64,000 nucleotides of DNA from Nitratireductor sp. XY-223 (GTDB lineage: Bacteria > Pseudomonadota > Alphaproteobacteria > Rhizobiales > Rhizobiaceae). The stretch spans positions 124,001 to 188,000 of the forward strand of contig NZ_SPNT01000003.1 in the NCBI RefSeq assembly GCF_004959855.1. The letters are read 5' to 3'. The notes beneath the pieces were generated by a model. That model searched no databases. It worked only from the letters and a program-made list of their open reading frames with translations, and was not told the DNA's origin. The position numbers and the translations under genes were made by a program. Of the stretch, positions 1 to 64,000 are shown piece by piece (position 1 is the first letter of the stretch; each line of letters opens with the position of its first letter).

Positions 1-1626
1 CCCCTTGACCTCGCTGAGATGGAGGGTCACGCCGATGTCCCGGAGACGCGCGTTGATCGCCTCGAGCGATTCCAGCGCGCTCATGTCGATTTCGTTGACG
101 GCCGGGCACATCAGCACGACATGCTTCAACTCCGGCTTCCGCGCCACCAGGTCGTAGATGCGGTCTTCCAGGAAACGCGCATTGGCGAAATATAGGCTTT
201 CGTCGACGCGCAGCGTCAGCACCCGCCTGTCGGTGATGACATCATGGCGCAGGATGTTGCGGTAGTGCTCGGTTCCGGGCACGCGCCCGACAACGGCCGT
301 GTGCGGCCGCGATGTCCGGTAAAGATGGATCAGCACGGAGATCAGCACGCCCGCCGTCACGCCGAGTTCGACGCCGGCGCCGAGTGTGATCAGCACGGTC
401 GCGCCGACAGCCGCGAAATCCGCCTTCGAATAGTTCCATGCTTTTGAAAGGATGGAGAAATCGACAAGCGACAGCACGGCCACGATAATCGTCGCGCCCA
501 GTGTCGCCTTGGGCAGGAAGAAGATCAGCGGCGTCAGGAAAAGGGCGGCAAATGCCAGTCCCGCGGCCGTATACGCACCGGCGGCCGGCGTCCGCGCACC
601 GGCGTCGAAATTGACGACGGAGCGGGCGAATCCGCCGGTGACCGGGTAGCCGCCCGTGAAGGCCGCGCCGATATTGGCGGCGCCGAGACCGACGAGTTCC
701 TGGTCGGGGTCGATTCGCTGCCGGCGCTTGGCTGCCAGGGTCTGGGCGACGGATACGGATTCGACAAAGCCGATCACCGAAATCAGCACGGCGGCAGCGG
801 CGAGTTCGCTCCACAGCTCCAGGGAAAAGGAGGGTATTGTCAGCGGCGGCAGGCTTTGCGGCACCGCGCCCACCGTCGCGACGCCGCGGTCGGCCAGGTC
901 GAAGGCCCAGACAACGAGCGTTGTCAGGGCGACCGCGGCCACAGGGCCGGCCTTGGCGATGACGTCCGCCAGGCGCGGTCCGAAGCCGATGCGCCTCAGC
1001 GCCGGCTTCAGGCCCTTGCGCACCCAGAAGAGAAAACCCGTCGCGGCAACGCCGATCGCCATGGTAAACCCGTTCGCCTCGGACAGGTGCCGGGCGATGG
1101 ATACCAGCAGTTCGAGCAGATTGTGACCGGATGCCTCGATGCCGAGGATGTGCTTCAACTGGTTTGCGGCGATGAGGATTCCGGTCGCGGAGATAAAGCC
1201 GGCGATCACTGGATGCGACAAAAAATTTGCAAGAAAGCCAAGCCTGAAAACGCCGAGCAGCAGCAGGAAGCCGCCGGACATCAGTGCGAGCGTGAGCGCG
1301 GCGGTAATGTACTGCGCGGATCCGGGCTCCGCGATCTGACCGACGGCCGCCGCCGTCATCAGCGACACGACCGCAACCGGCCCGACCGCCAAAGCCCGGC
1401 TGGTGCCGAAGATCGCATAGAGCACAATCGGCGCGATCGAGGCATAGAGGCCCGTCTGCGCCGGCAGCCCTGCGAGCAGCGCGTAGGCGAGCGACTGGGG
1501 AATCAGCATGATCGTGACGACGACGGCGGCAACCAGGTCGTCCGCCAGGGCGCTTCGGTCGTAGCCGCGCCCCCAGTCGAGGAGCGGAATGTATTGCCGG
1601 ACGCGCGATGCGCTGTTTCTCGCCAT
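1..1626 (-). CDS. SulP family anion transporter (partial, 3' end outside window)
   Basis: The frame runs open from an ATG at 1626 to the window edge, giving 542 codons without a stop. The protein starts MARNSASRVRQYIPL and has the SulP core (PQSLAYALLAGLP, repeated hydrophobic helices), followed by a cytoplasmic STAS domain from about residue 430 to the edge. The start is preceded by GGAAAG five bases upstream. SulP proteins move sulfate, bicarbonate or related anions across the inner membrane. It is the last visible gene after SQR and persulfide dioxygenase, so efflux of sulfite or sulfate made by that operon is a reasonable inference; the substrate cannot be read from sequence. Only about the last 30-60 residues should be missing. 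Confidence 0.9.
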   Translation of the reverse strand, partial: MARNSASRVRQYIPLLDWGRGYDRSALADDLVAAVVVTIMLIPQSLAYALLAGLPAQTGLYASIAPIVLYAIFGTSRALAVGPVAVVSLMTAAAVGQIAEPGSAQYITAALTLALMSGGFLLLLGVFRLGFLANFLSHPVIAGFISATGILIAANQLKHILGIEASGHNLLELLVSIARHLSEANGFTMAIGVAATGFLFWVRKGLKPALRRIGFGPRLADVIAKAGPVAAVALTTLVVWAFDLADRGVATVGAVPQSLPPLTIPSFSLELWSELAAAAVLISVIGFVESVSVAQTLAAKRRQRIDPDQELVGLGAANIGAAFTGGYPVTGGFARSVVNFDAGARTPAAGAYTAAGLAFAALFLTPLIFFLPKATLGATIIVAVLSLVDFSILSKAWNYSKADFAAVGATVLITLGAGVELGVTAGVLISVLIHLYRTSRPHTAVVGRVPGTEHYRNILRHDVITDRRVLTLRVDESLYFANARFLEDRIYDLVARKPELKHVVLMCPAVNEIDMSALESLEAINARLRDIGVTLHLSEVKG

Positions 1627-1709
1627 TTGTCTTTCCACGGTCGCAAGGCCGGGCCGCCGGCCGTCGCACGGCGGAGCCGGATAGAATTCGGATCGGTTTG
1701 TTCGGGCGT

Positions 1710-3380
1710 TCAGCCGACCATATCAGGCCTGGCCAGCCATTCCTTGCCGCGCAGCATGGCCCGCCAGTACATCGGCGGCAGGATCTTTTCCTTCAGGAAC
1801 CACGCGGCGCGGGTCGGTTTGCGGCCGTTGATCAGCCAGGTCGGCATGCTCGGCAGCAGCTTGCCGCCATAGCCGAATTCGGCGAGCACGATCTTGCCGC
1901 GCTCGACGGTCAGCGGGCAGGAGCCATAGCCGTCGTAATGGGCGACCGAGCGGGCGCGTCCCATGTCCTGCAACAGGTTGTTGGCGACCGTCGGTGCCTG
2001 TTTTCGCGCCGCCGCCGCCGTTTTGGCATTCGGTGCATTCATCACGTCGCCGAGCGACCAGATGTTGTCGAAGCTCTTGTGGCGCAGCGTGTTCTGATCG
2101 ACATCCACCCAGCCGGCCGCATCGGCCAGTGGGCTGACGCGGATGAAATCGGGCGCCGTCTGCGGTGGCACGACGTGGATCATATCGAATTCGATTTCCG
2201 CTTGCCGTTCTTTGCCGGCCTCGTCGCCAACCGCGAACCATGCCTTGCGCGATGGACCGTCGATGCGCACCAGCCGGTGTCCGAACATCAGCTCGGCCCG
2301 GTAGCGTTCGATGTAATCCATCAGCGCCGGGACATATTCCTTGACGCCGAACAGGACGTTGCCGGCATTGCAGAACCGGATGTCGACCTTGTCGAGCACC
2401 CCTGTGCGGCGCCAGTGGTCGGCCGAAAGGTAGAGCGCCTTCTGCGGCGCGCCGGCGCATTTGATGGGCATCGGCGGCTGGGTGAAGACGGCGCGTCCCG
2501 ATTTCAGCTCGCTGACCAGCTTCCACGTATAGGGTGCAAGATCGTAGCGGTAGTTCGAGGTCACGCCGTTCTTGCCCAGCGTTTCGACGAGACCGTCGAC
2601 GCCGTTCCAGTCGAGCTTGAGACCCGGTGCGACGATCAGCCGGTTGTACTTGACCACCCGGCAGCCGTCGAGAATGACGGCGTTGTTCTGCGGCTCGAAT
2701 GCCGACACGGCGGCCTTGATCCAGTGCACGTTGCGCGGAATGAGCGAGGCCATCGTCTTGGCGGTGGTCGACGCGTCGAAGATGCCGCCACCCACCATCG
2801 TCCAGCCGGGCTGGTAGTAGTGGATATCGGCCGGATCGATGATCGCGATATCAAGGCCGCCGTCCCGGGCATGCAGGCTCGACGCTGCGGCAATGCCGGC
2901 TGCGCCGCCGCCGACGATGACGATGTCGTGGCTGGCATCTGCGGTGTCGGTCGGCGTCTTGCCGCCATTGGCGATCCTGCGCACGACCCCGGACATGTCG
3001 TAACCGGCCTTCCGGGCCGTCTCCAGGATGGAGGGCAGGGGGGTTCCGTGCGCGCCCTCGTCGAGCGACCACAGCGTTGCCGAGCGTGTTCCCGTCCGGC
3101 AATAGGCGAGCGTCGGCTTGGGCAGGGATTGCATGGCCGCACCGAAAGCCACGGCGTCGCTGTCTTTTACGCGGCCGGATGTCACGGGAAGATAGTGGCA
3201 CTCAAGGCCGGCCTCGGCGGCAGCGTCGCTGATTTCCTTGAATGCCGGCTGGTCGGCCCCTTCGCCGTCGGGCCGGTTACAGACGATGGAGCGGAAGCCC
3301 TGATTGGCGATGGCCGCGATATCGCTCGGCAGGATTTGCGGACTGACCGCCAGGGTGGCGTCGATATGTTTGATTTCCAT
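1710..3380 (-). CDS. Sulfurtransferase (DUF442) - type II sulfide:quinone oxidoreductase fusion
   Basis: This is a 556-residue two-domain protein. Residues 1-110 are a DUF442/TIGR01244 phosphatase-like sulfurtransferase domain with the loop CRTGTRS (Cys94). Residues 150-556 are an FAD disulfide oxidoreductase of the mitochondrial SQOR (type II SQR) type: dinucleotide-binding VIVGGGAAGIAAA, active-site PIKCAGAPQKALYLS (Cys308) and the C-terminal YDGYGSCPL and YWRAMLRG signatures. SQR oxidises sulfide to persulfide and passes electrons to quinone at the inner membrane; the N-terminal domain may relay sulfane sulfur. The residue matching the second redox cysteine of human SQOR is valine (GDVMNAP, Val446); Cys337 is a possible substitute. 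AGGAGA lies eight bases before the ATG. It sits between the dioxygenase and SulP genes. Confidence 0.93.
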   Translation of the reverse strand: MEIKHIDATLAVSPQILPSDIAAIANQGFRSIVCNRPDGEGADQPAFKEISDAAAEAGLECHYLPVTSGRVKDSDAVAFGAAMQSLPKPTLAYCRTGTRSATLWSLDEGAHGTPLPSILETARKAGYDMSGVVRRIANGGKTPTDTADASHDIVIVGGGAAGIAAASSLHARDGGLDIAIIDPADIHYYQPGWTMVGGGIFDASTTAKTMASLIPRNVHWIKAAVSAFEPQNNAVILDGCRVVKYNRLIVAPGLKLDWNGVDGLVETLGKNGVTSNYRYDLAPYTWKLVSELKSGRAVFTQPPMPIKCAGAPQKALYLSADHWRRTGVLDKVDIRFCNAGNVLFGVKEYVPALMDYIERYRAELMFGHRLVRIDGPSRKAWFAVGDEAGKERQAEIEFDMIHVVPPQTAPDFIRVSPLADAAGWVDVDQNTLRHKSFDNIWSLGDVMNAPNAKTAAAARKQAPTVANNLLQDMGRARSVAHYDGYGSCPLTVERGKIVLAEFGYGGKLLPSMPTWLINGRKPTRAAWFLKEKILPPMYWRAMLRGKEWLARPDMVG

Positions 3381-3430
3381 TTTCGGGGTCTCCTGCGCCG
3401 ATAGCGGCGGACCGATCCTCTTCTGGCGCC

Positions 3431-4312
3431 TCAGAGCGTGTTGACGGGCACTTTCAGCATCGGTCGTCCGTCCTTGTCCGTCGGCACTTCGCCGGCGCGC
3501 ATGTTGACCTGCAGCGACGGGATGATGAGCGTCGGCATGTCGAGCGTCGCATCGCGCTCGGTGCGGAACTTAACGAACTCTTCCTTGGTCTTGCCGCCAC
3601 CGACATGAATGTTGTTGGCCTTTTCCTCTCCGACGGTCGTCTCCCAGAGGATTTCCCGGCCGTTGGGGCCGTAGTCGTGGCACATGAAAAGACGCATTTC
3701 GTCCGGCAGCGTCAGGATCTTGTGTATGGAATCGTAGAGTGTCGCCGCATCGCCGCCGGGAAAATCGGCGCGTGCCGAGCCGCCGTCCGGCATGAAAAGC
3801 GTATCGCCGACAAAGGCCGCATCGCCGATGACATGCGTCATGCAGGCCGGCGTATGGCCCGGCGTGTAGATCGCGAAGGCGCGCATCGTGCCGATGTCAT
3901 AGGAATCACCGTCCTTGAACAGCGCGTCAAACTGCGAGCCGTCCCGCTGGAATTCCGTGCCCTCGTTGAACACCTTGCCGAAGGTGTTCTGGACCACCAT
4001 GATCTGGTCGCCGATTCCGATCTTGCCGCCGAGTTTTTCCTGGATGTAGGGCGCGGCCGATAAATGGTCGGCATGGACATGGGTCTCGACGATCCATTCC
4101 AGTTCCAGCCCGTTCTGCCGGATGTATTCGATGATCTCATCGGCATGTTCATAGGTGATGCGCCCGGCGGCGTAGTCGATGTCCATGACGGAATCGACCA
4201 CCGCGCAGGCATTGCTGGCCGGATCCCTGACAACATAGCTGATCGTGTTGGTGGCGGGATCAAAGAAGGCCTTGACCTCCGGTTTGACGGACATGTTGAC
4301 TTGGTAGGACAT
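3431..4312 (-). CDS. Persulfide dioxygenase, metallo-beta-lactamase fold (ETHE1/Blh type)
   Basis: This 293-residue MBL-fold protein carries the metal motif THVHADH (residues 77-83), His153 in GHTP, Asp170 in VGDTLF and His212 in MCHDYG, the mononuclear-iron ligand set of ETHE1-like enzymes. It oxidises glutathione persulfide to sulfite and glutathione in the cytoplasm. It corresponds to the Blh protein of BigR-controlled operons in plant-associated bacteria, but as a stand-alone domain: here the sulfurtransferase domain is fused to SQR instead. The gene lies between the YeeE/YedE pair (39 nt) and the SQR fusion (50 nt), so it is co-transcribed. AGAGGAA precedes the ATG. Confidence 0.93.
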   Translation of the reverse strand: MSYQVNMSVKPEVKAFFDPATNTISYVVRDPASNACAVVDSVMDIDYAAGRITYEHADEIIEYIRQNGLELEWIVETHVHADHLSAAPYIQEKLGGKIGIGDQIMVVQNTFGKVFNEGTEFQRDGSQFDALFKDGDSYDIGTMRAFAIYTPGHTPACMTHVIGDAAFVGDTLFMPDGGSARADFPGGDAATLYDSIHKILTLPDEMRLFMCHDYGPNGREILWETTVGEEKANNIHVGGGKTKEEFVKFRTERDATLDMPTLIIPSLQVNMRAGEVPTDKDGRPMLKVPVNTL

Positions 4313-4351
4313 GATTTGTTTCCTCTTGCTGCCTTTGTGTTGCGCGTGGCG

Positions 4352-4786
4352 TCAGGCCCGTGCCGGCCGCGCCAGTACGTTCAGCGCGATGCGGGTAAGG
4401 GCGATCCCGGCGATCATCGCTGCGACGAATAGAACGGTGCTGGTGTAGCCGAGGCCCAGAGCCGGAATGGCGCCACCGGGACAGAATCCCGAAATGCCCC
4501 AGCCGATCCCGAAGATTGCCGAACCGATGACGAGCCGCCGGTCGATCAACCGATTGTCGGGCAGGTAATAGGCTCTGTCGAGCAACGGCCCGGACCGGAC
4601 GCCGAACACCAGCCGATAGCCGATCGCGGTCGTGACGAGCGCGCCGCCCATGACAAAGATCAGGCTTGGGTCCCAACTGCCGGCAAAGTCGAAGAAATTG
4701 AGCACCTTGGCCGGATTGGCCATGCCGGAAAGTGCGATCCCCAGCCCGAATATCATGCCGATCATGAGCGCGGTCGCGATACGCAT
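4352..4786 (-). CDS. YeeE/YedE family membrane protein, second half-transporter
   Basis: This 144-residue protein has about four hydrophobic helices and the motif WGISGFCPGGAIPALG near residues 90-110, whose cysteine is typical of the YeeE/YedE (DUF395/DUF6691) family. The full-length relative TsuA imports thiosulfate through conserved cysteines; short paired forms such as this one and its upstream neighbour are usually read as two halves of one channel. The start codon lies three bases after the stop of the upstream half, which implies translational coupling. The substrate is inferred to be a sulfur species because of the operon. Confidence 0.85.
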   Translation of the reverse strand: MRIATALMIGMIFGLGIALSGMANPAKVLNFFDFAGSWDPSLIFVMGGALVTTAIGYRLVFGVRSGPLLDRAYYLPDNRLIDRRLVIGSAIFGIGWGISGFCPGGAIPALGLGYTSTVLFVAAMIAGIALTRIALNVLARPARA

Positions 4787-4789
4787 GGA

Positions 4790-5218
4790 TCAGATGCCTC
4801 CCAGAATATGGCGGACGATGAAAACCGTTGCTGCCGTTGATGCCATGAAGACCAGCGTCGCGACGATCGAGCGCGGCGAAAGGCGCGCCATGCCGCACAC
4901 GCCATGGCCGCTGGTACAACCCGAGCCGAGCGTGACGCCAACGCCGACGATCAGCCCTCCGGCAATCAGCGCCGGTGCCGAAATCGGTACGGAAAAGGCG
5001 ATATGCCCGCCGCTCGCGGTGAAGATCAGCGGTGCCGCGACGGCGCCGGCAAGAAACGCGAGGCGCCAGCCCCAGTCTCTGGAAAGCGGCGGAATGATGC
5101 CGGCAAGGATGCCGGTCATTCCGGCGATCCGCCCGTGAAAGGCCATCAGCAGCGTTGCCGCGAGCCCGATCAGGATACCGCCGGCCAGCGACAGGAACGG
5201 CGTGAATTCCGTCGCCAT
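4790..5218 (-). CDS. YeeE/YedE family membrane protein, first half-transporter
   Basis: This 142-residue integral membrane protein has the family signature GSGCTSGHGVCGMARLS with two cysteines near residues 100-110, and about four hydrophobic helices. It is the first gene of the sulfide operon, with AGGGGTG seven bases before the ATG. Together with the next gene it reproduces the two symmetric halves of TsuA-like thiosulfate channels and resembles PmpA/PmpB proteins found beside BigR-like regulators. The likely role is movement of thiosulfate or another sulfane-sulfur compound across the inner membrane (inference). Confidence 0.85.
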   Translation of the reverse strand: MATEFTPFLSLAGGILIGLAATLLMAFHGRIAGMTGILAGIIPPLSRDWGWRLAFLAGAVAAPLIFTASGGHIAFSVPISAPALIAGGLIVGVGVTLGSGCTSGHGVCGMARLSPRSIVATLVFMASTAATVFIVRHILGGI

Positions 5219-5325
5219 TTCAATGCACCCCTATAGCGCTGGAGAACGGCCCAGCGGGGTCGATCTTCGTCGTTGCGGCGAATTTAAACATCGGTGATGC
5301 TCCATTTCCCGTTTCGGTCCTGGAG

Positions 5326-5380
5326 CTCATATATATGAGTAAATTATAATATTCAATAATTAGGATATTAATATGTGAAA
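5326..5380 (-). promoter_or_regulatory. Promoter and palindromic operator of the sulfide operon
   Basis: An AT-rich patch in an otherwise GC-rich region holds a perfect 14-bp palindrome, CTCATATATATGAG, at 5326-5339. On the minus strand, TTGAAT (5356-5351) and TATATG (5333-5328) are separated by 17 bp and resemble -35 and -10 boxes; the palindrome covers the -10. A second, looser inverted repeat (TAATAT / ATATTA) spans 5347-5370. BigR in Xylella and Agrobacterium binds an AT-rich palindrome over the promoter of its target operon, so this is the expected repressor site. Boxes were assigned by eye. Confidence 0.6.
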
Positions 5381-5465
5381 AATTTGTCGCTGCGGTTCGT
5401 TGCGAGCCGTGCGGGGAGGTGCCGGAAGAAGGCCCGTCAGCGGACAGGCGGTTTGCCGATGCGCC

Positions 5466-5804
5466 TTACCGCACCGGCTTGCAGAACAATTCGTAGAGGG
5501 TCTCGACCAGGGACGAGACCTCCTTGTCAGCGATGCTGTAGTAGATCATACGGCCCTCGCGCCGCGCCGTTACCAGACGGTCGAAGCGCAGCCGTGCGAG
5601 CTGCTGCGAGACGGTCGCCTGCGGCATGGACAATATGCCTTCAAGGTCCGAGACCGACTTTTCGCCTTCCGACAGGATGCACAAAATCAGCAGACGCGTT
5701 TCGTGCGAAAGCGCCTTGAGAAGCTCGCTCGCCTTGCGCGCCTGCGCCAGCAGCGCCTTCATTTCGTCGGGGCTCATTTCCGATTTCAGTTTGGGAATTG
5801 GCAT
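5466..5804 (-). CDS. bigR: BigR/SqrR-type thiol-based ArsR family repressor
   Basis: This ArsR-family winged-helix protein is 112 residues from the ATG at 5804. That start puts its two cysteines at positions 42 (LLILCILSEGEKSV) and 108 (YELFCKPVR), the same numbers as the redox pair of Xylella BigR. AAGGA sits upstream of this ATG; a longer frame from 5852 has no ribosome-binding site. In this family sulfane sulfur oxidises the pair to a di- or tetrasulfide and releases DNA, inducing sulfide detoxification genes. The recognition helix includes PQATVSQQLARLR. It is transcribed in the same direction as the sulfide operon and lies directly upstream, with the putative operator in between. Confidence 0.92.
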   Translation of the reverse strand: MPIPKLKSEMSPDEMKALLAQARKASELLKALSHETRLLILCILSEGEKSVSDLEGILSMPQATVSQQLARLRFDRLVTARREGRMIYYSIADKEVSSLVETLYELFCKPVR

Positions 5805-6027
5805 GTCCTTGTCCGATTCACTGCCGCCGATCCGCGGTCCCCTCAATACCATCGGATTATATCATCGCGTGTGTTTTGGCCAGACAGCCAGCCGCAGCCA
5901 CTGAATGGCGCTGTTCGATTCGGGGCACCTGCCGGGAAAGGGTGACGCACCGTCTTCCGATCGGGCAGCCGATTTCGTTGATTGTGCCTGTGTTTGTGCC
6001 ATTTAATGCGCCAACCGGAGGATGACC

Positions 6028-6987
6028 ATGGGCTTGATGTTGAAGGGCGCGTATCTGGCGGAAGACCCGCAGCCGGACACGCAGGAGGACGGCGAATTCA
6101 GACGCGCCAGGAGCACGATCCGCAACTGGATCACGCCGGACGGCGCGGCCGGTCCGACCGGCGAGGGCGGCTTCGCGGCGAAACCCGGGCGCTACCACCT
6201 TTTCCTCGCCTGGAACTGCCCCTGGGCGCACAGGGCCTTGCTGGCGCGCCATTTCAAGCGGCTTGCGGACGACATCAGCGTTTCCTTTGCAGCACCCCGC
6301 CGCACCGCGGATGGCTGGGTCTTCGAAAAGGACGGAGAGTTTGCGGACAGCGTGTTCGGCGCGTCGGCACTGCATGAGGTCTATGCCCGCGTATCCCCTG
6401 CCTATACGGGCAGGGTGACGGTGCCTGTTCTTTGGGACCTTGAGCGCAACGTAGCGGTCAGCAATGAATCGGCCGATATCGTGCGCATGCTCGACCGGTC
6501 CTTCGACGGGGGGCTCCGGCTCTATCCGGACGATTGCACAGCCGAGATCGACGCGTGGAACGAGCGCATCTACCGCAACGTCAACAACGGCGTCTACCGC
6601 GCCGGATTCGCGCGCACGCAGGAGGCCTACGACCGGGCCGTTGCCGAGGTATTCGAAACCCTCGACCGGATCGAGGGGCAGCTCGGCGAAACACGCTACC
6701 TCGCCGGCGACGCATTCACCGAGGCGGACCTTCGGCTGTTCCCGACACTCGCCCGTTTTGATGTCGCCTATCACTATGCCTTTAAATGCAACATCCGGCG
6801 ACTGCAGGATTATCCGAACCTGTGGGCCTACGCGCGCGCCATCTACCAGATGCCCGGCGTCGCGGAAACGGTGCGGTTTGACGTCTACAAGCAGGGCTAT
6901 TTCTCGCCCAGCCCGCTGCGCAATCCGCTCGGCATCGTTCCCGCCGGTCCCGCGATCGACTGGTCCGCACCCGACGGGCGCGGCTGA
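6028..6987 (+). CDS. Glutathionyl-hydroquinone reductase (Xi-class GST, YqjG/PcpF family)
   Basis: This 319-residue glutathione transferase-like protein carries the Xi-class signature WNCPWAHR; Cys64 is the catalytic residue that takes glutathione from S-glutathionyl-hydroquinones. Residues 50-160 form the thioredoxin-like domain and 185-300 the helical domain (GDAFTEADLRLFPTLARFD). The start at 6028 is chosen because GGAGG (6017-6021) is six bases upstream; the ATG at 6022 would abut that site. It acts in the cytosol on quinone adducts. It is divergent from bigR; a role in quinone protection next to quinone-linked sulfide oxidation is possible but not shown. Confidence 0.92.
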   Translation: MGLMLKGAYLAEDPQPDTQEDGEFRRARSTIRNWITPDGAAGPTGEGGFAAKPGRYHLFLAWNCPWAHRALLARHFKRLADDISVSFAAPRRTADGWVFEKDGEFADSVFGASALHEVYARVSPAYTGRVTVPVLWDLERNVAVSNESADIVRMLDRSFDGGLRLYPDDCTAEIDAWNERIYRNVNNGVYRAGFARTQEAYDRAVAEVFETLDRIEGQLGETRYLAGDAFTEADLRLFPTLARFDVAYHYAFKCNIRRLQDYPNLWAYARAIYQMPGVAETVRFDVYKQGYFSPSPLRNPLGIVPAGPAIDWSAPDGRG

Positions 6988-7069
6988 CCGCTGCCTGCGC
7001 CAGGCCGTCTTGACTCCCAACCGATGTGCCGTCACATCGTGAACGCAGGGTTTCGGGATCGGACGGCGC

Positions 7070-7807
7070 ATGCAAAAACGGGCATTCATAATACATCTGG
7101 CGCGTGCCAAGGGCCGCAAACGATTTGCCGACGAACTGGTCCGGTCCTCCCCGATCGAGACTGAAATCATCGATGGCGTGGACGGCGGCAAACTCGAGCA
7201 GGACGAGATTGACCGGGTCTACAGTCCCGGTTTGCACCGCCCGCATTATCCGTTTCGCCTCCGGCCGGCTGAAATCGGCTGTTTCCTCAGCCACCGCCGG
7301 TGCTGGCGTCGGATCGTCGATGACGAACTGGACTACGGGCTGGTGTTTGAGGACGATGCCGCGCTGGACGCCGCGGTCGCCGGACCCGCCATTGATTTTG
7401 CCGAGAGCCATATCGCGGACGCAGGCTATATCCAGATGCCCGTCAGGGACGTACCGGCAGGCGCAGAACTGAATTTCGAGAGCGCCGGCATCAGGCTCAT
7501 GTCGCCGCTTGTCACGCCGCTCAGAACGTCCGGCCAGGTGGTAAGCCAGGCCGCGGCGCGGCGGCTTCTCTACGTGACCGAGGTCTTCGACCGCCCGATC
7601 GACACACTGCTTCAGATGCACTGGATTACCGGCATCCGGCCGCTCGTCCTGACACCCTCGGGCCTCACCAACCACACGGAGGCCGCCGGCGGCAGCACCA
7701 TTGCGTCCGGCAAGACGGTCTTTGAACGCGTGAATCGTGAAATCAGGCGTTTTTCCTATCGCCGGAAAATCGAAAAACTGTCGCGGCGCCACCAGGCGCC
7801 CGCGTGA
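7070..7807 (+). CDS. Glycosyltransferase family 25 (LPS-type galactosyltransferase-like)
   Basis: This 245-residue protein begins AFIIHLARAKGR and has the GT25 motifs EIGCFLSHRRCWR (residues 68-80) and the metal-binding EDDAA (94-98). GT25 enzymes such as LgtB and LpsA add galactose or related sugars to lipooligosaccharide at the cytoplasmic face of the inner membrane. Donor and acceptor cannot be predicted. The gene is convergent with the next glycosyltransferase, with only three bases between their stops, and no other surface-glycan gene is nearby. Confidence 0.85.
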   Translation: MQKRAFIIHLARAKGRKRFADELVRSSPIETEIIDGVDGGKLEQDEIDRVYSPGLHRPHYPFRLRPAEIGCFLSHRRCWRRIVDDELDYGLVFEDDAALDAAVAGPAIDFAESHIADAGYIQMPVRDVPAGAELNFESAGIRLMSPLVTPLRTSGQVVSQAAARRLLYVTEVFDRPIDTLLQMHWITGIRPLVLTPSGLTNHTEAAGGSTIASGKTVFERVNREIRRFSYRRKIEKLSRRHQAPA

Positions 7808-7810
7808 CGC

Positions 7811-8659
7811 TCAGGTGTTTTCCCGCAGCAAGGCGTTCGCGGCGTTCGCCTCGTAGTCGACATAGCGCAACGCAATGTCGCGATTGGCCTCGATCGAGGC
7901 CCGCTTGGCCTCGTACAGTTCGGGTGTCGCCGCCGCGATCGCGGATCTGATCTCATCGGCGGACCGGCAGATTATCATCCCGTCCGGGTCGAAGTGGCGC
8001 TCGATATCCGGCGCTCCCCAGTAGATCGGGAGTGTGCGGCAGATCATGCAGTCGATGAGCTTCTCGGTGAAATAGCCTTCTTCCCGGCTGTTTTCGATGA
8101 CGATCGAATAGCGGTATGACGAAAGGCCTTCCTCCTTGCGCTCAAGCTCCTTGTAGGCGCTGCCAAGAAGATCCACGTCCTTGCCGTTGCTCGTGCACCA
8201 TTGCGCGATTTCGTGCCTGAGCGCGTGCCCCTCGAGCTCTGTCTTGGACGAGGCGATCAGCGACATATGCCGGTTCTTGTCCTGTTGCCCGCCTGTCGCG
8301 ACATCGACCCACGCACCCCCGAACGGCATGACCAGGGCGTTTCTGGTCCACCGGGCCATGAAGGGGCGGTGTGTGATGATGCGGTGAAACCGAAGCTGCA
8401 GGGCGATCGCCGCCAGGTAATTGCGCTTGTGGACGGCGAAAGGCTCCGCAATCAGCATCGAGATGCGGCATCGCACGCCCGGTCTCGGATCCCAGAAGTA
8501 TTTGGATCTAGGATAAAGCATCAGATGATCGTCACGGCTGAGATCGCCGACCGTGCCCGAAACGCCCGGCTCGCCGAGCGGCCAGTTCAGATCGCTGGCC
8601 GGCACATCGCAAAGCCTGCCGGTCAGCACATGTTCATAAGGCAGGATGCCTATCTTCAT
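7811..8659 (-). CDS. Glycosyltransferase family 10-like (fucosyltransferase fold)
   Basis: This 282-residue protein has a C-terminal half matching the GT10 nucleotide-sugar domain: a KNRHMSLIASSKT segment (128-140), IVIENSREEGYFTEKLID (186-203) and a following LPIYWGAPDI loop. Family members transfer fucose or similar deoxysugars from GDP-sugars to outer glycans. The ATG at 8659 is used because the conserved N-terminus MKIGILPYEH starts there and a purine-rich AGAGA lies upstream; a longer frame from 8695 exists. Fucose specificity is not established by these motifs. Confidence 0.72.
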   Translation of the reverse strand: MKIGILPYEHVLTGRLCDVPASDLNWPLGEPGVSGTVGDLSRDDHLMLYPRSKYFWDPRPGVRCRISMLIAEPFAVHKRNYLAAIALQLRFHRIITHRPFMARWTRNALVMPFGGAWVDVATGGQQDKNRHMSLIASSKTELEGHALRHEIAQWCTSNGKDVDLLGSAYKELERKEEGLSSYRYSIVIENSREEGYFTEKLIDCMICRTLPIYWGAPDIERHFDPDGMIICRSADEIRSAIAAATPELYEAKRASIEANRDIALRYVDYEANAANALLRENT

Positions 8660-8768
8660 CGGGATGGTCTCTTCGCGCACACGCGAAGGTGTCATACCGG
8701 GAAATCCAACGACTGCAAGGGCAATGCGGCAACAAAGTTGGGGGCGGCGGCGGACGAAGGAATGGCTA

Positions 8769-10181
8769 TCAGCCGGCCAGTTCGCGGCTGTGGCGGTTGT
8801 GCTCCTCGATCACGGAACCGATGTCCAGCGTGACGATCTGGCCGTCTTCGACGACGACCTTGCCGTTGATCACCGTATAGCGGGCCTTTTGCGGCGCGCA
8901 GAAGATGGTCGCGGCGACCGGATCGTGCAGCGCGCCGGCATAGTCGATCGTGTTGAGGTCGAGAGTGAAGAAATCTGCGCATCTTCCGGTTTCCAGTGCG
9001 CCGACATCGTCCCGGCCGAGAACAGCCGCACCGCCCAGCGTCGCCAGTTCCAGTGCCTGGCGCGCGGTCATCCACTCATGGGTGCGTAGCGGGTGGGACT
9101 GGGACAGAAGGAAATGCTTGCGCGGGCCTTCCGGCGGCAGCAGTCCCATCTGCAGGCGCGACAGCAGCATCGCCTGGCGCGCCTCGAGCAGCATGTTGGA
9201 GGAATCGTTGCTGGCCGATCCGTCGACCCCAAGTCCGACCTTTACGCCCGCGCGAAGGTATTTCTTGACCGGCGCGATGCCGGAGGCAAGGCGCATGTTG
9301 GAGCAGGGGCAGTGCGCGGCCCCGCAGCCGCTGCGGGCAAACTTGCCGATTTCCTCGTCGTCGACATGGATCGCATGGGCGAACCACACATCGTCTCCCA
9401 GCCAGCCGAGATCCTCCATCCACTCGACCGGCCGCTTGCCGAATCGCTCCAGCGTGTAGCGTTCCTCGTCGAGCGTCTCGCAAAGATGGGTATGCAGCAT
9501 CACCTTCTTGTCGCGCGCCAGCACGGCGGTTTCGCGCAACAGGTCTTCCGAGACCGAGAACGGCGAGCACGGCGCGAGCACGATGCGGGTCATCGCCCCG
9601 TGCGCGGCATCGTGATAGCGGTCAACCACCCGGATGCAGTCGGCCAGGATGTCTTCTTCTTCCTCCACGCAGTCGTCCGGCGGCAGGCCGCCCTTCGATT
9701 CTCCGAGCGACATCGAACCGCGGCTTGCATGGAAGCGCACGCCGAGGTCGGCGGCGGCCTCGATCAGGAAGTCGACCTTGTTGCCGCTGCGGAAGAGATA
9801 GGAATGGTCGAAAACGGTCGTGCACCCGGACAGCGCCAGTTCGCCAAGGCCGATGAGGGCGCTCGTACGGGATGCCTCCGGATGGGTCTTTGCCCAGATG
9901 CGGTAGTGCGCCTGCAGCCAGGGAAACAGGTTGTTGTCCTGCGCGGCCGGAAGGTTGCGTGTCAGCGTCTGGTTGAGGTGGTGGTGGGTGTTGACGAAAC
10001 CCGGCAGGACGATCTGGCCGCGCGCGTCGATGACGCGGTCGGCCTGCGACGGGAGCGTTTCACTCGCACCGACGGCTTTGATGACGCCGTCCTCGGCGTA
10101 GAGGCCGCCCCCGGCCAGTTCCCGTCGATCACGATCCATCGTCACCAGCATGTCGGCATTTTTTACAAGCAGTGAGGCCAT
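8769..10181 (-). CDS. 8-oxoguanine deaminase (amidohydrolase superfamily)
   Basis: This 470-residue metal-dependent amidohydrolase has the first-strand metal motif NTHHHLNQTLTRNL (His66, His68), SGCTTVFDHSYLF (119-131), MLHTHLCET, FAHAIHVDDEE and a late VGLGVDGSASND with the catalytic Asp. This set fits the 8-oxoguanine/isoxanthopterin deaminase branch (Pa0142-type) better than guanine or cytosine deaminases. It would deaminate 8-oxoguanine to urate in the cytosol, salvaging or disposing of oxidised purine. The start at 10181 is preferred over 10193 and 10265 because GGAG lies six bases upstream of it. Other atrazine-chlorohydrolase-like amidohydrolases remain an alternative. Confidence 0.82.
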   Translation of the reverse strand: MASLLVKNADMLVTMDRDRRELAGGGLYAEDGVIKAVGASETLPSQADRVIDARGQIVLPGFVNTHHHLNQTLTRNLPAAQDNNLFPWLQAHYRIWAKTHPEASRTSALIGLGELALSGCTTVFDHSYLFRSGNKVDFLIEAAADLGVRFHASRGSMSLGESKGGLPPDDCVEEEEDILADCIRVVDRYHDAAHGAMTRIVLAPCSPFSVSEDLLRETAVLARDKKVMLHTHLCETLDEERYTLERFGKRPVEWMEDLGWLGDDVWFAHAIHVDDEEIGKFARSGCGAAHCPCSNMRLASGIAPVKKYLRAGVKVGLGVDGSASNDSSNMLLEARQAMLLSRLQMGLLPPEGPRKHFLLSQSHPLRTHEWMTARQALELATLGGAAVLGRDDVGALETGRCADFFTLDLNTIDYAGALHDPVAATIFCAPQKARYTVINGKVVVEDGQIVTLDIGSVIEEHNRHSRELAG

Positions 10182-10279
10182 TTGGTTCTCCATGAGGAGA
10201 TTGTGGGACAACGGTCGCACCGCGATCCTAGCGTCTGGCGGGTTCGATTCCACCGCAATATTCACGAAACACTTTCAGC

Positions 10280-10310
10280 AACATGATTTCAAAATGTGAA
10301 ACCATGTTTC
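10280..10310. promoter_or_regulatory. Overlapping inverted repeats, candidate operator for the sugar-acid dehydratase
   Basis: Two nested dyads lie between the divergent deaminase and dehydratase genes. AACATGATTTC (10280-10290) and GAAACCATGTT (10298-10308) form an 11-bp inverted repeat with one mismatch. GAAAC-CAT-GTTTC (10298-10310) is a perfect 5-3-5 repeat close to the KdgR/IclR-type core seen in sugar-acid catabolism. The region is AT-rich and 66 bp upstream of the dehydratase start. The binding protein is not in this window. Confidence 0.45.
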
Positions 10311-10375
10311 TTTATTCGGAATATTTGCTGGCGTGCTGAATTCCCGATAGGTAAAAAGGAGGCGGAGCAAACGCA

Positions 10376-12190
10376 ATGGAGCGCAAGATGGGAACCAGCG
10401 GCGACGGCAAACAGCGCAGGTTGAGATCTCGGGAGTGGTTCGACAATCCGGACAATCCGGATATGACCGCGCTCTATCTGGAACGCTATCTCAATTACGG
10501 GCTGACCCGCGAGGAACTGCAATCCGGAAAGCCGATCATCGGCATTGCCCAGACAGGCTCCGATCTTTCGCCGTGCAACCGGCCGCACCTCGAACTGGCA
10601 AAGCGGGTCCGCGAGGGCATTCGCGAAGCCGGGGGCATTGCCATCGAGTTTCCAGTCCATCCGATCCAGGAGACCGGCAAGCGGCCGACCGCCTCGCTCG
10701 ACCGCAATCTCGCCTATCTCGGGCTGGTCGAGGTGCTCTACGGCTATCCGCTGGACGGAGTCGTTCTGACCACCGGCTGCGACAAGACCACACCGGCCTG
10801 CCTGATGGCCGCCGCGACCGTGGACCTTCCGGCAATCGTGCTGACCGGCGGGCCGATGCTCAACGGTTGGTTCCACGGCGAACGCGTCGGGTCGGGTACG
10901 GTGGTCTGGAAGGCCCGGGAACTGCTGTCCGAGGGCAAGATCGACTACGACACGTTCATCGAAATGGTGTCCGATTCGGCCCCGTCCATCGGCTACTGCA
11001 ACACCATGGGCACCGCGACCACGATGAACACGCTTGCCGAGGCGCTCGGCATGTCCCTGCCGGGCTGCGCATCGATACCGGCGCCGTATCGTGAGCGTGC
11101 TCAAATCGCCTATCTGACCGGCAAGCGCATCGTCGACATGGTCAACGAGGATTTGAAACCCTCCGACATCATGACGCGCGAGGCGTTCGAGAACGTCATT
11201 GCCGTCAATTCTGCGATCGGCGGATCAACGAATGCACCAATTCACATGAACGCCATTGCCCGGCATGTCGGCGTGGCGCTGTCGCTGGACGATTGGGAGA
11301 ATCGCGGTCTCGACGTTCCCCTGATCGTCAACCTGCAGCCGGCCGGAGAGTATCTCGGCGAGGATTTTCACCGCGCCGGCGGCGCGCCGGCGGTGATCGG
11401 CGAGCTGATGCGCCATGGCCTGATCCACGAGGGCGCCATCACCGCAAACGGGAGAACGATCGGCGACAACTGCCGCGGTATCGTCAGCGAGAATGCCGAT
11501 GTCATTCGCGATTTCGACCACGCCCTGAAGGAACAGGCCGGATTCAAGGTCATGCGCGGCAACATATTCGATGCCGCCGTCATGAAGCTGAGCGTGATTT
11601 CCGAAACGTTCCGGGAACGCTATCTGTCGGATCCGCAACACCCGAAACGGTTCGAGGGTAGGGCGATCGTTTTCGACGGACCGGAGGATTATCACCACCG
11701 CATCGACGATCCGGCGCTCGCGATCGATGAGAACTGCATATTGTTCATGCGCGGCGCCGGGCCGATCGGCTATCCGGGTGCGGCCGAAGTGGTGAACATG
11801 CGCGCGCCCGACTACCTCCTCAAGAAGGACATTCGCGAACTGCCCTGCATCGGCGACGGTCGCCAGTCGGGAACCTCCGGCTCGCCGTCCATCCTGAACG
11901 CCTCGCCCGAGGCCGCCGCCGGCGGCAACCTGGCCCTGTTGAAGACCGGCGACCGGGTTCGCATCGATCTCGGTGCCGGAACGGTGGACATGCTGGTCGA
12001 GGATTCCGAAATCGAACGCCGCCGCTCGGAACTCGGCGCCGCCGGAGGTTACCAATATCCGGCATCGCAGACGCCCTGGCAGGAGTTGCAGCGCGGCGAT
12101 GTCGACCAGCTATCGGACGGAATGGTTCTCAAAAGCGCCGTGAAGTATCAGCGCATCGCGTCAAAAGGGATGCCGCGCGACAACCACTGA
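10376..12190 (+). CDS. IlvD/Edd family [2Fe-2S] sugar-acid (pentonate) dehydratase
   Basis: This 604-residue dehydratase converts an aldonic acid to its 2-keto-3-deoxy form in the cytosol. Cluster-ligand cysteines are Cys67 (DLSPCNRPH), Cys135 ([10 protein letters not shown]) and Cys208 (YCNTMGTA). Their 68- and 73-residue spacing equals that of the characterised Rhizobium L-arabinonate dehydratase, which separates it from IlvD and Edd proper. The base-donating serine lies in [15 protein letters not shown] precedes the ATG. The exact sugar acid (arabinonate, xylonate, fuconate) is unresolved. No dedicated aldolase, transporter or dehydrogenase is adjacent. A dyad-rich promoter precedes it. 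Confidence 0.9.
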
Positions 12191-12197
12191 CGCGGCG

Positions 12198-13112
12198 TCA
12201 CGACTTGTCGGCGTCGCGCAGGAACGCGGCGATGACCTTCGGCAGGTCGCCGACGTGAAGCAGCGGCGCGTGCCCCTGGCCGGGTGCCGTGTTGCGCTGC
12301 ATGTCCGGATTTCGGCTGGCCATTTCATCCACGGTCGCCTGCGACAGGAGCGACGAATTCTCACCGCGTATGGTCAGCAGGGAAATGTTGCGCAGCCCGT
12401 CGAATTGCGGCCACAGCGTCGGTAGCGGGACGTTCAGGTCGATCGCGTGCAGCATGTCGATCAACGCCGGATCGAAACGTCCGACCACCTTGCCGTCCTT
12501 TTCTTCGAAACTGGCCGCGGCCAGATCGCGCCAGTCCTGGTTCGACAGCGCGCCGAAACCGGCCCCCTGAAGCGTTTTCAACGTCTCCGCCACCTGCAGC
12601 AGGTTGGACGGGTCCTTGATCCGATCGTGATAGGCCATGATCTGTGCGAGCCCGGCACCCTCAACGACCGGCCCGGCATCGTTCAGTATGGCCGCCGACA
12701 TGATGCCGGGGCGCATCGCGGCAAGGGCGTGAATGATCAGTGCGCCGCGGGACGTGCCGACGAATGCCGCGTGCTTGACGGCGAGCGCGGCGCAACCGGC
12801 CAGCACATCGTCGGTCTCGACCTGGATATTGTAGTTCGACTTGTCCTTGTCCCATTCAGACAGGCCGCGGCCGCGATAGTCGAAACAGACGACGCGCCGC
12901 GGCGCCGCCTCGCTTCGCGAAAGGATCAGGGCCAGATCGTGAAAATCCGCGCTGTTGCGGGTCAGGCCGGGCAGGCAGACGACCGTGGCATGCTTATCGG
13001 TTCCGTCCCGTCCGCGCCCATAGTCCCGCGCCGCGAGCTTGAGACCGTCGCTCGCGGAAAAATAGACCTGGTCGAAGCCGGGCTCGACGCGTGTTGCAAC
13101 CGTATCGTCCAT
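12198..13112 (-). CDS. Alpha/beta hydrolase
   Basis: This 304-residue alpha/beta hydrolase shows the oxyanion segment VVCLPGLTRNSADF (44-57), FDYRGRGLSE, the nucleophile elbow VGTSRGAL (Ser121) and a late GQGHAPLLH carrying the catalytic His. The start at 13112 is supported by GGAAGG six bases upstream; the frame is open further to 13172 without a good site. There is no signal peptide, so it is cytosolic. The substrate is unknown (ester, lactone or C-C bond). Its stop is eight bases from the dehydratase stop in convergent orientation, so a shared pathway such as lactone opening is only a guess. Confidence 0.88.
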   Translation of the reverse strand: MDDTVATRVEPGFDQVYFSASDGLKLAARDYGRGRDGTDKHATVVCLPGLTRNSADFHDLALILSRSEAAPRRVVCFDYRGRGLSEWDKDKSNYNIQVETDDVLAGCAALAVKHAAFVGTSRGALIIHALAAMRPGIMSAAILNDAGPVVEGAGLAQIMAYHDRIKDPSNLLQVAETLKTLQGAGFGALSNQDWRDLAAASFEEKDGKVVGRFDPALIDMLHAIDLNVPLPTLWPQFDGLRNISLLTIRGENSSLLSQATVDEMASRNPDMQRNTAPGQGHAPLLHVGDLPKVIAAFLRDADKS

Positions 13113-13265
13113 CTGTGACCTTCCGGACATTGTCCCCCGGTGGTCAGATACGGCATCCGGCCGGCAAAGCAAAGCCGGACGTCATCAATTACCGACACGC
13201 ATGGATATGGTCGGAACGTCAAATTGGGCTGATTTATCGGCTGGGTGGACGGCTTGACGCCTGTC

Positions 13266-15341
13266 TCAGCGCCTTCCGAAACGCAGGTCCGCGACGATGT
13301 CGGAGGACTGGCCGAGCCGGACCTTGTAGACTTGGTAGTTCTCCATAACCCGCTGCACATAGTTGCGCGTCTCGGTGAACGGGATCTGCTCGACCCAGTC
13401 GACGATATAGTCGATCGACTTGCCGCGCGGATCGCCGTATTTCTCGATCCACTGCCGCGACCGGCTGGGCCCTGCATTATAGGCAATGAAGGTCAGGATG
13501 TAGGATCCGTCGAAATCGGCGATGTGCTCGCCGAGATAGTGGGCGCCCAGGGTCGCGTTATAGGCCGCGTCGCGCGTCAGCTTGGCCTTGGAATAGGCGA
13601 TGCCGTGTTTCCTGGCGACCGACTTGGCGGTGGTCGGCAGCAATTGCAGCAATCCCCTTGCATTGGCCTTGGAGACCGCCGCCTTGTCGAACGCGCTTTC
13701 CTGGCGGGCAATCGCATAGGCGAGCGCTTTGCCGGATCCGGAGATGTTGGCGTTTGCCGGAATGACACCCGTGGGGAAGGCGAGCGCGGCAACGTTGAGG
13801 CCGCGGTAAAAGGCGATCTTGCCGACCTGCAGGGAAAGGCGGTGCTCGCCCTGCTTCTCGGCCATGGCAGCGAGTATCGCGAGTTCGCCCGGACTGGTCA
13901 GTTCGCGGGCAAGGGCAATGTAGAGTGCCTTGGCCCGGTGACCATGGCCGGTTTCGGTAAGGCGGTGGATGGCGCGCACCGCGCGGCGCCCGGCAAAGTG
14001 CGTGCGTTCCGTCGCGGTCGGCGACGGGTAGCGCACGTTGATGCCCTTCCTGTTGATCCGTGCCGCGGCCAGCTGCCCGTAATAGGTCGCGGAGAACCGC
14101 GCCGCCTGGGCGAAATAGTCGCTGGCTTTTCCGGGACCGCCGGCCTCGGCTGCCCGGCCGAGCCAGTAATAGCTGCGCGACAGGGACAGTGGCCGTGTGG
14201 CTGCGTTGAGCGCCCGTTGAAAATGCGCCGCTGCCGTCTTGCCGTCATTGGAAAGCCGAAGCGCGTACCAGCCGGCGTGCCATTCCGATTCGATTATGTC
14301 CTTGGGCCGGCTGGACACATGGTGCGCGGCAATCCGGTAGGCGGTCCTCAGGTCCCCCTTGTCGGCCAACGCCCGCGAGACAATGCGCGTTTCGACCCAC
14401 CATTCGTGCGTGTTGACGAGCGCATCGGGATTGCGGGGCGCCTGGAGCAGCAGCTCGGCCGCTTTGTCGTAGTTTTTCTTGCGGCGATGATAGGAGACGC
14501 GAGCGAACAGTAGGCCCGGGTCTTTTTGCAAGCTTGGATGCACCGCCGCGATCAACTTGGCGGCCTTCGAGCTCTTGCGGATCGCCGCGGCCCGCGCCTT
14601 GAACAGCGATTGCGCGTTGGCCAGCGCGTCGACGCGGTCCGCCTGGGTGATGCGGTCGCGATACAAAAGCATGTCCATGCGGCGCTTGTGGTCGGCGCGC
14701 GTCAGCAATCCGGAAAATTCCTTGAGGATGAGGGACTCCAGCCTCTTGTCCAGGACTTCGCCGCGCCAGACGGGCGCGATGACCGCCGCCGCCCGGGGTT
14801 TCTGGCCTGTTGCCTTGAGCGCGCGGGCCAGTGCGATCGCCCCTTCGACGGTCTCCGGCCTGCTCGTTCCGAATGCGGTGATTACCTGTTGCGGCGTGGC
14901 GCCCTCGCGCGACAGTGCCCGTTCCGACTTCACCCGCAGCACGGCAAGGCCGGGCCAGTGGGCGAGTTCGCCCGCCGCAGCGGCGATTTCGGAGGAGGGC
15001 ACGCCCGTTGCGCCGGAGATGGCGATGGCCCAGGTCAGCACCTCGCGGTCGAGGGAGCCGCGCGGCAGGCTGTCGCGGATGGCGCGGGAGGTCTTGATCT
15101 CGTTGTCGGAAAGCGCATCCAGGCCCTTCTTGAGCTGACTGGATTTTATCGAGGGATCTGCGGTCCTGTGAACAGAGGAGGTCGTGTCGTGCGGCGAGAC
15201 GACATTGTTCGCCAACTGCTGCGTGCCGGGCCGGGATTTCGGTACCGGCACCTTGGACAGGCTGATCTCGGCGCCGGCCGTGTATGCCGAACTGAAAACG
15301 AGGGAGGAAGCCAGCAGTGTCGTGAAAGCCAGTCTGAACAT
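13266..15341 (-). CDS. Soluble lytic murein transglycosylase (SLT domain)
   Basis: This 691-residue periplasmic protein begins with a signal peptide (FTTLLASSLVFSSAYTAGA, residues 6-24). A long alpha-helical repeat superhelix (about 60-500) precedes a C-terminal SLT domain (about 535-670) with the catalytic glutamate at about 548 in AIARQESAFD, then ARGLLQLLPTTA and FIAYNAGPSR motifs. It cleaves peptidoglycan between MurNAc and GlcNAc, leaving 1,6-anhydroMurNAc, as in Slt70. It is divergent from dapA, whose product feeds diaminopimelate into the same polymer. Confidence 0.92.
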   Translation of the reverse strand: MFRLAFTTLLASSLVFSSAYTAGAEISLSKVPVPKSRPGTQQLANNVVSPHDTTSSVHRTADPSIKSSQLKKGLDALSDNEIKTSRAIRDSLPRGSLDREVLTWAIAISGATGVPSSEIAAAAGELAHWPGLAVLRVKSERALSREGATPQQVITAFGTSRPETVEGAIALARALKATGQKPRAAAVIAPVWRGEVLDKRLESLILKEFSGLLTRADHKRRMDMLLYRDRITQADRVDALANAQSLFKARAAAIRKSSKAAKLIAAVHPSLQKDPGLLFARVSYHRRKKNYDKAAELLLQAPRNPDALVNTHEWWVETRIVSRALADKGDLRTAYRIAAHHVSSRPKDIIESEWHAGWYALRLSNDGKTAAAHFQRALNAATRPLSLSRSYYWLGRAAEAGGPGKASDYFAQAARFSATYYGQLAAARINRKGINVRYPSPTATERTHFAGRRAVRAIHRLTETGHGHRAKALYIALARELTSPGELAILAAMAEKQGEHRLSLQVGKIAFYRGLNVAALAFPTGVIPANANISGSGKALAYAIARQESAFDKAAVSKANARGLLQLLPTTAKSVARKHGIAYSKAKLTRDAAYNATLGAHYLGEHIADFDGSYILTFIAYNAGPSRSRQWIEKYGDPRGKSIDYIVDWVEQIPFTETRNYVQRVMENYQVYKVRLGQSSDIVADLRFGRR

Positions 15342-15643
15342 CAGAGCATTATCCCTTCAATTTGGGCGGAATTCAGCCCGCATGCCGATTCCGCTGCGCC
15401 TGCATGGCCGTCTTTCAGGGTCTCAAAGATCAATGAAAAGAGCGTTAAGCAAAGGTTATTCAAGCGTGTTGTAACAAAATGTGTCCGGCCGCGATCAGCC
15501 GGTAACTTTGTCGCGCCGCGGCGCTTGCGGCAGCGATGCGCCGGGACTATGGTGCAGCGCTTTTTGTTGCCGGCGCAGTCGGTTATTCTGCGTTCGATAA
15601 TATGTCAATGCGGGTCGTCACGCCCGTCATGTCAGGAGCTAGC
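15342..15643. other. Divergent intergenic region between slt and dapA
   Basis: This 302-bp spacer must hold promoters for both genes. I see no gene, hairpin terminator or clear sigma-70 pair in it. The only firm element is AGGAG (15635-15639) placed correctly for the dapA ATG. Reading frames here run into dapA but lack a family-like N-terminus. Confidence 0.5.
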
Positions 15644-16525
15644 ATGTTCAAGGGGTCTCTTCCGGCGTTGGTCACACCGTTCAACGACGCCGGTGAATTC
15701 GACGAAACCGCCTTCCGCAGCTTTGTGGAATGGCAGATTTCCGAGGGAAGCCATGGTCTCGTGCCTGTCGGCACGACCGGCGAATCCCCAACCCTTTCGC
15801 ATGACGAGCACAAACGGGTCATCGAGCTCTGCGTTGAGACGGCGGCCGGACGCGTTCCCGTCATTGCCGGTGCCGGATCGAACAACACCGGCGAGGCGAT
15901 CGACCTGGCGCAGCACGCCGAAAGGGCCGGCGCCGATGCCGTGCTTGTTGTCACGCCTTACTACAACAAGCCCAACCAGCGCGGCCTCTATGCCCATTAC
16001 GCGTCGATCGCGGAGGCGATTTCGCTGCCGATCTTCATCTACAACATCCCCGGACGCTCCATCATCGATATGAGCGTCGAGACGATGGCGGCGCTCGCCG
16101 GCGACTTCGACAACGTCGTCGGAACGAAAGACGCGACCGCCAAACTGGACCGCGTTTCCGAACAGCGGCAGTCCTGCGGTGCCGACTTCATCCAGCTGTC
16201 GGGCGAGGACGGCACGGCCTTGGGCTTCAACGCCCATGGCGGCGTCGGCTGCATCTCCGTCACCGCCAATGTGGCGCCGCGGCTTTGCGCCGAGTTCCAG
16301 GAGGCCATGGCCAAGGGCGACTATGCCGGTGCGCTGGAGTACCAGGACCGTCTCATGCCGCTGCACAAGGCGCTGTTCCTGGAGCCCAATCCGGGCGGCA
16401 CGAAATACGCGCTCAGCAGGCTCGGCCAGATGACCGACACCCAGCGCCTGCCGCTGGTTCCCATCGAGGCGCAGACCCGTGCCGCGATTGACGACGCCAT
16501 GCGCCATGCGGGCATCGTGAACTAG
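15644..16525 (+). CDS. dapA: 4-hydroxy-tetrahydrodipicolinate synthase
   Basis: This 293-residue class I aldolase of the DapA family condenses pyruvate with aspartate semialdehyde, the first committed step to lysine and diaminopimelate. Visible motifs are SLPALVTPF at the N-terminus, [14 protein letters not shown] (pyruvate and substrate contacts), [17 protein letters not shown] with the proton-relay Tyr, YNIPGRS, and VVGTKDAT with the Schiff-base Lys. The ATG at 15644 is chosen for its DapA-like N-terminus and AGGAG site; the frame opens earlier at 15536. smpB follows 28 bp downstream. Confidence 0.97.
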
Positions 16526-16553
16526 GGGGCGATGCCGGGAACGGTTGAATATC

Positions 16554-17030
16554 ATGTCGAAGGCCGGTTCAAAGCCAGCGCGGCGCGTCGTCGCGGAAAA
16601 CCGCAAGGCGCGCTTCAACTACGAGATTCTCGACACGTTTGAAGCGGGGCTGGTGCTGACCGGCACCGAGGTCAAGTCCCTGCGCGAGGGCAAGGCCAAC
16701 ATCGCCGAATCCTACGCGACGGAGGAGGGCGGCGAGATCTGGCTGATCAATTCCTATTTGCCGGAATATCTGCAGGCCAACCGCTTCAACCACGAAACGC
16801 GGCGTCGGCGCAAGCTGCTGCTCAACAAACGCGAAGTGCGCAAGCTCATCGGCGCCGTCCAGCGCGAGGGCATGTCGCTGGTGCCGCTGAAAATCTATTT
16901 CAACGATCGCGGCCGCGCCAAGCTGGAGATCGCGCTGGCAAGGGGCAAGAAGCTCCATGACAAGCGTGAGACCGAGAAGAAGCGCGACTGGGAGCGCCAG
17001 AAGGCCCGACTCATGCGCGAGAAGGGCTGA
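16554..17030 (+). CDS. smpB: SsrA-binding protein SmpB
   Basis: This 158-residue protein has the SmpB core: [54 protein letters not shown] and the basic tail [19 protein letters not shown]. It binds tmRNA and delivers it to stalled ribosomes for trans-translation. The ATG at 16554 replaces an upstream TTG at 16545. It follows dapA as in many alphaproteobacteria. Its last 20 bases overlap the 3' end of the convergent uracil-DNA glycosylase gene. The tmRNA gene itself is not in this window. Confidence 0.97.
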
Positions 17031-17706
17031 CGGCTACCGGTGCAGGTTCATTAAGAAAGTTCGCTATGTCTTTGAAGACATTTGTGAACATGTCCTCGGT
17101 TAGCCGGCCTGTATTGGTGTTGTACCGCGAGCAATGATAGCTGGAGAAGACTTCAAGACCGCCGGCCTGCGTCCGTCCGGCGTGGCGGAACGGATGGGCC
17201 GATACGCGCTCGCCCAGAGCCCGCACGGTGGAATCGTGTGCGATCTTGCCGAGCGTCAGGATGGCGCGCAGGTTCGGCATCGCTCCGATCGAGGCGGATA
17301 GGAAGCGTCGGCATGTGTTGATCTCGGCGCCGACCGGCTTGTTTTCCGGCGGAACGCAGCGCACCGCGTTGGTAATGGCCGTTTCGACCAGTTCGACGCC
17401 GTCGTCCGGCCGCGCCGCGAAAGATCCGCGCGAGAATCCGAATCGCGAGAGTGTGCCGTAAAGGAGATCGCCGGCAAAATCACCGGTGAACGGCCGCCCG
17501 GTCCGGTTTGCGCCGCGCAGTCCCGGGGCAAGTCCGACAATGAGCAAACGCACGGAAGCCGGACCGTCTTCGGGGCAGAAGGTCTCCACGGGCGCGTTGT
17601 GCCATTCGGGGTGTAACTCGCGCTGTGCGGCGATGAAGGCATGCAGTCGCGGACACAATGCGCAGTTGCGGTCGGGATCGGTGGGGTCGGTCATGCCTGC
17701 CGGCAT
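17011..17706 (-). CDS. Uracil-DNA glycosylase, family 5-type (UdgB)
   Basis: This 231-residue Fe-S glycosylase starts with [10 protein letters not shown], whose cysteines begin the [4Fe-4S] ligand set, and has the family motif [19 protein letters not shown]; further cysteines occur at [10 protein letters not shown] and NTCRRF, and HCSRYN near the C-terminus is the second active-site region. Family 5 enzymes lack the usual polar catalytic residue of motif A and excise uracil, hypoxanthine or other deaminated bases. The gene is convergent with smpB with a 20-bp overlap. A start at 17694 (MTDPTD) is an alternative. Confidence 0.87.
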
Positions 17707-17718
17707 AACCCAAAGCTG

Positions 17719-18309
17719 CTAGTGATTGAAGTCGTATTCTTCTTCTTCCTCAGTCCGCGTCTGGCGAGCCTGCGGCCTGTCGGCTTCGGCGCGTCCGATT
17801 TCGGACTTCAGGGAAGCAAGGTCTATGAAATTGTCCGCCTGCCGGCGCAGGCAGTCGGCGATCATTGCCGGTTGGGTGGCGAGCGTCGACACGATGGACA
17901 CCTTCCGGCCGCGACGTTGCAGCGCCGCCACCAGGCTCTTGAAATCGCCATCGCCGGAGAAAATCACCAGGTGATCGACGGTCTCGGACTGCTCCATGGC
18001 ATCGACCGCAAGTTCGATATCCATGTTGCCCTTGATCTTGCGCCGCCCCCCGGCGTCGGTGAATTCTTTCGCCGGTTTGGTGACCACGCGGTAGCCGTTG
18101 TAGTCCAGCCAGTCGATCAGCGGGCGAATGGAAGAGTACTCCTGATCCTCAATAAGAGCGGTATAGTAATACGCGCGCAGCAGATAGCCGCGGCCTTGAA
18201 ATGCGGTCAGTAGTTTACGGTAGTCGATATCGAAACCAAGACTCTTTGCTGTCGCATAGAGATTGGCGCCGTCTATGAACAAGGATATCTTTTCCCGAGG
18301 ATCGAACAT
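17719..18309 (-). CDS. NYN domain (LabA/DUF88) putative ribonuclease
   Basis: This 196-residue PIN-like NYN protein has acidic motifs SLFIDGANLY (Asp13), the central KGNMDIELAVDAM and VIFSGDGDFKSLV that together form a metal-dependent nuclease site. The tail is acidic (EEEEEYDF). NYN proteins are thought to process RNA; the target is unknown. AGGTGA lies five bases before the ATG. It stands 12 bp downstream of the start of the udg gene and is co-directional with it, so the two may share a transcript. This gene commonly lies next to rpoZ in Hyphomicrobiales. Confidence 0.9.
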   Translation of the reverse strand: MFDPREKISLFIDGANLYATAKSLGFDIDYRKLLTAFQGRGYLLRAYYYTALIEDQEYSSIRPLIDWLDYNGYRVVTKPAKEFTDAGGRRKIKGNMDIELAVDAMEQSETVDHLVIFSGDGDFKSLVAALQRRGRKVSIVSTLATQPAMIADCLRRQADNFIDLASLKSEIGRAEADRPQARQTRTEEEEEYDFNH

Positions 18310-18842
18310 TATTTCACCTATGGATTATTTGATTATTTTGGCGCTATAAAGAAGGAATATAATACTCGTCTTAACCAATTCTCACCGCGCAAAATAGTTT
18401 TCCCATCGAAGCAATTTTATTGCATACACTGAGTATGTAGACAATGTAAATCCGCCCTAACAGTGGCTGGACAACAAATTGTGAACACTTTCTACCGGGG
18501 CATTCTCTGTTCAGTTGGCTTTTGAGAAGAATTCTTCCGTTCTGGCTCTTTGCTGACTTTAAAAAGCCGCGAATCAGCCACCTTATCCGGCGGTGCGATG
18601 CGAGCATGTCGTATCCGATCAGGCTTTACTGCCGATGTCTTCCGCAACGGATGCGCGGATGGCGGGGGCGTGCCGCCCGACCAGGCCGGAGCTCTTGCGT
18701 CAACCTTCTGCCGAACCGGTTCGCGAGACAGCGCATTTCCGCTGCGTTCGGGGCGAAAAATGCCATTTGCGCTTGAATTGTTCAGCTTTTGGGAGTATCG
18801 CCAAGGCAATCACGATATTTTTGCGAATATAAAGGACAGGCC
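18310..18842. other. 533-bp noncoding region upstream of rpoZ
   Basis: No convincing coding sequence lies here; the frames on either strand show no family features. It is clearly more AT-rich than its surroundings from 18310 to 18450. Small dyads are GCAAT-TTT-ATTGC (18411-18423), CATAC-ACTGA-GTATG (18423-18437) and a perfect 12-bp palindrome GAAGAATTCTTC (18526-18537). Promoters for the NYN gene (minus) and rpoZ (plus) must lie here. A small RNA is possible. I looked for a tmRNA tag-coding segment and did not find one. Confidence 0.5.
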
Positions 18843-19259
18843 ATGGCCCGTGTCACAGTGGAAGATTGCATCGACAAGGTCGACAATCGGTTCGATTTGG
18901 TTTTGCTGGCGAGCCATCGCGCGCGCCAGGTCTCGCAGGGTGCCATGATCACGGTTGATCGCGACAACGACAAGAACCCGGTGGTCGCGCTGCGTGAAAT
19001 CGCCGACGAGACCCTGTCTCCCGGCGACCTGAAAGAGGATCTCATCCACTCGCTGCAGAAACATGTCGAGGTGGATGAGCCCGAGCCCGATCCGGCGACG
19101 CTTCTTTCCGCCGAGCAGACCGAGGAAACCGTCATTGTAGCCGGTGACGTCCCGGCCGATCCCGAAGCCGAAGGCGTGTCCTTCGACCGCATGTCGGAAG
19201 AGGAGCTGCTGGCCGGCATCGAAGGCCTGGTCCCGCCGGAAAAAAGCGACGATTATTGA
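18843..19259 (+). CDS. rpoZ: DNA-directed RNA polymerase omega subunit
   Basis: This 138-residue omega subunit starts [20 protein letters not shown] and continues [10 protein letters not shown] and [14 protein letters not shown], the conserved family core in residues 1-65; the longer acidic C-terminal tail is normal in alphaproteobacteria. It stabilises the beta' subunit and is part of the ppGpp-binding site of RNA polymerase. The ATG at 18843 has AGGA seven bases upstream. A strong terminator follows, then the ppGpp synthetase gene. Confidence 0.96.
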
Positions 19260-19298
19260 TTTCATCACAAAGACGGCCGATATTCGGTCTGACACAGG

Positions 19299-19335
19299 AC
19301 GCGCCGGGTCGGAGGGCCTGGCGCGTTTTTGTTTT
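19299..19335 (+). terminator. Rho-independent terminator after rpoZ
   Basis: A perfect 7-bp stem, ACGCGCC (19299-19305) and GGCGCGT (19320-19326), encloses a 14-base loop and is followed by a T-rich run TTTTTGTTTT. It stands between rpoZ and rsh, so rsh probably has its own promoter or depends on read-through. Confidence 0.85.
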
Positions 19336-19401
19336 GACGATTGACTTCGGCTGGCTGGATAATGATCCAGGGTTGGCCGAAGTTGAAGGAGTGAACCTTA
19401 T

Positions 19402-21633
19402 ATGATGCGCCAGTACGAGCTCGTTGAGCACGTGCACCAGTATAAGCCCGACGTCAACGAGGCCCTGCTGAACAAGGCGTATGTCTACGCCATGCAGAAG
19501 CACGGCAAGCAGACGCGGGCAAACGGGGATCCCTATATCTCCCATCCGCTGGAAGTGGCGGCAATCCTCACCGACATGCGGCTGGACGAGGCGACGATTG
19601 CAGTCGCGCTCCTCCACGACACCATCGAGGACACGTCGGCGACGCGCGACGAAATCGACGAGCTGTTCGGCGAGGAAATCGGCGGACTTGTCGAGGGGCT
19701 GACCAAGCTCAAGAAACTGGACCTGGTCTCCAAGAGGGCCAAGCAGGCCGAGAACCTGCGCAAGCTCCTGCTGGCGATATCCGACGATGTCCGTGTCCTG
19801 CTCGTCAAGCTGGCGGACCGGCTTCACAATATGCGCACGCTCGATTTCGTTCCGCCGGACAAGCGCGCCCGCATTGCAGAAGAGACGATGGAGATCTACG
19901 CGCCCCTGGCCGGCCGCATGGGCATGCAGGACATGCGCGAGGAGTTGGAGGAGCTTTCGTTTCGGCACCTGAATGCCGAAGCCTACGAAACGGTCACCAA
20001 GCGCCTCAAGGAGCTGTCGAAGAAGAACAGCGGCATCATCCGCAAGATCGAGACCGAACTTGGCGACCTGTTCGAGGAGCACGGTCTGAACGCGACCGTC
20101 ACCGGACGGCAGAAAAAGCCCTATTCGGTGTTCCGCAAGATGCAGTCCAAATCGCTGTCCTTCGAGCAGCTTTCTGACATTTACGGATTTCGCATCATCG
20201 TCAATAGCATCGGCGACTGCTACCGCGCACTCGGCATCGTGCACATGCGCTGGTCCGTGGTTCCGGGTCGTTTCAAGGACTACATCTCGACGCCGAAGCA
20301 GAACGACTACCGGTCGATCCACACCACGATCATCGGGCCCTCCCGACAGCGCGTCGAGCTTCAGATCCGCACGATGCGCATGCACGAGATCGCAGAGTAC
20401 GGCGTTGCCGCCCATGCCATATACAAGGACGGCGGTGAACGGGAAAACGGTCTGCTGCCGCAAGATTCCAATGCCTATTCCTGGCTGCGCCGGACCATCG
20501 AGCAACTGGCGGTGGGCGACAATCCCGAGGAGTTTCTCGAACACACCAAGCTCGAGCTGTTCCACGACCAGGTCTTTTGTTTCACGCCGAAGGGGCAGTT
20601 GATCGCGCTGCCGCGCGGCGCGACCCCGATCGATTTCGCCTATGCGGTGCACACCGACATCGGCGACACCACTGTCGGCGCCAAGATCAACGGCCGTATC
20701 ATGCCGCTGGTAACGCAGCTCAGCAATGGCGACGAGGTGGAGATCATCCGCTCGGGGGTGCAGGTGCCGCCGGCCGCCTGGGAGGAAATCGTCGTCACCG
20801 GCAAGGCGCGCGCGGCCATCCGGCGTGCCACGCGTGCCGCCGTTCGCAAGCAGTATTCGGGTCTCGGATACCGGATCCTGGAACGGTCTTTCAACCGGGC
20901 CGGCAAGAATTTCAGCCGCGATCAGCTGGAACCGGTGCTGCATCGCCTGGGCTTCAAGGACGTCGAGGACGCGATCGCCGCGGTCGGCCGCGGCGAATTG
21001 TCGTCAAAGGATGTCCTGACCGCCGTGCACCCCGACCATCAGCATGAGCGCGTCGCCGTCAAACAGTCCACGTCGGACGAAGGCTGGTTCAACCTGCGCA
21101 GTGCGGCGGGCATGATCTTCCGGATCCCGGGCCGGTCGAAACAGTCGAAGAACCGGCGTGAACAACGGTCCGCGAACGGCGCTGACGCGTTGCCGATCAG
21201 GGGAACGGGCGACGACATGCCGGTTTCGTTCGGCACCGGCGGTGCCGTGCCGGGCGACCGGATCATCGGCATAATGGAGCGCGGCAAGGGCATCACGATC
21301 TACCCGATCCAGTCGCCGATGCTGACTCAGTTCGACGACGAGCCTGAGCGCTGGATCGACGTGCGCTGGGATATCGACGAGGCCGGCAGCAAGCGCTTCC
21401 ATTCGCGCATATCGCTCAATGCCATAAACGAGCCCGGCACGCTGGCCGAAGTTGCGCAGACGATCGCCGCCAGCGACACCAATATTCAGACGCTTTCGAT
21501 GGTCCGTGTCGCCGATGATTTCACGGAGATGGTGGTCGACCTGGAAGTCTGGGACCTGAAGCATCTGAACAAGCTGATCGGTGCCCTGAAGAAACTGTCC
21601 TGCATCAGCACGGTTTCGCGCCTCTACGAATAG
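19402..21633 (+). CDS. Bifunctional (p)ppGpp synthetase/hydrolase (RSH)
   Basis: This 743-residue Rel/Spo homologue is the single long RSH typical of alphaproteobacteria. The N-terminal HD hydrolase domain is intact (His48, LLHDTIEDT with His72-Asp73), so it should degrade ppGpp. The synthetase domain (about 235-345) keeps DIYGFRIIV, KDYISTPKQNDYRSIH and RVELQIRT, so it should also make it. TGS (about 390-450) and a C-terminal ACT domain (about 665-740) sense starved ribosomes. Two adjacent ATGs (19402, 19405) could start it. The spacer to rpoZ contains the rpoZ terminator. Confidence 0.96.
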   Translation: MMRQYELVEHVHQYKPDVNEALLNKAYVYAMQKHGKQTRANGDPYISHPLEVAAILTDMRLDEATIAVALLHDTIEDTSATRDEIDELFGEEIGGLVEGLTKLKKLDLVSKRAKQAENLRKLLLAISDDVRVLLVKLADRLHNMRTLDFVPPDKRARIAEETMEIYAPLAGRMGMQDMREELEELSFRHLNAEAYETVTKRLKELSKKNSGIIRKIETELGDLFEEHGLNATVTGRQKKPYSVFRKMQSKSLSFEQLSDIYGFRIIVNSIGDCYRALGIVHMRWSVVPGRFKDYISTPKQNDYRSIHTTIIGPSRQRVELQIRTMRMHEIAEYGVAAHAIYKDGGERENGLLPQDSNAYSWLRRTIEQLAVGDNPEEFLEHTKLELFHDQVFCFTPKGQLIALPRGATPIDFAYAVHTDIGDTTVGAKINGRIMPLVTQLSNGDEVEIIRSGVQVPPAAWEEIVVTGKARAAIRRATRAAVRKQYSGLGYRILERSFNRAGKNFSRDQLEPVLHRLGFKDVEDAIAAVGRGELSSKDVLTAVHPDHQHERVAVKQSTSDEGWFNLRSAAGMIFRIPGRSKQSKNRREQRSANGADALPIRGTGDDMPVSFGTGGAVPGDRIIGIMERGKGITIYPIQSPMLTQFDDEPERWIDVRWDIDEAGSKRFHSRISLNAINEPGTLAEVAQTIAASDTNIQTLSMVRVADDFTEMVVDLEVWDLKHLNKLIGALKKLSCISTVSRLYE

Positions 21634-21707
21634 ACGCCCACCCACCGCGAATATACTGAATCAAGATTGCGTGTTCCGCCGCGCACGGCCCGCAGCAGCG
21701 GCCGGGA

Positions 21708-21730
21708 GCCATTGAAAGTGGCCATTGAAA
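21708..21730 (+). repeat. 10-bp direct repeat at 13-bp period upstream of the DUF2062 gene
   Basis: GCCATTGAAA occurs at 21708-21717 and again at 21721-21730 in the 163-bp spacer between rsh and the DUF2062 gene. It may be a tandem binding site or chance. Confidence 0.4.
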
Positions 21731-21796
21731 AGTAATATTTAACAACATCCGTTATAAATTGTGCAGATGAACAGATTTGAGGAGTGAAGGTCCCGC

Positions 21797-22393
21797 ATGT
21801 TGTTTCGCCGTCGCAAGCCAGCCGGAGTTCTGGAAAGGGTCCGGATATTCTTTTGGCCGCGACGGTCGTTTTCGCGCTCGTTCCAGTATTTCGGCAAACG
21901 GATACTTCGTCTGACGGCGACACCGCACGCGATTGCCGCGGGCGTCGCGGCCGGCGTCATGGCCTCATGGACACCCTTCATCGGACTTCACTTCGTCATC
22001 GCGGCCGTCTTCGCCATCCTGCTGGCCGGCAACGTGCTGGCTTCGGCGCTCGGCACGGCATTCGGCAATCCGCTGACATTTCCATTTATCTGGACCGCCA
22101 CGTACAAGCTCGGCAAGTACATCACGATCGAGGATTTTGACGGCAGGGTGCCGCCGATCAACCTCAGCAGCCGCTTCAGCGATCTTGGCTGGCATCAGGT
22201 TTGGGACGCCGCGCTGACCCTGTGGGAGCCGATACTCAAGCCGATGTCCATCGGCTGTATTCCGTTCATGCTGGTTTTCGGGCTGCTGTTTTACATAACC
22301 ACATTCATTAGTGTATCGGCGTTCCAGAATCGGCGCCGTCGCAAGCTGATGAAGCGGCGCGGCATGGATTTCAACGGCAAGCAAACCGTATGA
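21797..22393 (+). CDS. DUF2062 membrane protein
   Basis: This 198-residue protein has a basic N-terminus ([13 protein letters not shown]), then hydrophobic helices around 45-95 ([30 protein letters not shown] motif) and 155-180, and a basic C-terminal tail. This matches the DUF2062 family of inner-membrane proteins, whose function is unknown. In Hyphomicrobiales it is a fixed member of the rsh-acpS-lepB block. acpS begins 28 bp after its stop, consistent with one transcript. Confidence 0.88.
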
Positions 22394-22421
22394 ACAAGAC
22401 CCGCACGGAATATTTGGCGCA

Positions 22422-22826
22422 ATGATCATCGGCATTGGCAGCGACCTGATCGACATCACGCGCATCGAGCGATCCATCGCGCGCTTCGGTGACCGCTTCA
22501 CACACAGGATATTTACCGCCGTCGAGCGTGAGAAGTCGGACGGCCGCACCGCGCGCGCAGCGAGCTACGCCAAGCGCTTCGCCGCCAAGGAGGCCTGCGC
22601 CAAGGCACTGGGAACCGGCCTCGCTCAGGGCGTCTTCTGGCGCGACATGGGCGTGGTCAACGAACCGGGCGGCCAGCCCACCATGCGCCTGACCGGCGGC
22701 GCCGGCGCCCGGCTTGACTCCAAGGTGCCGGAAGGATACAGGCCGGCCATTCATCTGACCATTACGGATGATTATCCGCTGGCACAGGCCTTTGTCGTCA
22801 TAGAGGCGCTGCCGGTTGACCCGTAG
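22422..22826 (+). CDS. acpS: Holo-[acyl-carrier-protein] synthase
   Basis: This 134-residue AcpS transfers the 4'-phosphopantetheine arm from CoA to a serine of apo-ACP. Motifs are [16 protein letters not shown] (Mg ligand Asp8) and [15 protein letters not shown] (Mg ligand Glu57), both at canonical positions, with GGAGARL and the late [16 protein letters not shown] strand. Length is normal. It lies between the DUF2062 gene and lepB on the same strand. Confidence 0.96.
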
Positions 22827-22917
22827 CGCCGGACCACCATCTAAATGGGCGGTTCCACTATTGCATCAAATACTCTAGTAAGCTGGGCTGATCGCCCAAC
22901 CCAGGAAGGTCTCAAGC

Positions 22918-23664
22918 GTGTCTGAGAAGGTAGAAAAAAAAGAATCGACCTTTGGTGAAACACTGAAGGTCATCGTCCAGGCGCTGCTTCTGGCTCTGGT
23001 CATACGCAGTTTTCTGTTCCAGCCGTTTTCCATCCCCTCCGGATCGATGATGCCGACACTGCTCGTCGGCGATTACCTGTTCGTATCCAAGTATGCCTAC
23101 GGCTATTCGCGCTATTCGTTTCCGTTCTCGCCGAACCTGTTTTCCGGCCGCATCTGGGCGGGCGAGCCGAAACGCGGCGACATTGCCGTCTTCCGGCTGC
23201 CGAGCGATCCGAAGGTCGACTACATCAAACGGGTTGTCGGTCTTCCGGGGGACCGCATCCAGATGATCAACAGCGTGCTGCACATCAACGGCGATCCGGT
23301 CAAGCGCGAGCGCATCGGGACCTTCAGCGCCGACGGCAATTACGAGAACAAGGTCAACAACGCGCCGGTCTACCGTGAGACGCTTCCCAACGGCGTGACC
23401 TACGAGACGCTCGATGCGATCCCCAATTCGACGACCGACAACACGCGTGTGTTCCAGGTTCCCGAGGGCCACTACTTCATGATGGGCGACAACCGGGACA
23501 ATTCGGCGGACAGCCGCCTGAGCGTCGGTTACGTTCCGTTCGAGAATCTGGTCGGCCGCGCCGAGATGATCTTCTTCTCGATCGGCGACAACACTTCGCC
23601 GCTCGAGATCTGGAAATGGCCGAGCGAATTGCGCTTCGGACGGCTGTTCGAGATGACGGAATGA
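22918..23664 (+). CDS. lepB: Signal peptidase I
   Basis: This 248-residue membrane protease has a single N-terminal anchor (about 15-33), the catalytic serine motif IPSGSMMPTL (Ser43), the general-base lysine YIKRVVGLPGDRI (Lys104) and the box MGDNRDNSADSR. It removes Sec and Tat signal peptides on the periplasmic face. It starts with GTG, with AGGAAGG about nine bases upstream. Its stop overlaps the rnc start as ATGA. A small dyad (TGGGC / GCCCA) lies just before the ribosome-binding site. Confidence 0.96.
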   Translation: MSEKVEKKESTFGETLKVIVQALLLALVIRSFLFQPFSIPSGSMMPTLLVGDYLFVSKYAYGYSRYSFPFSPNLFSGRIWAGEPKRGDIAVFRLPSDPKVDYIKRVVGLPGDRIQMINSVLHINGDPVKRERIGTFSADGNYENKVNNAPVYRETLPNGVTYETLDAIPNSTTDNTRVFQVPEGHYFMMGDNRDNSADSRLSVGYVPFENLVGRAEMIFFSIGDNTSPLEIWKWPSELRFGRLFEMTE

Positions 23665-24368
23665 AGCGCAAGAGTGCACTGACCGAGGCGGACCACGCCA
23701 GTCTGGAACCACTGATCGGGCACTCGTTTAAAGACCAGAAGCGCCTGGAACGGGCATTGACCCATTCGAGTGCCCACCGGAGCGGGCAGGGGAACTATGA
23801 GCGCCTGGAGTTTCTGGGCGACCGCGTCCTCGGTCTTGTCATTGCGGAATTGCTGTTCTCGCTGTTTCCGGCGGCGACGGAAGGCGAACTGTCGGTACGC
23901 CTCAATCAGCTCGTCAGCGCCGAGACCTGCGCCGCCGTCGCCGACGAGTTGCAGCTGCACAAGTTCATCCGCACTGGAACCGATATCAAGACGCTGACCG
24001 GAAAACGCATGCTGAACGTGCGCGCCGACGTGATGGAATCTCTGATCGCGGCCATTTACCTCGATGCCGGCCTGGAGGCGGCGCGTCGCTTCGTCCTGCG
24101 CAACTGGGAAGACCGGGCAAGAGCCTCGGCCGAAGCCAGACGCGATGCCAAGACGGAATTGCAGGAATGGTCGCACAGCCGCACCGGCGAGGCGCCGACC
24201 TATTCGATCCTCGAGCGTTCCGGGCCCGACCACGACCCGCTGTTCACCGTCCGCGTCGCCGTCAAGGGCCACGGAGAGGAGGTCGGCAGCGGCCGATCGC
24301 GCCGTGCCGCGGAACAGAGCGCCGCGACCAGGTTGCTGGAACGCGAAGGCGTCTGGAGGCCATCGTGA
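23661..24368 (+). CDS. rnc: Ribonuclease III
   Basis: This 235-residue RNase III has the signature ERLEFLGDRVLGLVIAELL in the catalytic domain (1-150), the second acidic cluster ADVMESLIAAIYLD, and a double-stranded RNA-binding domain (about 160-230, ending AAEQSAATRLLE). It processes rRNA precursors and structured mRNAs. The start is taken at 23661, where ATGA overlaps the lepB stop by four bases. Its own stop overlaps the era GTG start as GTGA. Confidence 0.96.
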   Translation: MKRKSALTEADHASLEPLIGHSFKDQKRLERALTHSSAHRSGQGNYERLEFLGDRVLGLVIAELLFSLFPAATEGELSVRLNQLVSAETCAAVADELQLHKFIRTGTDIKTLTGKRMLNVRADVMESLIAAIYLDAGLEAARRFVLRNWEDRARASAEARRDAKTELQEWSHSRTGEAPTYSILERSGPDHDPLFTVRVAVKGHGEEVGSGRSRRAAEQSAATRLLEREGVWRPS

Positions 24369-25288
24369 CGGAGGCCCCGGAGAACAAGGCAGGCCCGGAT
24401 ACCCGTTCGGGATTCGTCGCGTTGATCGGTGCGCCCAATGCCGGCAAATCAACGCTGCTCAACCATCTGGTCGGCGCCAAGGTGTCGATCGTCAGCCACA
24501 AGGTCCAGACGACACGCGCGCTGGTGCGCGGCATCGTCATCCACGATCAGGCGCAAATCGTCTTTGTCGACACGCCCGGCATCTTCAAGCCGCGCCGCCG
24601 GCTGGACAGGGCCATGGTGACCTCGGCCTGGGGCGGCGCCCATGACGCCGATGTCATCTGCTTCCTCATTGACGCGGAGCGGGGGCTTGTCGGCGATGCC
24701 GAGAACATCCTCGACGGACTGAAAGAGGTCTCGCGGCCCAAGGTGCTGCTGATCAACAAGATCGACAGGGTCAAGCCGGAGGCGTTGCTGGAGCTCACGG
24801 CAAAAGCCAATGAAGCGGTGGATTTCGAGCGGACCTTCATGATCTCGGCGCTGAAGGGATCGGGCTGCGGCGACGTGCTGGACTATCTTGCGGAGGCTCT
24901 GCCGGAAGGGCCCTGGTATTATCCGCAGGACCAGATCTCCGATCTGCCCATGCGGCAGCTGGCGGCCGAGATCACCCGGGAAAAGCTCTATCTGCGGCTG
25001 CACCAGGAGCTGCCCTACGCATCCCACGTGGAAACGGAGAAGTGGGAGGAACGCAAGGACGGCAGCGTACGCATCGAGCAGGTCGTCTACGTGCAGCGCG
25101 ACAGCCAGAAGAAGATCGTCCTCGGCAAGGGCGGCGAGACCATCAAGAACATTAGCCGCACGGCGCGCAAGGAACTGGCCGAGATCCTCGAGCAGCCCGT
25201 GCACCTGTTTCTCTTTGTCAAAGTGCGCGATAATTGGGGCGACGACCCCGAGCGCTACCGCGAGATCGGGCTTGATTTTCCCTCCTAA
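24365..25288 (+). CDS. era: GTPase Era
   Basis: This 307-residue protein has G1 GAPNAGKST (22-30), G3 DTPG, G4 NKID, and a C-terminal KH domain (about 205-300) with the GKGGETIK loop. Era binds the 3' end of 16S rRNA and promotes 30S maturation. Translation begins at GTG 24365 by GTGA overlap with rnc; the frame opens earlier, but those residues are out-of-frame rnc sequence. recO follows 17 bp later. Confidence 0.96.
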
Positions 25289-25305
25289 CGGGGCGGATCG
25301 CTTTT

Positions 25306-26043
25306 ATGGAATGGCAAGACGAAGGCATAGTTCTGGGTGCCCGGCGCCACGGTGAAAGCAGCGTCATTGCCGAGATCATGACAAAGGCGCGCGGGCGCCA
25401 TCTCGGCCTCGTGCGCGGCGGCCGTTCGCGACGCATGCAGCCGGTGCTGCAGCCGGGCAACAGCGTCCTGGTGACCTGGCGCGCGCGCCTGGACCAGCAC
25501 CTCGGAACCTACCAGGTCGAGCCGACGACCCTGCGTGCGGCGGCACTCATGGAATCGGCGACGGCGGTCTACGGCGTCCAGGCGATGGCTGCCTTGCTGC
25601 GCTTGTTGCCCGAACGCGATCCGCATCCCCATCTCTACGAGGCGCTCGGCATCATCCTGGAAAACCTGCAGGATCCGGCCAGCGCCGGCGAACTTTTCGT
25701 GCGCTTCGAGTTGGCCATGCTGGAGGACCTGGGTTTCGGGCTCGACCTGACCCGTTGCGCGGCGACCGGGACACAGGAGGAACTGCAGTTCGTGTCGCCC
25801 AAGTCGGGCCGCGCGGTCAGCCGCGAGGCGGGTTTGCCCTGGGCCGACAAGATGCTCTCATTGCCCGAGTTCCTGGCTAACGGCAGCCGCAAATCCGCCG
25901 ACGGGGAAAGCCTTTCGGCGGCCTTCGACCTGACCGGCTATTTCCTGCGGCGCCACGTCTACGAGCCGCGCGGCATCGAGGTTCCCGACGCGCGGTCCGG
26001 CTTCGTCAATGCGGCGCTGAAAGCGCTTGCTGCAAATCCCTGA
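25306..26043 (+). CDS. recO: DNA repair protein RecO
   Basis: This 245-residue protein begins with the RecO OB-fold ([36 protein letters not shown]) and continues with the helical domain ([33 protein letters not shown]). RecO helps load RecA onto SSB-coated gaps. It ends the lepB-rnc-era-recO operon. Its stop is three bases from the stop of the convergent MFS gene. Confidence 0.95.
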
Positions 26044-26046
26044 TCC

Positions 26047-27273
26047 TTATTCCGCCGGGACCGGAACGGCGCGGGGAACCGCCTGCTCGCGGATCGGCCA
26101 GTGGACGATCGCCGCGAACAGGCCGAGCGCGACGCCGAGCCACCAGACGGGATTGTAGGAGCCGAAGACATCGTAGAGATAGCCGCCCAGCCAGACGCCC
26201 AGGAACGAGCCGACCTGGTGCGACAGGAATACGATGCCGCCGAGCATGCCGAGATGGCGGGTACCGAACATGATGGCGACGAGCGCATTTGTCGGCGGGA
26301 CGGTCGACAGCCACAACAGCCCCATGACCACCGAGAAGATGATCACGGATGTGCCGTTCTGCGGCAATAACAGAAACAGGGTCACGGCAACGGACCGGGC
26401 GAGGTAGATCGTGACAAGGAACATCGGCTTGGAATGGCGTTGTCCGATGACGCCGGCGGCGAGGGAGCCGATGATGTTGAAGAACCCGATCAGGGCGATG
26501 CCGATCACGGCGTAATTTGCGGAAACGCCGATATCGCCGATATAGGCGGGAAAGTGCGCGGTGATAAACGCCACCTGAAAGCCGCAGACAAAGAAACCGG
26601 CGGTCAGCAGCAGGTAGCTTTGATGGCTGAACGCCTCGCGCAGGGCCTCGCGGACGGTCTGCTCGATCTCCGTGGCCGACTGCGTGCCCGACTGGGCGTT
26701 GCCGCGCAGCGAAACGGCGAGCACCGGCACGATCAACATGGCGATGGCGAGATAGACCAGCGTGTCGGACCACCCCACCGTGTCGATCAGCCCCTGGGTG
26801 ATCGGCGCGAACAGGAACATGCCGGCCGAGCCGGCCGCCGTGCCGAGCCCGAAGGCGAACGAGCGGCTTTCCGGCTCCACGTTGCGGGCAAAGGCCGCCA
26901 GGATGATGCCGAAGGAACCGGCTGCAACGCCGAGACCGACGAGGACTCCGCCGCCGATGTGAAGCAGCATGGGCGCGTCGGCCACCGCCATCATGTAGAG
27001 CCCGCCGGCGTAAAGCAGCGCCGAGAGCGCCAGCACGCGCCAGGTTCCAAACCGGTCGGCGATGGCGCCGAATACCGGCTGCCCCAGTCCCCAGCAGAGA
27101 TTCTGTAGTGCCATGGCCAGGCCGAAAGTCGTGCGATCCCAGCCGGTCTCGGCGAGCATCGGCAGCTGGAAAAACCCCATCGCCGAGCGCGGTCCGAAGG
27201 TCAGCGCGGCAATGACGCAGCCGCTGGCGATGATCAGCCACGGAAATCCGGCCTTGGCGGTGCTGGTTGTCAT
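26047..27273 (-). CDS. MFS transporter
   Basis: This 408-residue protein has about 12 hydrophobic helices and MFS motifs such as GAIADRFGTWRVL in the 2-3 loop. The helix pattern and GLGVAAGSFGIILAAFARNV segment fit the monocarboxylate/oxalate-antiporter-like MFS branch; the substrate is unknown. The start at 27273 (MTTSTAKAG) is used because GGGG lies about seven bases upstream; a longer frame to 27330 lacks one. It is divergent from nadABC, with a TetR-like dyad in the shared spacer. Confidence 0.9.
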   Translation of the reverse strand: MTTSTAKAGFPWLIIASGCVIAALTFGPRSAMGFFQLPMLAETGWDRTTFGLAMALQNLCWGLGQPVFGAIADRFGTWRVLALSALLYAGGLYMMAVADAPMLLHIGGGVLVGLGVAAGSFGIILAAFARNVEPESRSFAFGLGTAAGSAGMFLFAPITQGLIDTVGWSDTLVYLAIAMLIVPVLAVSLRGNAQSGTQSATEIEQTVREALREAFSHQSYLLLTAGFFVCGFQVAFITAHFPAYIGDIGVSANYAVIGIALIGFFNIIGSLAAGVIGQRHSKPMFLVTIYLARSVAVTLFLLLPQNGTSVIIFSVVMGLLWLSTVPPTNALVAIMFGTRHLGMLGGIVFLSHQVGSFLGVWLGGYLYDVFGSYNPVWWLGVALGLFAAIVHWPIREQAVPRAVPVPAE

Positions 27274-27437
27274 GGTCGCCCCTTTTCGGATTCCATCACT
27301 TAGTGAGCGGCGCATGCCGGGAAAGGGCATTACGCGGACAAATGGCGCTGCCGTCAGACTATGTGACGCCGCAGCGAATGTACGGAGCGCCCGGCGGCGC
27401 TGTCAAAGCAGCATTTTTGACCAACCCATCAAATTAA

Positions 27438-27453
27438 TTGATCAAACGGTCAA
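27438..27453. promoter_or_regulatory. Inverted repeat in the MFS-nadA spacer
   Basis: TTGATC-AAAC-GGTCAA is a 6-4-6 dyad with one mismatch, resembling TetR-family operators, and it overlaps a perfect ATCAA-ATTAA-TTGAT repeat at 27428-27442. It lies in the 338-bp spacer between the MFS gene and nadA, closer to the MFS side in function since the nadA leader has its own dyad. No TetR gene is adjacent. Confidence 0.35.
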
Positions 27454-27497
27454 GTTGCATTCGTGCGCATTAATTGTCGCACCCCGGGCAATTCGGC

Positions 27498-27526
27498 TTG
27501 CAATATGCGCCCCGGGGCCCTATGTA
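27498..27526 (+). promoter_or_regulatory. Candidate promoter of nadABC
   Basis: TTGCAA (27498-27503) and TATGTA (27521-27526) are 17 bp apart. The predicted start near 27533 leaves the palindrome at 27565-27585 inside the transcript leader, consistent with a road-block repressor. Assigned by eye. Confidence 0.4.
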
Positions 27527-27564
27527 AATTTCGTCCGGCGCTGCCGGGTTTTATTTCGACCGAC

Positions 27565-27585
27565 TTATGCTCATATTGAGCAAAA
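27565..27585. promoter_or_regulatory. Palindromic operator in the nadA leader, likely NadQ site
   Basis: TGCTCA-TAT-TGAGCA (27568-27582) is a perfect dyad; counting flanks TT and AA it extends to 21 bp with one mismatched pair. It is 27 bp upstream of the nadA start. The NAD regulator NadQ is encoded at the far end of the operon (31146-32126), and NadQ is known to control nadABC in Hyphomicrobiales through such dyads, so this is the natural site. Confidence 0.65.
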
Positions 27586-27611
27586 GCAGGAAAATGGCAA
27601 GGAGAGGCGCG

Positions 27612-28691
27612 ATGAACATGCTCCAGACAGCCAAGGAAATCCGGACGGCACAGTCCGTGCCGAGCGCTCTTGAGCGGTTCGGCGACATCGACATGCCCGA
27701 TCTTGAGTACACGCCGGCGGTCGCGCGCGAAACAGAGCATCTTTACGCCCGCGTCAAGGATCATATCCCGGCCATCGAGTGGCCGGTCTTTGCCCCTTAT
27801 GTCCACGCGATCAACCGGCTCAAGAAGGAGCGGGGTGCCGTGATCCTGGCGCACAATTACCAGACGCCCGAGATCTTCCACTGCGTCTCCGATATTGTCG
27901 GCGACAGCCTTCAGCTTGCCCGCGAGGCCGGCACCGTCGATGCCGAGATCATCGTCCAGTGCGGCGTGCATTTCATGGCCGAGACGTCGAAGCTGCTCAA
28001 TCCGGAAAAGACCGTACTGATCCCCGACATGAAGGCCGGTTGCTCGCTGTCGGAATCGATCACCGGCGCGGATGTCCGCCGCCTCAAGGTCGCCAATCCG
28101 GGCGTTCCCGTCGTCACATACGTCAACACCTCTGCGGACGTGAAAGCGGAAACCGATATCTGCTGCACCTCGTCCAATGCGCTGGCCATCGTCGAGAGCC
28201 TCGAGGAGGACACGGTGCTGTGCATTCCGGATGAATATCTGGCCATGAACATCGCCAAGCAGACATCGAAGAAGATCCTGACCTGGAAGGGGCATTGCGA
28301 AGTGCACGAGCGCTTCACCGCCGACGAACTGCTTGCCTACAAGGAGGCCGATCCGAACATCCAGATCATCGGCCACCCGGAATGCCATCCCGATGTGATC
28401 GAGGTCTGTGACTTTTCCGGTTCGACATCCGGCATGATCAACTACGTCAAGGAAGAGCGGCCACAGAAGGTCCTGCTGGTTACCGAATGTTCCATGGCGT
28501 CCAATGTCGAGGCCGAGACCCCGGGGGTCGAGTTCGTCAAACCCTGCAATCTGTGCCCGCACATGAAGCGCATAACCCTGCCGAAGATCCTCGACAGCCT
28601 CGTCTTCATGAAAGAGGAAGTCACCATAGATCCGCGGATCGCCGACCGTGCCCGCCTGGCCGTCGAGCGCATGGTCAATCTGGGAAAATGA
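27612..28691 (+). CDS. nadA: Quinolinate synthase A
   Basis: This 359-residue enzyme condenses iminoaspartate with dihydroxyacetone phosphate to quinolinate using a [4Fe-4S] cluster. Signatures are [47 protein letters not shown] and [12 protein letters not shown], which supply the three cluster cysteines. The start at 27612 has GGAG upstream; a start at 27594 is possible. It opens nadABC, overlaps nadB by four bases, and is preceded by a likely NadQ operator. Confidence 0.96.
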
Positions 28692-30289
28692 CGAGCACGA
28701 CCGTCTTTTCGCCGCGCTCCTGGGCCGGTATCGATGACGTTGTCATCGTCGGCGGCGGCCTTGCCGGTCTTTTCTGCGCGCTGAAGCTCGCGCCGCGGCC
28801 GGTCTCGGTTCTGGCCGCCGCGCCGATCGGGCAGGGGGCCTCGTCCGCCTGGGCCCAGGCCGGCATCGCCGCGGCCATCAGCGAGGGCGACACGACCGAG
28901 AAGCACCTTCAGGACACCATTGCCGCCGGCGCCGGTATCGTCGACGGGAAGATTGCCGGCACGATGATTGCCGAGGGGCCGGACCGTATCGACGACCTCT
29001 TGCGCTACGGTGTGCCTTTCGACCGCGACCTTGAGGGCCGTCTTGCCGTCTCGCGCGAGGCGGCGCACCGGGAAAGCCGGGTCGTCGGCGTGCGCGGCGA
29101 CATGGCCGGCAGGGCGATCATGGAGGCGCTGATCGCCGAGGTACGAAAGACGCCCTCCATCAGGCTGCTTGAGGGCTATGTCGTCGAGAAGCTGATGACC
29201 GAAGGCCGCTATGTGACGGGTGTGGTAGCCCGGCCGGAGCGGGGCAAGTCGAAAAACCGCCTGGCGTTTCCGACCCGCGCGGTCGTCCTTTGCTCGGGCG
29301 GTATCGGCCATCTCTATACAGTGACGACCAATCCCGGTCAGTCCAGCGGCGGCGGAACGGGCATGGCGGCGCAGGCCGGTGCCGTCATCGCCGATCCGGA
29401 ATTTGTCCAGTTCCATCCGACGTCGATCAACGTCGGACGCGATCCGGCGCCGCTCGCCACCGAGGCGCTGCGCGGCGACGGCGCGACGCTGATCAACGGA
29501 TCGGGCCATCGCTTCATGGCCGACTTGCACGAGGATGCCGAACTGGCGCCGCGCGATGTGGTCGCACGCGGCATCTTTGCCGAGGTCCAGGCGGGGCGCG
29601 GTGCGTTTCTCGATTGCACAAAGGCCATCGGAACCGCGTTCGCCGACCGTTTCCCGACCGTCTACAACTATTGCCGCGAGGCCGGCATCGACCCGGCGAG
29701 CGAGCCCATACCGGTGGTCCCGGCCGCCCACTACCATATGGGCGGTATCCTGGTCGACGCCGACGGGCGCACCTCGCTCGACGGGTTGTGGGCGGCCGGC
29801 GAGGTGACCTCGACCGGCGCGCACGGCGCCAACCGGCTTGCTTCCAATTCGCTGCTCGAGGCGGTGGTTTTCGCCGGACGCATCGCCGAGGACATCCAGG
29901 GGCTGCTGCCCGCTCCGAAATGCGACAACTGGGCAAGTCCCGCCGATGAATCGGACGATGTCGTCACGGAAAGCGACAGCCCCGAGCTGCAGTGCCTGCG
30001 GCGCACGATGAGTAACTGTGCCGGCGTGATCAGGGATCATGACGGCCTGACGGCCGCCGCGCGCATTATTGCCGATCTGGAGGCCAGGAACCACAAGGCG
30101 CGCTTCGGCAACATGCTGACGGCAGCAAAATTCGTCGTGGCTGGGGCATTGCGGCGCGCGGAAAGCCGCGGCGCGCACTTCCGCTCGGATATGCCGGACG
30201 CCAGCCCGCAGTGGCAAAAACGCACCTACCTGACACTTGCCGACGCCGACGGTGTCATTCGCGACGCAGCCGAAAGGGTCGCGGCATGA
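28688..30289 (+). CDS. nadB: L-aspartate oxidase
   Basis: This 533-residue flavoprotein oxidises aspartate to iminoaspartate for quinolinate synthesis. FAD-binding [17 protein letters not shown] is at residues 18-34, followed by [15 protein letters not shown], the active region [16 protein letters not shown] and [17 protein letters not shown]. The fumarate-reductase C-terminal helical domain is complete (to about 525). ATGA overlaps join it to nadA upstream and nadC downstream, giving tight coupling of the pathway. Confidence 0.96.
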
Positions 30290-31149
30290 GCGAAGCGTTG
30301 TCGAATTCCCTTTCGCCGCTTCTTGTGGAGGAGAGCGTGCGCGCGGCGCTTGCGGAGGATCTCGGCCGTGCCGGCGACATCACCAGCCAGGCGACGATCG
30401 GCGCCGGTGCGACGGCCCGCGCCGTCATAGCGACAAGGCAGGACGGCGTCCTTGCCGGCTTGCCGCTCGCTGCCTGCGCTTTCCGGACCACCGATCCGGG
30501 CCTCGCCGTTGAACCGGAATGCGCGGACGGCGAGCGGATATCGGCCGGGTCCGTATTGGCGCGGGTCGAGGGCAACGCCCGCAACATCCTGGCGGCCGAG
30601 CGCGTGGCGCTGAATTTCCTGATGCACCTGTCCGGCATCGCGACGCTGACGGCGGTTTATGCCGGCAAGATCGCGCATACGGGCGCGCGCGTCTGCTGCA
30701 CGCGCAAGACGATCCCCGGCCTGCGCGTTCTTGAAAAATACGCCGTGCGCTGCGGCGGCGGCCGCAACCATCGATACGGCCTCGACGATGCGGTGCTGAT
30801 CAAGGACAACCATATCGCCGTCTCCGGCGGCGTGGCCGCGGCAATCGAGGCCGCCCGATCGCACTGTGGCCACATGGTCAAGATCGAGGTCGAGGTGGAC
30901 ACGCTGGATCAGCTCGACGAGGCGCTGACCGCATCGCCGGACGCGGTGCTGCTCGACAACATGTCGCCCGCCGAACTGTCCGAGGCGGTGCGCCGCAATG
31001 CCGGGCGGGCCGTCCTGGAAGCGTCCGGCAATGTCGACCTGTCAACCGTCGCTGCGGTCGCGGAAACCGGCGTCGATTATATCTCGACGTCGAAAATCAC
31101 CATGTCGGCGCCGCCGCTCGACATCGGTCTCGACATCGAGCCGCTCTAG
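30286..31149 (+). CDS. nadC: Nicotinate-nucleotide pyrophosphorylase (quinolinate phosphoribosyltransferase)
   Basis: This 287-residue type II PRTase converts quinolinate and PRPP to nicotinate mononucleotide with CO2 release. Motifs are [63 protein letters not shown] and LLDNMSP with EASGNV near the C-terminus. It begins by ATGA overlap with nadB. Its stop shares the sequence CTAG with the stop of the convergent nadQ gene. Confidence 0.96.
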
Positions 31150-32126
31150 CGCCCGCCGACCTTGATGCCCGGCGCCGGCCGTTCCTCGAGGATTTCCCTG
31201 CGGAACCGATAGAGCGCCGCCGGGCGCCCGCCCGTCGCGGTGCTGGTCGCGCCGGTCGTCTCGACAAGCTTTGCGCCTTCCACCAGGCGCCGGAAGTTCT
31301 GCTTGTGAAGGTGCCGGCCGGAAATCGCCTCGACGGTCGACTGCAGCGTGGTGAGTGTGAATTCCGTCGGCATCAGCTCGAAAATGACGGGCCGGTACTT
31401 CAGTTTGCCCCGCAGCCGCGCCATGGCCGTTGCAAGAATGCGCCGGTGATCGAGCCGCATCTGGCGCCCGAGCGGCGCCGGCGAACGCGTGTCCGCGATC
31501 CTGCCGTCCGCCACGGCCTCCTCCACGAGGCCCGCCTCGTACAGCAACTCGTAGCGCTCCAGAACCCGTTCCTCGTCCCACGGGAAATCGTCGTCGCCGA
31601 AGGCGAGCCGCAGGCGCGAGCGCCGGTTGGGAAGCCGCCCGGCGCTTTCGTGCCGCGGGCGGTCGGCCCACGCGCGGAGCGCCGGCAGGATGGTTGCGTC
31701 GAGTATGCCGGGGCGCCCGGCGCGCCAGTCTTCCCAGGGAAGGTAGCCGTACCAGTTGCGCCACTGCGCTCCGCCGCGCTCAAGCGCGCCCGTCTGCTCG
31801 CCGTCGTTGCGGGTGAGCGCCAGATAGCCGACGGAGACGATGTGAAGGTCGACATCATCCGGCTGCTTGTGCCGGCCGCGATCGCCGAATGTATAGAGCT
31901 GCTCGACATATCCGAGATGCAGGGCCGTTTGCTTTTCGACAGAGGCGCGCAGGCCGGTCTCGAAAGTCCGGTGGAGAAGCGGGTCGAAGGAGCCGAGCGG
32001 CAGTCCGTCGGGCACATTCCTGCCATCCGCATCCTGTGTGACGACGAGAATCTGGGGGTCATTGCCCTCCACAGCGACGATGGCCGCGTTGAGGCCGATT
32101 TCAACCGCTGTGGAGTCAGTTGCCAT
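31146..32126 (-). CDS. nadQ: NadQ, NUDIX-domain NAD biosynthesis regulator (COG4111)
   Basis: This 326-residue protein has an N-terminal NUDIX-like domain (about 8-175) and a C-terminal winged-helix segment (about 225-310; [23 protein letters not shown]). The NUDIX box is degenerate: the usual REXXEE stretch reads RASVEKQT, so it should sense rather than hydrolyse a nucleotide. COG4111 proteins repress NAD synthesis genes in alphaproteobacteria. It faces nadC tail to tail and is the last gene of the ygfZ-HD-phosphatase-nadQ operon; its start overlaps the phosphatase gene by 11 bases. The matching operator is expected at 27565-27585. Confidence 0.9.
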
Positions 32127-32646
32127 CGGTTCTGATCTCCAGCGGCAGGATGAAGGGCTGCCCCTCGGCAGCCTCCGCGCCGCGTCCGATCCCGGCGATC
32201 GCCTCCACCATCCGGCCCTCGCGCGCAAGCGCGCTGTCGGCCAGCATGATCATGCGCGAATTCGGCGTCGCTGACGGCGACCGTCGCCTGAGTTCCAGCG
32301 CAAGATCCGTTTCATCGAGGTCCGGATTGAGCGCCAGGGCGACGATGTAGGCCGCGGCGGTGGACCGCGAGATCCCCATCCAGCAATGGATAAGAAGCGG
32401 CGCCGAGCGGTTCCATTTTTGCGCGAACGTGATCAGGCCCGAAATGTGGTGATCGTCCGGCGGACGCAATCCGTCGATCCGGGCGCTGATGTCATTCATG
32501 TCCAGGTGAAGATGGCGGTCCGGCAGTATGCCGGGCGGCCGCCGCACGTCCTGCTCCTTCGACAAAAGGGTGACCATTTCCCGCGCCGCGTGCACCCGGG
32601 CCGTGGGGGAAAGTTTCGAGAGGGAGCAGACGACGATATGCGGCAT
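32116..32646 (-). CDS. Tyrosine phosphatase-like protein (COG5350)
   Basis: This 176-residue protein of the dual-specificity phosphatase fold has the P-loop HCWMGISRS (Cys88, Arg94) and an upstream DMNDIS segment placed like the WPD loop. COG5350 proteins are predicted protein tyrosine phosphatases of alphaproteobacteria; the substrate is unknown. It is nine bases downstream of the HD gene and overlaps nadQ, so it is part of a four-gene operon with the NAD regulator. Confidence 0.88.
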   Translation of the reverse strand: MPHIVVCSLSKLSPTARVHAAREMVTLLSKEQDVRRPPGILPDRHLHLDMNDISARIDGLRPPDDHHISGLITFAQKWNRSAPLLIHCWMGISRSTAAAYIVALALNPDLDETDLALELRRRSPSATPNSRMIMLADSALAREGRMVEAIAGIGRGAEAAEGQPFILPLEIRTDGN

Positions 32647-32655
32647 GGCTGACCC

Positions 32656-33279
32656 TTATGCGCGTTTCCTGGCGTGCCCGCGAAGCGTTTCGATTTCGTC
32701 GTAGCGCCGGACGAAATCCCCTTGCACCTCCGTGGCCGGCAGCGGATCGAGCGAGACCATATCACGGCTTATTCCGCGCGGTCGCCCGAAAAGTTTCGCG
32801 GCCTCCTTTTCCGAAAAGCCGGCCAGCTCGGTCGCTTCGAAAAAGGCCGAGATGCGGTCGGCGCGCTTGATCAGCGCCTTCAGTGCCTTTGGCGTCACGG
32901 GCGGCAGGCCGAAGCGAAGATGCACCGCTTCCTCCAGCCGCCTTTCGACCTTCTTGTAGTCGCCGCCCATGATCGCCTTAAAAGGCGAGATCATGTCGCC
33001 GATGACATATTCCGGCGCATCGTGCAGCAGCGCCACGAGGCACTCGTCAGGGCTGGCGGACGGCCGCAAGCGCAGGAAAATCTGTTCGACAACCAGCGAA
33101 TGCTGGGCAACGGAGAAGGCGTGATCGCCGATCGTTTGGCCGTTCCAGCGGGCAACACGGGCAAGACCGTGGGCGATGTCGGTGATTTCGACATCCAGCG
33201 GCGAGGGATCGACAAGGTCCAGCCGGCGACCGGACAGCATCCTTTGCCAGGCGCGTGGTGGCGGATTGGCTGGTGGCAT
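32656..33279 (-). CDS. HD domain phosphohydrolase (YfbR-like)
   Basis: This 207-residue HD protein has metal ligands in GDHAFSVAQHS (His53), LLHDAPEYVIGD (His86, Asp87) and a later RADRIS aspartate. This order fits the YfbR 5'-deoxynucleotidase group, which removes phosphate from deoxynucleoside monophosphates. The start at 33279 lies one base after the ygfZ stop. An alternative is a different nucleotide pyrophosphohydrolase of the same fold. Confidence 0.85.
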   Translation of the reverse strand: MPPANPPPRAWQRMLSGRRLDLVDPSPLDVEITDIAHGLARVARWNGQTIGDHAFSVAQHSLVVEQIFLRLRPSASPDECLVALLHDAPEYVIGDMISPFKAIMGGDYKKVERRLEEAVHLRFGLPPVTPKALKALIKRADRISAFFEATELAGFSEKEAAKLFGRPRGISRDMVSLDPLPATEVQGDFVRRYDEIETLRGHARKRA

Positions 33280-33280
33280 C

Positions 33281-34129
33281 TCAGGCCTCGCCCGCAATTT
33301 CGTCCGCTGCCAGGGAAAGGCCGCTCCACGCCGGCAGGCTGGCGACCACCGGGACGTTGCCGGCAAGCACCGGCGTGCCGCTTTTCATGGCTGCAGCCAC
33401 CTTGTCGACCCGCACGAGCGCCAGGCCGCGGTCGCCGGCTGCGGTGCCGAGCGTGCCGACCGGACGGCCATCCGCGGTAAGCGGTGTGCCGGTATCGGGC
33501 AGGGGGGCTTGCGCCGCGACGATTGCGATGCGGCGCCTGGCGGTGGAGCGGTGCTGCATGCGCGAGACGACCTCCTGGCCGACAAAGCAGCCCTTCTTGA
33601 AGGAAATGCCGCCATTGAGATCGAGCAGAATGTCGTGCGGGAAGGCGTCCGACAGGGCGTAATCGGGGCCCGCCTCGGCGACGCCGTTTTCCACGCGAAG
33701 ACGGTCGTAATCGGCGCGCGGCGCGGTCTGTGCCGGTGCGGCACCATAAAAACGGAAGACGTCCGCATCGCCCTTGAAGCGGTCGTCCCGAAGCCAGCCT
33801 CCCCGAGGTTCTCCGCCCCAGGCCGCATGGACCGGCTTGTCCTCCACCGGCGCGATCTCTGCCTTGGCGCGCAGCCGGTACAGCGTCATGCGCTGCTGGA
33901 ACCCGGCAACCTGGTCCTGCGTGAGGTCGAACAGGAAGCGGTCCGATCCATCGCGCGATACCAGGAACTCGAACAGGATCTTGCCCTGTGGTGTCAGCAA
34001 TGCGCCGGGTCGGGCAACACCGTCCGGCAGGTTTTCGACATCGCAGGAAATGACGTCTTGCAGCAACATCTGCGCGTCGTCGCCGGAGACACCGACAAGC
34101 GTGCGGTCGGTTAGTGCAACACAGTGCAT
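33281..34129 (-). CDS. ygfZ: Folate-binding protein YgfZ (CAF17 family)
   Basis: This 282-residue GcvT-like protein carries the family hallmark KGCFVGQEVVSR (Cys181) and an N-terminal RTLVGVSGDDAQMLLQDVIS. YgfZ uses tetrahydrofolate to support assembly or repair of certain [4Fe-4S] enzymes. It is the first gene of the minus-strand operon that ends with nadQ. NadA, encoded nearby, is itself a [4Fe-4S] enzyme, so the neighbourhood is biologically sensible. Confidence 0.93.
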   Translation of the reverse strand: MHCVALTDRTLVGVSGDDAQMLLQDVISCDVENLPDGVARPGALLTPQGKILFEFLVSRDGSDRFLFDLTQDQVAGFQQRMTLYRLRAKAEIAPVEDKPVHAAWGGEPRGGWLRDDRFKGDADVFRFYGAAPAQTAPRADYDRLRVENGVAEAGPDYALSDAFPHDILLDLNGGISFKKGCFVGQEVVSRMQHRSTARRRIAIVAAQAPLPDTGTPLTADGRPVGTLGTAAGDRGLALVRVDKVAAAMKSGTPVLAGNVPVVASLPAWSGLSLAADEIAGEA

Positions 34130-34211
34130 GACGCCCCTAGTCTAGTTTGCGTTTGTTCAGCAAAACCGTAGGTAGTCCGGCAAACGATGTTGGGCAAGAG
34201 GTCTCTTTTGC

Positions 34212-34976
34212 CTAGTCCCCTGCGACGAAGAATTTCCAGTCGCCTTCCGGTCCGATTCCGGTGCGATAGAAGATATAGGCGCCGAAACCCCTCATGTCCT
34301 CGTAGTCGCCGGCCGTGATGATGCGGTAAAGCTCGACTTTCTGGCGGTCGTCCAGCCGCTCGAGCGGCAGGGCGTAGAAATAGGGCCACAGATAAAGCTC
34401 CTCCGGCTCGCCCGGATCGAGATGCACATAGCCGGCACTGAAGATGTCGAGCAGGATGGCCAGCAATTCCTGACCCTCTCCGTCGCCGGAGGTCTCCTTG
34501 AGGAATTCGATCGGATCGCCCTCATAGCCGGCGATCGACAGCTGGGTCTGCGATACGCCGGTTCCGAGCAGCGGTCTCAGCCCCTCGATATTGCCTTTTG
34601 ACGCTGCTTCGATAATCAGCTCGCGCATGCGCCGCACAGGCGCCGGAAGCATGTCGGTATCGTAGATGACGGCGACGTCCTCTCCGGGCCCCGGAGCTGC
34701 CTCGTCTATCGTTACGTCGGTTTCGAATTTATCGCCGGGCTCTGATTCAGTATCGATCGGGATCCCGGGCTGCTCGTCATCGGGAGACGCTTCGTCTTCC
34801 GCTTCCGTTTCGCCGACAACCCTCAGCGCCAGCTTGTCTGTGTCTGATTCAACGCGGTCATATTGAAGGAGGCTTGGCTTTGCCGCCGCATGGGCGGGCC
34901 CGTCCGGAAGCGGGCTCAACAGCAGCAAAGCCGTGATCCCACCGACAACGCATCCGGCTCCCCGCGTTTTCGGCAT
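34212..34976 (-). CDS. Secreted acidic protein of unknown function
   Basis: This 254-residue protein has an N-terminal signal segment (about 10-32, GGITALLLLSPLPDGPAHA). A low-complexity acidic linker follows (about 45-105, rich in Glu, Asp and Pro), then a folded C-terminal part with many aromatic residues (YLWPYFYALPLERL, GAYIFYRTGIGPEGDWKFF). I do not recognise a domain. It seems to be a conserved Hyphomicrobiales protein, predicted periplasmic. No neighbour suggests a role. Confidence 0.75.
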   Translation of the reverse strand: MPKTRGAGCVVGGITALLLLSPLPDGPAHAAAKPSLLQYDRVESDTDKLALRVVGETEAEDEASPDDEQPGIPIDTESEPGDKFETDVTIDEAAPGPGEDVAVIYDTDMLPAPVRRMRELIIEAASKGNIEGLRPLLGTGVSQTQLSIAGYEGDPIEFLKETSGDGEGQELLAILLDIFSAGYVHLDPGEPEELYLWPYFYALPLERLDDRQKVELYRIITAGDYEDMRGFGAYIFYRTGIGPEGDWKFFVAGD

Positions 34977-35015
34977 CCCTGCAGCCGCTCCCAGTGCACC
35001 GCCGGCAGGCCTGAA

Positions 35016-35276
35016 TTACTGGATCAGACGCTCCGGCGAAAATTCTCCCGTCAGCATGCGCCGCTTCAAATCCTCGAGCATCGCCTCGGTGGCGTCCTCG
35101 CCGAACAGCTTGACCGTCTCGCGCATGACCGTCACAAAAGCCGCGTCCGCGATGATTTCCGGTTCGATGCCGTCGGCAACGCCCTCCGCCCAGGCCTCGT
35201 TCTGATGTTCAAGGGCGGCTTGCATTTTCTCGTAGACGATCATTTCGTCTATTTCGGACAAACTCGTTTCTGTCAT
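35016..35276 (-). CDS. Small acidic protein of unknown function
   Basis: This 86-residue soluble, mainly helical protein is rich in Glu and Met (EIDEMIVYEKMQAALEHQ), without signal peptide or known motif. The start at 35276 (MTETSLSE) is chosen because AGGTGG lies just upstream; the frame could extend to 35303. It is co-directional with the secreted protein downstream (39-bp gap), so they may share a transcript. Confidence 0.65.
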   Translation of the reverse strand: MTETSLSEIDEMIVYEKMQAALEHQNEAWAEGVADGIEPEIIADAAFVTVMRETVKLFGEDATEAMLEDLKRRMLTGEFSPERLIQ

Positions 35277-35375
35277 ATCACCACCTGGAGATTTAATCTC
35301 CACAACTTCCCGATCTTAAAGTAACACGCAAATCACAGCAGAAACGGCGCAGTCAAAGATCAGGTTAACAAATTA

Positions 35376-35756
35376 CTAATTCCCGTAGCGTGCAATGATC
35401 TCCGATGCAAGCTCAAGCCCTTGCTTGCGGTAAAGTTCCTCGGCTTCTACCGCGACGCTGTTGCATTTTCGGTGCACCGACGCGAACGACCGGTAGCCCT
35501 TGTTGAATGCCGCCACGAACCGCGCCCGCCGGTCCGGATCAGTCGCCTCGATATCGATCAGGCTCTGCATCTTGGCGCGCCAGCCCTCGTCGGAGCCAAG
35601 GCATAGTTTGCGCAGGTAATGCACCGAACCGACGATTTCGGAAAGCCGGATCAGCCGCTCCTCATAGGGCGGTTCGACCGTCTGCGCGGCAACCGGGCCG
35701 ACGGCAAGAAACAGTGTAAGGGCTGCTGGCGCAGCCGCATTGCAAAGACGTTTCAT
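35376..35756 (-). CDS. TIGR02301 family secreted protein
   Basis: This 126-residue protein has a signal peptide (PAALTLFLAVGPVAAQ, ending near residue 25). The mature part PYEERLIRLSEIVGSVHYLR, a Cys at 52, and RARFVAAFNKGYRSFA match the TIGR02301 family restricted to Hyphomicrobiales. Function is unknown; two conserved cysteines (LRKLCLG and HRKCNS) probably form a disulfide in the periplasm. Confidence 0.85.
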   Translation of the reverse strand: MKRLCNAAAPAALTLFLAVGPVAAQTVEPPYEERLIRLSEIVGSVHYLRKLCLGSDEGWRAKMQSLIDIEATDPDRRARFVAAFNKGYRSFASVHRKCNSVAVEAEELYRKQGLELASEIIARYGN

Positions 35757-35856
35757 GGCGCAGATTTAGCACGGAAGGGAAATTCCGCGAAAGCGGCATT
35801 GTGCAATGAACCTTAACGATTGCCGTATGTTCGATTCCGCCGGCCGGCGGCAATGC

Positions 35857-36855
35857 CTATTCGCTGGCCGCCTTTTCGATTTCGGTGTCCGGCATGAAGG
35901 CGTGGGCGACGAATGCGAATGTCACATCGTAGGGCACATCTTTCCCGTCGCGTTGCACGGTGATATTGCCGACTTCGCGCCCGGCGGCGATATTGGACGT
36001 GTCGAGCGCCGAGGACTGTCCTTCCTGCCAGGCGATGGTAAGGCCGCGCCGTTTCAGCGGTCCTTCTTCACGCACCTTCAGCATGGTCACGGCGATCGGT
36101 TCGCCGCCGTCGCGGACGACGACGACCCGTGCCATTGCGGGAATATCCTTCGGCAACTCGCCCCGGTAGAGGAACGGCCGGTTCAGCGTGTCGTAGCCTG
36201 CGTAGGGGTTTCTCCCATAATCGCGCATGCGGGGATTGTTGGGCACGAGCACCTTGCCGCCCGGGTGGCGGGCCTTGAAATTCTGCCACGATTCAAGCCG
36301 TGAAGGTACGAGTTTCAGTTTCGTGCCGGTCAGTTCCCCAGCGATCGCCTCGCCGGTAAATTGCTGCCACCAGCTTTCGGTGCGCCGGTCATACATGACG
36401 AGATCGGAATTGCGCAGTTTGCCCGTGGTGCCGAACGTATCCGGCGCACCGTTGACCCGGCGGTCGAAGACCAGCGCGGCATTGCACAGCGGGCAATAGG
36501 TCACCGTCACGGGAACGCCGCCGACGGTGTCGTTGACGATCTCGTGCCACATGAGGATGCGCAGCGGATAGGCACGCGCATCGCCGTTGATCTCCAGTCC
36601 CATGACGGGTTCGCGATCAACCAGGTCCTCAATCTCGGAGACAGGGACGAAGCTCGGGCTGTCGATTGACGGAATGCCGTCCTTGGGCGGACCGCCCGAC
36701 ATGATTTCGGCGTAGTCGATCGTGTGCTTTGAAAAATCCGTCGACCAGCCCTCCCGGCTCCACGCGTCCGGGTTCGACTTGGCTGCGCCGGCCGTCAGCA
36801 GTAAAAAGGTCAGAAACGTTGCACCGAACCGGATGATTGGTTGCGCGGCGGCCAT
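35857..36855 (-). CDS. DUF3179 domain-containing exported protein
   Basis: This 332-residue protein has an N-terminal signal (FGATFLTFLLLTAGAA) and the DUF3179 core, including YPLRILMWHEIVNDTVGG, VTYCPLCNAALVFDR with paired cysteines, and LVPSRLESWQNFKARHP. Family function is unknown; the CPLC pair suggests metal or redox chemistry outside the cytoplasm. GGAGG lies seven bases before the ATG at 36855, which sets the start against the longer frame from 36918. Confidence 0.88.
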   Translation of the reverse strand: MAAAQPIIRFGATFLTFLLLTAGAAKSNPDAWSREGWSTDFSKHTIDYAEIMSGGPPKDGIPSIDSPSFVPVSEIEDLVDREPVMGLEINGDARAYPLRILMWHEIVNDTVGGVPVTVTYCPLCNAALVFDRRVNGAPDTFGTTGKLRNSDLVMYDRRTESWWQQFTGEAIAGELTGTKLKLVPSRLESWQNFKARHPGGKVLVPNNPRMRDYGRNPYAGYDTLNRPFLYRGELPKDIPAMARVVVVRDGGEPIAVTMLKVREEGPLKRRGLTIAWQEGQSSALDTSNIAAGREVGNITVQRDGKDVPYDVTFAFVAHAFMPDTEIEKAASE

Positions 36856-36952
36856 GGCTCGTCCTCCGGATTGTTCCCGGGGCAATCTAGCAAGGCCATC
36901 GAGCGTGCAGCCACTCAACGGTCCTCACAATTTCTTGATGCCGGTGGCCCGA

Positions 36953-37402
36953 TCAGGCTTCCATCGAGAGCACGCGCGGCTCGGCCTCCAGGCCGTGCAG
37001 GTCGATATATTCGATGCATTCCACGACGCTCGGCGGCGTCGGAAGGGTCCGGATTTCGTCAATGGTGAACCAGCCGGCAGCGACTGCATCGTCGGCGGCG
37101 ACCGCCTGTTGGCCATCCTCGGCCTCGACGAGGTGGACCGCGAGCACGTAGTGGCTTTCCAGCAGACCGTCGGCGTCGTGGGCAATCAGATCGTATAACC
37201 GGAAAAACCGGGCATTGTGGCCCCTTATTCCGGTTTCCTCCTCGAGTTCGCGTATCGCCGCTTCCTCTAGCTGTTCACCGGGCTCCACCTTGCCGCCCGG
37301 AAAGGCGTAGAGGCCCTGCGACTGGCCTTGGCCGCGCTGCACCAGCAGAAAGCGGTCATCGCGCCGCAAAATCGCGGACACAGCGATCCGGGGATAAGCC
37401 AT
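36953..37402 (-). CDS. NUDIX hydrolase
   Basis: This 149-residue protein has a complete NUDIX box, GGKVEPGEQLEEAAIRELEE followed by TGI, so it should be catalytically active on a nucleoside diphosphate derivative. The DRFLLVQRGQGQSQGLYAFPGG context resembles general ADP-ribose/NADH-type or MutT-like housekeeping members; the substrate is unassigned. It is divergent from the DUF2799 lipoprotein gene. Confidence 0.9.
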   Translation of the reverse strand: MAYPRIAVSAILRRDDRFLLVQRGQGQSQGLYAFPGGKVEPGEQLEEAAIRELEEETGIRGHNARFFRLYDLIAHDADGLLESHYVLAVHLVEAEDGQQAVAADDAVAAGWFTIDEIRTLPTPPSVVECIEYIDLHGLEAEPRVLSMEA

Positions 37403-37509
37403 ATTCGAAACTTCCTTGCCGCGTCCTGCTTGCTATGGTGTCTAACGGTCATTCGCCGTGATTCATCCTATTGAAGTTTCGGTACGGAAAACAGTCAGAG
37501 AGTGCCGCA

Positions 37510-38061
37510 ATGCGATCCATCAGACTGAATGCCGCGATTTGTGTGCTTGCCGTTCCGCTGGCGTTGTCAGCCTGCGCCACCCTCAACGAGGCGGAGTGCC
37601 AGACCGCCAACTGGCGCGATCTCGGACAGCGCAACGGTCAGCAGGGCAGGGCCTCGTCCTATATCGTCGAACACGAGAAGGCCTGCGCCCGATACGGAAC
37701 GCCGGTCGATGCCGCATCCTGGCGGGCCGGATGGGAAGTCGGCATCCGGCAGTATTGCCGGCCGCAAAACGGGCTGATCGTCGGCCGCGAGGGCAAGTAC
37801 TATGCACAGTCCTGTCCGGCCGATGTCGCTCCCGGTTTTCTGAGAACCTATGCGATCGGCAAGCGGGTCTACGATGCCCGCCAGGAGCGCGACCGGGTGC
37901 GCGGCGAGATAGACGATCTCACAAGCAAGATTGCCGAAACCGGCGACGAGGGCGAGCGCGCGCGGCTGGCGACGCAGCTCTCGTTCAAGCAAAACGAGCT
38001 GTTCCTCGCCCAGGAACGGCTGCGCGACGCGGAAATCGAGGCCGACCGTGTGGCCTTCTAG
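37510..38061 (+). CDS. DUF2799 lipoprotein
   Basis: This 183-residue protein has a lipoprotein signal (AAICVLAVPLALSAC, with lipobox LSAC and Cys at about 21) and mature sequence NWRDLGQRNGQQGR and YGTPVDAASWRAGWEVG typical of DUF2799. A C-terminal coiled-coil helix (about 130-180) follows. It should be anchored in the outer membrane or inner leaflet of the envelope. Function is unknown. The YedK gene starts 12 bp downstream. Confidence 0.85.
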   Translation: MRSIRLNAAICVLAVPLALSACATLNEAECQTANWRDLGQRNGQQGRASSYIVEHEKACARYGTPVDAASWRAGWEVGIRQYCRPQNGLIVGREGKYYAQSCPADVAPGFLRTYAIGKRVYDARQERDRVRGEIDDLTSKIAETGDEGERARLATQLSFKQNELFLAQERLRDAEIEADRVAF

Positions 38062-38073
38062 GAACAATTGCCC

Positions 38074-38838
38074 ATGTGCGGACGCTTTTCGCTGATCCAG
38101 TCGGCTGACGCGCTGGCCGCGTTCTTCGAGCTGTCGGAGATCGAACGGCACGAGCCGCGCTACAACATCGCGCCAACGCAACCGATCCTGATGGTCGCCG
38201 CCGGTGACGGCACGGGCCGGCCCCGCGGCACCAACTTGCCGGACCGCAGGGCGCTGCTGGTTCGCTGGGGCCTTTTGCCCTCATGGATCAAGGACCCGAG
38301 GGATTTTCCGCTGGTCATCAACGGGCGTTCGGAAACCGCACAGCAGAAGGCCTCCTTCCGCGGGCCCATGCGCCACTGGCGGACGCTGGTCCCGGCGTCG
38401 GGCTTCTATGAGTGGCGCCGAACCGGCCGCGGCAAACCCCAGGCCTACTGGGTGCGTCCGCGCGACGGCGGCATCGTCGCCTTCGCCGGCGTGATGGATT
38501 CGCTGCTGGCGGCGGACGGATCGGAGATCGACAGCGGGGCGATCTTGACGACATCCGCAAACGCGGCACTCGCGCACATCCATCACCGCATGCCCGTCGT
38601 CATCAGACCACAGGACTTCAGCCGCTGGCTTGATTGCAGGACCCAAGAGCCCCGCCATGTGACCGATCTCCTTGTGCCGGCGGACCCGGATTTCTTCGAG
38701 GCTGTTCCGGTCTCCGACAGGGTCAACAAGGTCTCCAACATGGGACCCGACCTTCAGGAACACGTTGACATCGCCGACGAAAATACCGAAGTAGCCGGCG
38801 ACGAACTGGAAGACGGCAATCAACTGTCGCTGTTCTAG
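38074..38838 (+). CDS. SOS response-associated peptidase family protein YedK (SRAP/HMCES)
   Basis: This 254-residue protein starts MCGRFSL; Cys2, exposed after Met removal, forms a thiazolidine crosslink with abasic sites in single-stranded DNA. Other active-site residues are visible: NGRSET (Asn84-Thr88), GFYEW (Glu113) and HHRMPV (His171). The protein shields abasic DNA from cleavage. The ATG at 38074 is obligatory because the cysteine must be second. It follows the DUF2799 gene closely. Confidence 0.95.
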   Translation: MCGRFSLIQSADALAAFFELSEIERHEPRYNIAPTQPILMVAAGDGTGRPRGTNLPDRRALLVRWGLLPSWIKDPRDFPLVINGRSETAQQKASFRGPMRHWRTLVPASGFYEWRRTGRGKPQAYWVRPRDGGIVAFAGVMDSLLAADGSEIDSGAILTTSANAALAHIHHRMPVVIRPQDFSRWLDCRTQEPRHVTDLLVPADPDFFEAVPVSDRVNKVSNMGPDLQEHVDIADENTEVAGDELEDGNQLSLF

Positions 38839-38871
38839 CGGCTCTGTTTTCACGACAGACAGGAAACAAGG

Positions 38872-39501
38872 ATGTTCGACCATCCGATTACTGGAGCGGC
38901 GATAGCGGGATTTCTGCTCGGCGGCTCGCTGATCATCGCCATTGGCGCACAGAATGCCTTCATTCTGCGCCAGGGCCTGGTGCGCGCGCATGTCTTCGTC
39001 GTCTGCCTGATCGCCGCTGTATCCGACGCTCTCTTGATTGCGGCGGGCGTCGCGGGCCTAGGCACGGTCGTCGCCCGTTCGCCGGTTCTCATTGGCGTGG
39101 TGACAGTCGGCGGCGCCATTTTCCTGGCCGGATACGCCGTGCTCGCCTTCCGGCGCGCGCTGCATCCGCACGGCCTGGAGGCGGCGAACAGGACGGCGGC
39201 GGGTTTCTGGGCCGCGGTGAGCACCTGCCTTGCCCTGACGTTCCTCAACCCGCACGTCTACCTCGACACGGTCCTGCTGATCGGCGGGATCTCCGGCGGG
39301 TATCAGGGCACTGCGCGGCTGGCTTTCGGGCTCGGTGCCGGCGTGGCCTCCTTCGTATGGTTCTTTGGCCTCGGCTACGGTGCGCGCCTGCTCGCGCCGG
39401 TTTTCGTCAAGCCCTTCGCCTGGCGCGTGCTCGACATCATCATCGGTCTCATCATGGCCGGCCTGGCCGTCGGCCTCCTGCTGCGTTTTGCTGATTCATG
39501 A
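38872..39501 (+). CDS. LysE/ArgO family amino acid exporter
   Basis: This 209-residue membrane protein has six hydrophobic helices and the signatures GGSLIIAIGAQNAFILRQGL and TFLNPHVYLDTVLLIGG of the LysE/ArgO branch, which exports basic amino acids. The neighbours are housekeeping genes. No LysG-type regulator is adjacent, so control is unknown. Confidence 0.92.
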   Translation: MFDHPITGAAIAGFLLGGSLIIAIGAQNAFILRQGLVRAHVFVVCLIAAVSDALLIAAGVAGLGTVVARSPVLIGVVTVGGAIFLAGYAVLAFRRALHPHGLEAANRTAAGFWAAVSTCLALTFLNPHVYLDTVLLIGGISGGYQGTARLAFGLGAGVASFVWFFGLGYGARLLAPVFVKPFAWRVLDIIIGLIMAGLAVGLLLRFADS

Positions 39502-39528
39502 TGGATTAAAGATCGTTGGCGGCATGAC

Positions 39529-39557
39529 TTGACGTTGCGGCCGCGAACGGCGATAAG
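39529..39557 (+). promoter_or_regulatory. Candidate sigma-70 promoter upstream of cysS
   Basis: TTGACG (39529-39534) and GATAAG (39552-39557) are separated by 17 bp in the 201-bp gap between the exporter and cysS. The leader would be about 140 bases. Assigned by eye. Confidence 0.4.
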
Positions 39558-39702
39558 TTGCGCCATGAAAACGCTTCGCGGCCCCGCCGCAATTTGCATC
39601 TTCTGCATTATTATCCGCTAGCCAACCGCTGGCCCGGCTGTTTTCGTCTCAAATCCGTGCAAAGACAAACGCCCTGGCCAGAGGCACAAGGGAGTTTGAC
39701 CT

Positions 39703-41073
39703 ATGGGCGATCGACGCCTTCAACTGCACAATACGCTGACGCGCGAGAAAGAGGACTTTCATCCGATCGATCCGAACAATGTGCGCATGTATGTGTGCGG
39801 TCCGACGGTCTACGACTTCGCGCATATCGGCAATGCGCGCCCGGTCATCGTCTTCGACCTCCTGTTCCGTCTGCTGCGCCATCATTTCGGGGCCGACCAC
39901 GTCACCTATGTGCGCAACATCACCGACGTGGACGACAAGATCAACGCCCGCGCGGCGCGGGATCATCCGGACAAGCCGCTCAACGAGGCGATTGCCCTGG
40001 TGACGGCCATGACGGCGGACCAGTTTCACGCCGATGTCGGCGAACTCGGTTGCCTTGAACCGGATTTCGAACCGCGGGCGACGCAGAACATCCCGCAGAT
40101 GATCGAAATGATCGAAGCGCTGATCGAAAAGGGCCATGCCTACGAGGCCGGCGGCGAGGTGCTGTTCGATGTCACCTCGACGCCCGATTACGGCGAGTTG
40201 TCCCACCGCAGGCTGGAGGACCAGCAGGCCGGGGCGCGCATCGCCGTCGACGACCACAAGAAGAACCCGGGCGATTTCGTGCTGTGGAAGCAGTCCTCCG
40301 GGGACGAGCCCGGCTGGCCGTCTCCCTGGGGCACGGGCCGTCCCGGCTGGCACATCGAGTGCTCGGCCATGAGCGAGCGCTATCTGGGAAAGGTGTTCGA
40401 CATTCATGGCGGCGGTCTGGACCTGATCTTTCCGCACCATGAGAACGAGATCGCCCAGTCGCGCTGCGCCCACGGCACGGAACGCATGGCCAATGTGTGG
40501 ATGCACAACGGCTTCCTGCAGGTCGAGGGCAAGAAGATGGCGAAAAGCGAAGGCAACTTCGTCACCATCCACGAACTGCTGGCGAGCGAAAAATTCGGCG
40601 GCCGAAGCTGGCCGGGCGAGGTGCTGCGGCTGGCCATGCTGATGACGCACTATCGCGAACCGATCGACTTCTCCCAGCGCAAGCTGGAGGAGGCGGAGCG
40701 GCTTCTGGATAAATTCGCCCGGCGTGCCGGCGACGCGCCGGACGATGCGGCCCCCGACGCCGATGTCATCGAGGCGCTGTCGGACGATCTGAATTTTCCG
40801 GGGGTGCTTGCCAGGCTGAGTGCCCTGGAGGGTTCGGCATTGGCGTCAACGATGAAAATGCTCGGTTTTTCCGAATACAGACAAGCCAAGACGACGGATG
40901 TCGACGAGGCGGTGATCGCCGAGCGTATCGAAACCCGGCTTGCCTTTATCCGCGACAAGGACTGGGCGAGCGCCGATGCCATCCGCGATGAACTCGCGTC
41001 GAACGGCATCCAGCTGAAAGACGGCAAGGATCCGAAGACCGGTGACCGCGTCACCACGTGGGAAGTGCTTTAG
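39703..41073 (+). CDS. cysS: Cysteinyl-tRNA synthetase
   Basis: This 456-residue class I aminoacyl-tRNA synthetase has the zinc-binding YVCGPTVYD, the HIGH-type FAHIGNAR, the [10 protein letters not shown] segment and the KMSKS-type loop [10 protein letters not shown]. It charges tRNA-Cys. Length is normal and the C-terminal anticodon-binding domain is complete ([15 protein letters not shown]). cimA follows with a 44-bp gap. Confidence 0.96.
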
Positions 41074-41117
41074 CGGCACCTGTGTGCCGCCAGACCGATG
41101 AACGAGCGAACGAGACA

Positions 41118-42719
41118 ATGAGCCAGCGCGAAAAAATCTACCTGTTCGACACCACATTGCGGGACGGGCAACAGACCCCGGGCATTGATTTTGGCGTCGA
41201 GGACAAGATTGCCATCGCCAAGCTGCTCGACGAGTTCGGTGTCGACTATGTCGAGGGCGGTTATCCGGGCGCCAATCCGACAGACACGGCGTTTTTCGAA
41301 AAGAACCGCCTGAAGAACGCTGCCTTTGTCGCCTTCGGCATGACCAAGCGCGCGGGCGTGTCGGCTTCCAATGATCCGGGCGTATCGGCGCTGCTGCAGT
41401 CGCAGAGCGACGCGGTCTGTTTTGTCGCCAAGAGCTGGGACTACCACGTGGACGTTGCGCTGGGCATCACCAACGAAGAGAACCTCGAGGGCATTTCAGC
41501 CTCGGTCGAGGCGACGGTGGCGGCCCGCAAGGAAGCGATGGTCGATTGCGAGCACTTCTTCGACGGCTACAAGGCCAACCCGGAATACGCGGTGGCCTGC
41601 GCCCGGGCGGCCTTCGAGGCCGGCGCCCGCTGGGTTGTGCTGTGCGATACCAACGGCGGCACGCAGCCGGCCGAGGTCGCACAGATCGTCTCCGATGTCA
41701 TCGCCGCCGGCATACCCGGCGACCATCTCGGCATTCACGCGCACAACGACACCGGTCAGGCGGTCGCCAACTCCCTGGCCGCTGTCGATGCCGGGGTGCG
41801 GCAGGTCCAGGGTACGCTCAACGGCATCGGCGAGCGGTGCGGCAATGCCAATCTCGTCACCCTCATTCCGACGCTGGTCCTGAAACCGCTCTGGAACCAG
41901 CGCTTCGTGACCGAGATCGACGGCGAGAAACTGAAACAGCTGACGCGCATCTCGCACGCCTTCGACGAGCTCCTGAACCGTTCGCCCGAACCGCAATCGC
42001 CCTATGTCGGCGCTTCGTCCTTTGCCACCAAGGCCGGCATCCACGCTTCGGCGCTGTTAAAGGATCCGAAGACCTACGAGCACGTGGAGCCGGAGACGGT
42101 CGGCAACCAGCGCAAGGTGATGGTTTCGGACCAGGGTGGAAAATCGAATTTTATCAACGAGTTGAAGCGACGTGGTATCGATGTCGCCAAGGACAATCCG
42201 CGGCTCGACCGGCTGATCTCCATCGTCAAGGAACACGAGGCCTCCGGCTATGCCTATGAGGGCGCGGACGCCAGTTTCGAACTGCTGGCGCGGCGCACGC
42301 TCGGCCGGGTTCCCGAGTTCTTCAAGGTGGACAGTTTCCGCGTGATGGTGGAGCGCCGTTTCGATGCCAATGGCAATCTGAAGACCGTGTCCGAGGCCAT
42401 CGTCAAGGTCGAGATCGACGGCGAGGCAAAAATGTCCGTGGCCGAGGGCCACGGTCCCGTCAACGCGCTCGACATCGCGCTGCGCAAGGATCTCGGCAAA
42501 TACCAGGACGAGATCGAGGACCTGGAACTGACGGACTACAAGGTGCGTATCCTCAATGGCGGCACGGAGGCTGTGACGCGGGTCCTTATTGAATCGCGCG
42601 ACCAGACGGGCGAACGCTGGTGGACCGTCGGCGTTTCCGACAACATCATCGACGCCTCGTTCCAGGCGTTGATGGATTCGGTGACCTACAAGCTGCTCAA
42701 AATACGCAAGGGCGGGTGA
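41118..42719 (+). CDS. cimA: Citramalate synthase
   Basis: This 533-residue member of the LeuA/CimA family has a TIM-barrel domain with FDTTLRDGQQTPGIDF, HAHNDTGQAVANSLAA and NGIGERCGNANL, and a C-terminal allosteric domain (about 400-530). It belongs to the long alphaproteobacterial type and condenses acetyl-CoA with pyruvate to (R)-citramalate, opening a threonine-independent route to isoleucine. The start at 41118 matches the family N-terminus; the frame is open from 41058. Alternative names such as homocitrate-type synthase are less likely. Confidence 0.93.
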   Translation: MSQREKIYLFDTTLRDGQQTPGIDFGVEDKIAIAKLLDEFGVDYVEGGYPGANPTDTAFFEKNRLKNAAFVAFGMTKRAGVSASNDPGVSALLQSQSDAVCFVAKSWDYHVDVALGITNEENLEGISASVEATVAARKEAMVDCEHFFDGYKANPEYAVACARAAFEAGARWVVLCDTNGGTQPAEVAQIVSDVIAAGIPGDHLGIHAHNDTGQAVANSLAAVDAGVRQVQGTLNGIGERCGNANLVTLIPTLVLKPLWNQRFVTEIDGEKLKQLTRISHAFDELLNRSPEPQSPYVGASSFATKAGIHASALLKDPKTYEHVEPETVGNQRKVMVSDQGGKSNFINELKRRGIDVAKDNPRLDRLISIVKEHEASGYAYEGADASFELLARRTLGRVPEFFKVDSFRVMVERRFDANGNLKTVSEAIVKVEIDGEAKMSVAEGHGPVNALDIALRKDLGKYQDEIEDLELTDYKVRILNGGTEAVTRVLIESRDQTGERWWTVGVSDNIIDASFQALMDSVTYKLLKIRKGG

Positions 42720-42866
42720 ACATGCTTGCCATCGATATCCGTATGTGATTGCGTGATGCGTCGGCATGGCGCCGGCCATCCGATAATGGAACGTGCTGCG
42801 GCCGCTTGATTCTGATTGTCCGCACGACGTTCCAAGCCACTGAATCTGAATAGAAACGACGAAGCC

Positions 42867-43796
42867 ATGAACGGCAACGAGCCAGACAACACGGCAGCAC
42901 GTGGATTCGCCTTTGGGATCAGCGCCTATCTGATGTGGGGCCTGTTGCCCTTCTACATGAAGGCCGTCGATCACGTGCCCGCGATCGAGGTTGTTGCCTA
43001 CCGTGTCCTGTGTTCTATCCCCGTCGCCGGATTGATCATCCTGTGGATGGGCCGGACATCCGATTTGAAACAGGCCGTCAAGAACCCGAAGACGCTTGCG
43101 CTCGCGGCTCTCACATCCGCCCTGATCGCAGTAAACTGGGGCATTTACACCTGGGCTGTCGCCAATGAGCGCACGGTTGAGACCGCGCTCGGCTACTACA
43201 TAAATCCGATTGTCAGCATCATGCTGGGGGCGTTGTTCCTGGGCGAGCGCTTCACGCGCCCGCAATTGGCCGCCATTGTCCTGGCGGTCATCGCCGTTTC
43301 CGTGTTGACCTATGACGCCGGAGGCCTTCCGTGGGTTTCGCTTTCTCTTGCCTTCAGCTTCGGGCTTTACGGCTATTTCCGAAAAACCATGCCGATCGGC
43401 CCTTCCCAGGGTTTTTTCCTCGAAGTCGTACTCTTGTGCCTGCCCGCGCTGTTCGTGCTGATGGCGCTCGATATCGAGGGAATGGGCCATTTCATGGCCG
43501 GCAACACGTCCGACACGATGCTGATGCTGTTCGCCGGCCCGTCAACGGCGCTGCCGCTGATCTTCTACGCGCTCGGTGCCAGGATGCTGCGGCTTTCGAC
43601 CATGGGGCTGATGCAGTACACGGCGCCGACGCTGATCTTCCTCATTGCCGTGTTCGTCTTCCGCGAACCGTTTTCTTCGCTGCAATTGCTGGCCTTCGTT
43701 CTGATCTGGTCCGCACTGGCGCTTTACAGCTGGTCGAGCATCCGCGAGATTCGGGAACGTGCCCGGATAGAACGGGCGCACGCGGCGGGAGAGTAG
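42867..43796 (+). CDS. rarD: RarD-type EamA family transporter
   Basis: This 309-residue protein has about ten hydrophobic helices and the RarD signature GISAYLMWGLLPFYMKAV and SALIAVNWGIYTWAV. RarD proteins are drug/metabolite transporters (EamA superfamily) with unclear substrate. The ATG at 42867 begins the conserved N-terminus. The SDR gene starts four bases after its stop, so the two are probably co-translated. Confidence 0.9.
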   Translation: MNGNEPDNTAARGFAFGISAYLMWGLLPFYMKAVDHVPAIEVVAYRVLCSIPVAGLIILWMGRTSDLKQAVKNPKTLALAALTSALIAVNWGIYTWAVANERTVETALGYYINPIVSIMLGALFLGERFTRPQLAAIVLAVIAVSVLTYDAGGLPWVSLSLAFSFGLYGYFRKTMPIGPSQGFFLEVVLLCLPALFVLMALDIEGMGHFMAGNTSDTMLMLFAGPSTALPLIFYALGARMLRLSTMGLMQYTAPTLIFLIAVFVFREPFSSLQLLAFVLIWSALALYSWSSIREIRERARIERAHAAGE

Positions 43797-43800
43797 GCCG

Positions 43801-44547
43801 ATGGCAAAGGTGGCGATCATAACCGGGGCAGGGCGCGGCATCGGCGCCGCGACGGCGATACTGGCCGCGCAGCACGGCTACGATGTCTGTGTCAACTACG
43901 CGTCCAATGCCGAAGCCGCAGAGCGGACAGCCGGGACATGCGCCGCGCATGGGGTCAAGGCGGCTGCCAAGAGGGCCGATGTGGCGTTGCCCGACGAAGT
44001 AGCGGCGCTGTTCGAATTTTGCGACGCGGAACTCGGTCCGCCGGCACTGCTCGTCAACAATGCCGGGGTGATCGGAGGGGCGACGACAGTCGAGAACCTT
44101 TCCGACGCGGTGCTGCAGCGGACCTTTGCGGTCAATGTCGAGGGTGCCTTCTACTGCGCGAGGGAAGCCATCAAGCGCATGTCGACCGCCCATGGCGGCA
44201 GCGGCGGGGTGATCGTCAACATATCCTCGATCGCTGCGACGCTCGGCAGTCCCGGAGAGTATGTCCACTACGCCGCATCAAAGGCGGCGGTCGATGCCAT
44301 GACCATCGGCCTTTCCAAGGAAGTCGGCCCACTCGGCATCCGGGTCAACGCCATTCAGGCCGGCACCGTCGATACCGACATACACAGGACGGAAGGCAAC
44401 CCGGACCGCCCGGCAATGGTCGCCAACTCCGCGCCTCTCGGGCGGGCGGGCCTCGCGCAGGATATCGCCGAGGCGGTCCTGTGGCTGGCCTCCGGAAAAT
44501 CGTCATACACAACGGGTTCGATTGTGCGCATTGCCGGCGGGCTCTGA
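43801..44547 (+). CDS. Short-chain dehydrogenase/reductase
   Basis: This 248-residue classical SDR has the cofactor loop TGAGRGIG (8-15), NNAG (about 87-90) and the catalytic YXXXK in YVHYAASKAA, with a Ser about 13 residues earlier. A late DIAEAVLWLASG is typical of FabG-like/sugar SDRs. Position and spacing tie it to rarD, and it precedes the AraC-headed catabolic island by 91 bp on the same strand. Substrate is unknown; an alcohol or sugar oxidation in that island is possible. Confidence 0.9.
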   Translation: MAKVAIITGAGRGIGAATAILAAQHGYDVCVNYASNAEAAERTAGTCAAHGVKAAAKRADVALPDEVAALFEFCDAELGPPALLVNNAGVIGGATTVENLSDAVLQRTFAVNVEGAFYCAREAIKRMSTAHGGSGGVIVNISSIAATLGSPGEYVHYAASKAAVDAMTIGLSKEVGPLGIRVNAIQAGTVDTDIHRTEGNPDRPAMVANSAPLGRAGLAQDIAEAVLWLASGKSSYTTGSIVRIAGGL

Positions 44548-44638
44548 TCTGATTTCCCGCCGCGCGGCAGGATTCGGATAGGGTTTCCGGTGCCTTGCTT
44601 GCCAAATATACCGGCCCCATGCACCATGACAGAAGAAA

Positions 44639-45679
44639 ATGCAGCGATATGCGTGTGATTTCATGGGCGATCAGCCTCTGACCAATCTGGATTTCTTTGA
44701 CGGTGGACCGGGCGCCGGCGCGTGCTTCCGCTCCGATCAGCCGGCGGTTGCCCAGAACATCATGAGCGAGCGCTACAAATCGCATCACCTGACGTGCCTT
44801 GCTGGCGATCTTGATTTCGATTTCTTCCACGTCGGCGCCGAAGTCCCCGTCGGGTCCTTCAACGTCCTGCGTTACGGCTCCCATGTCGAGATCGACCCGG
44901 GCGCCTTCAAGGACTTCTTCATGCTCGAAATGCCGGTCGCCGGCGGCGCCCGCGTACAGCAGGGCGGAATGCACCTGGGATCGAGCTATGACACGGCGCT
45001 GTTTCTTTCGCCGGATCAACGCATCCACTCCGTCTGGGCCAGGGGCACGACCCAGCTGATGCTCAAGATCAAGCGCTCCGAGCTCATTACCCGGTGGCAA
45101 CAGCGGCTCGACAATCCGGTCGCCGAATTGCCGGAAGTGTCGCCCGAAATTGATCTGAACCGGCCTGCCGGCTGGCGGATCAGGCGGCTGATGCACCTTC
45201 TTTATGAGGAACTGGAGCGAAGCCTTCGGCTCGACAACGGGAGTGTCGCACAAACACCGCTGGCGGCTGCGGTGATCGACAACGTCTTTGAGTATTGGGC
45301 CGACGTCCACGGCCACCTTCTGGAGGGCCCGGCCTTCAGGATTTTGCCGGTCCACATCAAACGCAGTGTCGCCTATATCGAAGACCACCTTTCGAAGGAC
45401 CTCAGAGTATCGACGCTTGCCCGCGTCGGGAACGTCAGCGAGCGCACGATCTATGACGGGTTCCTAAAATTCCTGAAGCGTTCTCCCAAGCAATATGTCC
45501 TCGAGCGCCGCCTGAACCGGGCGAGGCAGGATTTGATTTCGGGAAAGGGTTCGGTGGCCGGCGTGGCGCGCAAATACGGCATAAACCATCTCGGACGTTT
45601 TTCTCAGTACTACCGGATCAGATACGGGGAAAATCCGTCGGAGACCTTGCTTCAAAGGCAACGCCGGCTCGTCTCGTGA
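44639..45679 (+). CDS. AraC family transcriptional regulator
   Basis: This 346-residue protein has an N-terminal AraC-binding-like beta domain (about 30-200, FNVLRYGSHVEIDPGAFKDF) and a C-terminal double helix-turn-helix (about 240-340), with KDLRVSTLARVGNVSERTI and the second-helix region NHLGRFSQYYRIRYGENPSE. It heads a gene row of TrpA-like aldolase, FGGY kinase and ABC importer, so it most likely activates that island on sensing the imported compound or a derivative. Its stop overlaps an upstream GTG of the next frame. Confidence 0.9.
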   Translation: MQRYACDFMGDQPLTNLDFFDGGPGAGACFRSDQPAVAQNIMSERYKSHHLTCLAGDLDFDFFHVGAEVPVGSFNVLRYGSHVEIDPGAFKDFFMLEMPVAGGARVQQGGMHLGSSYDTALFLSPDQRIHSVWARGTTQLMLKIKRSELITRWQQRLDNPVAELPEVSPEIDLNRPAGWRIRRLMHLLYEELERSLRLDNGSVAQTPLAAAVIDNVFEYWADVHGHLLEGPAFRILPVHIKRSVAYIEDHLSKDLRVSTLARVGNVSERTIYDGFLKFLKRSPKQYVLERRLNRARQDLISGKGSVAGVARKYGINHLGRFSQYYRIRYGENPSETLLQRQRRLVS

Positions 45680-45753
45680 GGATTGATGCGGCATTCGGAT
45701 ATCGCCGCGCTTTCTGGAGTTGCGGGGTCTGCCGCCGCGTGCAGATTGCGCCC

Positions 45754-46518
45754 ATGGACGGAACCGGCAGCGCGCTATTCGACCGCATCGATGCATCTGG
45801 CAGCAAACTTCTTTCGGCGTACTTTCCGGTGTGCGATCCGCTGGTGCCGCTCGACTATCTGAAAATCTACGATGAATTCGGGGTCGATCTGATCGAGCTC
45901 GGCATCAAGTCGGCCAATCCCCACCACGACGGCGACACGATCAGGCAATCGATGTTGCGTTCAACCGGACAAGGACGCCTGGCGGATGCCGGCGAGGCGT
46001 TGCGGATGACGGCAGGTCTCGCAGGCGGCTCGCTCGGCGTGATCTTCGCCTATCCGCAGCCGGGACTGGCAGAGGAGACGTTTGACTGGACAGGAACCGA
46101 CATACTCCTTTGCGCGGGTGCGGATGGCAGCCACCGCGAACGCCTGGTCTCGGATGCGAAATCGGCCGGCGTATCGACTGCCGAGTTTGCGCCCCATCAC
46201 ATGCGCGAAGGGGATCTTGCCCGGGCACGGTCGGCCACATCCTACGTGTTTCTGCAATACGCGGCCGGCAAAACCGGCATCCGGGCCGGATTCGACCGCT
46301 CGGCCAAGGCCCGGTTGCAGCGTCTTCGGCAAAGCGGCGTCTCGGTCCCGGTTCTGCTCGGTGTCGGCCTTTCGACACCCGATCAGTGCAGGCATGCCCT
46401 GGACTGCGGCGCGGACGGCATTGTGATCGGATCGAAAACCGTGAAGATGGCCGAAAAGGGCAGGGCGGCCCTGTCGGACTATCTTGGCGAAATCAGGCAG
46501 GTGATTGATGGAAGGTGA
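45754..46518 (+). CDS. TrpA-like TIM-barrel aldolase (tryptophan synthase alpha homologue without TrpB)
   Basis: This 254-residue protein aligns along its length with tryptophan synthase alpha. The catalytic pair is present: Glu48 in DLIELGIKSA and Asp59 in HHDGDTI, equivalent to E. coli Glu49 and Asp60. Phosphate-binding elements also remain: KTGIRAG (173-179), GVGLSTPDQ (203-211) and IGSKTVK (225-231). The indole-side residues differ, and no trpB is near. It lies between an AraC regulator and an FGGY kinase it overlaps by 11 bases, so a retro-aldol cleavage of a phosphorylated sugar-like compound is inferred, not true tryptophan synthesis. The ATG at 45754 is chosen from TrpA length; an in-frame GTG at 45676 overlaps the araC stop. 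Confidence 0.85.
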   Translation: MDGTGSALFDRIDASGSKLLSAYFPVCDPLVPLDYLKIYDEFGVDLIELGIKSANPHHDGDTIRQSMLRSTGQGRLADAGEALRMTAGLAGGSLGVIFAYPQPGLAEETFDWTGTDILLCAGADGSHRERLVSDAKSAGVSTAEFAPHHMREGDLARARSATSYVFLQYAAGKTGIRAGFDRSAKARLQRLRQSGVSVPVLLGVGLSTPDQCRHALDCGADGIVIGSKTVKMAEKGRAALSDYLGEIRQVIDGR

Positions 46519-47977
46519 CCTGGTCATTGGGATTGACGTTGGAACGACGGCGGTCAAGGCGGGCCTGCTGGATTCGACGGGTGTCCTGGTGGACTACTTT
46601 TCCGCCCCCTATGCAACCAGCCGGCCGGATAGCGCCCTGGTCGAGCAGAACCCGGAGGACTGGGTTTCGCTTGTGTCGGCTTCGCTCGAGCGGTTCGCGG
46701 CAAAGGACCTGCCGATTGCCGCCATAGGGCTTTGCTCGCAGGTCAATACCCATGTCTTCGTCGGTGCGGACGGTGCGCCGCTTTTTCCCGCCATTGTCTG
46801 GCAGGACGGCCGCGCCGGCGCCGAAGCAGCCGAGCTTGACGCCCGCGTTTCGGACAAACAGCGGATTGCCTGGTGGGGAGCGCCGATGCCGATCGACGCC
46901 AGCAACGCGCTGGCCCGGATGCTCTGGATGGCGCGCCACAGGCCGGATGTCTGGGAAAAGACCAGGTATGTGATGCTGCCCAAGGACTACTGTATCTTCC
47001 GGCTGACGGGCGAGTTGACCGCCGATCCGCTGTCCAACATCGGTCTTGTGGGGCAATCGCTTGACTATGTTCCCGACGCGCTGGAGCTGGTGCCCGGAGC
47101 GGCCGAGCGCCTCGTCCCGCTCAGGGACATGAAATCGCTGGTCGGCCGCGTGCGCCACGGATCGGCGGCCGGCATACCGGTTGCCAATGGCACCATGGAC
47201 GCCTGGACGGGATTGCTCGGTTCCGGCGGCCATGCCGACAGGACCACCGTCTATCTCAGCGGCACCAGCGAAATCCTCGGCATTACCAGCCGGACCGTCA
47301 AGGCGACGCCGGGTGTCGTTGTCTTCCCGGAATACCAGAACATTCGCCTGCATGCCGGTCCCACCCAGTCGGGTGGCGCTTCGCAATTGTGGTATTGCGG
47401 GCTGCAGGGACTTCAGCCCGACGAGATGGCCGCCCTGGCGGCGCGCTCGGATTTCGATCGCCCCGCGCCCATTTTCCTCCCGCATCTGCACGGCGAGCGG
47501 GCACCGGTGTGGAACGCGGATGCGAGGGCCCTCTTTCTCGGGATCGAGGAACGCACATCAGGCGCGGACATGGCCCGCGCGGTCTATGAGGGCGTGGCCT
47601 TTTCCGCCCGGCTGCTGTTGCAGAGCCTTGAGGCCTCCGCCGGGATTGAGAACGATGCCATCAATTGTGGCGGCGGAGGCTTCCAGACAGAAATCTGGAA
47701 CCAGATCCGCGCCAACGTGCTCGGCCGTCAGTGCCGCAGACTGGCGGTCAAGGATCCGGGCGTTCTGGGTGCGGCCGGGCTGGCCGGCTGGGCGATCGAA
47801 ATGCATCCGGACCTTTCGGCGATCTTCCGGCAGATCACGCGTTTCGATCGCACCTACGAGCCGGATCCCGAGATGCATGCATTGTATGACCGTCTTTTTT
47901 CGATCTATGTCGATGCAATCGCGGCCAACGCCGAACTTTGCCGGGCATGGTTGAACGCCGATGCCGGGCGCGCCTGA
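46508..47977 (+). CDS. FGGY family carbohydrate kinase
   Basis: This 489-residue kinase of the xylulokinase-like branch has VIGIDVGTTAVKAGL at the N-terminus, IVWQDGRA, the catalytic Asp231 in NGTMDAWTGLLGSG, YLSGTSEILG and the late INCGGGGFQTEIWNQI nucleotide-binding motif. It phosphorylates a sugar or polyol with ATP in the cytosol. The start at 46508 is preceded by AGGTGA and overlaps the aldolase gene, which indicates coupling. The substrate is not readable from sequence; xylulose is only the nearest family name. Confidence 0.92.
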   Translation: MEGDLVIGIDVGTTAVKAGLLDSTGVLVDYFSAPYATSRPDSALVEQNPEDWVSLVSASLERFAAKDLPIAAIGLCSQVNTHVFVGADGAPLFPAIVWQDGRAGAEAAELDARVSDKQRIAWWGAPMPIDASNALARMLWMARHRPDVWEKTRYVMLPKDYCIFRLTGELTADPLSNIGLVGQSLDYVPDALELVPGAAERLVPLRDMKSLVGRVRHGSAAGIPVANGTMDAWTGLLGSGGHADRTTVYLSGTSEILGITSRTVKATPGVVVFPEYQNIRLHAGPTQSGGASQLWYCGLQGLQPDEMAALAARSDFDRPAPIFLPHLHGERAPVWNADARALFLGIEERTSGADMARAVYEGVAFSARLLLQSLEASAGIENDAINCGGGGFQTEIWNQIRANVLGRQCRRLAVKDPGVLGAAGLAGWAIEMHPDLSAIFRQITRFDRTYEPDPEMHALYDRLFSIYVDAIAANAELCRAWLNADAGRA

Positions 47978-47990
47978 TGCGGGACCACTA

Positions 47991-48040
47991 TCCGAAAACT
48001 GCTGTTTTCGACGGTTGAAATGCCGGACAGGTCCGAAAAC
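47991..48040 (+). repeat. Repeated TCCGAAAAC motif with hairpin between kinase and binding-protein genes
   Basis: TCCGAAAAC occurs at 47991-47999 and 48032-48040; the inverted copy GTTTTCG at 48004-48010 makes a perfect 7-bp stem with a TGCT loop (47993-48010). In the 127-bp gap before the ABC operon this may be a regulator site or an mRNA hairpin. There is no T run that would make it a clear terminator. Confidence 0.5.
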
Positions 48041-48104
48041 GGTTCTTCATCCGCAGGAGCGCGCCTATTCTTTCACGAACAACGACATAACCGGGAGGAA
48101 AATA

Positions 48105-49022
48105 ATGTTTGTTGCCGGAACGATCGCAAGAACCTTTACCGCGCTGGTCCTGTTTACCGGCGTGGCCATGGCCCAGAACGTCACCGTCGTCACCCCGTAT
48201 CTGGCCCAGCCCGGAACCCAGATGTACGTTGAGGGATTTCAGGCCGAAGCCGCCGACAAGGGCTGGAACGTCAATGTCATTGATACCGCCGGCGACGTTG
48301 CCGCCGTTATCAGCCGTATAGAGGACGCGGTCACGCAGAAGGTCGATGCCATCGTCATCAATGTCGATCCGGCGCAAATTGCCGCCGGTCTGGAGACCGC
48401 TGCGGCCGCCTCGATTCCGGTGATCGGCATGGACAGCGGCGCCGATCCGCTGGTCGCGACCAACGTCACCTCGAATGGCTATGCGATGGCGGCGGAGACC
48501 GCAGTCTACGTCGCCAACCGCATCGAGGGCAAGGGCCGTGTCGTCATGTTCGTGTTCGACGCCTTTCCGCCCGTGCAGATCCGCGGGGTCATCGCGGATG
48601 CGGTGTTCGGAAATTTCCCCGACATCGAGGTTATCGACCGCATCACGCCGGACGTGCAGGACGGCGGCATTGCCGACAGCCGCGCCAAGATGGAGGCCAT
48701 CCTGGCAGCCAATCCGGAGCCGGGAAGCATTTCGGCCGTCTGGGCCGCTTGGGATCAGCCGGCCCTCGGCTCGCTGCAGGCGATCGAGGATGCCGGACGG
48801 GCTGACGAGGGCATCGTGATCGTCGGTATAGACGCCAATCCGCAGGCCCGCGATGCCATTGCGGCCGGCGGCAATTTCGAGGCGTCCATTGCGCAGGACT
48901 TCATCGGCATCGGCAAGGCCACGGCGAATGCGGTATCGCGGGCCATTTCCGGAGAAGAAATTCGGGAGAAGGTGATTTACGTTCCAACGGTCCTGGTGAC
49001 AAAGTCGAATGTAGACAAGTAG
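48105..49022 (+). CDS. Sugar ABC transporter substrate-binding protein (RbsB-like)
   Basis: This 305-residue periplasmic protein has a signal peptide (residues 1-23, cleavage AMA-QN) and a type I periplasmic binding fold: VVTPYLAQPGTQMYVEGF, VDAIVINVDPAQIAAGLE, IPVIGMDSGAD and IVIVGIDANPQARDAI. Such proteins bind ribose, galactose, xylose, AI-2 or polyols. GGGAGG precedes the ATG. It begins a binding protein-ATPase-permease set and follows the FGGY kinase, so it likely delivers the kinase substrate. Confidence 0.93.
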   Translation: MFVAGTIARTFTALVLFTGVAMAQNVTVVTPYLAQPGTQMYVEGFQAEAADKGWNVNVIDTAGDVAAVISRIEDAVTQKVDAIVINVDPAQIAAGLETAAAASIPVIGMDSGADPLVATNVTSNGYAMAAETAVYVANRIEGKGRVVMFVFDAFPPVQIRGVIADAVFGNFPDIEVIDRITPDVQDGGIADSRAKMEAILAANPEPGSISAVWAAWDQPALGSLQAIEDAGRADEGIVIVGIDANPQARDAIAAGGNFEASIAQDFIGIGKATANAVSRAISGEEIREKVIYVPTVLVTKSNVDK

Positions 49023-49082
49023 GCTCCTTGCCGATCCTGGCGGACCCCGGCCGGGGTCTGCCCCGTTCCGGAGGATGCGGCG

Positions 49083-50582
49083 ATGCATGAGCTTTCCATC
49101 CGCAATCTGTCGAAATCCTTCGCCGGATCGCCAGCGCTGGCCGATGTGAGCCTGGATCTGCGTGGTGGCGAGATCCATGCCCTGATGGGAGAGAACGGCG
49201 CCGGAAAGAGCACCTTGATCCGCATCCTCGCGGGGGTCGAGACCGCTGACGCGCTGGAACTGGAGAAGGACGGCCGCCGGTTGCCGCTCGCCAATGCCAA
49301 AAACGCCTATGACGCCGGCTTCCGCTTCATCCACCAGGAACTGAACATCGTCCCGCAGCTCTCGGCGGCTGAGAACATCCTACTCGGTCTGCCTTATCCG
49401 AGCCGCTTCGGGATCGCGGTGAATTGGAAGGAACTCAACACCCGGGCCAGAAACGCCTTGTCGCGCCTTGGCATCGACCATATCGAACCCGCACGGCAGG
49501 CAGCGCGTTTCAATACGGGCGATCAGATGCTCATAAAGATCGCAAGCTGCCTGGTCGACGCCGAGGGCATGACCGCCGATCTTTATGTATTTGATGAGCC
49601 GACGGCCGCATTGACCGGCGAGGAATCGGAAAAGCTGTTTCGCGTAATTGCCGGTTTGAAGGAAAGCGGCGCCGCGGTGCTGTACGTTTCCCACCGCATA
49701 AACGAAGTGATGCGGCTGTGTGATCGCGTCACCGTGCTTCGCGACGGCCGCAATGCCCTGACGGCTCCGATTTCCAGGACCGGCAAGGAGGAGATCATTA
49801 TCGCGATGACCGGGCGGTCCGTCGAGGACATGTATCCGCCGCGTTCGCGCGCCATCGGCGCGGCGGTGGCCTATGCGGCATCCGGTGTATCGACGAAAGA
49901 GGTGTCGGGGCTCGAATTCGAATTGCGCGCCGGCGAGATACTCGGCGTCGCCGGCCTGGCTAATGCCGGGCAAAGCGGGGTGTTGCGAACAGTCATGGGG
50001 CTGTCGGAGCCACGCCAGGGACGTCTTGAGTGCCTCTCGGGAGCCGCGCCGAAATCGCCGTCAGAGGCCTGGAAGAGCGGGATTGCCTATATTCCGAGGG
50101 AACGAAGGGGCGAAGGACTGATGCTCCAAATGCCGGTGCGCGACAATGCCGTTCTGCCGCATCTCGACACATTAAGGCGGCTGGCGTTTCTTGCGGACCG
50201 GCGCGGCGAGCAGGCGATGGCGCACAAGACATCCGAATATGTGCGCCTGAAGGCCGCCGGTCTTTCGCAGCCCGCCTACCAGCTTTCCGGCGGCAACCAG
50301 CAAAAGGTCCTGTTCGCGCGGGCGCTTGGCAAGACGCCATCGATCCTGGTTCTCGATGAGCCCACACGGGGTGTCGATATCGGCGCCAAATACGATATCT
50401 ACGCGCTTGTCCGGGAGCTGAGCGAGGCCGGGTGCGCGGTTGTGATGACTTCGACCGATCTGTCGGAGACCCTTGGCATGTGCGATCGCGTGCTGCTCAT
50501 GCGCGACGGCGCACAGCAGGCGATCGTCGATGCGGCAGGCCTGACGCCGGCGGACCTTCTGCGCCGGATTTATGCGTCGTGA
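49083..50582 (+). CDS. Sugar ABC transporter, dual ATPase subunit (RbsA/MglA-like)
   Basis: This 499-residue protein has two nucleotide-binding domains. The first has Walker A GENGAGKST and Walker B LYVFDEPTAAL, but its signature loop is eroded to FNTGDQML. The second has a degenerate P-loop (LANAGQSG), usual for this family, and an intact signature LSGGNQQK with VLDEPTRGVDIGAK. It powers sugar import. The permease gene begins 19 bp after its stop. Confidence 0.93.
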   Translation: MHELSIRNLSKSFAGSPALADVSLDLRGGEIHALMGENGAGKSTLIRILAGVETADALELEKDGRRLPLANAKNAYDAGFRFIHQELNIVPQLSAAENILLGLPYPSRFGIAVNWKELNTRARNALSRLGIDHIEPARQAARFNTGDQMLIKIASCLVDAEGMTADLYVFDEPTAALTGEESEKLFRVIAGLKESGAAVLYVSHRINEVMRLCDRVTVLRDGRNALTAPISRTGKEEIIIAMTGRSVEDMYPPRSRAIGAAVAYAASGVSTKEVSGLEFELRAGEILGVAGLANAGQSGVLRTVMGLSEPRQGRLECLSGAAPKSPSEAWKSGIAYIPRERRGEGLMLQMPVRDNAVLPHLDTLRRLAFLADRRGEQAMAHKTSEYVRLKAAGLSQPAYQLSGGNQQKVLFARALGKTPSILVLDEPTRGVDIGAKYDIYALVRELSEAGCAVVMTSTDLSETLGMCDRVLLMRDGAQQAIVDAAGLTPADLLRRIYAS

Positions 50583-50601
50583 ACCGGAATGCGGTGGATC
50601 T

Positions 50602-51564
50602 ATGATTAGGATACTCAAACTCTACGGCACCCTGATCGGCTTCGCCCTGATCATCGTGCTGTTTTCGGTCCTTCTGCCGGGCACGTTTTTGACGTCCGGC
50701 AACCTGATCAATATTTCCCAGCAGATCAGCATGCTGGCCGTCGTGGCCTTCACCATGACGATCGTCATGGTGATGAACGATTTCGATCTTTCGGTCGGCT
50801 CCATGGCAAGCCTCGCGGGCGTGACGGCGGCAGTTCTATTTTCGCTGGGATATCCGGTCTATGTCGGTGTTGCAGCGGCTCTGCTCGTCGGTCTGCTGGG
50901 AGGCGTTTTCAACGGCGTTCTCGTGTCTCTCGTCGGCATCCTGCCATTTGTCGCGACGCTCGGGACGCTCACCATGTTCAGTGGCCTCGCCTTCCTGGTC
51001 AGCGGCGGCCGGACCATATTCGGACGCGACATACCAAGTGAATTCTCCGGGTTTGCGCGCAGCGGCGTGCCCCTCGATTCCGTCGGTCTGGACGGGCTGA
51101 AACTGCCTTTTCTCAGCCTTGTGGCACTGGTCGTGCTTGCGGTTGTCTGGTTTGTGCTGGAGCAGACGACCTATGGACGGCGGCTTTATGCGATCGGAGG
51201 CAACAAGGAGGCCGCGCGGCTGGCGGGCGTGCGGGTCAAGTCGCTGCGCCTGTCGGCATTTGCGTTGACCGGGCTCGGCGCGGCCATCGCCGGCCTGATG
51301 TATTCGAGCCGTGTCGCATCGGCAAATCCGACACAGGGCAGCGGCCTCATGCTGGACGCGATCGCCGCCGTATTCCTGGGCATGACGATGAGCGAGGAAG
51401 GCGAACCGCGCGTTCAACACACTTTGGTCGGTGTGCTTATCCTCGGCGTGCTGGACAACGGCCTCACCCAGCTCGCCGTCGACAGCTACATCCGCGAGAT
51501 CATGGTCGGCGCGATCGTCATCACCGCAGTGGCGTTTTCAAGCATTACCAAGCAGGGAAGATAG
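50602..51564 (+). CDS. Sugar ABC transporter permease (RbsC-like)
   Basis: This 320-residue integral membrane protein has about nine helices and the family motifs MNDFDLSVGSMASLAG and YAIGGNKEAARLAGVRV (the ATPase-contact loop). It forms the channel for the importer. GGTGG is five bases before the ATG at 50602. It closes the island; its stop is three bases from the stop of the convergent esterase gene. Confidence 0.93.
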   Translation: MIRILKLYGTLIGFALIIVLFSVLLPGTFLTSGNLINISQQISMLAVVAFTMTIVMVMNDFDLSVGSMASLAGVTAAVLFSLGYPVYVGVAAALLVGLLGGVFNGVLVSLVGILPFVATLGTLTMFSGLAFLVSGGRTIFGRDIPSEFSGFARSGVPLDSVGLDGLKLPFLSLVALVVLAVVWFVLEQTTYGRRLYAIGGNKEAARLAGVRVKSLRLSAFALTGLGAAIAGLMYSSRVASANPTQGSGLMLDAIAAVFLGMTMSEEGEPRVQHTLVGVLILGVLDNGLTQLAVDSYIREIMVGAIVITAVAFSSITKQGR

Positions 51565-51567
51565 CCG

Positions 51568-52809
51568 TCAGAGCCCCATGCAGTTGGCGTAGAACGTGGT
51601 CGTCGCCGGCCAGTCGGAAAAGACGCCGACGACACCCACCTGACGGGCGAGCACGTCAAGAAGCACAAGCGCGTCGCCGTCGTTCCGTGTGATGTCGCCG
51701 ATGGTCTGGTAGTACCAGCCGCCGCCGGACGAGAGCGGCCCGGACCGCTCAAGCGTCCAGGTGATGATGTCGAGGCCGGCATCCCTGGCCGCGACCGCAT
51801 AGGCCGACGGAACCGGTTTTCCGTCGTCGCCTTTCGTCACCAGCACCCAGAGCGGCGGTGCGATATATTTGACGCCCATAGCCGCAAGCGCATCCATGGA
51901 GGGGTTCCAGGTGTTCGGATCCTGCGGATCGAACGCGCCGCGACTGAAACGGCCGTCGAGGAGGACGGCCTGTACGCCGAATTCCGGCTCGTTTTTGATC
52001 CAGTAGGTGACATCCGCCGGATTGAAAGACTGCGCGAAGACGCGGCTTGCTGGCACCTGCGCTTCCTTGTAGGTGTCGATCATTTTCTGGGCATATTGTT
52101 CCTGGGTGAAATCGCCCTCATAGGGCATGTCGACCGAGGGCGACTTGAGTTCGGGCGTATGCTTGACGCCGAGTTCCTCGAAGAGCGCGATGGATTCGGC
52201 AAGCGTCAACAGCCGCCCGCCCGTCGTGTAGAGATCCGTCCGCCATTTCGCCAGGCCGCCGACATATTCCTCGACCGTCGTCGCGTTCCTGTCGGCGGAT
52301 TCCATCTTGCCGGTCAGTTGGCGGTACTGTTCGAGCGTAATGTCCGATGTGCAGCATCTGGCCTGCGCCGGTTTGCCGCCGGCGGAATCGGCCGGCGTAA
52401 ACGGCACGCTGCAACTCGCGGCGATTTCCGGCTTCAGGAGTATATCGGTGGTCGTGTGCAGGTCGCATTGCGAATGGCGGCACACCAGCTCGCGGTCCTT
52501 GGTAAAGGTGACGTCGCATTCGAGGATACCGGCGCCCATGCGGGCCGCGGCGCGGTAGGACTGCTCTGTGTGCTCCGGAAACTGCAGCGGTGCGCCGCGG
52601 TGGCCGATCGAGAACTCGCTCTTGAAGAACGGCCCTTTCTCGCAGGCTTTCAGCGCTTCCTTCAATTCGCCGTCATTGAGACTGTCGAGCAGATAGAACG
52701 GGCGCGGACCGAGATGGACATTTGCTTGGTGCTCGTCGGCAATGGCCGGTGCGGCAAGATGCAGGAACAGGATGCAGGTCAGGCTGACGGGCAGAAATGC
52801 GAATTTCAT
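51568..52809 (-). CDS. Glycerophosphodiester phosphodiesterase, exported
   Basis: This 413-residue protein has a signal peptide (residues 1-25, ending APAIA) and the GDPD motifs [18 protein letters not shown] and [19 protein letters not shown], with catalytic His pair and metal-binding Glu/Asp. It hydrolyses glycerophosphodiesters to glycerol 3-phosphate in the periplasm. A cysteine-containing insert (about 120-155) is longer than in GlpQ. The start at 52809 has AAGGA six bases upstream. Confidence 0.9.
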
Positions 52810-52904
52810 GGTCATTCCTTCGGCGGATTTCAGGCAGTAACTATCGTCGGCGAAACTCAGTTCAATATCCACTCTATGAACACAGTACGACGAAGCGATA
52901 ACGC

Positions 52905-53792
52905 TCAGCGCTTCCAGACAACCGAATAGAGATCGTGGCGGCGGTCGGAGAGGTTCCTGACGGTACCCTCCCGGCGCGCCCGCTCGAGCGCCTGTAGGTC
53001 GAGGTCGGCGAAGATGATGGCCTCCGCGTTCTCGCTCGCCTCGGCAGCGATCCCGTCGCGCGCGAAGGGCAGGTCGCAGGGTGTCAGGATCGCTGAGCGC
53101 GCGAATGCGCTGTATTGTTCGGGAACATTGGAAAATTGCCCCGTCATCCCGGCGGTCGCGACATAGCACTGGTTCTCGACCGTCCGCGCGGCGCAGCAGT
53201 GGCGCACCCGCCAATGTCCGTGCACGGTGTCGGTCAGGTAGGGCACGAAGAGGACCAAGGCGCCCTGGTCGATCAGATGGCGTGCGAGTTCCGGAAATTC
53301 GCTGTCATAGCAGATCATCACGCCGACCGGTCCGCGGTCCGTCTCGATGATGTCGGCCGAGCCGCCGCCTTCAACCGACCAGGCACCGGCCTCCGTCGGG
53401 GTCGGATGCAGCTTGTCGCGCGCATGGGTGCTGCCGTCCCTCGTGAACACGAATGCGGTGTTTCGGGCCGTGCCGCCCTCGTCGACCGTCAGGTGCGAAC
53501 CGGCGACGATATTAATCCCGTTTTCGCGTGCCAGCGATCGGGTGCGGTCGGTGAACGCGACGGTGTGTGCGTGCGAACGCGCCGCTACGTCCCGCGATTC
53601 GATACGTTCTTCAGAGAAAAGCAGGCACAGTGTGAAGAGCTCGGGAAAGACCACGAAGTCCGCTTCGTAGTCAGCCGCCGCGCGCACGTGGAATTCGAGG
53701 CGTTCATAAAAGCCGGCCGGATCCATGGTTCTTTCCGCGCGCCACTGCACCGAAGCGACACGGATTGTTGCGGCATCCGAAGTCATGTCCAT
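52905..53792 (-). CDS. Carbon-nitrogen hydrolase (nitrilase superfamily)
   Basis: This 295-residue protein has the complete nitrilase triad: Glu51 (VFPELFTL), Lys127 ([11 protein letters not shown]) and Cys161 ([11 protein letters not shown]). The superfamily hydrolyses amides or nitriles through a thioester; the arrangement is amidase-like and the substrate is unknown. It is 15 bp downstream of the LOG gene and likely in one transcript with it. Confidence 0.9.
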
Positions 53793-53807
53793 CGTTCCCG
53801 TTGCAAG

Positions 53808-54416
53808 CTACATCCTGTCGATGACCTCGCGGTCACCGGCGCCCGTGCTGCCCGATTCCCACTGGCGCACGATCAGGGGGACGATCTCGGACGCGTCCGA
53901 CACGACGAGCGGTTCGGCGAGATGGGCGGAGTGCAGGAAACCCGTTGTTCCCATGTGGTTGAGGAGCTCAAGCAGCGGGTCCCAGAAGCCGGCAATATTT
54001 GCCAGCACCATCGGTCTCTTGTGCCGGCCGAGCTGCGACCAGGTCATGATTTCGATGATTTCCTCGAGCGTTCCGATACCGCCGGGCAGGGCGACGAAGG
54101 CGCCCGATTTCTCGAACATGGTGTGTTTGCGCTCGTGCATGTCCCGGGTCACGATCAGTTCGTCGAATGAGAGCTTCTTTCCGTTTCCCGCCTCGCGGCT
54201 TTTTAGGAATTCCGGAATGATCCCGGTCACCAGGCCGTTCCCGCTGATGACCGCCCCGGCAACCGCACCCATGATGCCGTGGGTCCCGCCCCCGTAGATG
54301 AGCCGGATGTCGTTTTCGGCAATCGACCTGCCGAGCGTTACGGCCGCCGCTTCGAACACCGGATCATTGCCGGCCTGGGAGCCGCAATAGACGCAAATAG
54401 ACCGATTCTCCGCCAT
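53808..54416 (-). CDS. LOG family protein (cytokinin riboside 5'-monophosphate phosphoribohydrolase type)
   Basis: This 202-residue Rossmann-like protein has the LOG motif PGGIGTLEE (111-119) and SICVYCGSQAG at the start, with GGGTHGIMGAVAGAV. LOG enzymes cleave ribose 5-phosphate from nucleoside monophosphates; in plant-associated bacteria this can release active cytokinin, but most bacterial copies act in general nucleotide turnover. The ATG at 54416 gives the canonical length. It is divergent from the LysM gene. Confidence 0.92.
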   Translation of the reverse strand: MAENRSICVYCGSQAGNDPVFEAAAVTLGRSIAENDIRLIYGGGTHGIMGAVAGAVISGNGLVTGIIPEFLKSREAGNGKKLSFDELIVTRDMHERKHTMFEKSGAFVALPGGIGTLEEIIEIMTWSQLGRHKRPMVLANIAGFWDPLLELLNHMGTTGFLHSAHLAEPLVVSDASEIVPLIVRQWESGSTGAGDREVIDRM

Positions 54417-54694
54417 GGCACCGAACAAGCATGGCAGGCCCGGACAGGTCAAGCCGTTGCCGCAACCGCACAGCTGATGCTTTTTTGTCGATAACCGGTG
54501 TGTTCTTGCCGCGAACGCGGCCCAAAACCGTGCAAATGCTTGTTTGGGTGCTGCAAAAGTTCTAGTTTGGCGGCGATTTTCGGGGTTCGGCACTGCGCAC
54601 GTGGTGCATGCGGCGGGAAAATCGATACAGGGGGCGGATGGGCGCGATCCGCGAGCGTGCTGCATTATTTATGCCGCGCCGACTGGAGTATGAA

Positions 54695-56569
54695 ATGAAA
54701 AAGAACAAGTCCCTGATTTGGGCCCTTGTCGGATTGCTGATCATCATCATTGTCGGGGTTTACGTCTATCAGACGGATCCTTTCGCCGAGCAGGGCGGAA
54801 CCGAAACGGCGCAGCAAGGCGAAACCGGCTCCGGATCCACGCAGACCGGAGGTGAGGAAAAGACAGCTGCGGCAGAGCCAGCGTCCGATGAGAATGCGGC
54901 GGAGACAGCTGCCGCCGGCGAAATCAGTGCCCCGACATTCGATGTCGTGCGCGTGGAGCCCAACGGCTCGACGCTGATCGCCGGTCAGGCGACGCCGGGA
55001 ACGGAAGTCGAGATCGTCAGCAGCGGGCAGGTCATTGCCAAGGCCGACGCAGGAGCGAGCGGCGATTTCGTTGCGGTCGTCGACGACGCGCTTGAGCCGG
55101 GCGACCACCAAATCGTCCTGCGGTCGGTCGGTGAGGGCGATGCATCCGCCCAGTCCGAGGAAGTCGCGACCATCAGCGTCCCGAAGGACGATCCCGCCGA
55201 ACTTCTGGTCATGGTCACCAAGCCCGGTGAAGCCAGCCGCATTCTGACCAAGCCGGAGACCGAGGACGCCGCCGGCGAAACGGCCGCCGCCAAACCCGAA
55301 CAGACAACGCAGGAGACCGGCACCGAAACCAGCGCTGCCGAAACGCCTGCCGAAAAACCGGAAGAAACGCAGGTAGCGGCGGCGACGGGAGAGCAAGCCG
55401 AGCCGGAAACCGCGATGGCGAAGGAACCCGCCGCCGGGGAAACGGCGACCGAAGCAGCGCCCGCTGCCGAGACGCAAGCCGCCGCATCGAGCGAGGCGGC
55501 GAAGCCGGAAGCCGGAGACGGCGAGACATCCACGACAGGGTCCGAAGTCGCGGCAGCACCGGCTACCGCAACGGAAGACACCGGGACGGAAACCGCCATG
55601 CTTCCGTCCGACACGGCAGCGGATGAAACGGAAACCGAAAAATCCAGTGCCGTTGCCGCCGCGCCGCAAACCACCCTGCGCATCGACGCCGTCGAGATCG
55701 AGGATGGGCGCATTTTCGTCGCCGGCTCGGCAACGCCCGGCGGCGAGGTGCGCGTCTATGCCGACGGCGAACCGATCGGTCAAAGTGCCGTCAGCACCTC
55801 CGGGCGCTTTCTCGTCGAAGCCAGCAAAGACCTCGCGGTGGGCGACCACATCATCGGCGCCGACCTGATCATGCAGGAGGGCGACGCACCGTCCCTGCGG
55901 GTCGCGGTCCCGTTCACCCGGCCCGAGGGCCAGATGGTGGCCGCAGTGGCATCTTCCGGATCTGAGGACAGCGCCGAAAAAGCACCCGAAAGTGCAGCTG
56001 CTGCCGGCGGCAGCGCGGCAACCGAAGCCGCGGAAAAAACAGCGGCCGAACAAACCGGCGCGGCCGGGACGACCGAAAGCCCGGAGACCGAGCAGGCCGC
56101 CCAAGGTTCCGAGAAACCGGCGGAAATGTCGGATTCTGGCACTGCGGAAACCGCATCAGACGCGGCACCGTCTGAGTCCGAACCGACTACGCAAACCGCG
56201 CAAACGGATACGCAGACGCCGGTGGTCGAGGAAGGATCGGCCGAAGACTCGGCAGCAGGCGTTACAGACGCCGCCGATGAATCGACCGTTGTCGCCAGCG
56301 CCGAGCCGCAGGACGACGCGACGCCGACGGTCGTTCAGCCGGCGCTCGAGCCGCGTGACAGTTCCGTCATCATCCGCCGCGGCGACACGCTTTGGCAGAT
56401 CTCGCGGCGAATCTACGGGCGCGGCGTGCGCTATACGACGATTTACCTGGCCAATACCGATCAGATCCGGAATCCGGACAAGATCGAACCGGGACAGATA
56501 TTCATGGTGCCGGACGAGCCGCTGGACAATGCCGAGGAACTGCATCGCCAGCGCATCCGGGGCAGGTAG
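54695..56569 (+). CDS. Membrane-anchored LysM protein with Ala/Glu/Thr-rich linkers
   Basis: This 624-residue protein has one N-terminal membrane helix (about 7-25). It then alternates low-complexity acidic segments rich in Ala, Glu, Thr and Pro with two related beta domains (about 80-155 and 325-415; both contain GSATPG/GQATPG-type turns and GDHxI). A C-terminal LysM domain (about 558-608, RRGDTLWQISRRIYGRGVRY) ends it. It should span the periplasm and bind peptidoglycan. GGAG precedes the ATG. This architecture recurs next to LOG and the Atm1-type exporter in Hyphomicrobiales. Confidence 0.88.
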   Translation: MKKNKSLIWALVGLLIIIIVGVYVYQTDPFAEQGGTETAQQGETGSGSTQTGGEEKTAAAEPASDENAAETAAAGEISAPTFDVVRVEPNGSTLIAGQATPGTEVEIVSSGQVIAKADAGASGDFVAVVDDALEPGDHQIVLRSVGEGDASAQSEEVATISVPKDDPAELLVMVTKPGEASRILTKPETEDAAGETAAAKPEQTTQETGTETSAAETPAEKPEETQVAAATGEQAEPETAMAKEPAAGETATEAAPAAETQAAASSEAAKPEAGDGETSTTGSEVAAAPATATEDTGTETAMLPSDTAADETETEKSSAVAAAPQTTLRIDAVEIEDGRIFVAGSATPGGEVRVYADGEPIGQSAVSTSGRFLVEASKDLAVGDHIIGADLIMQEGDAPSLRVAVPFTRPEGQMVAAVASSGSEDSAEKAPESAAAAGGSAATEAAEKTAAEQTGAAGTTESPETEQAAQGSEKPAEMSDSGTAETASDAAPSESEPTTQTAQTDTQTPVVEEGSAEDSAAGVTDAADESTVVASAEPQDDATPTVVQPALEPRDSSVIIRRGDTLWQISRRIYGRGVRYTTIYLANTDQIRNPDKIEPGQIFMVPDEPLDNAEELHRQRIRGR

Positions 56570-56588
56570 GGGCCGAGGGCCCGGTCGC

Positions 56589-56651
56589 TTGACGGTCAGG
56601 ACCTGAAACCTATGTAGATACAGGGCGGCGATCGCGGAACATCGCCGCCCT
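56589..56651 (+). promoter_or_regulatory. Promoter-like boxes followed by an 11-bp hairpin upstream of the ABC exporter
   Basis: TTGACG (56589-56594) and TATGTA (56611-56616) are 16 bp apart. Directly after, AGGGCGGCGAT (56622-56632) and ATCGCCGCCCT (56641-56651) form a perfect 11-bp stem with an 8-base loop followed by TTCC. It may be the LysM gene terminator or a 5'-end hairpin of the exporter mRNA. Confidence 0.55.
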
Positions 56652-56715
56652 TTCCGTCGGAAATATTGTATCCGGCGCTGGGGGCGTTCCGCACCCGCTT
56701 CAAAAAGGCGTTTCC

Positions 56716-58635
56716 TTGTCAGACCAGAATAAAACCGTCGCTTCCGACACCGCCAATCCGCTGCATACGCTGCGCAATCTGTGGCCCTATATGTGGCCAT
56801 CGGATCGCACCGACCTGAAACGCCGCGTCATGATCGCCGCCGTTTTCCTGGTGCTGGCGAAGCTGTCGCAGGTGGTCGTTCCCTACTTCTTCAAATGGGC
56901 GACAGACGCGCTCAACGGCAACCACGACGGTCTCGATTTCCTGCCTGCCTTCCTGATCGCGCCGATCATGCTGGTCCTCGCCTATAATGCCGCGCGCATC
57001 ATCCAGCTCGGTTTCAACCAGTTGCGCGATGCGTTGTTCGCAAAAGTCGGCCAGCACGCGGTCCATCAGCTTGCCTACAGGACATTCGTCCACATGCACC
57101 GCCTGTCGCTGCGCTTTCACCTGGAACGGCGAACCGGCGGGCTGTCGCGGATCATCGAGCGCGGCGTCAAGGGCATCGAGTCGATCGTTCGTTTCACGAT
57201 CCTGAACACGCTGCCGACACTGCTCGAGTTCGCGCTCGTCGCACTCATTTTCGGCTTTGCCTATGGCTGGTCCTATGTGGCGGTGACGGCCATCGTCATC
57301 TGGCTCTACATATGGTTCACCGTGCGCGCTAGCGATTGGCGCATCGCCATCCGCCGCGACATGAACGAGTCCGACACCGACGCCAACACCAAGGCCATCG
57401 ACTCGCTGCTCAATTTCGAGACGGTCAAGTATTTCGGCAACGAGGACATGGAGGCGGCCCGTTACGACCGGTCGATGGCGCGCTACGAGAAGGCGGCCAC
57501 CCGCATCTGGACATCGCTCGGCTGGCTGAACCTGGGGCAGGGGGTGATCTTCGGCGCGGGCATGGCGGTGATGATGGTCATGTCGGCGCTTGCCGTCCAG
57601 AGAGGCGATCAGACGATCGGCGATTTCGTCTTCATCAACGTTATGCTGATGCAGCTTTCGATCCCGCTCAATTTCATCGGCTTCGTCTACCGCGAAATCC
57701 GCCAGGGACTGACCGATATCGAGAACATGTTCGACCTTCTCGACATCGACGAGGAGGTCGTCGACAAGCCCGGTTCCAAGCCGCTGGCGCTGAAATCCGG
57801 TGCCATACGTTTCGACGATGTGTACTTCCGCTACGAAAGTGACCGGCCGATCCTGAAGGGCATAACCTTCGATGTGCCGGACGGCAGGACCGTCGCCGTG
57901 GTCGGACCGTCCGGCGCCGGAAAATCGACGCTCTCGCGCCTGTTGTTCCGCTTCTACGACGTTCAGGAGGGCGCGATCACCATCGACGGGCAGGACGTTC
58001 GCGATGTGACCCAGAAGTCGCTGCGCGAGGCGATCGGCATGGTTCCGCAGGACACGGTGCTGTTCAACGACACGCTGGCCTACAATATCCGCTACGGTCG
58101 CATCGACGCCACCGACGACGAAGTTCGCCAGGCGGCCGACATGGCCCAGATCGGCGATTTTATCGACAGCCTGCCGCAGGGCCTCGACACGATGGTCGGC
58201 GAACGCGGTCTGAAACTGTCCGGCGGCGAGAAGCAGCGTGTGGCAATCGCCCGCACCATATTGAAGGCGCCTCCGATCCTGATCCTGGACGAGGCGACAT
58301 CGGCGCTCGATTCCGCGACCGAACAGGAAATCCAGTCGGCGCTCGACTATGTCAGCCGCGGCCGCACGACCCTTGTCATCGCCCACCGTCTTTCGACCGT
58401 CATCGGCGCCGACGAGATCATCGTCCTCCAGGACGGCGTCATCGCCGAACGCGGCACCCATCAGCAGCTCCTGGAGCACAAGGGTCTTTACCTCGATATG
58501 TGGAACCGCCAGCGCGAGGCCCGCGAGACCGAGGAAAAACTGAAGGATTTTCGCGAGCACGACGACCTCGGCGTCATCGTCCGCAAGCGGCCTTACGACC
58601 AGCGCGAGCCGGCAGAGCCATTGCCTGAGGACTGA
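56716..58635 (+). CDS. ABC transporter, Atm1/heavy-metal exporter type
   Basis: This 639-residue half-transporter fuses six membrane helices (about 35-330) to an ATPase domain (about 365-600). It has the Atm1-type EF loop YFGNEDMEAARYDRSMARYE, Walker A GPSGAGKST, signature LSGGEKQR and Walker B ILILDEATSALD. Bacterial relatives export glutathione conjugates of metals or Fe-S precursors. The likely start is TTG at 56716 with AAGG about nine bases upstream; no ATG suits. It forms a homodimer in the inner membrane. Confidence 0.92.
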   Translation: MSDQNKTVASDTANPLHTLRNLWPYMWPSDRTDLKRRVMIAAVFLVLAKLSQVVVPYFFKWATDALNGNHDGLDFLPAFLIAPIMLVLAYNAARIIQLGFNQLRDALFAKVGQHAVHQLAYRTFVHMHRLSLRFHLERRTGGLSRIIERGVKGIESIVRFTILNTLPTLLEFALVALIFGFAYGWSYVAVTAIVIWLYIWFTVRASDWRIAIRRDMNESDTDANTKAIDSLLNFETVKYFGNEDMEAARYDRSMARYEKAATRIWTSLGWLNLGQGVIFGAGMAVMMVMSALAVQRGDQTIGDFVFINVMLMQLSIPLNFIGFVYREIRQGLTDIENMFDLLDIDEEVVDKPGSKPLALKSGAIRFDDVYFRYESDRPILKGITFDVPDGRTVAVVGPSGAGKSTLSRLLFRFYDVQEGAITIDGQDVRDVTQKSLREAIGMVPQDTVLFNDTLAYNIRYGRIDATDDEVRQAADMAQIGDFIDSLPQGLDTMVGERGLKLSGGEKQRVAIARTILKAPPILILDEATSALDSATEQEIQSALDYVSRGRTTLVIAHRLSTVIGADEIIVLQDGVIAERGTHQQLLEHKGLYLDMWNRQREARETEEKLKDFREHDDLGVIVRKRPYDQREPAEPLPED

Positions 58636-58647
58636 GCCAATCGGCTG

Positions 58648-58699
58648 TTCAAGTCCGCTGCCAATCCGTCTATATAGACGCGGGCTGTTTCGCGCCCGC
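58648..58699 (+). promoter_or_regulatory. Promoter with 14-bp palindrome and hairpin upstream of psd
   Basis: TTCAAG (58648-58653) and TATATA (58671-58676) are 17 bp apart. The -10 lies inside a perfect palindrome CGTCTATATAGACG (58667-58680). A GCGGGC / GCCCGC stem (58680-58699) follows and could terminate the upstream ABC gene or fold in the psd leader. Confidence 0.5.
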
Positions 58700-58729
58700 C
58701 GGCGCTGAACACGCGCCACGGAGTTTTTG

Positions 58730-59428
58730 ATGAGTCTTTACGATACGATCTCGAATACGCTGGTGCCCGTGCACAAGGAGGGCTACAAGTTCGTGCTCGC
58801 CTTCCTGGCCGCCTCAGTGGTCCTCGGCTGGATCTGGGATCCGTTCTTCTGGATCGGCATTTTGCTGACCGCCTGGTGCGCCTATTTCTTTCGCGATCCG
58901 GAGCGCGTCACGCCGCTCGACGACGACCTGGTCATCAGCCCGGCGGACGGGCGCGTGTCGTCGGTTGTCTCGATCAAGCCGCCGCGCGAACTCGATCTCG
59001 GCGAAGACGAGATGCTGCGCATTTCCGTCTTCATGAATGTCTTCAACTGCCACGTGAACCGGGCGCCGATGGCCGGCAGCGTCCGTGACGTGGTCCACAA
59101 GCCCGGCCAGTTCATGAATGCTGAGCTGGACAAGGCAAGCGAAGAAAACGAACGCAACGGGCTTGTCATCGAGACACCGAAGGGCCCCATCGGCGTCGTG
59201 CAGATCGCCGGGCTGGTGGCCCGCCGCATCGTCTGCTGGACCTCGGCCAACGATCACCTCGATGCCGGAGAGCGCTTCGGCCTTATCCGTTTCGGTTCGC
59301 GCCTCGATGTCTTTCTGCCGGCGAACGCCACGCCGCGCGTGTCGGTCGGGCAGACGGCGGTGGCGGGAGAGACCGTCCTTGCCGAGTTCGACGCCGCCAA
59401 GGGCAAGACCGTGTCCCGCAAGGCTTAG
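58730..59428 (+). CDS. psd: Phosphatidylserine decarboxylase
   Basis: This 232-residue short-form proenzyme makes phosphatidylethanolamine at the inner membrane. A hydrophobic N-terminus (about 20-53), [10 protein letters not shown] and [10 protein letters not shown] precede the autocleavage site RFGSRLDVF (Gly189-Ser190), where Ser190 becomes the pyruvoyl group. GGAG lies six bases before the ATG at 58730. pssA begins five bases after its stop, so the two steps of PE synthesis are in one operon. Confidence 0.95.
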
Positions 59429-59433
59429 CAACA

Positions 59434-60264
59434 ATGGATTCCGGCTTCTCACCCTTCGATCCCAACGGCACGTCAAAGGACGAGAGCAGGGGACCGCGCC
59501 TGCGCGACATTTCGCTGCGCATGATGGTGCCGACCATCATAACGGCGCTGGCGATCTGCGCAGGTCTGACGGGTATCCGGCTTGCCTTCGAACAGCGCTT
59601 CGAACTCGCCGTGGCGATGCTGTTGCTCGCCGCGCTGCTCGACGCGGTGGACGGTCGGGCGGCACGGCTCTTGAAGACCTCGACCAAGTTCGGCGCGCAC
59701 ATGGATTCCCTGGCCGACATCGTCAATTTCGGTGTTGCGCCGGCGCTGGTGCTCTACGCCTATCTGCTCGATCAGGTGAAGTCCTTCGGCTGGATCGCCG
59801 CGATGATCTATGCGATCGCGGCCGGTCTTCGCCTCGCCCGCTTCAATGTCATGGAAGATCGCAGCGAAAAGGCAAGCTGGCAGGCCGACTATTTCGTCGG
59901 GATACCGGCGCCCGGCGGGGCGATACTGGTGCTGCTGCCCGTCTATCTCGGTTTCCTCGGGGTCGAGCCGGATCCCGTCGTCGCCTATGTCGCGTCCGCC
60001 TACACGCTGTTGATCGCCTTCCTGCTGGTCAGCCGCGTCCCGGTCTATTCCGGAAAATCGCTCGGCCAGCGTATCCGCCGGGATCTCGTCTTCCCGCTGC
60101 TGCTCGTCATCGTTTTATACGTGGCCCTGCTGATGACCTTTACCTGGCAGACCATGGCGGTGAGTACCTTGCTCTACCTGGTTTCGCTGCCCTTCGGCGC
60201 ACGCGCCTGGCGTAAGCGCTACGGCGCCCTGCGGGCGGCAAAATCCGAAGAGAAGCAGGAGTAG
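59434..60264 (+). CDS. pssA: CDP-diacylglycerol-serine O-phosphatidyltransferase
   Basis: This 276-residue membrane enzyme has the CDP-alcohol phosphatidyltransferase motif spread over residues 73-95 (DGRAARLL at the start, MDSLAD at the end), which binds metal and CDP-diacylglycerol. It joins CDP-diacylglycerol and serine to phosphatidylserine, the substrate of Psd encoded just upstream. About seven or eight helices are present. It is the type II integral-membrane form usual in Hyphomicrobiales. Confidence 0.95.
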   Translation: MDSGFSPFDPNGTSKDESRGPRLRDISLRMMVPTIITALAICAGLTGIRLAFEQRFELAVAMLLLAALLDAVDGRAARLLKTSTKFGAHMDSLADIVNFGVAPALVLYAYLLDQVKSFGWIAAMIYAIAAGLRLARFNVMEDRSEKASWQADYFVGIPAPGGAILVLLPVYLGFLGVEPDPVVAYVASAYTLLIAFLLVSRVPVYSGKSLGQRIRRDLVFPLLLVIVLYVALLMTFTWQTMAVSTLLYLVSLPFGARAWRKRYGALRAAKSEEKQE

Positions 60265-60320
60265 GGGCACCGGGCGGTGTTTCCGGGGCGCCGGTCGGGA
60301 CGCCCCGAAATTTGAGCCGC

Positions 60321-61241
60321 TTATCCCGCGGCACCCGAAGCCTTGGGAAGATCGCTCGATGAACCCCATTCGGACCAGGAGCGGTGATAGGTCCTGACCC
60401 GCGGATAGCCGAGCAGGCGTAGCGCGAAATAGGTGTGCGCCGACGCTTCGCCATTCTGGCAGTGGATGACGATATTGTGCTCGCGCGACACCCCGTGCCC
60501 GGCAAAAAGCGCGTGGAGCTCTTCCGCGGATTTCATGGTCAGGTCGGCATTCAGGTTGCCCTTCCACGGAATGTTGACCGCCCAGGGAATGTGGCCGTTC
60601 CGGTACAAGTTGACGGGACGCACATCGATCACCTTGACCTGCGGGTCGGTGCGGCGCTGGAGTATCCAGTCCGCGCTGGCGACACGCCGCGGCATCCGGT
60701 TGAGGCTGAAATGCACCGCCGCGGCCTGCTCCGGCCCCGAATCCGAGCCTGTCGACAATCCATAGCCGCCGGCCTGCCATGCCTGCAGCCCGCCGTTCAG
60801 GATACGCGCCTTCGCGTGGCCGAAATACTCAAGCAGCCAGAACAGGCGCGATGCACGGAAGCCGCCTTCGTCGTCATAGAGAACGACTTGTGTGTGTGCA
60901 TCGATGCCCGCCTCGGACAGGATCGTCGCCAGCTCGGCATCCGCCTTCAGCGCGCCGTCGACATGGGCTTGCGGGTCGGTCAGGTCCCGGTATGGGATGT
61001 TGACGGCCTCAGGGATATGCCCGTCGGCAAATGCCTCGGGTGCGCGCACGTCGATGATGCGCAACTGCGAGCGCGCGCCCATCATGACGAATGCCGACTC
61101 GACGTTGATAGCTTCGGAAAGCGCATCCGCGGTCATGAGAAGTCCGGCATTCTTGTAGTCCTGCGGCGCGGACACCGCGTGGCCGGCGGAACCCGCCACA
61201 AAGGCGATCATCGCGACGTATTTGAGAATTCCGAATGACAT
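60321..61241 (-). CDS. Exported tandem-rhodanese sulfurtransferase
   Basis: This 306-residue protein has a signal peptide (residues 1-25) and two rhodanese domains (about 40-160 and 190-300). The N-terminal domain has acidic residues where the active Cys would be, and the C-terminal domain has Cys261 in HCQNGEASAHT, the thiosulfate/3-mercaptopyruvate sulfurtransferase layout. CQNGEA differs from the CRKGV/CGSGVTA of better-known types, so the donor is uncertain. The start at 61241 has AGGAGG six bases upstream. It follows the peroxiredoxin gene by 32 bp. Confidence 0.9.
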   Translation of the reverse strand: MSFGILKYVAMIAFVAGSAGHAVSAPQDYKNAGLLMTADALSEAINVESAFVMMGARSQLRIIDVRAPEAFADGHIPEAVNIPYRDLTDPQAHVDGALKADAELATILSEAGIDAHTQVVLYDDEGGFRASRLFWLLEYFGHAKARILNGGLQAWQAGGYGLSTGSDSGPEQAAAVHFSLNRMPRRVASADWILQRRTDPQVKVIDVRPVNLYRNGHIPWAVNIPWKGNLNADLTMKSAEELHALFAGHGVSREHNIVIHCQNGEASAHTYFALRLLGYPRVRTYHRSWSEWGSSSDLPKASGAAG

Positions 61242-61273
61242 GGTCATCCTCCTTTCCTGGTTTGATGCGCTCG

Positions 61274-61933
61274 CTACCGGGGCTGCGGGACGAACCGCAG
61301 ATACGGTTTCGGCGCCCGCCAACCCTCCGGATAGGCCGCCCTTGCCTCTTCGTCGGTCCAGTCGAACGGCAGGAGAACATCCTCGCCCCTCGACCAGTCC
61401 GCGGGTGTTGCCAGGCTGTGCCTTTCGTTGAGCTGCAGGCTGTCGAGCGCGCGCAGGACCTCGGTGAAGTTGCGGCCGCAGGTCATCGGGTAGGCAATGA
61501 TCAGGCGAACGGTCTTCGACGGATCGATGATGAAGACGGTGCGCACCGTGGCGTTCTGATGGGCCGTTCTCGGTCCGTTGCCGACCGGCTCGTCCGCCGG
61601 CAGCATGCCGTAGAGCTTTGAGACCGCAAGATCGCCATCACCGATGATCGGATAGTCCGGCGCGGCCCCGGCGATCTCTTCGATATCGGCCGACCACGCG
61701 AGGTGGCTCGACACGGGGTCGATGCCCAGGCCGATGACCTTGCAGCCGCGCCGCTCAAAGTCGCCTTTGAGTTTTGCCATGCTGCCGAGTTCGGTGGTGC
61801 ACACGGGCGTGAAGTCCTTCGGATGCGAGAAGAAAACGCACCAGTTCTGGCCAATCCAGTCGTGAAACCGGATACGGCCGATCGTCGTTTCGGCAACGAA
61901 ATCGGGTGCGCTGCTTCCAATGCGTAGTGACAT
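61274..61933 (-). CDS. 1-Cys peroxiredoxin (Prx6 type)
   Basis: This 219-residue peroxiredoxin has the peroxidatic motif HPKDFTPVCTTELG (Cys45) and the extended C-terminal domain of the Prx6 group (NERHSLATPADWSRGEDVLL). It reduces hydrogen or organic peroxides in the cytosol; other cysteines (Cys32, Cys69 and one in YPMTCGRNF) could resolve it. AAGGAAG is seven bases before the ATG. It is divergent from the LysR gene and followed by the exported rhodanese. Confidence 0.93.
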   Translation of the reverse strand: MSLRIGSSAPDFVAETTIGRIRFHDWIGQNWCVFFSHPKDFTPVCTTELGSMAKLKGDFERRGCKVIGLGIDPVSSHLAWSADIEEIAGAAPDYPIIGDGDLAVSKLYGMLPADEPVGNGPRTAHQNATVRTVFIIDPSKTVRLIIAYPMTCGRNFTEVLRALDSLQLNERHSLATPADWSRGEDVLLPFDWTDEEARAAYPEGWRAPKPYLRFVPQPR

Positions 61934-61983
61934 GGTTTTGCTTCCTTGTACTGGCAGCATCGCTGCGCTCTGGTTGAATCGAT

Positions 61984-61996
61984 GCGGAATATCCGC
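61984..61996. promoter_or_regulatory. Inverted repeat in the lysR-peroxiredoxin spacer
   Basis: GCGGA-ATA-TCCGC is a perfect 5-3-5 dyad lying 51 bp upstream of the peroxiredoxin start and 137 bp upstream of lysR. It is the best dyad in the 199-bp divergent spacer and a candidate site for the LysR protein. Confidence 0.35.
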
Positions 61997-62132
61997 GAAG
62001 GTGTGTGTATCGCCGGCGCCACGACGCGGCCGGCGGCCATAGTTCTCGATCAAACGGACACCGAAATCATCTCGAGAGATCGCGGCGGGGGGCTGCATTT
62101 GTGCAGAAAGGCCCGTTGCGCGGTGAAGGCAA

Positions 62133-62975
62133 ATGAACTGGGACGACCTTCGAATTGCACTGGCGGTTCAGCAGACCGGCACCTATCTGGCGGCCGCTGC
62201 GCGGTTGCAGATCGACGAGACGACGGTGTCCAGGCGCATGGCAAGACTGGAAAAAAGCATCGGATTTACGCTTTTCGACGCGGTCGACGGCGTCCGCCAG
62301 CCGACACCCAGGGGCGCCGAGATGCTGCGGCACGCGGTGCGGATGTCCGGCGAGGCCGCAAAGATCGCAGGGCTTCGCGACAAGGTCGGACTTCCGACGG
62401 CGACGTTCCGGCTGGCGACGACCGATTCCATCGCGGTCGAACTTCTCGGCGCCGCTGTCCCGCCGTTTCTTGCGAAGAATCCCGGCCTGCGCGTCGAACT
62501 GCTCGCCTCCACGGAGAACGTCAATTTTTCGCGCTGGGAGGCGGATTTCGCAATCCGTCCGCGCAAGCCGGAGAAGGGCGACTTCATCATAACGAAGCTT
62601 GGCGATTGGGTCTTTTATCTGTTCACGCCCAAAGAATTGCGGGACATCGACGAACCCCTGCTTTGCGCCTATCCGGAGGGATTGGACGCTTCGCCGGAGT
62701 CGCAGTTTTTGATCGCCGCGGGACTGAAGGACAAGGCCCGTTGCCTGTCGAAGAACCTGCTTGTCATCAGGAAAATGCTGGAGACCGGCCTGTGCAGTGG
62801 CATTCTTCCTAGCTTCGTTTGCCAGGATCTCGTCGAGGACGACCGCTTCGATGCGCAGAGGCTGGAAATCACCCGGGAAATCTGGCTGCTGATGCAGCCG
62901 CATCTGAAGCAAGAGCCGTCGGCGCGCGCGTTCGTCGACTGGATAAAAAAGTGCTTTGCCGAAATCAGGGTGTAA
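62133..62975 (+). CDS. LysR family transcriptional regulator
   Basis: This 280-residue regulator has an N-terminal winged helix (1-60; LAAAARLQIDETTVSRRMARLE) and a LysR substrate domain (about 85-275). The ligand domain holds cysteines (LLCAYPEG, ARCLSK, GLCSGI, FVCQDL) that might respond to oxidation, though none is in the OxyR pattern. It is divergent from the peroxiredoxin-rhodanese pair, its probable target. Confidence 0.9.
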   Translation: MNWDDLRIALAVQQTGTYLAAAARLQIDETTVSRRMARLEKSIGFTLFDAVDGVRQPTPRGAEMLRHAVRMSGEAAKIAGLRDKVGLPTATFRLATTDSIAVELLGAAVPPFLAKNPGLRVELLASTENVNFSRWEADFAIRPRKPEKGDFIITKLGDWVFYLFTPKELRDIDEPLLCAYPEGLDASPESQFLIAAGLKDKARCLSKNLLVIRKMLETGLCSGILPSFVCQDLVEDDRFDAQRLEITREIWLLMQPHLKQEPSARAFVDWIKKCFAEIRV

Positions 62976-63042
62976 CCGGCGCCCCGATTCCGGACGAAGG
63001 AGACCTTATGGCGATTGAATGCGCTTGTTGGGAGAATGTCCG

Positions 63043-64000
63043 ATGAAACACAGCCCGCATTATCCCATGAAGTCCACGGAGGGCATGGTTGACTACGACA
63101 GGAACTCCGCCGCCCAACAGCAGATAGTCAATACACAGTCGGCGCGCATCCGAGAACTTGTGGAGTGCCTTTCGCCCGCCGGTCCCGAGGTGACGGTCGT
63201 CGACTACGGATGCGGTCCCGGTTCGAGCGCCGTCGAGGCGGTGAGGCCTTCGATCGAGGTCTGTCGCGCCCGCTTTCCGGACCTTCCCGTGTCCGTCGTA
63301 CACGCGGACCAGCCCGGCAACGACTGGAATGCCCTGTTCGAGCTCGTATACGGAACCACAGGATACCAGGGCGAAGCGGGAGGAATACGGACCTCGGCGG
63401 CTGTCGGAACCTTCTACGGGCAGATGGTTCCGGCGAACTCGGTCGATATGGCCACGTGCTTTGCCGCCAGCCACTGGCTGAGCCGGGCCGTGGACGTCCA
63501 TTTGCCGGGATCGATCTGGTTTGCGGATGCCGCGGGTGAGGCGAGGGCACAATTGTGGGACCAGGCCCGTCAGGACTGGGTTGCCTTCCTTAGCCGCCGG
63601 GCGGATGAGCTGCGTAGCGGCGGACACCTGCTTGTCGCGACTCTGGGGTCCGTTCCCGAAGACGACGAGATCAACGGCACGGCGGCATCCGGCCGCGGCA
63701 TTTACCGTGCAATCCAGGTCGTCGCCCAGTCGATGGCGGACGACGGGCTGATCGACGCGGCAATTCTGGACAATTTCGTCTTCGCCTTGTGGTTCATGAC
63801 CGAAATCGAGGCCCGAAGGCCGCTGGAGGACGATGCGGTTCTGTCCGAGGCGTTTGATATCCTGGAAATCAGCGTCGCCCCGGCGCCCGGCAATTACCGC
63901 GATGTTTTCGGCGCCTTTGCGGGCGATCCGGATGAATATGCGAAACGCTATCGCGGCTACATCCGCGCCTTTGCAGATTCGACCCTGCGCAAGCAGCTCC
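63043..64000 (+). CDS. SABATH-type SAM-dependent carboxyl methyltransferase (partial, 3' end outside window)
   Basis: The frame is open from ATG 63043 to the window end (319 codons). It has a SAM-binding motif VVDYGCGPGSSAVEAV (about 52-67) and, later, CFAASHWLSRAV, matching the HWLS motif of the SABATH family (salicylate, jasmonate and indoleacetate carboxyl methyltransferases of plants and some bacteria). It lies 67 bp after lysR on the same strand. The small-molecule acid it methylates is unknown. About 20-50 residues may be missing. Confidence 0.8.
   Translation, partial: MKHSPHYPMKSTEGMVDYDRNSAAQQQIVNTQSARIRELVECLSPAGPEVTVVDYGCGPGSSAVEAVRPSIEVCRARFPDLPVSVVHADQPGNDWNALFELVYGTTGYQGEAGGIRTSAAVGTFYGQMVPANSVDMATCFAASHWLSRAVDVHLPGSIWFADAAGEARAQLWDQARQDWVAFLSRRADELRSGGHLLVATLGSVPEDDEINGTAASGRGIYRAIQVVAQSMADDGLIDAAILDNFVFALWFMTEIEARRPLEDDAVLSEAFDILEISVAPAPGNYRDVFGAFAGDPDEYAKRYRGYIRAFADSTLRKQL

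Follow-up and report, generated by a model that had tools for sequence, protein, structure and literature searches.

The window, a 64,000-nucleotide stretch of the Nitratireductor sp. XY-223 genome, contains six co-directional genes on the + strand that encode an AraC relative, a TrpA-like protein (TrpAL), an FGGY kinase and three importer proteins:

44639-45679, + strand: AraC-family regulator (AraC_binding_2 and HTH_18; PF14525, PF12833)
45754-46518, + strand: TrpA-like protein TrpAL (PF00290 at 75 bits, cut-off 27)
46508-46518, + strand: overlap of the TrpAL 3' end and the FGGY kinase 5' end (11 bases)
46508-47977, + strand: FGGY-family kinase, XylB-like but under the XylB cut-off (PF00370, PF02782)
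48105-49022, + strand: periplasmic sugar-type binding protein (Peripla_BP_4, RbsB-like; PF13407)
49083-50582, + strand: double ABC ATPase (RbsA/AraG-like; PF00005 in two stretches)
50572-51564, + strand: permease (RbsC/AraH-like; BPD_transp_2, PF02653)

The original prediction had described a co-directional island of this make-up, and all six genes were found inside the coordinates given for it, with the starts of TrpAL and the binding protein corrected; the 11-base overlap between TrpAL and the kinase was likewise confirmed. The mechanical open reading frame of TrpAL begins at 45676, and alignment with relatives makes ATG 45754 or GTG 45739 the likelier start; for the binding protein, ATG 48105 is the most likely start. 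As judged by Pfam, the binding protein, double ATPase and permease together make up a ribose-type (CUT2) ABC importer. The best curated match of the AraC protein is an anthranilate dioxygenase regulator, at 115.5 bits far under the cut-off of 350. The kinase matches FGGY_N at 104 bits (cut-off 28.8) and FGGY_C at 103 bits (cut-off 27), and its best curated match, nearly full length, is XylB (TIGR01312), with 236.9 bits against a cut-off of 380.25. Xylulokinase XylB carries a GQMHG motif, whereas the window kinase has SQVNTH instead. A canonical XylB adjoins XylA elsewhere in the same genome, which rules out the window kinase as the genome's XylB. TrpAL was also ruled out as a substitute for xylose isomerase, since xylA is present in all 22 genomes tested, whether or not they carry TrpAL.

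A canonical trpA (305 bits) lies downstream of trpB on another contig of this genome (G000:C22), and no trpB is annotated in the operon region, as had been predicted. TrpAL misses the trpA equivalog model TIGR00262 (72.4 versus 102.35 bits). When we placed TrpAL in a phylogeny, the window protein and 15 relatives formed a clade of their own, apart from 58 other TrpA rows, with support of 100/98, subject to a long-branch warning. The canonical rows in this tree are a selection (26 loci plus 23 of 73 retained non-TrpAL loci), and one locus (L111) was excluded from the tree and alignment for length. On the sequence evidence, then, TrpAL is a paralogue and not the tryptophan-pathway enzyme of this organism. 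A PF00290 match taken alone would suggest the label "tryptophan synthase alpha" for TrpAL, which would be misleading.

All of the catalytic and phosphate-binding features that had been reported for TrpAL were confirmed: Glu48, Asp59 and two loops, GVGLS and IGS. Across the clade, the catalytic and phosphate-site residues are conserved. Glu48 is kept in 16/16 rows; Asp59 is kept in 15, with Glu in Hoeflea poritis, whose TrpAL is 67% identical, leaving an acid at position 59 in every row. Thr174 is found in all 16, and so are Gly175, Gly205, Gly226 and Ser227, which belong to the phosphate-binding loops. In contrast, the indole pocket has changed: a Tyr present in 49/49 canonical rows is Met or Phe in 16/16 TrpAL rows, and a Val present in 48 of the 49 is Gln in every TrpAL row. 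The loop P-[FY]-[ST]-D-P, which we take to be the TrpB-docking site of TrpA, has [FY] in all canonical rows (49/49) and in no TrpAL row (0/16). The predicted structure of TrpAL (pLDDT 92) has BX1 and TrpA as its top solved folds among the 50 matches listed. TrpAL is under purifying selection (dN/dS 0.10-0.33), and within the operon it evolves fastest in 4/4 pairs compared.

TrpAL operons were found in some soil and marine bacteria. The proposed linkage of the clade to FGGY kinases and RbsB-type binding proteins held, with a kinase adjoining TrpAL in 16/16 loci read and a binding protein present in 15 of them. TrpAL did not fall within canonical TrpA in a genome without a second trpA, nor was the gene order unconserved in relatives, the two outcomes that had been named as counting against the idea. 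In 14/16 TrpAL loci, an AraC relative is encoded upstream, on the strand that carries TrpAL. In all 15 type I and type II operons (those with an importer), an in-frame ATG of the kinase overlaps the TrpAL stop, by 8 bases at 13 loci and by 11 at 2, a regularity that exceeds chance; in 8 of these operons the kinase could also begin at a later in-frame codon that does not overlap TrpAL. The overlap probably reflects translational coupling. The single type III locus combines TrpAL, an FGGY protein and an SDR near a sugar-binding regulator. On plasmids, no TrpAL match was obtained at E 1e-5; a type II query gave a single plasmid match, which lies on a Burkholderia replicon and is canonical trpBA. 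Four weak phylum-level matches also appear to be canonical rather than TrpAL, all of them matching canonical TrpA and none matching the window TrpAL at E 1e-5; a trpB-type match adjoins three of the four.

Nine of the ten type II operons also encode a second TrpA, whose pocket looks canonical, and a TrpB that lacks the PLP lysine. This TrpB-like protein is absent from the window's genome. If confirmed, the type II branch would provide a bacterial case of a TrpB pseudoenzyme whose gene is accompanied by that of its own TrpA.

The original prediction also held that the kinase and importer serve TrpAL, a claim that the data do not support. We found 27 loci that hold both the kinase and the binding protein but gave no match to TrpAL; their binding proteins are 69-83% identical to that of the window, and their kinase motif is similar. 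A search for TrpAL remnants gave no match at E 1e-3 in 27/27 of these loci, and at E 10 there were weak, scattered matches in at least 8. The phosphorylated import can therefore evidently be dealt with in the absence of TrpAL, and the dependence is one-way: TrpAL accompanies the kinase, while the kinase and binding protein also occur without TrpAL. Type I kinases are intermixed with TrpAL-less kinases in the kinase tree, whose root was not used because two outgroup rows (L196, L204) were evidently misread, and which excludes a short TrpAL-less kinase (L224) and the frameshifted kinase of W31. When the window's AraC protein was searched at E 1e-30, a relative lay within 5 kb of only 1/27 TrpAL-less cassettes. 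Some of these cassettes adjoin sugar genes, namely xylA and GH31 (L169), GH43 (L166), or GH36, an epimerase family and PfkB (L216), which suggests that the imported ligand is probably a sugar, although many cassette neighbourhoods give no indication of one. No evidence was found for the signal-processing role that had been offered as an option for the operon.

The computed genes, clade, conserved order and overlap, kept catalytic and phosphate-binding residues, altered pocket and TrpAL-less cassette lead us to propose TrpAL, tentatively and at somewhat less than even likelihood, as a TrpB-independent acid-base lyase that would split the kinase's phosphoketose product to triose phosphate. TrpAL would then be an accessory step added onto a sugar importer-kinase cassette. 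In this scheme, the AraC protein probably regulates the operon, the RbsBAC-type importer would take up a sugar, which is probably either a ketose or an aldose that undergoes isomerisation first, and the FGGY kinase would phosphorylate its end. TrpAL, probably coupled translationally to the kinase, would act on the kinase product without TrpB, holding the terminal phosphate in its retained TrpA phosphate loops, while Glu48 and Asp59 would carry out a lysine-free, metal-free retro-aldol cleavage to triose phosphate. This chemistry fits in that the layout of a ketohexose 6-phosphate, O2=C2-C3-C4(OH)-C5(OH)-C6-phosphate, matches that of indole-glycerol phosphate, N1-C2=C3-C1'(OH)-C2'(OH)-C3'-phosphate. 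Several observations weigh against this proposal: the 27 TrpAL-less loci, the mixing of type I and TrpAL-less kinases in the tree, the many cassette neighbourhoods that do not hint at a sugar, the Glu at position 59 in Hoeflea poritis and the fast evolution of TrpAL within its operon. In addition, a XylB-like kinase would more usually yield a pentulose 5-phosphate, from which aldol cleavage would produce no GAP.

TrpAL may instead isomerise or epimerise the kinase product, which would suit a XylB-type pentulose kinase; its acid-base chemistry would then resemble that of other members of this barrel superfamily, such as TrpF, HisA or ribulose-phosphate epimerase. The kept acid pair and phosphate site and the more polar pocket are compatible with such an activity, and an optional step that widens the range of usable sugars would account for the TrpAL-less cassettes. 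However, TrpA employs this acid pair for carbon-carbon cleavage, and among the 50 matches listed the top solved folds are BX1 and TrpA and not epimerases; we regard this reading as rather unlikely. The rank of BX1 as best match by both sequence and fold raises another option, in which an imported indole- or phenol-glycerol is phosphorylated and split by a BX1-like lyase to GAP and an aromatic product; the second TrpA, with its canonical-looking pocket, and the TrpB-like protein of type II operons point the same way, as does the sub-threshold resemblance of the AraC protein to a regulator of anthranilate dioxygenase (115.5 versus 350 bits). The pocket comparison and the TrpAL-less cassettes lower this aryl-glycerol reading to a quite improbable one, because the indole-pocket positions are altered in 16/16 TrpAL rows and binding proteins 69-83% identical sit near sugar genes at some TrpAL-less loci.

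TrpAL might also have no metabolic reaction at all and act as a phosphosugar-binding sensor, or as a partner to a protein such as the kinase or the AraC regulator. Its dispensability in the cassette, its fast evolution relative to the rest of the operon (4/4 pairs) and its tie to the AraC gene (14/16 TrpAL loci versus 1/27 without TrpAL) would all agree with this, but Glu48 is kept and position 59 is acidic in 16/16 rows, which suggests catalysis and makes such a role very improbable. Finally, passing the PF00290 cut-off would allow TrpAL to be the organism's tryptophan synthase alpha chain, an assignment that is barely credible in view of the canonical trpA (305 bits) that follows trpB on another contig, a missed TIGR00262 threshold (72 versus 102 bits), separation from 58/58 other TrpA rows and the missing TrpB-docking motif.

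To go by its sequence, TrpAL is a relative of a tryptophan enzyme that has become part of a probable sugar-import and kinase operon, in which it may split a phosphorylated sugar. A conserved clade in which the catalytic pair is kept and the indole pocket and partner are swapped would allow a direct test of a change from a biosynthetic to a catabolic retro-aldolase. We can extend this to a bolder and somewhat unlikely proposal, that the TrpA fold gave rise, on one occasion, to a sugar-phosphate aldolase that needs no cofactor (no Schiff-base lysine, no metal) and whose Glu and Asp attack a phosphoketose mimic of indole-glycerol phosphate, and that a sister branch recruited a second TrpA and a TrpB pseudoenzyme as activator, in parallel to the plant TSB-like system. 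To our knowledge, indole-forming cleavage is the only one described for TrpA. Among the open-access PMC titles and abstract openings listed, we recognised no report of an operon of this kind with a TrpA paralogue.

Among known systems, canonical bacterial TrpA shares its fold, Glu48, Asp59 and phosphate loops with TrpAL, whereas TrpAL falls in a separate clade and under the equivalog cut-off, lacks the docking loop and does not lie beside trpB. Plant BX1, an indole-3-glycerol phosphate lyase (PDB 1rd5, 1tjr), is likewise a stand-alone TrpA paralogue with the catalytic Glu and Asp, and is the best PDB match of TrpAL in sequence and fold. The two proteins share 24% identity in the fold alignment, but only TrpAL is part of an importer-kinase operon, and TrpAL departs from an indole-type pocket, as judged against the 49 canonical TrpA rows. 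The Lsr autoinducer-2 system combines an ABC importer, an FGGY kinase and a TIM-barrel enzyme, a layout that the window operon shares; however, the window's barrel enzyme comes from another family and its regulator is of the AraC type. The window kinase scores 106.5 bits against the 528-bit cut-off of the autoinducer-2 kinase model, the importer proteins fall short of the LsrA (326 versus 586 bits) and LsrC (132 versus 388 bits) models, and Pfam identified neither LsrF nor LsrG among the six operon genes. The likeness to the plant TSB-like pseudoenzyme concerns the type II operons only, and consists in a TrpB relative with catalytic residues lost, encoded beside a TrpA. According to PMC12727527, Glu105 and Asp300 (T. 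maritima numbering) are changed in the plant protein, whereas the type II bacterial TrpB-like protein has lost the PLP lysine itself.

The AraC/TrpA-like/FGGY kinase/importer operon of the original prediction was confirmed: its six genes all lie on the + strand of the window, and their products score above the cut-offs of the corresponding Pfam families.

44639-45679, + strand, AraC regulator
45754 (preferred start)-46518, + strand, TrpA-like protein (TrpAL)
46508-47977, + strand, FGGY kinase
48105-49022, + strand, ribose-type binding protein
49083-50582, + strand, double ABC ATPase
50572-51564, + strand, permease

Curated equivalog models name none of the operon proteins, as scores fall below their cut-offs; TrpAL reaches 72.4 bits against 102.35 for the trpA model, and the kinase 236.9 bits against 380.25 for XylB. 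An SDR gene ahead of the operon (43801-44547) is 80% identical in Hoeflea poritis, where the GDPD- and nitrilase-family genes past the operon (51568-53792) have, by eye, likely counterparts in the same place. These flanks reflect chromosomal synteny, not operon membership.

The proposal that TrpAL is a TrpA paralogue was also upheld. TrpAL is the second trpA of its genome: the single canonical trpA (305.5 bits versus 72.7 for TrpAL) lies on a different contig, immediately 3' of the only trpB match at E 1e-40. Searched with a profile built on eight TrpAL sequences, 12 of 394 genomes gave a match at the family level, 3 of 397 at the order level (own genome included) and 1 of 289 at the class level, its own; in a phylum sample (n = 269, looser limit), the four matches beyond its own genome all look canonical. 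One genome per species was also scanned for a pattern; at least 80 loci were kept, and among the matches listed at least seven were TrpAL relatives with identity of at least 36%, in H. poritis (the closest, 67%), two Rhizobiaceae MAGs, Devosia equisanguinis, 'Marinicella sp. W31', a Rhizobiales assembly and Xaviernesmea rhizosphaerae.

We read 16 distinct TrpAL loci in total. The FGGY kinase is adjacent to TrpAL in all of them, a binding protein is present at 15 (in one, from genome G113, the contig stops within the ATPase), and an AraC gene lies 5' on the same strand at 14. Gene content defines three operon types. Type I (five loci, including the window) has the permease as its last gene, as far as contig ends allow. 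Type II comprises ten loci, in nine of which genes for a TrpB-like protein and for an additional TrpA (TrpA2) follow; the tenth, from Xaviernesmea, has neither these genes nor an AraC gene. The single type III locus (genome G713) has SDR and FGGY genes upstream of TrpAL and a sugar-binding-domain regulator nearby, and no importer. Every one of the 15 type I and II operons has an in-frame ATG for the kinase ahead of the TrpAL stop, with an overlap of 8 bases in 13 operons and of 11 bases in two; eight of the 15 also offer a later, non-overlapping kinase start. In one Rhizobiaceae MAG (G005; locus L034, 6988-9388) three ORFs separate AraC and TrpAL, unlike in locus L035. The kinase (10734-12143) and ABC ATPase (13234-14697) of the 'Marinicella sp. 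W31' locus, L043, match across several frames in a frameshift-like manner, as if by sequencing error or decay.

A 74-row tree (16 TrpAL, nine TrpA2 and 49 other TrpA) places the TrpAL rows on one side of a branch (support 100/98) and groups types I and II together (100/99), with a tool warning of long branches meeting and the sole type III row very long and less surely placed. The catalytic, pocket and docking roles given to positions below are those of Salmonella TrpA. Glu48 and the phosphate-site residues are kept in all 16 TrpAL rows and Asp59 in 15; the H. poritis protein (L033, 9966-10727) has Glu at the latter position, as do three of the 49 other TrpA. The first pocket position is Tyr in 49/49 other TrpA versus Met or Phe in 16/16 TrpAL, the second Val in 48/49 versus Gln in 16/16, and the [FY] of the TrpB-docking loop occurs in 49/49 other TrpA, 9/9 TrpA2 and 0/16 TrpAL. 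AlphaFold, given 18 sequences, produced a confident model (pLDDT 92, pTM 0.91), whose best solved fold matches are BX1, then TrpA. Purifying selection acts on TrpAL (dN/dS 0.20, 0.33, 0.10 and 0.22), the fastest-evolving operon gene in all four pairs.

The cassette of FGGY kinase and ribose-type importer is more widespread than TrpAL. A kinase match (E 1e-70) was found in 11 of 101 relatives, of which six gave no match to TrpAL, and a binding protein of at least 70% identity in 28 of 397 order genomes, two of which are TrpAL-positive at that level: the window's own and G713, where the binding protein is on a different contig. We read 27 cassette loci in which no TrpAL match was found at E 1e-3; all carry kinase and binding protein, and ATPase and permease each occur within 5 kb in 25, two loci being cut short by the contig. 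An AraC relative is near only one, and AraC tracks TrpAL, not the cassette. Binding-protein identity to the window's is 69-83% at TrpAL-less loci, 78-92% within type I and 35-37% in type II, and the motif SQVNTH, or a one- or two-change variant, is common to the kinases listed. In the kinase tree the five kinases of type I are scattered among eight from TrpAL-less loci; TrpAL was therefore gained or lost on several occasions, with kinase and binding protein not visibly changed. The 27 loci thus weaken the original prediction of a dedicated import-phosphorylate-cleave pathway, and its signal-processing variant found no support in the present analysis.

The likeliest cassette ligand is a sugar, since sugar genes lie near some TrpAL-less cassettes. 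L169 has xylose isomerase together with a LacI regulator and a GH31 glycosidase; L166 a GH43 xylosidase-type enzyme; L216 a GH36 melibiase, a PfkB kinase and a member of the GlcNAc_2-epimerase family, with similar ORFs in six more same-genus loci; and L168 an SDR plus an importer that looks sugar-type by eye. Other TrpAL-less neighbourhoods among those listed hold no telling genes. XylA is present in 22/22 and true XylB in 14/14 genomes tested, which makes the kinase of the cassette an additional paralogue.

TrpA converts indole-glycerol phosphate to indole and glyceraldehyde 3-phosphate. In a ketohexose 6-phosphate, O2, C2, C3 and C4 are arranged like N1, C2, C3 and C1' of indole-glycerol phosphate, and in each molecule the phosphate lies two carbons beyond. 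Given this likeness, the retained acid pair and phosphate site and the more polar pocket, the likeliest reading is that TrpAL would cleave a phosphoketose made by the neighbouring kinase into two C3 fragments, one of them a triose phosphate, independently of TrpB; on residues and context, we give this somewhat less than an even chance. Against it, the usual product of a XylB-like kinase is a pentulose 5-phosphate. As rivals to phosphoketose cleavage, TrpAL could be an isomerase, an aryl-glycerol lyase, or a non-catalytic sensor or partner.

Near the TrpAL-less cassette at L220, a DeoC/LacD-family aldolase gene adjoins a second FGGY kinase (4669-6874), an apparent case of the same kinase-plus-barrel-aldolase logic with a different aldolase.

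Type II operons end with the TrpB-like and TrpA2 genes, as in L044 and likewise in L042, L043, L132-L136 and L140.

L044, 15664-16848, TrpB-like protein
L044, 16853-17698, TrpA2

The three TrpB-like proteins tested all pass the trpB model (406.7-409.0 bits versus a cut-off of 392.45). In those examined, GGNYAN replaces the GAHKIN of TrpB, and therefore the PLP lysine is absent; Asp takes the place of an active-site Glu, and LAYPG that of the later LDYPG. The protein is conserved (dN/dS 0.03 and 0.16, two pairs), and was not found in the window's genome, whose sole TrpB match at E 1e-40 is canonical. TrpA2 has retained the two acids, the docking loop and the Tyr and Phe of the pocket, with one phosphate-site Gly changed to Ala in 9/9. 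The type II TrpB-like protein is possibly a bacterial TrpB pseudoenzyme. In plants, a TSB-like pseudoenzyme activates TSA, leading to indole release (PMC12727527), and the type II pair may plausibly be a bacterial parallel to that activation.
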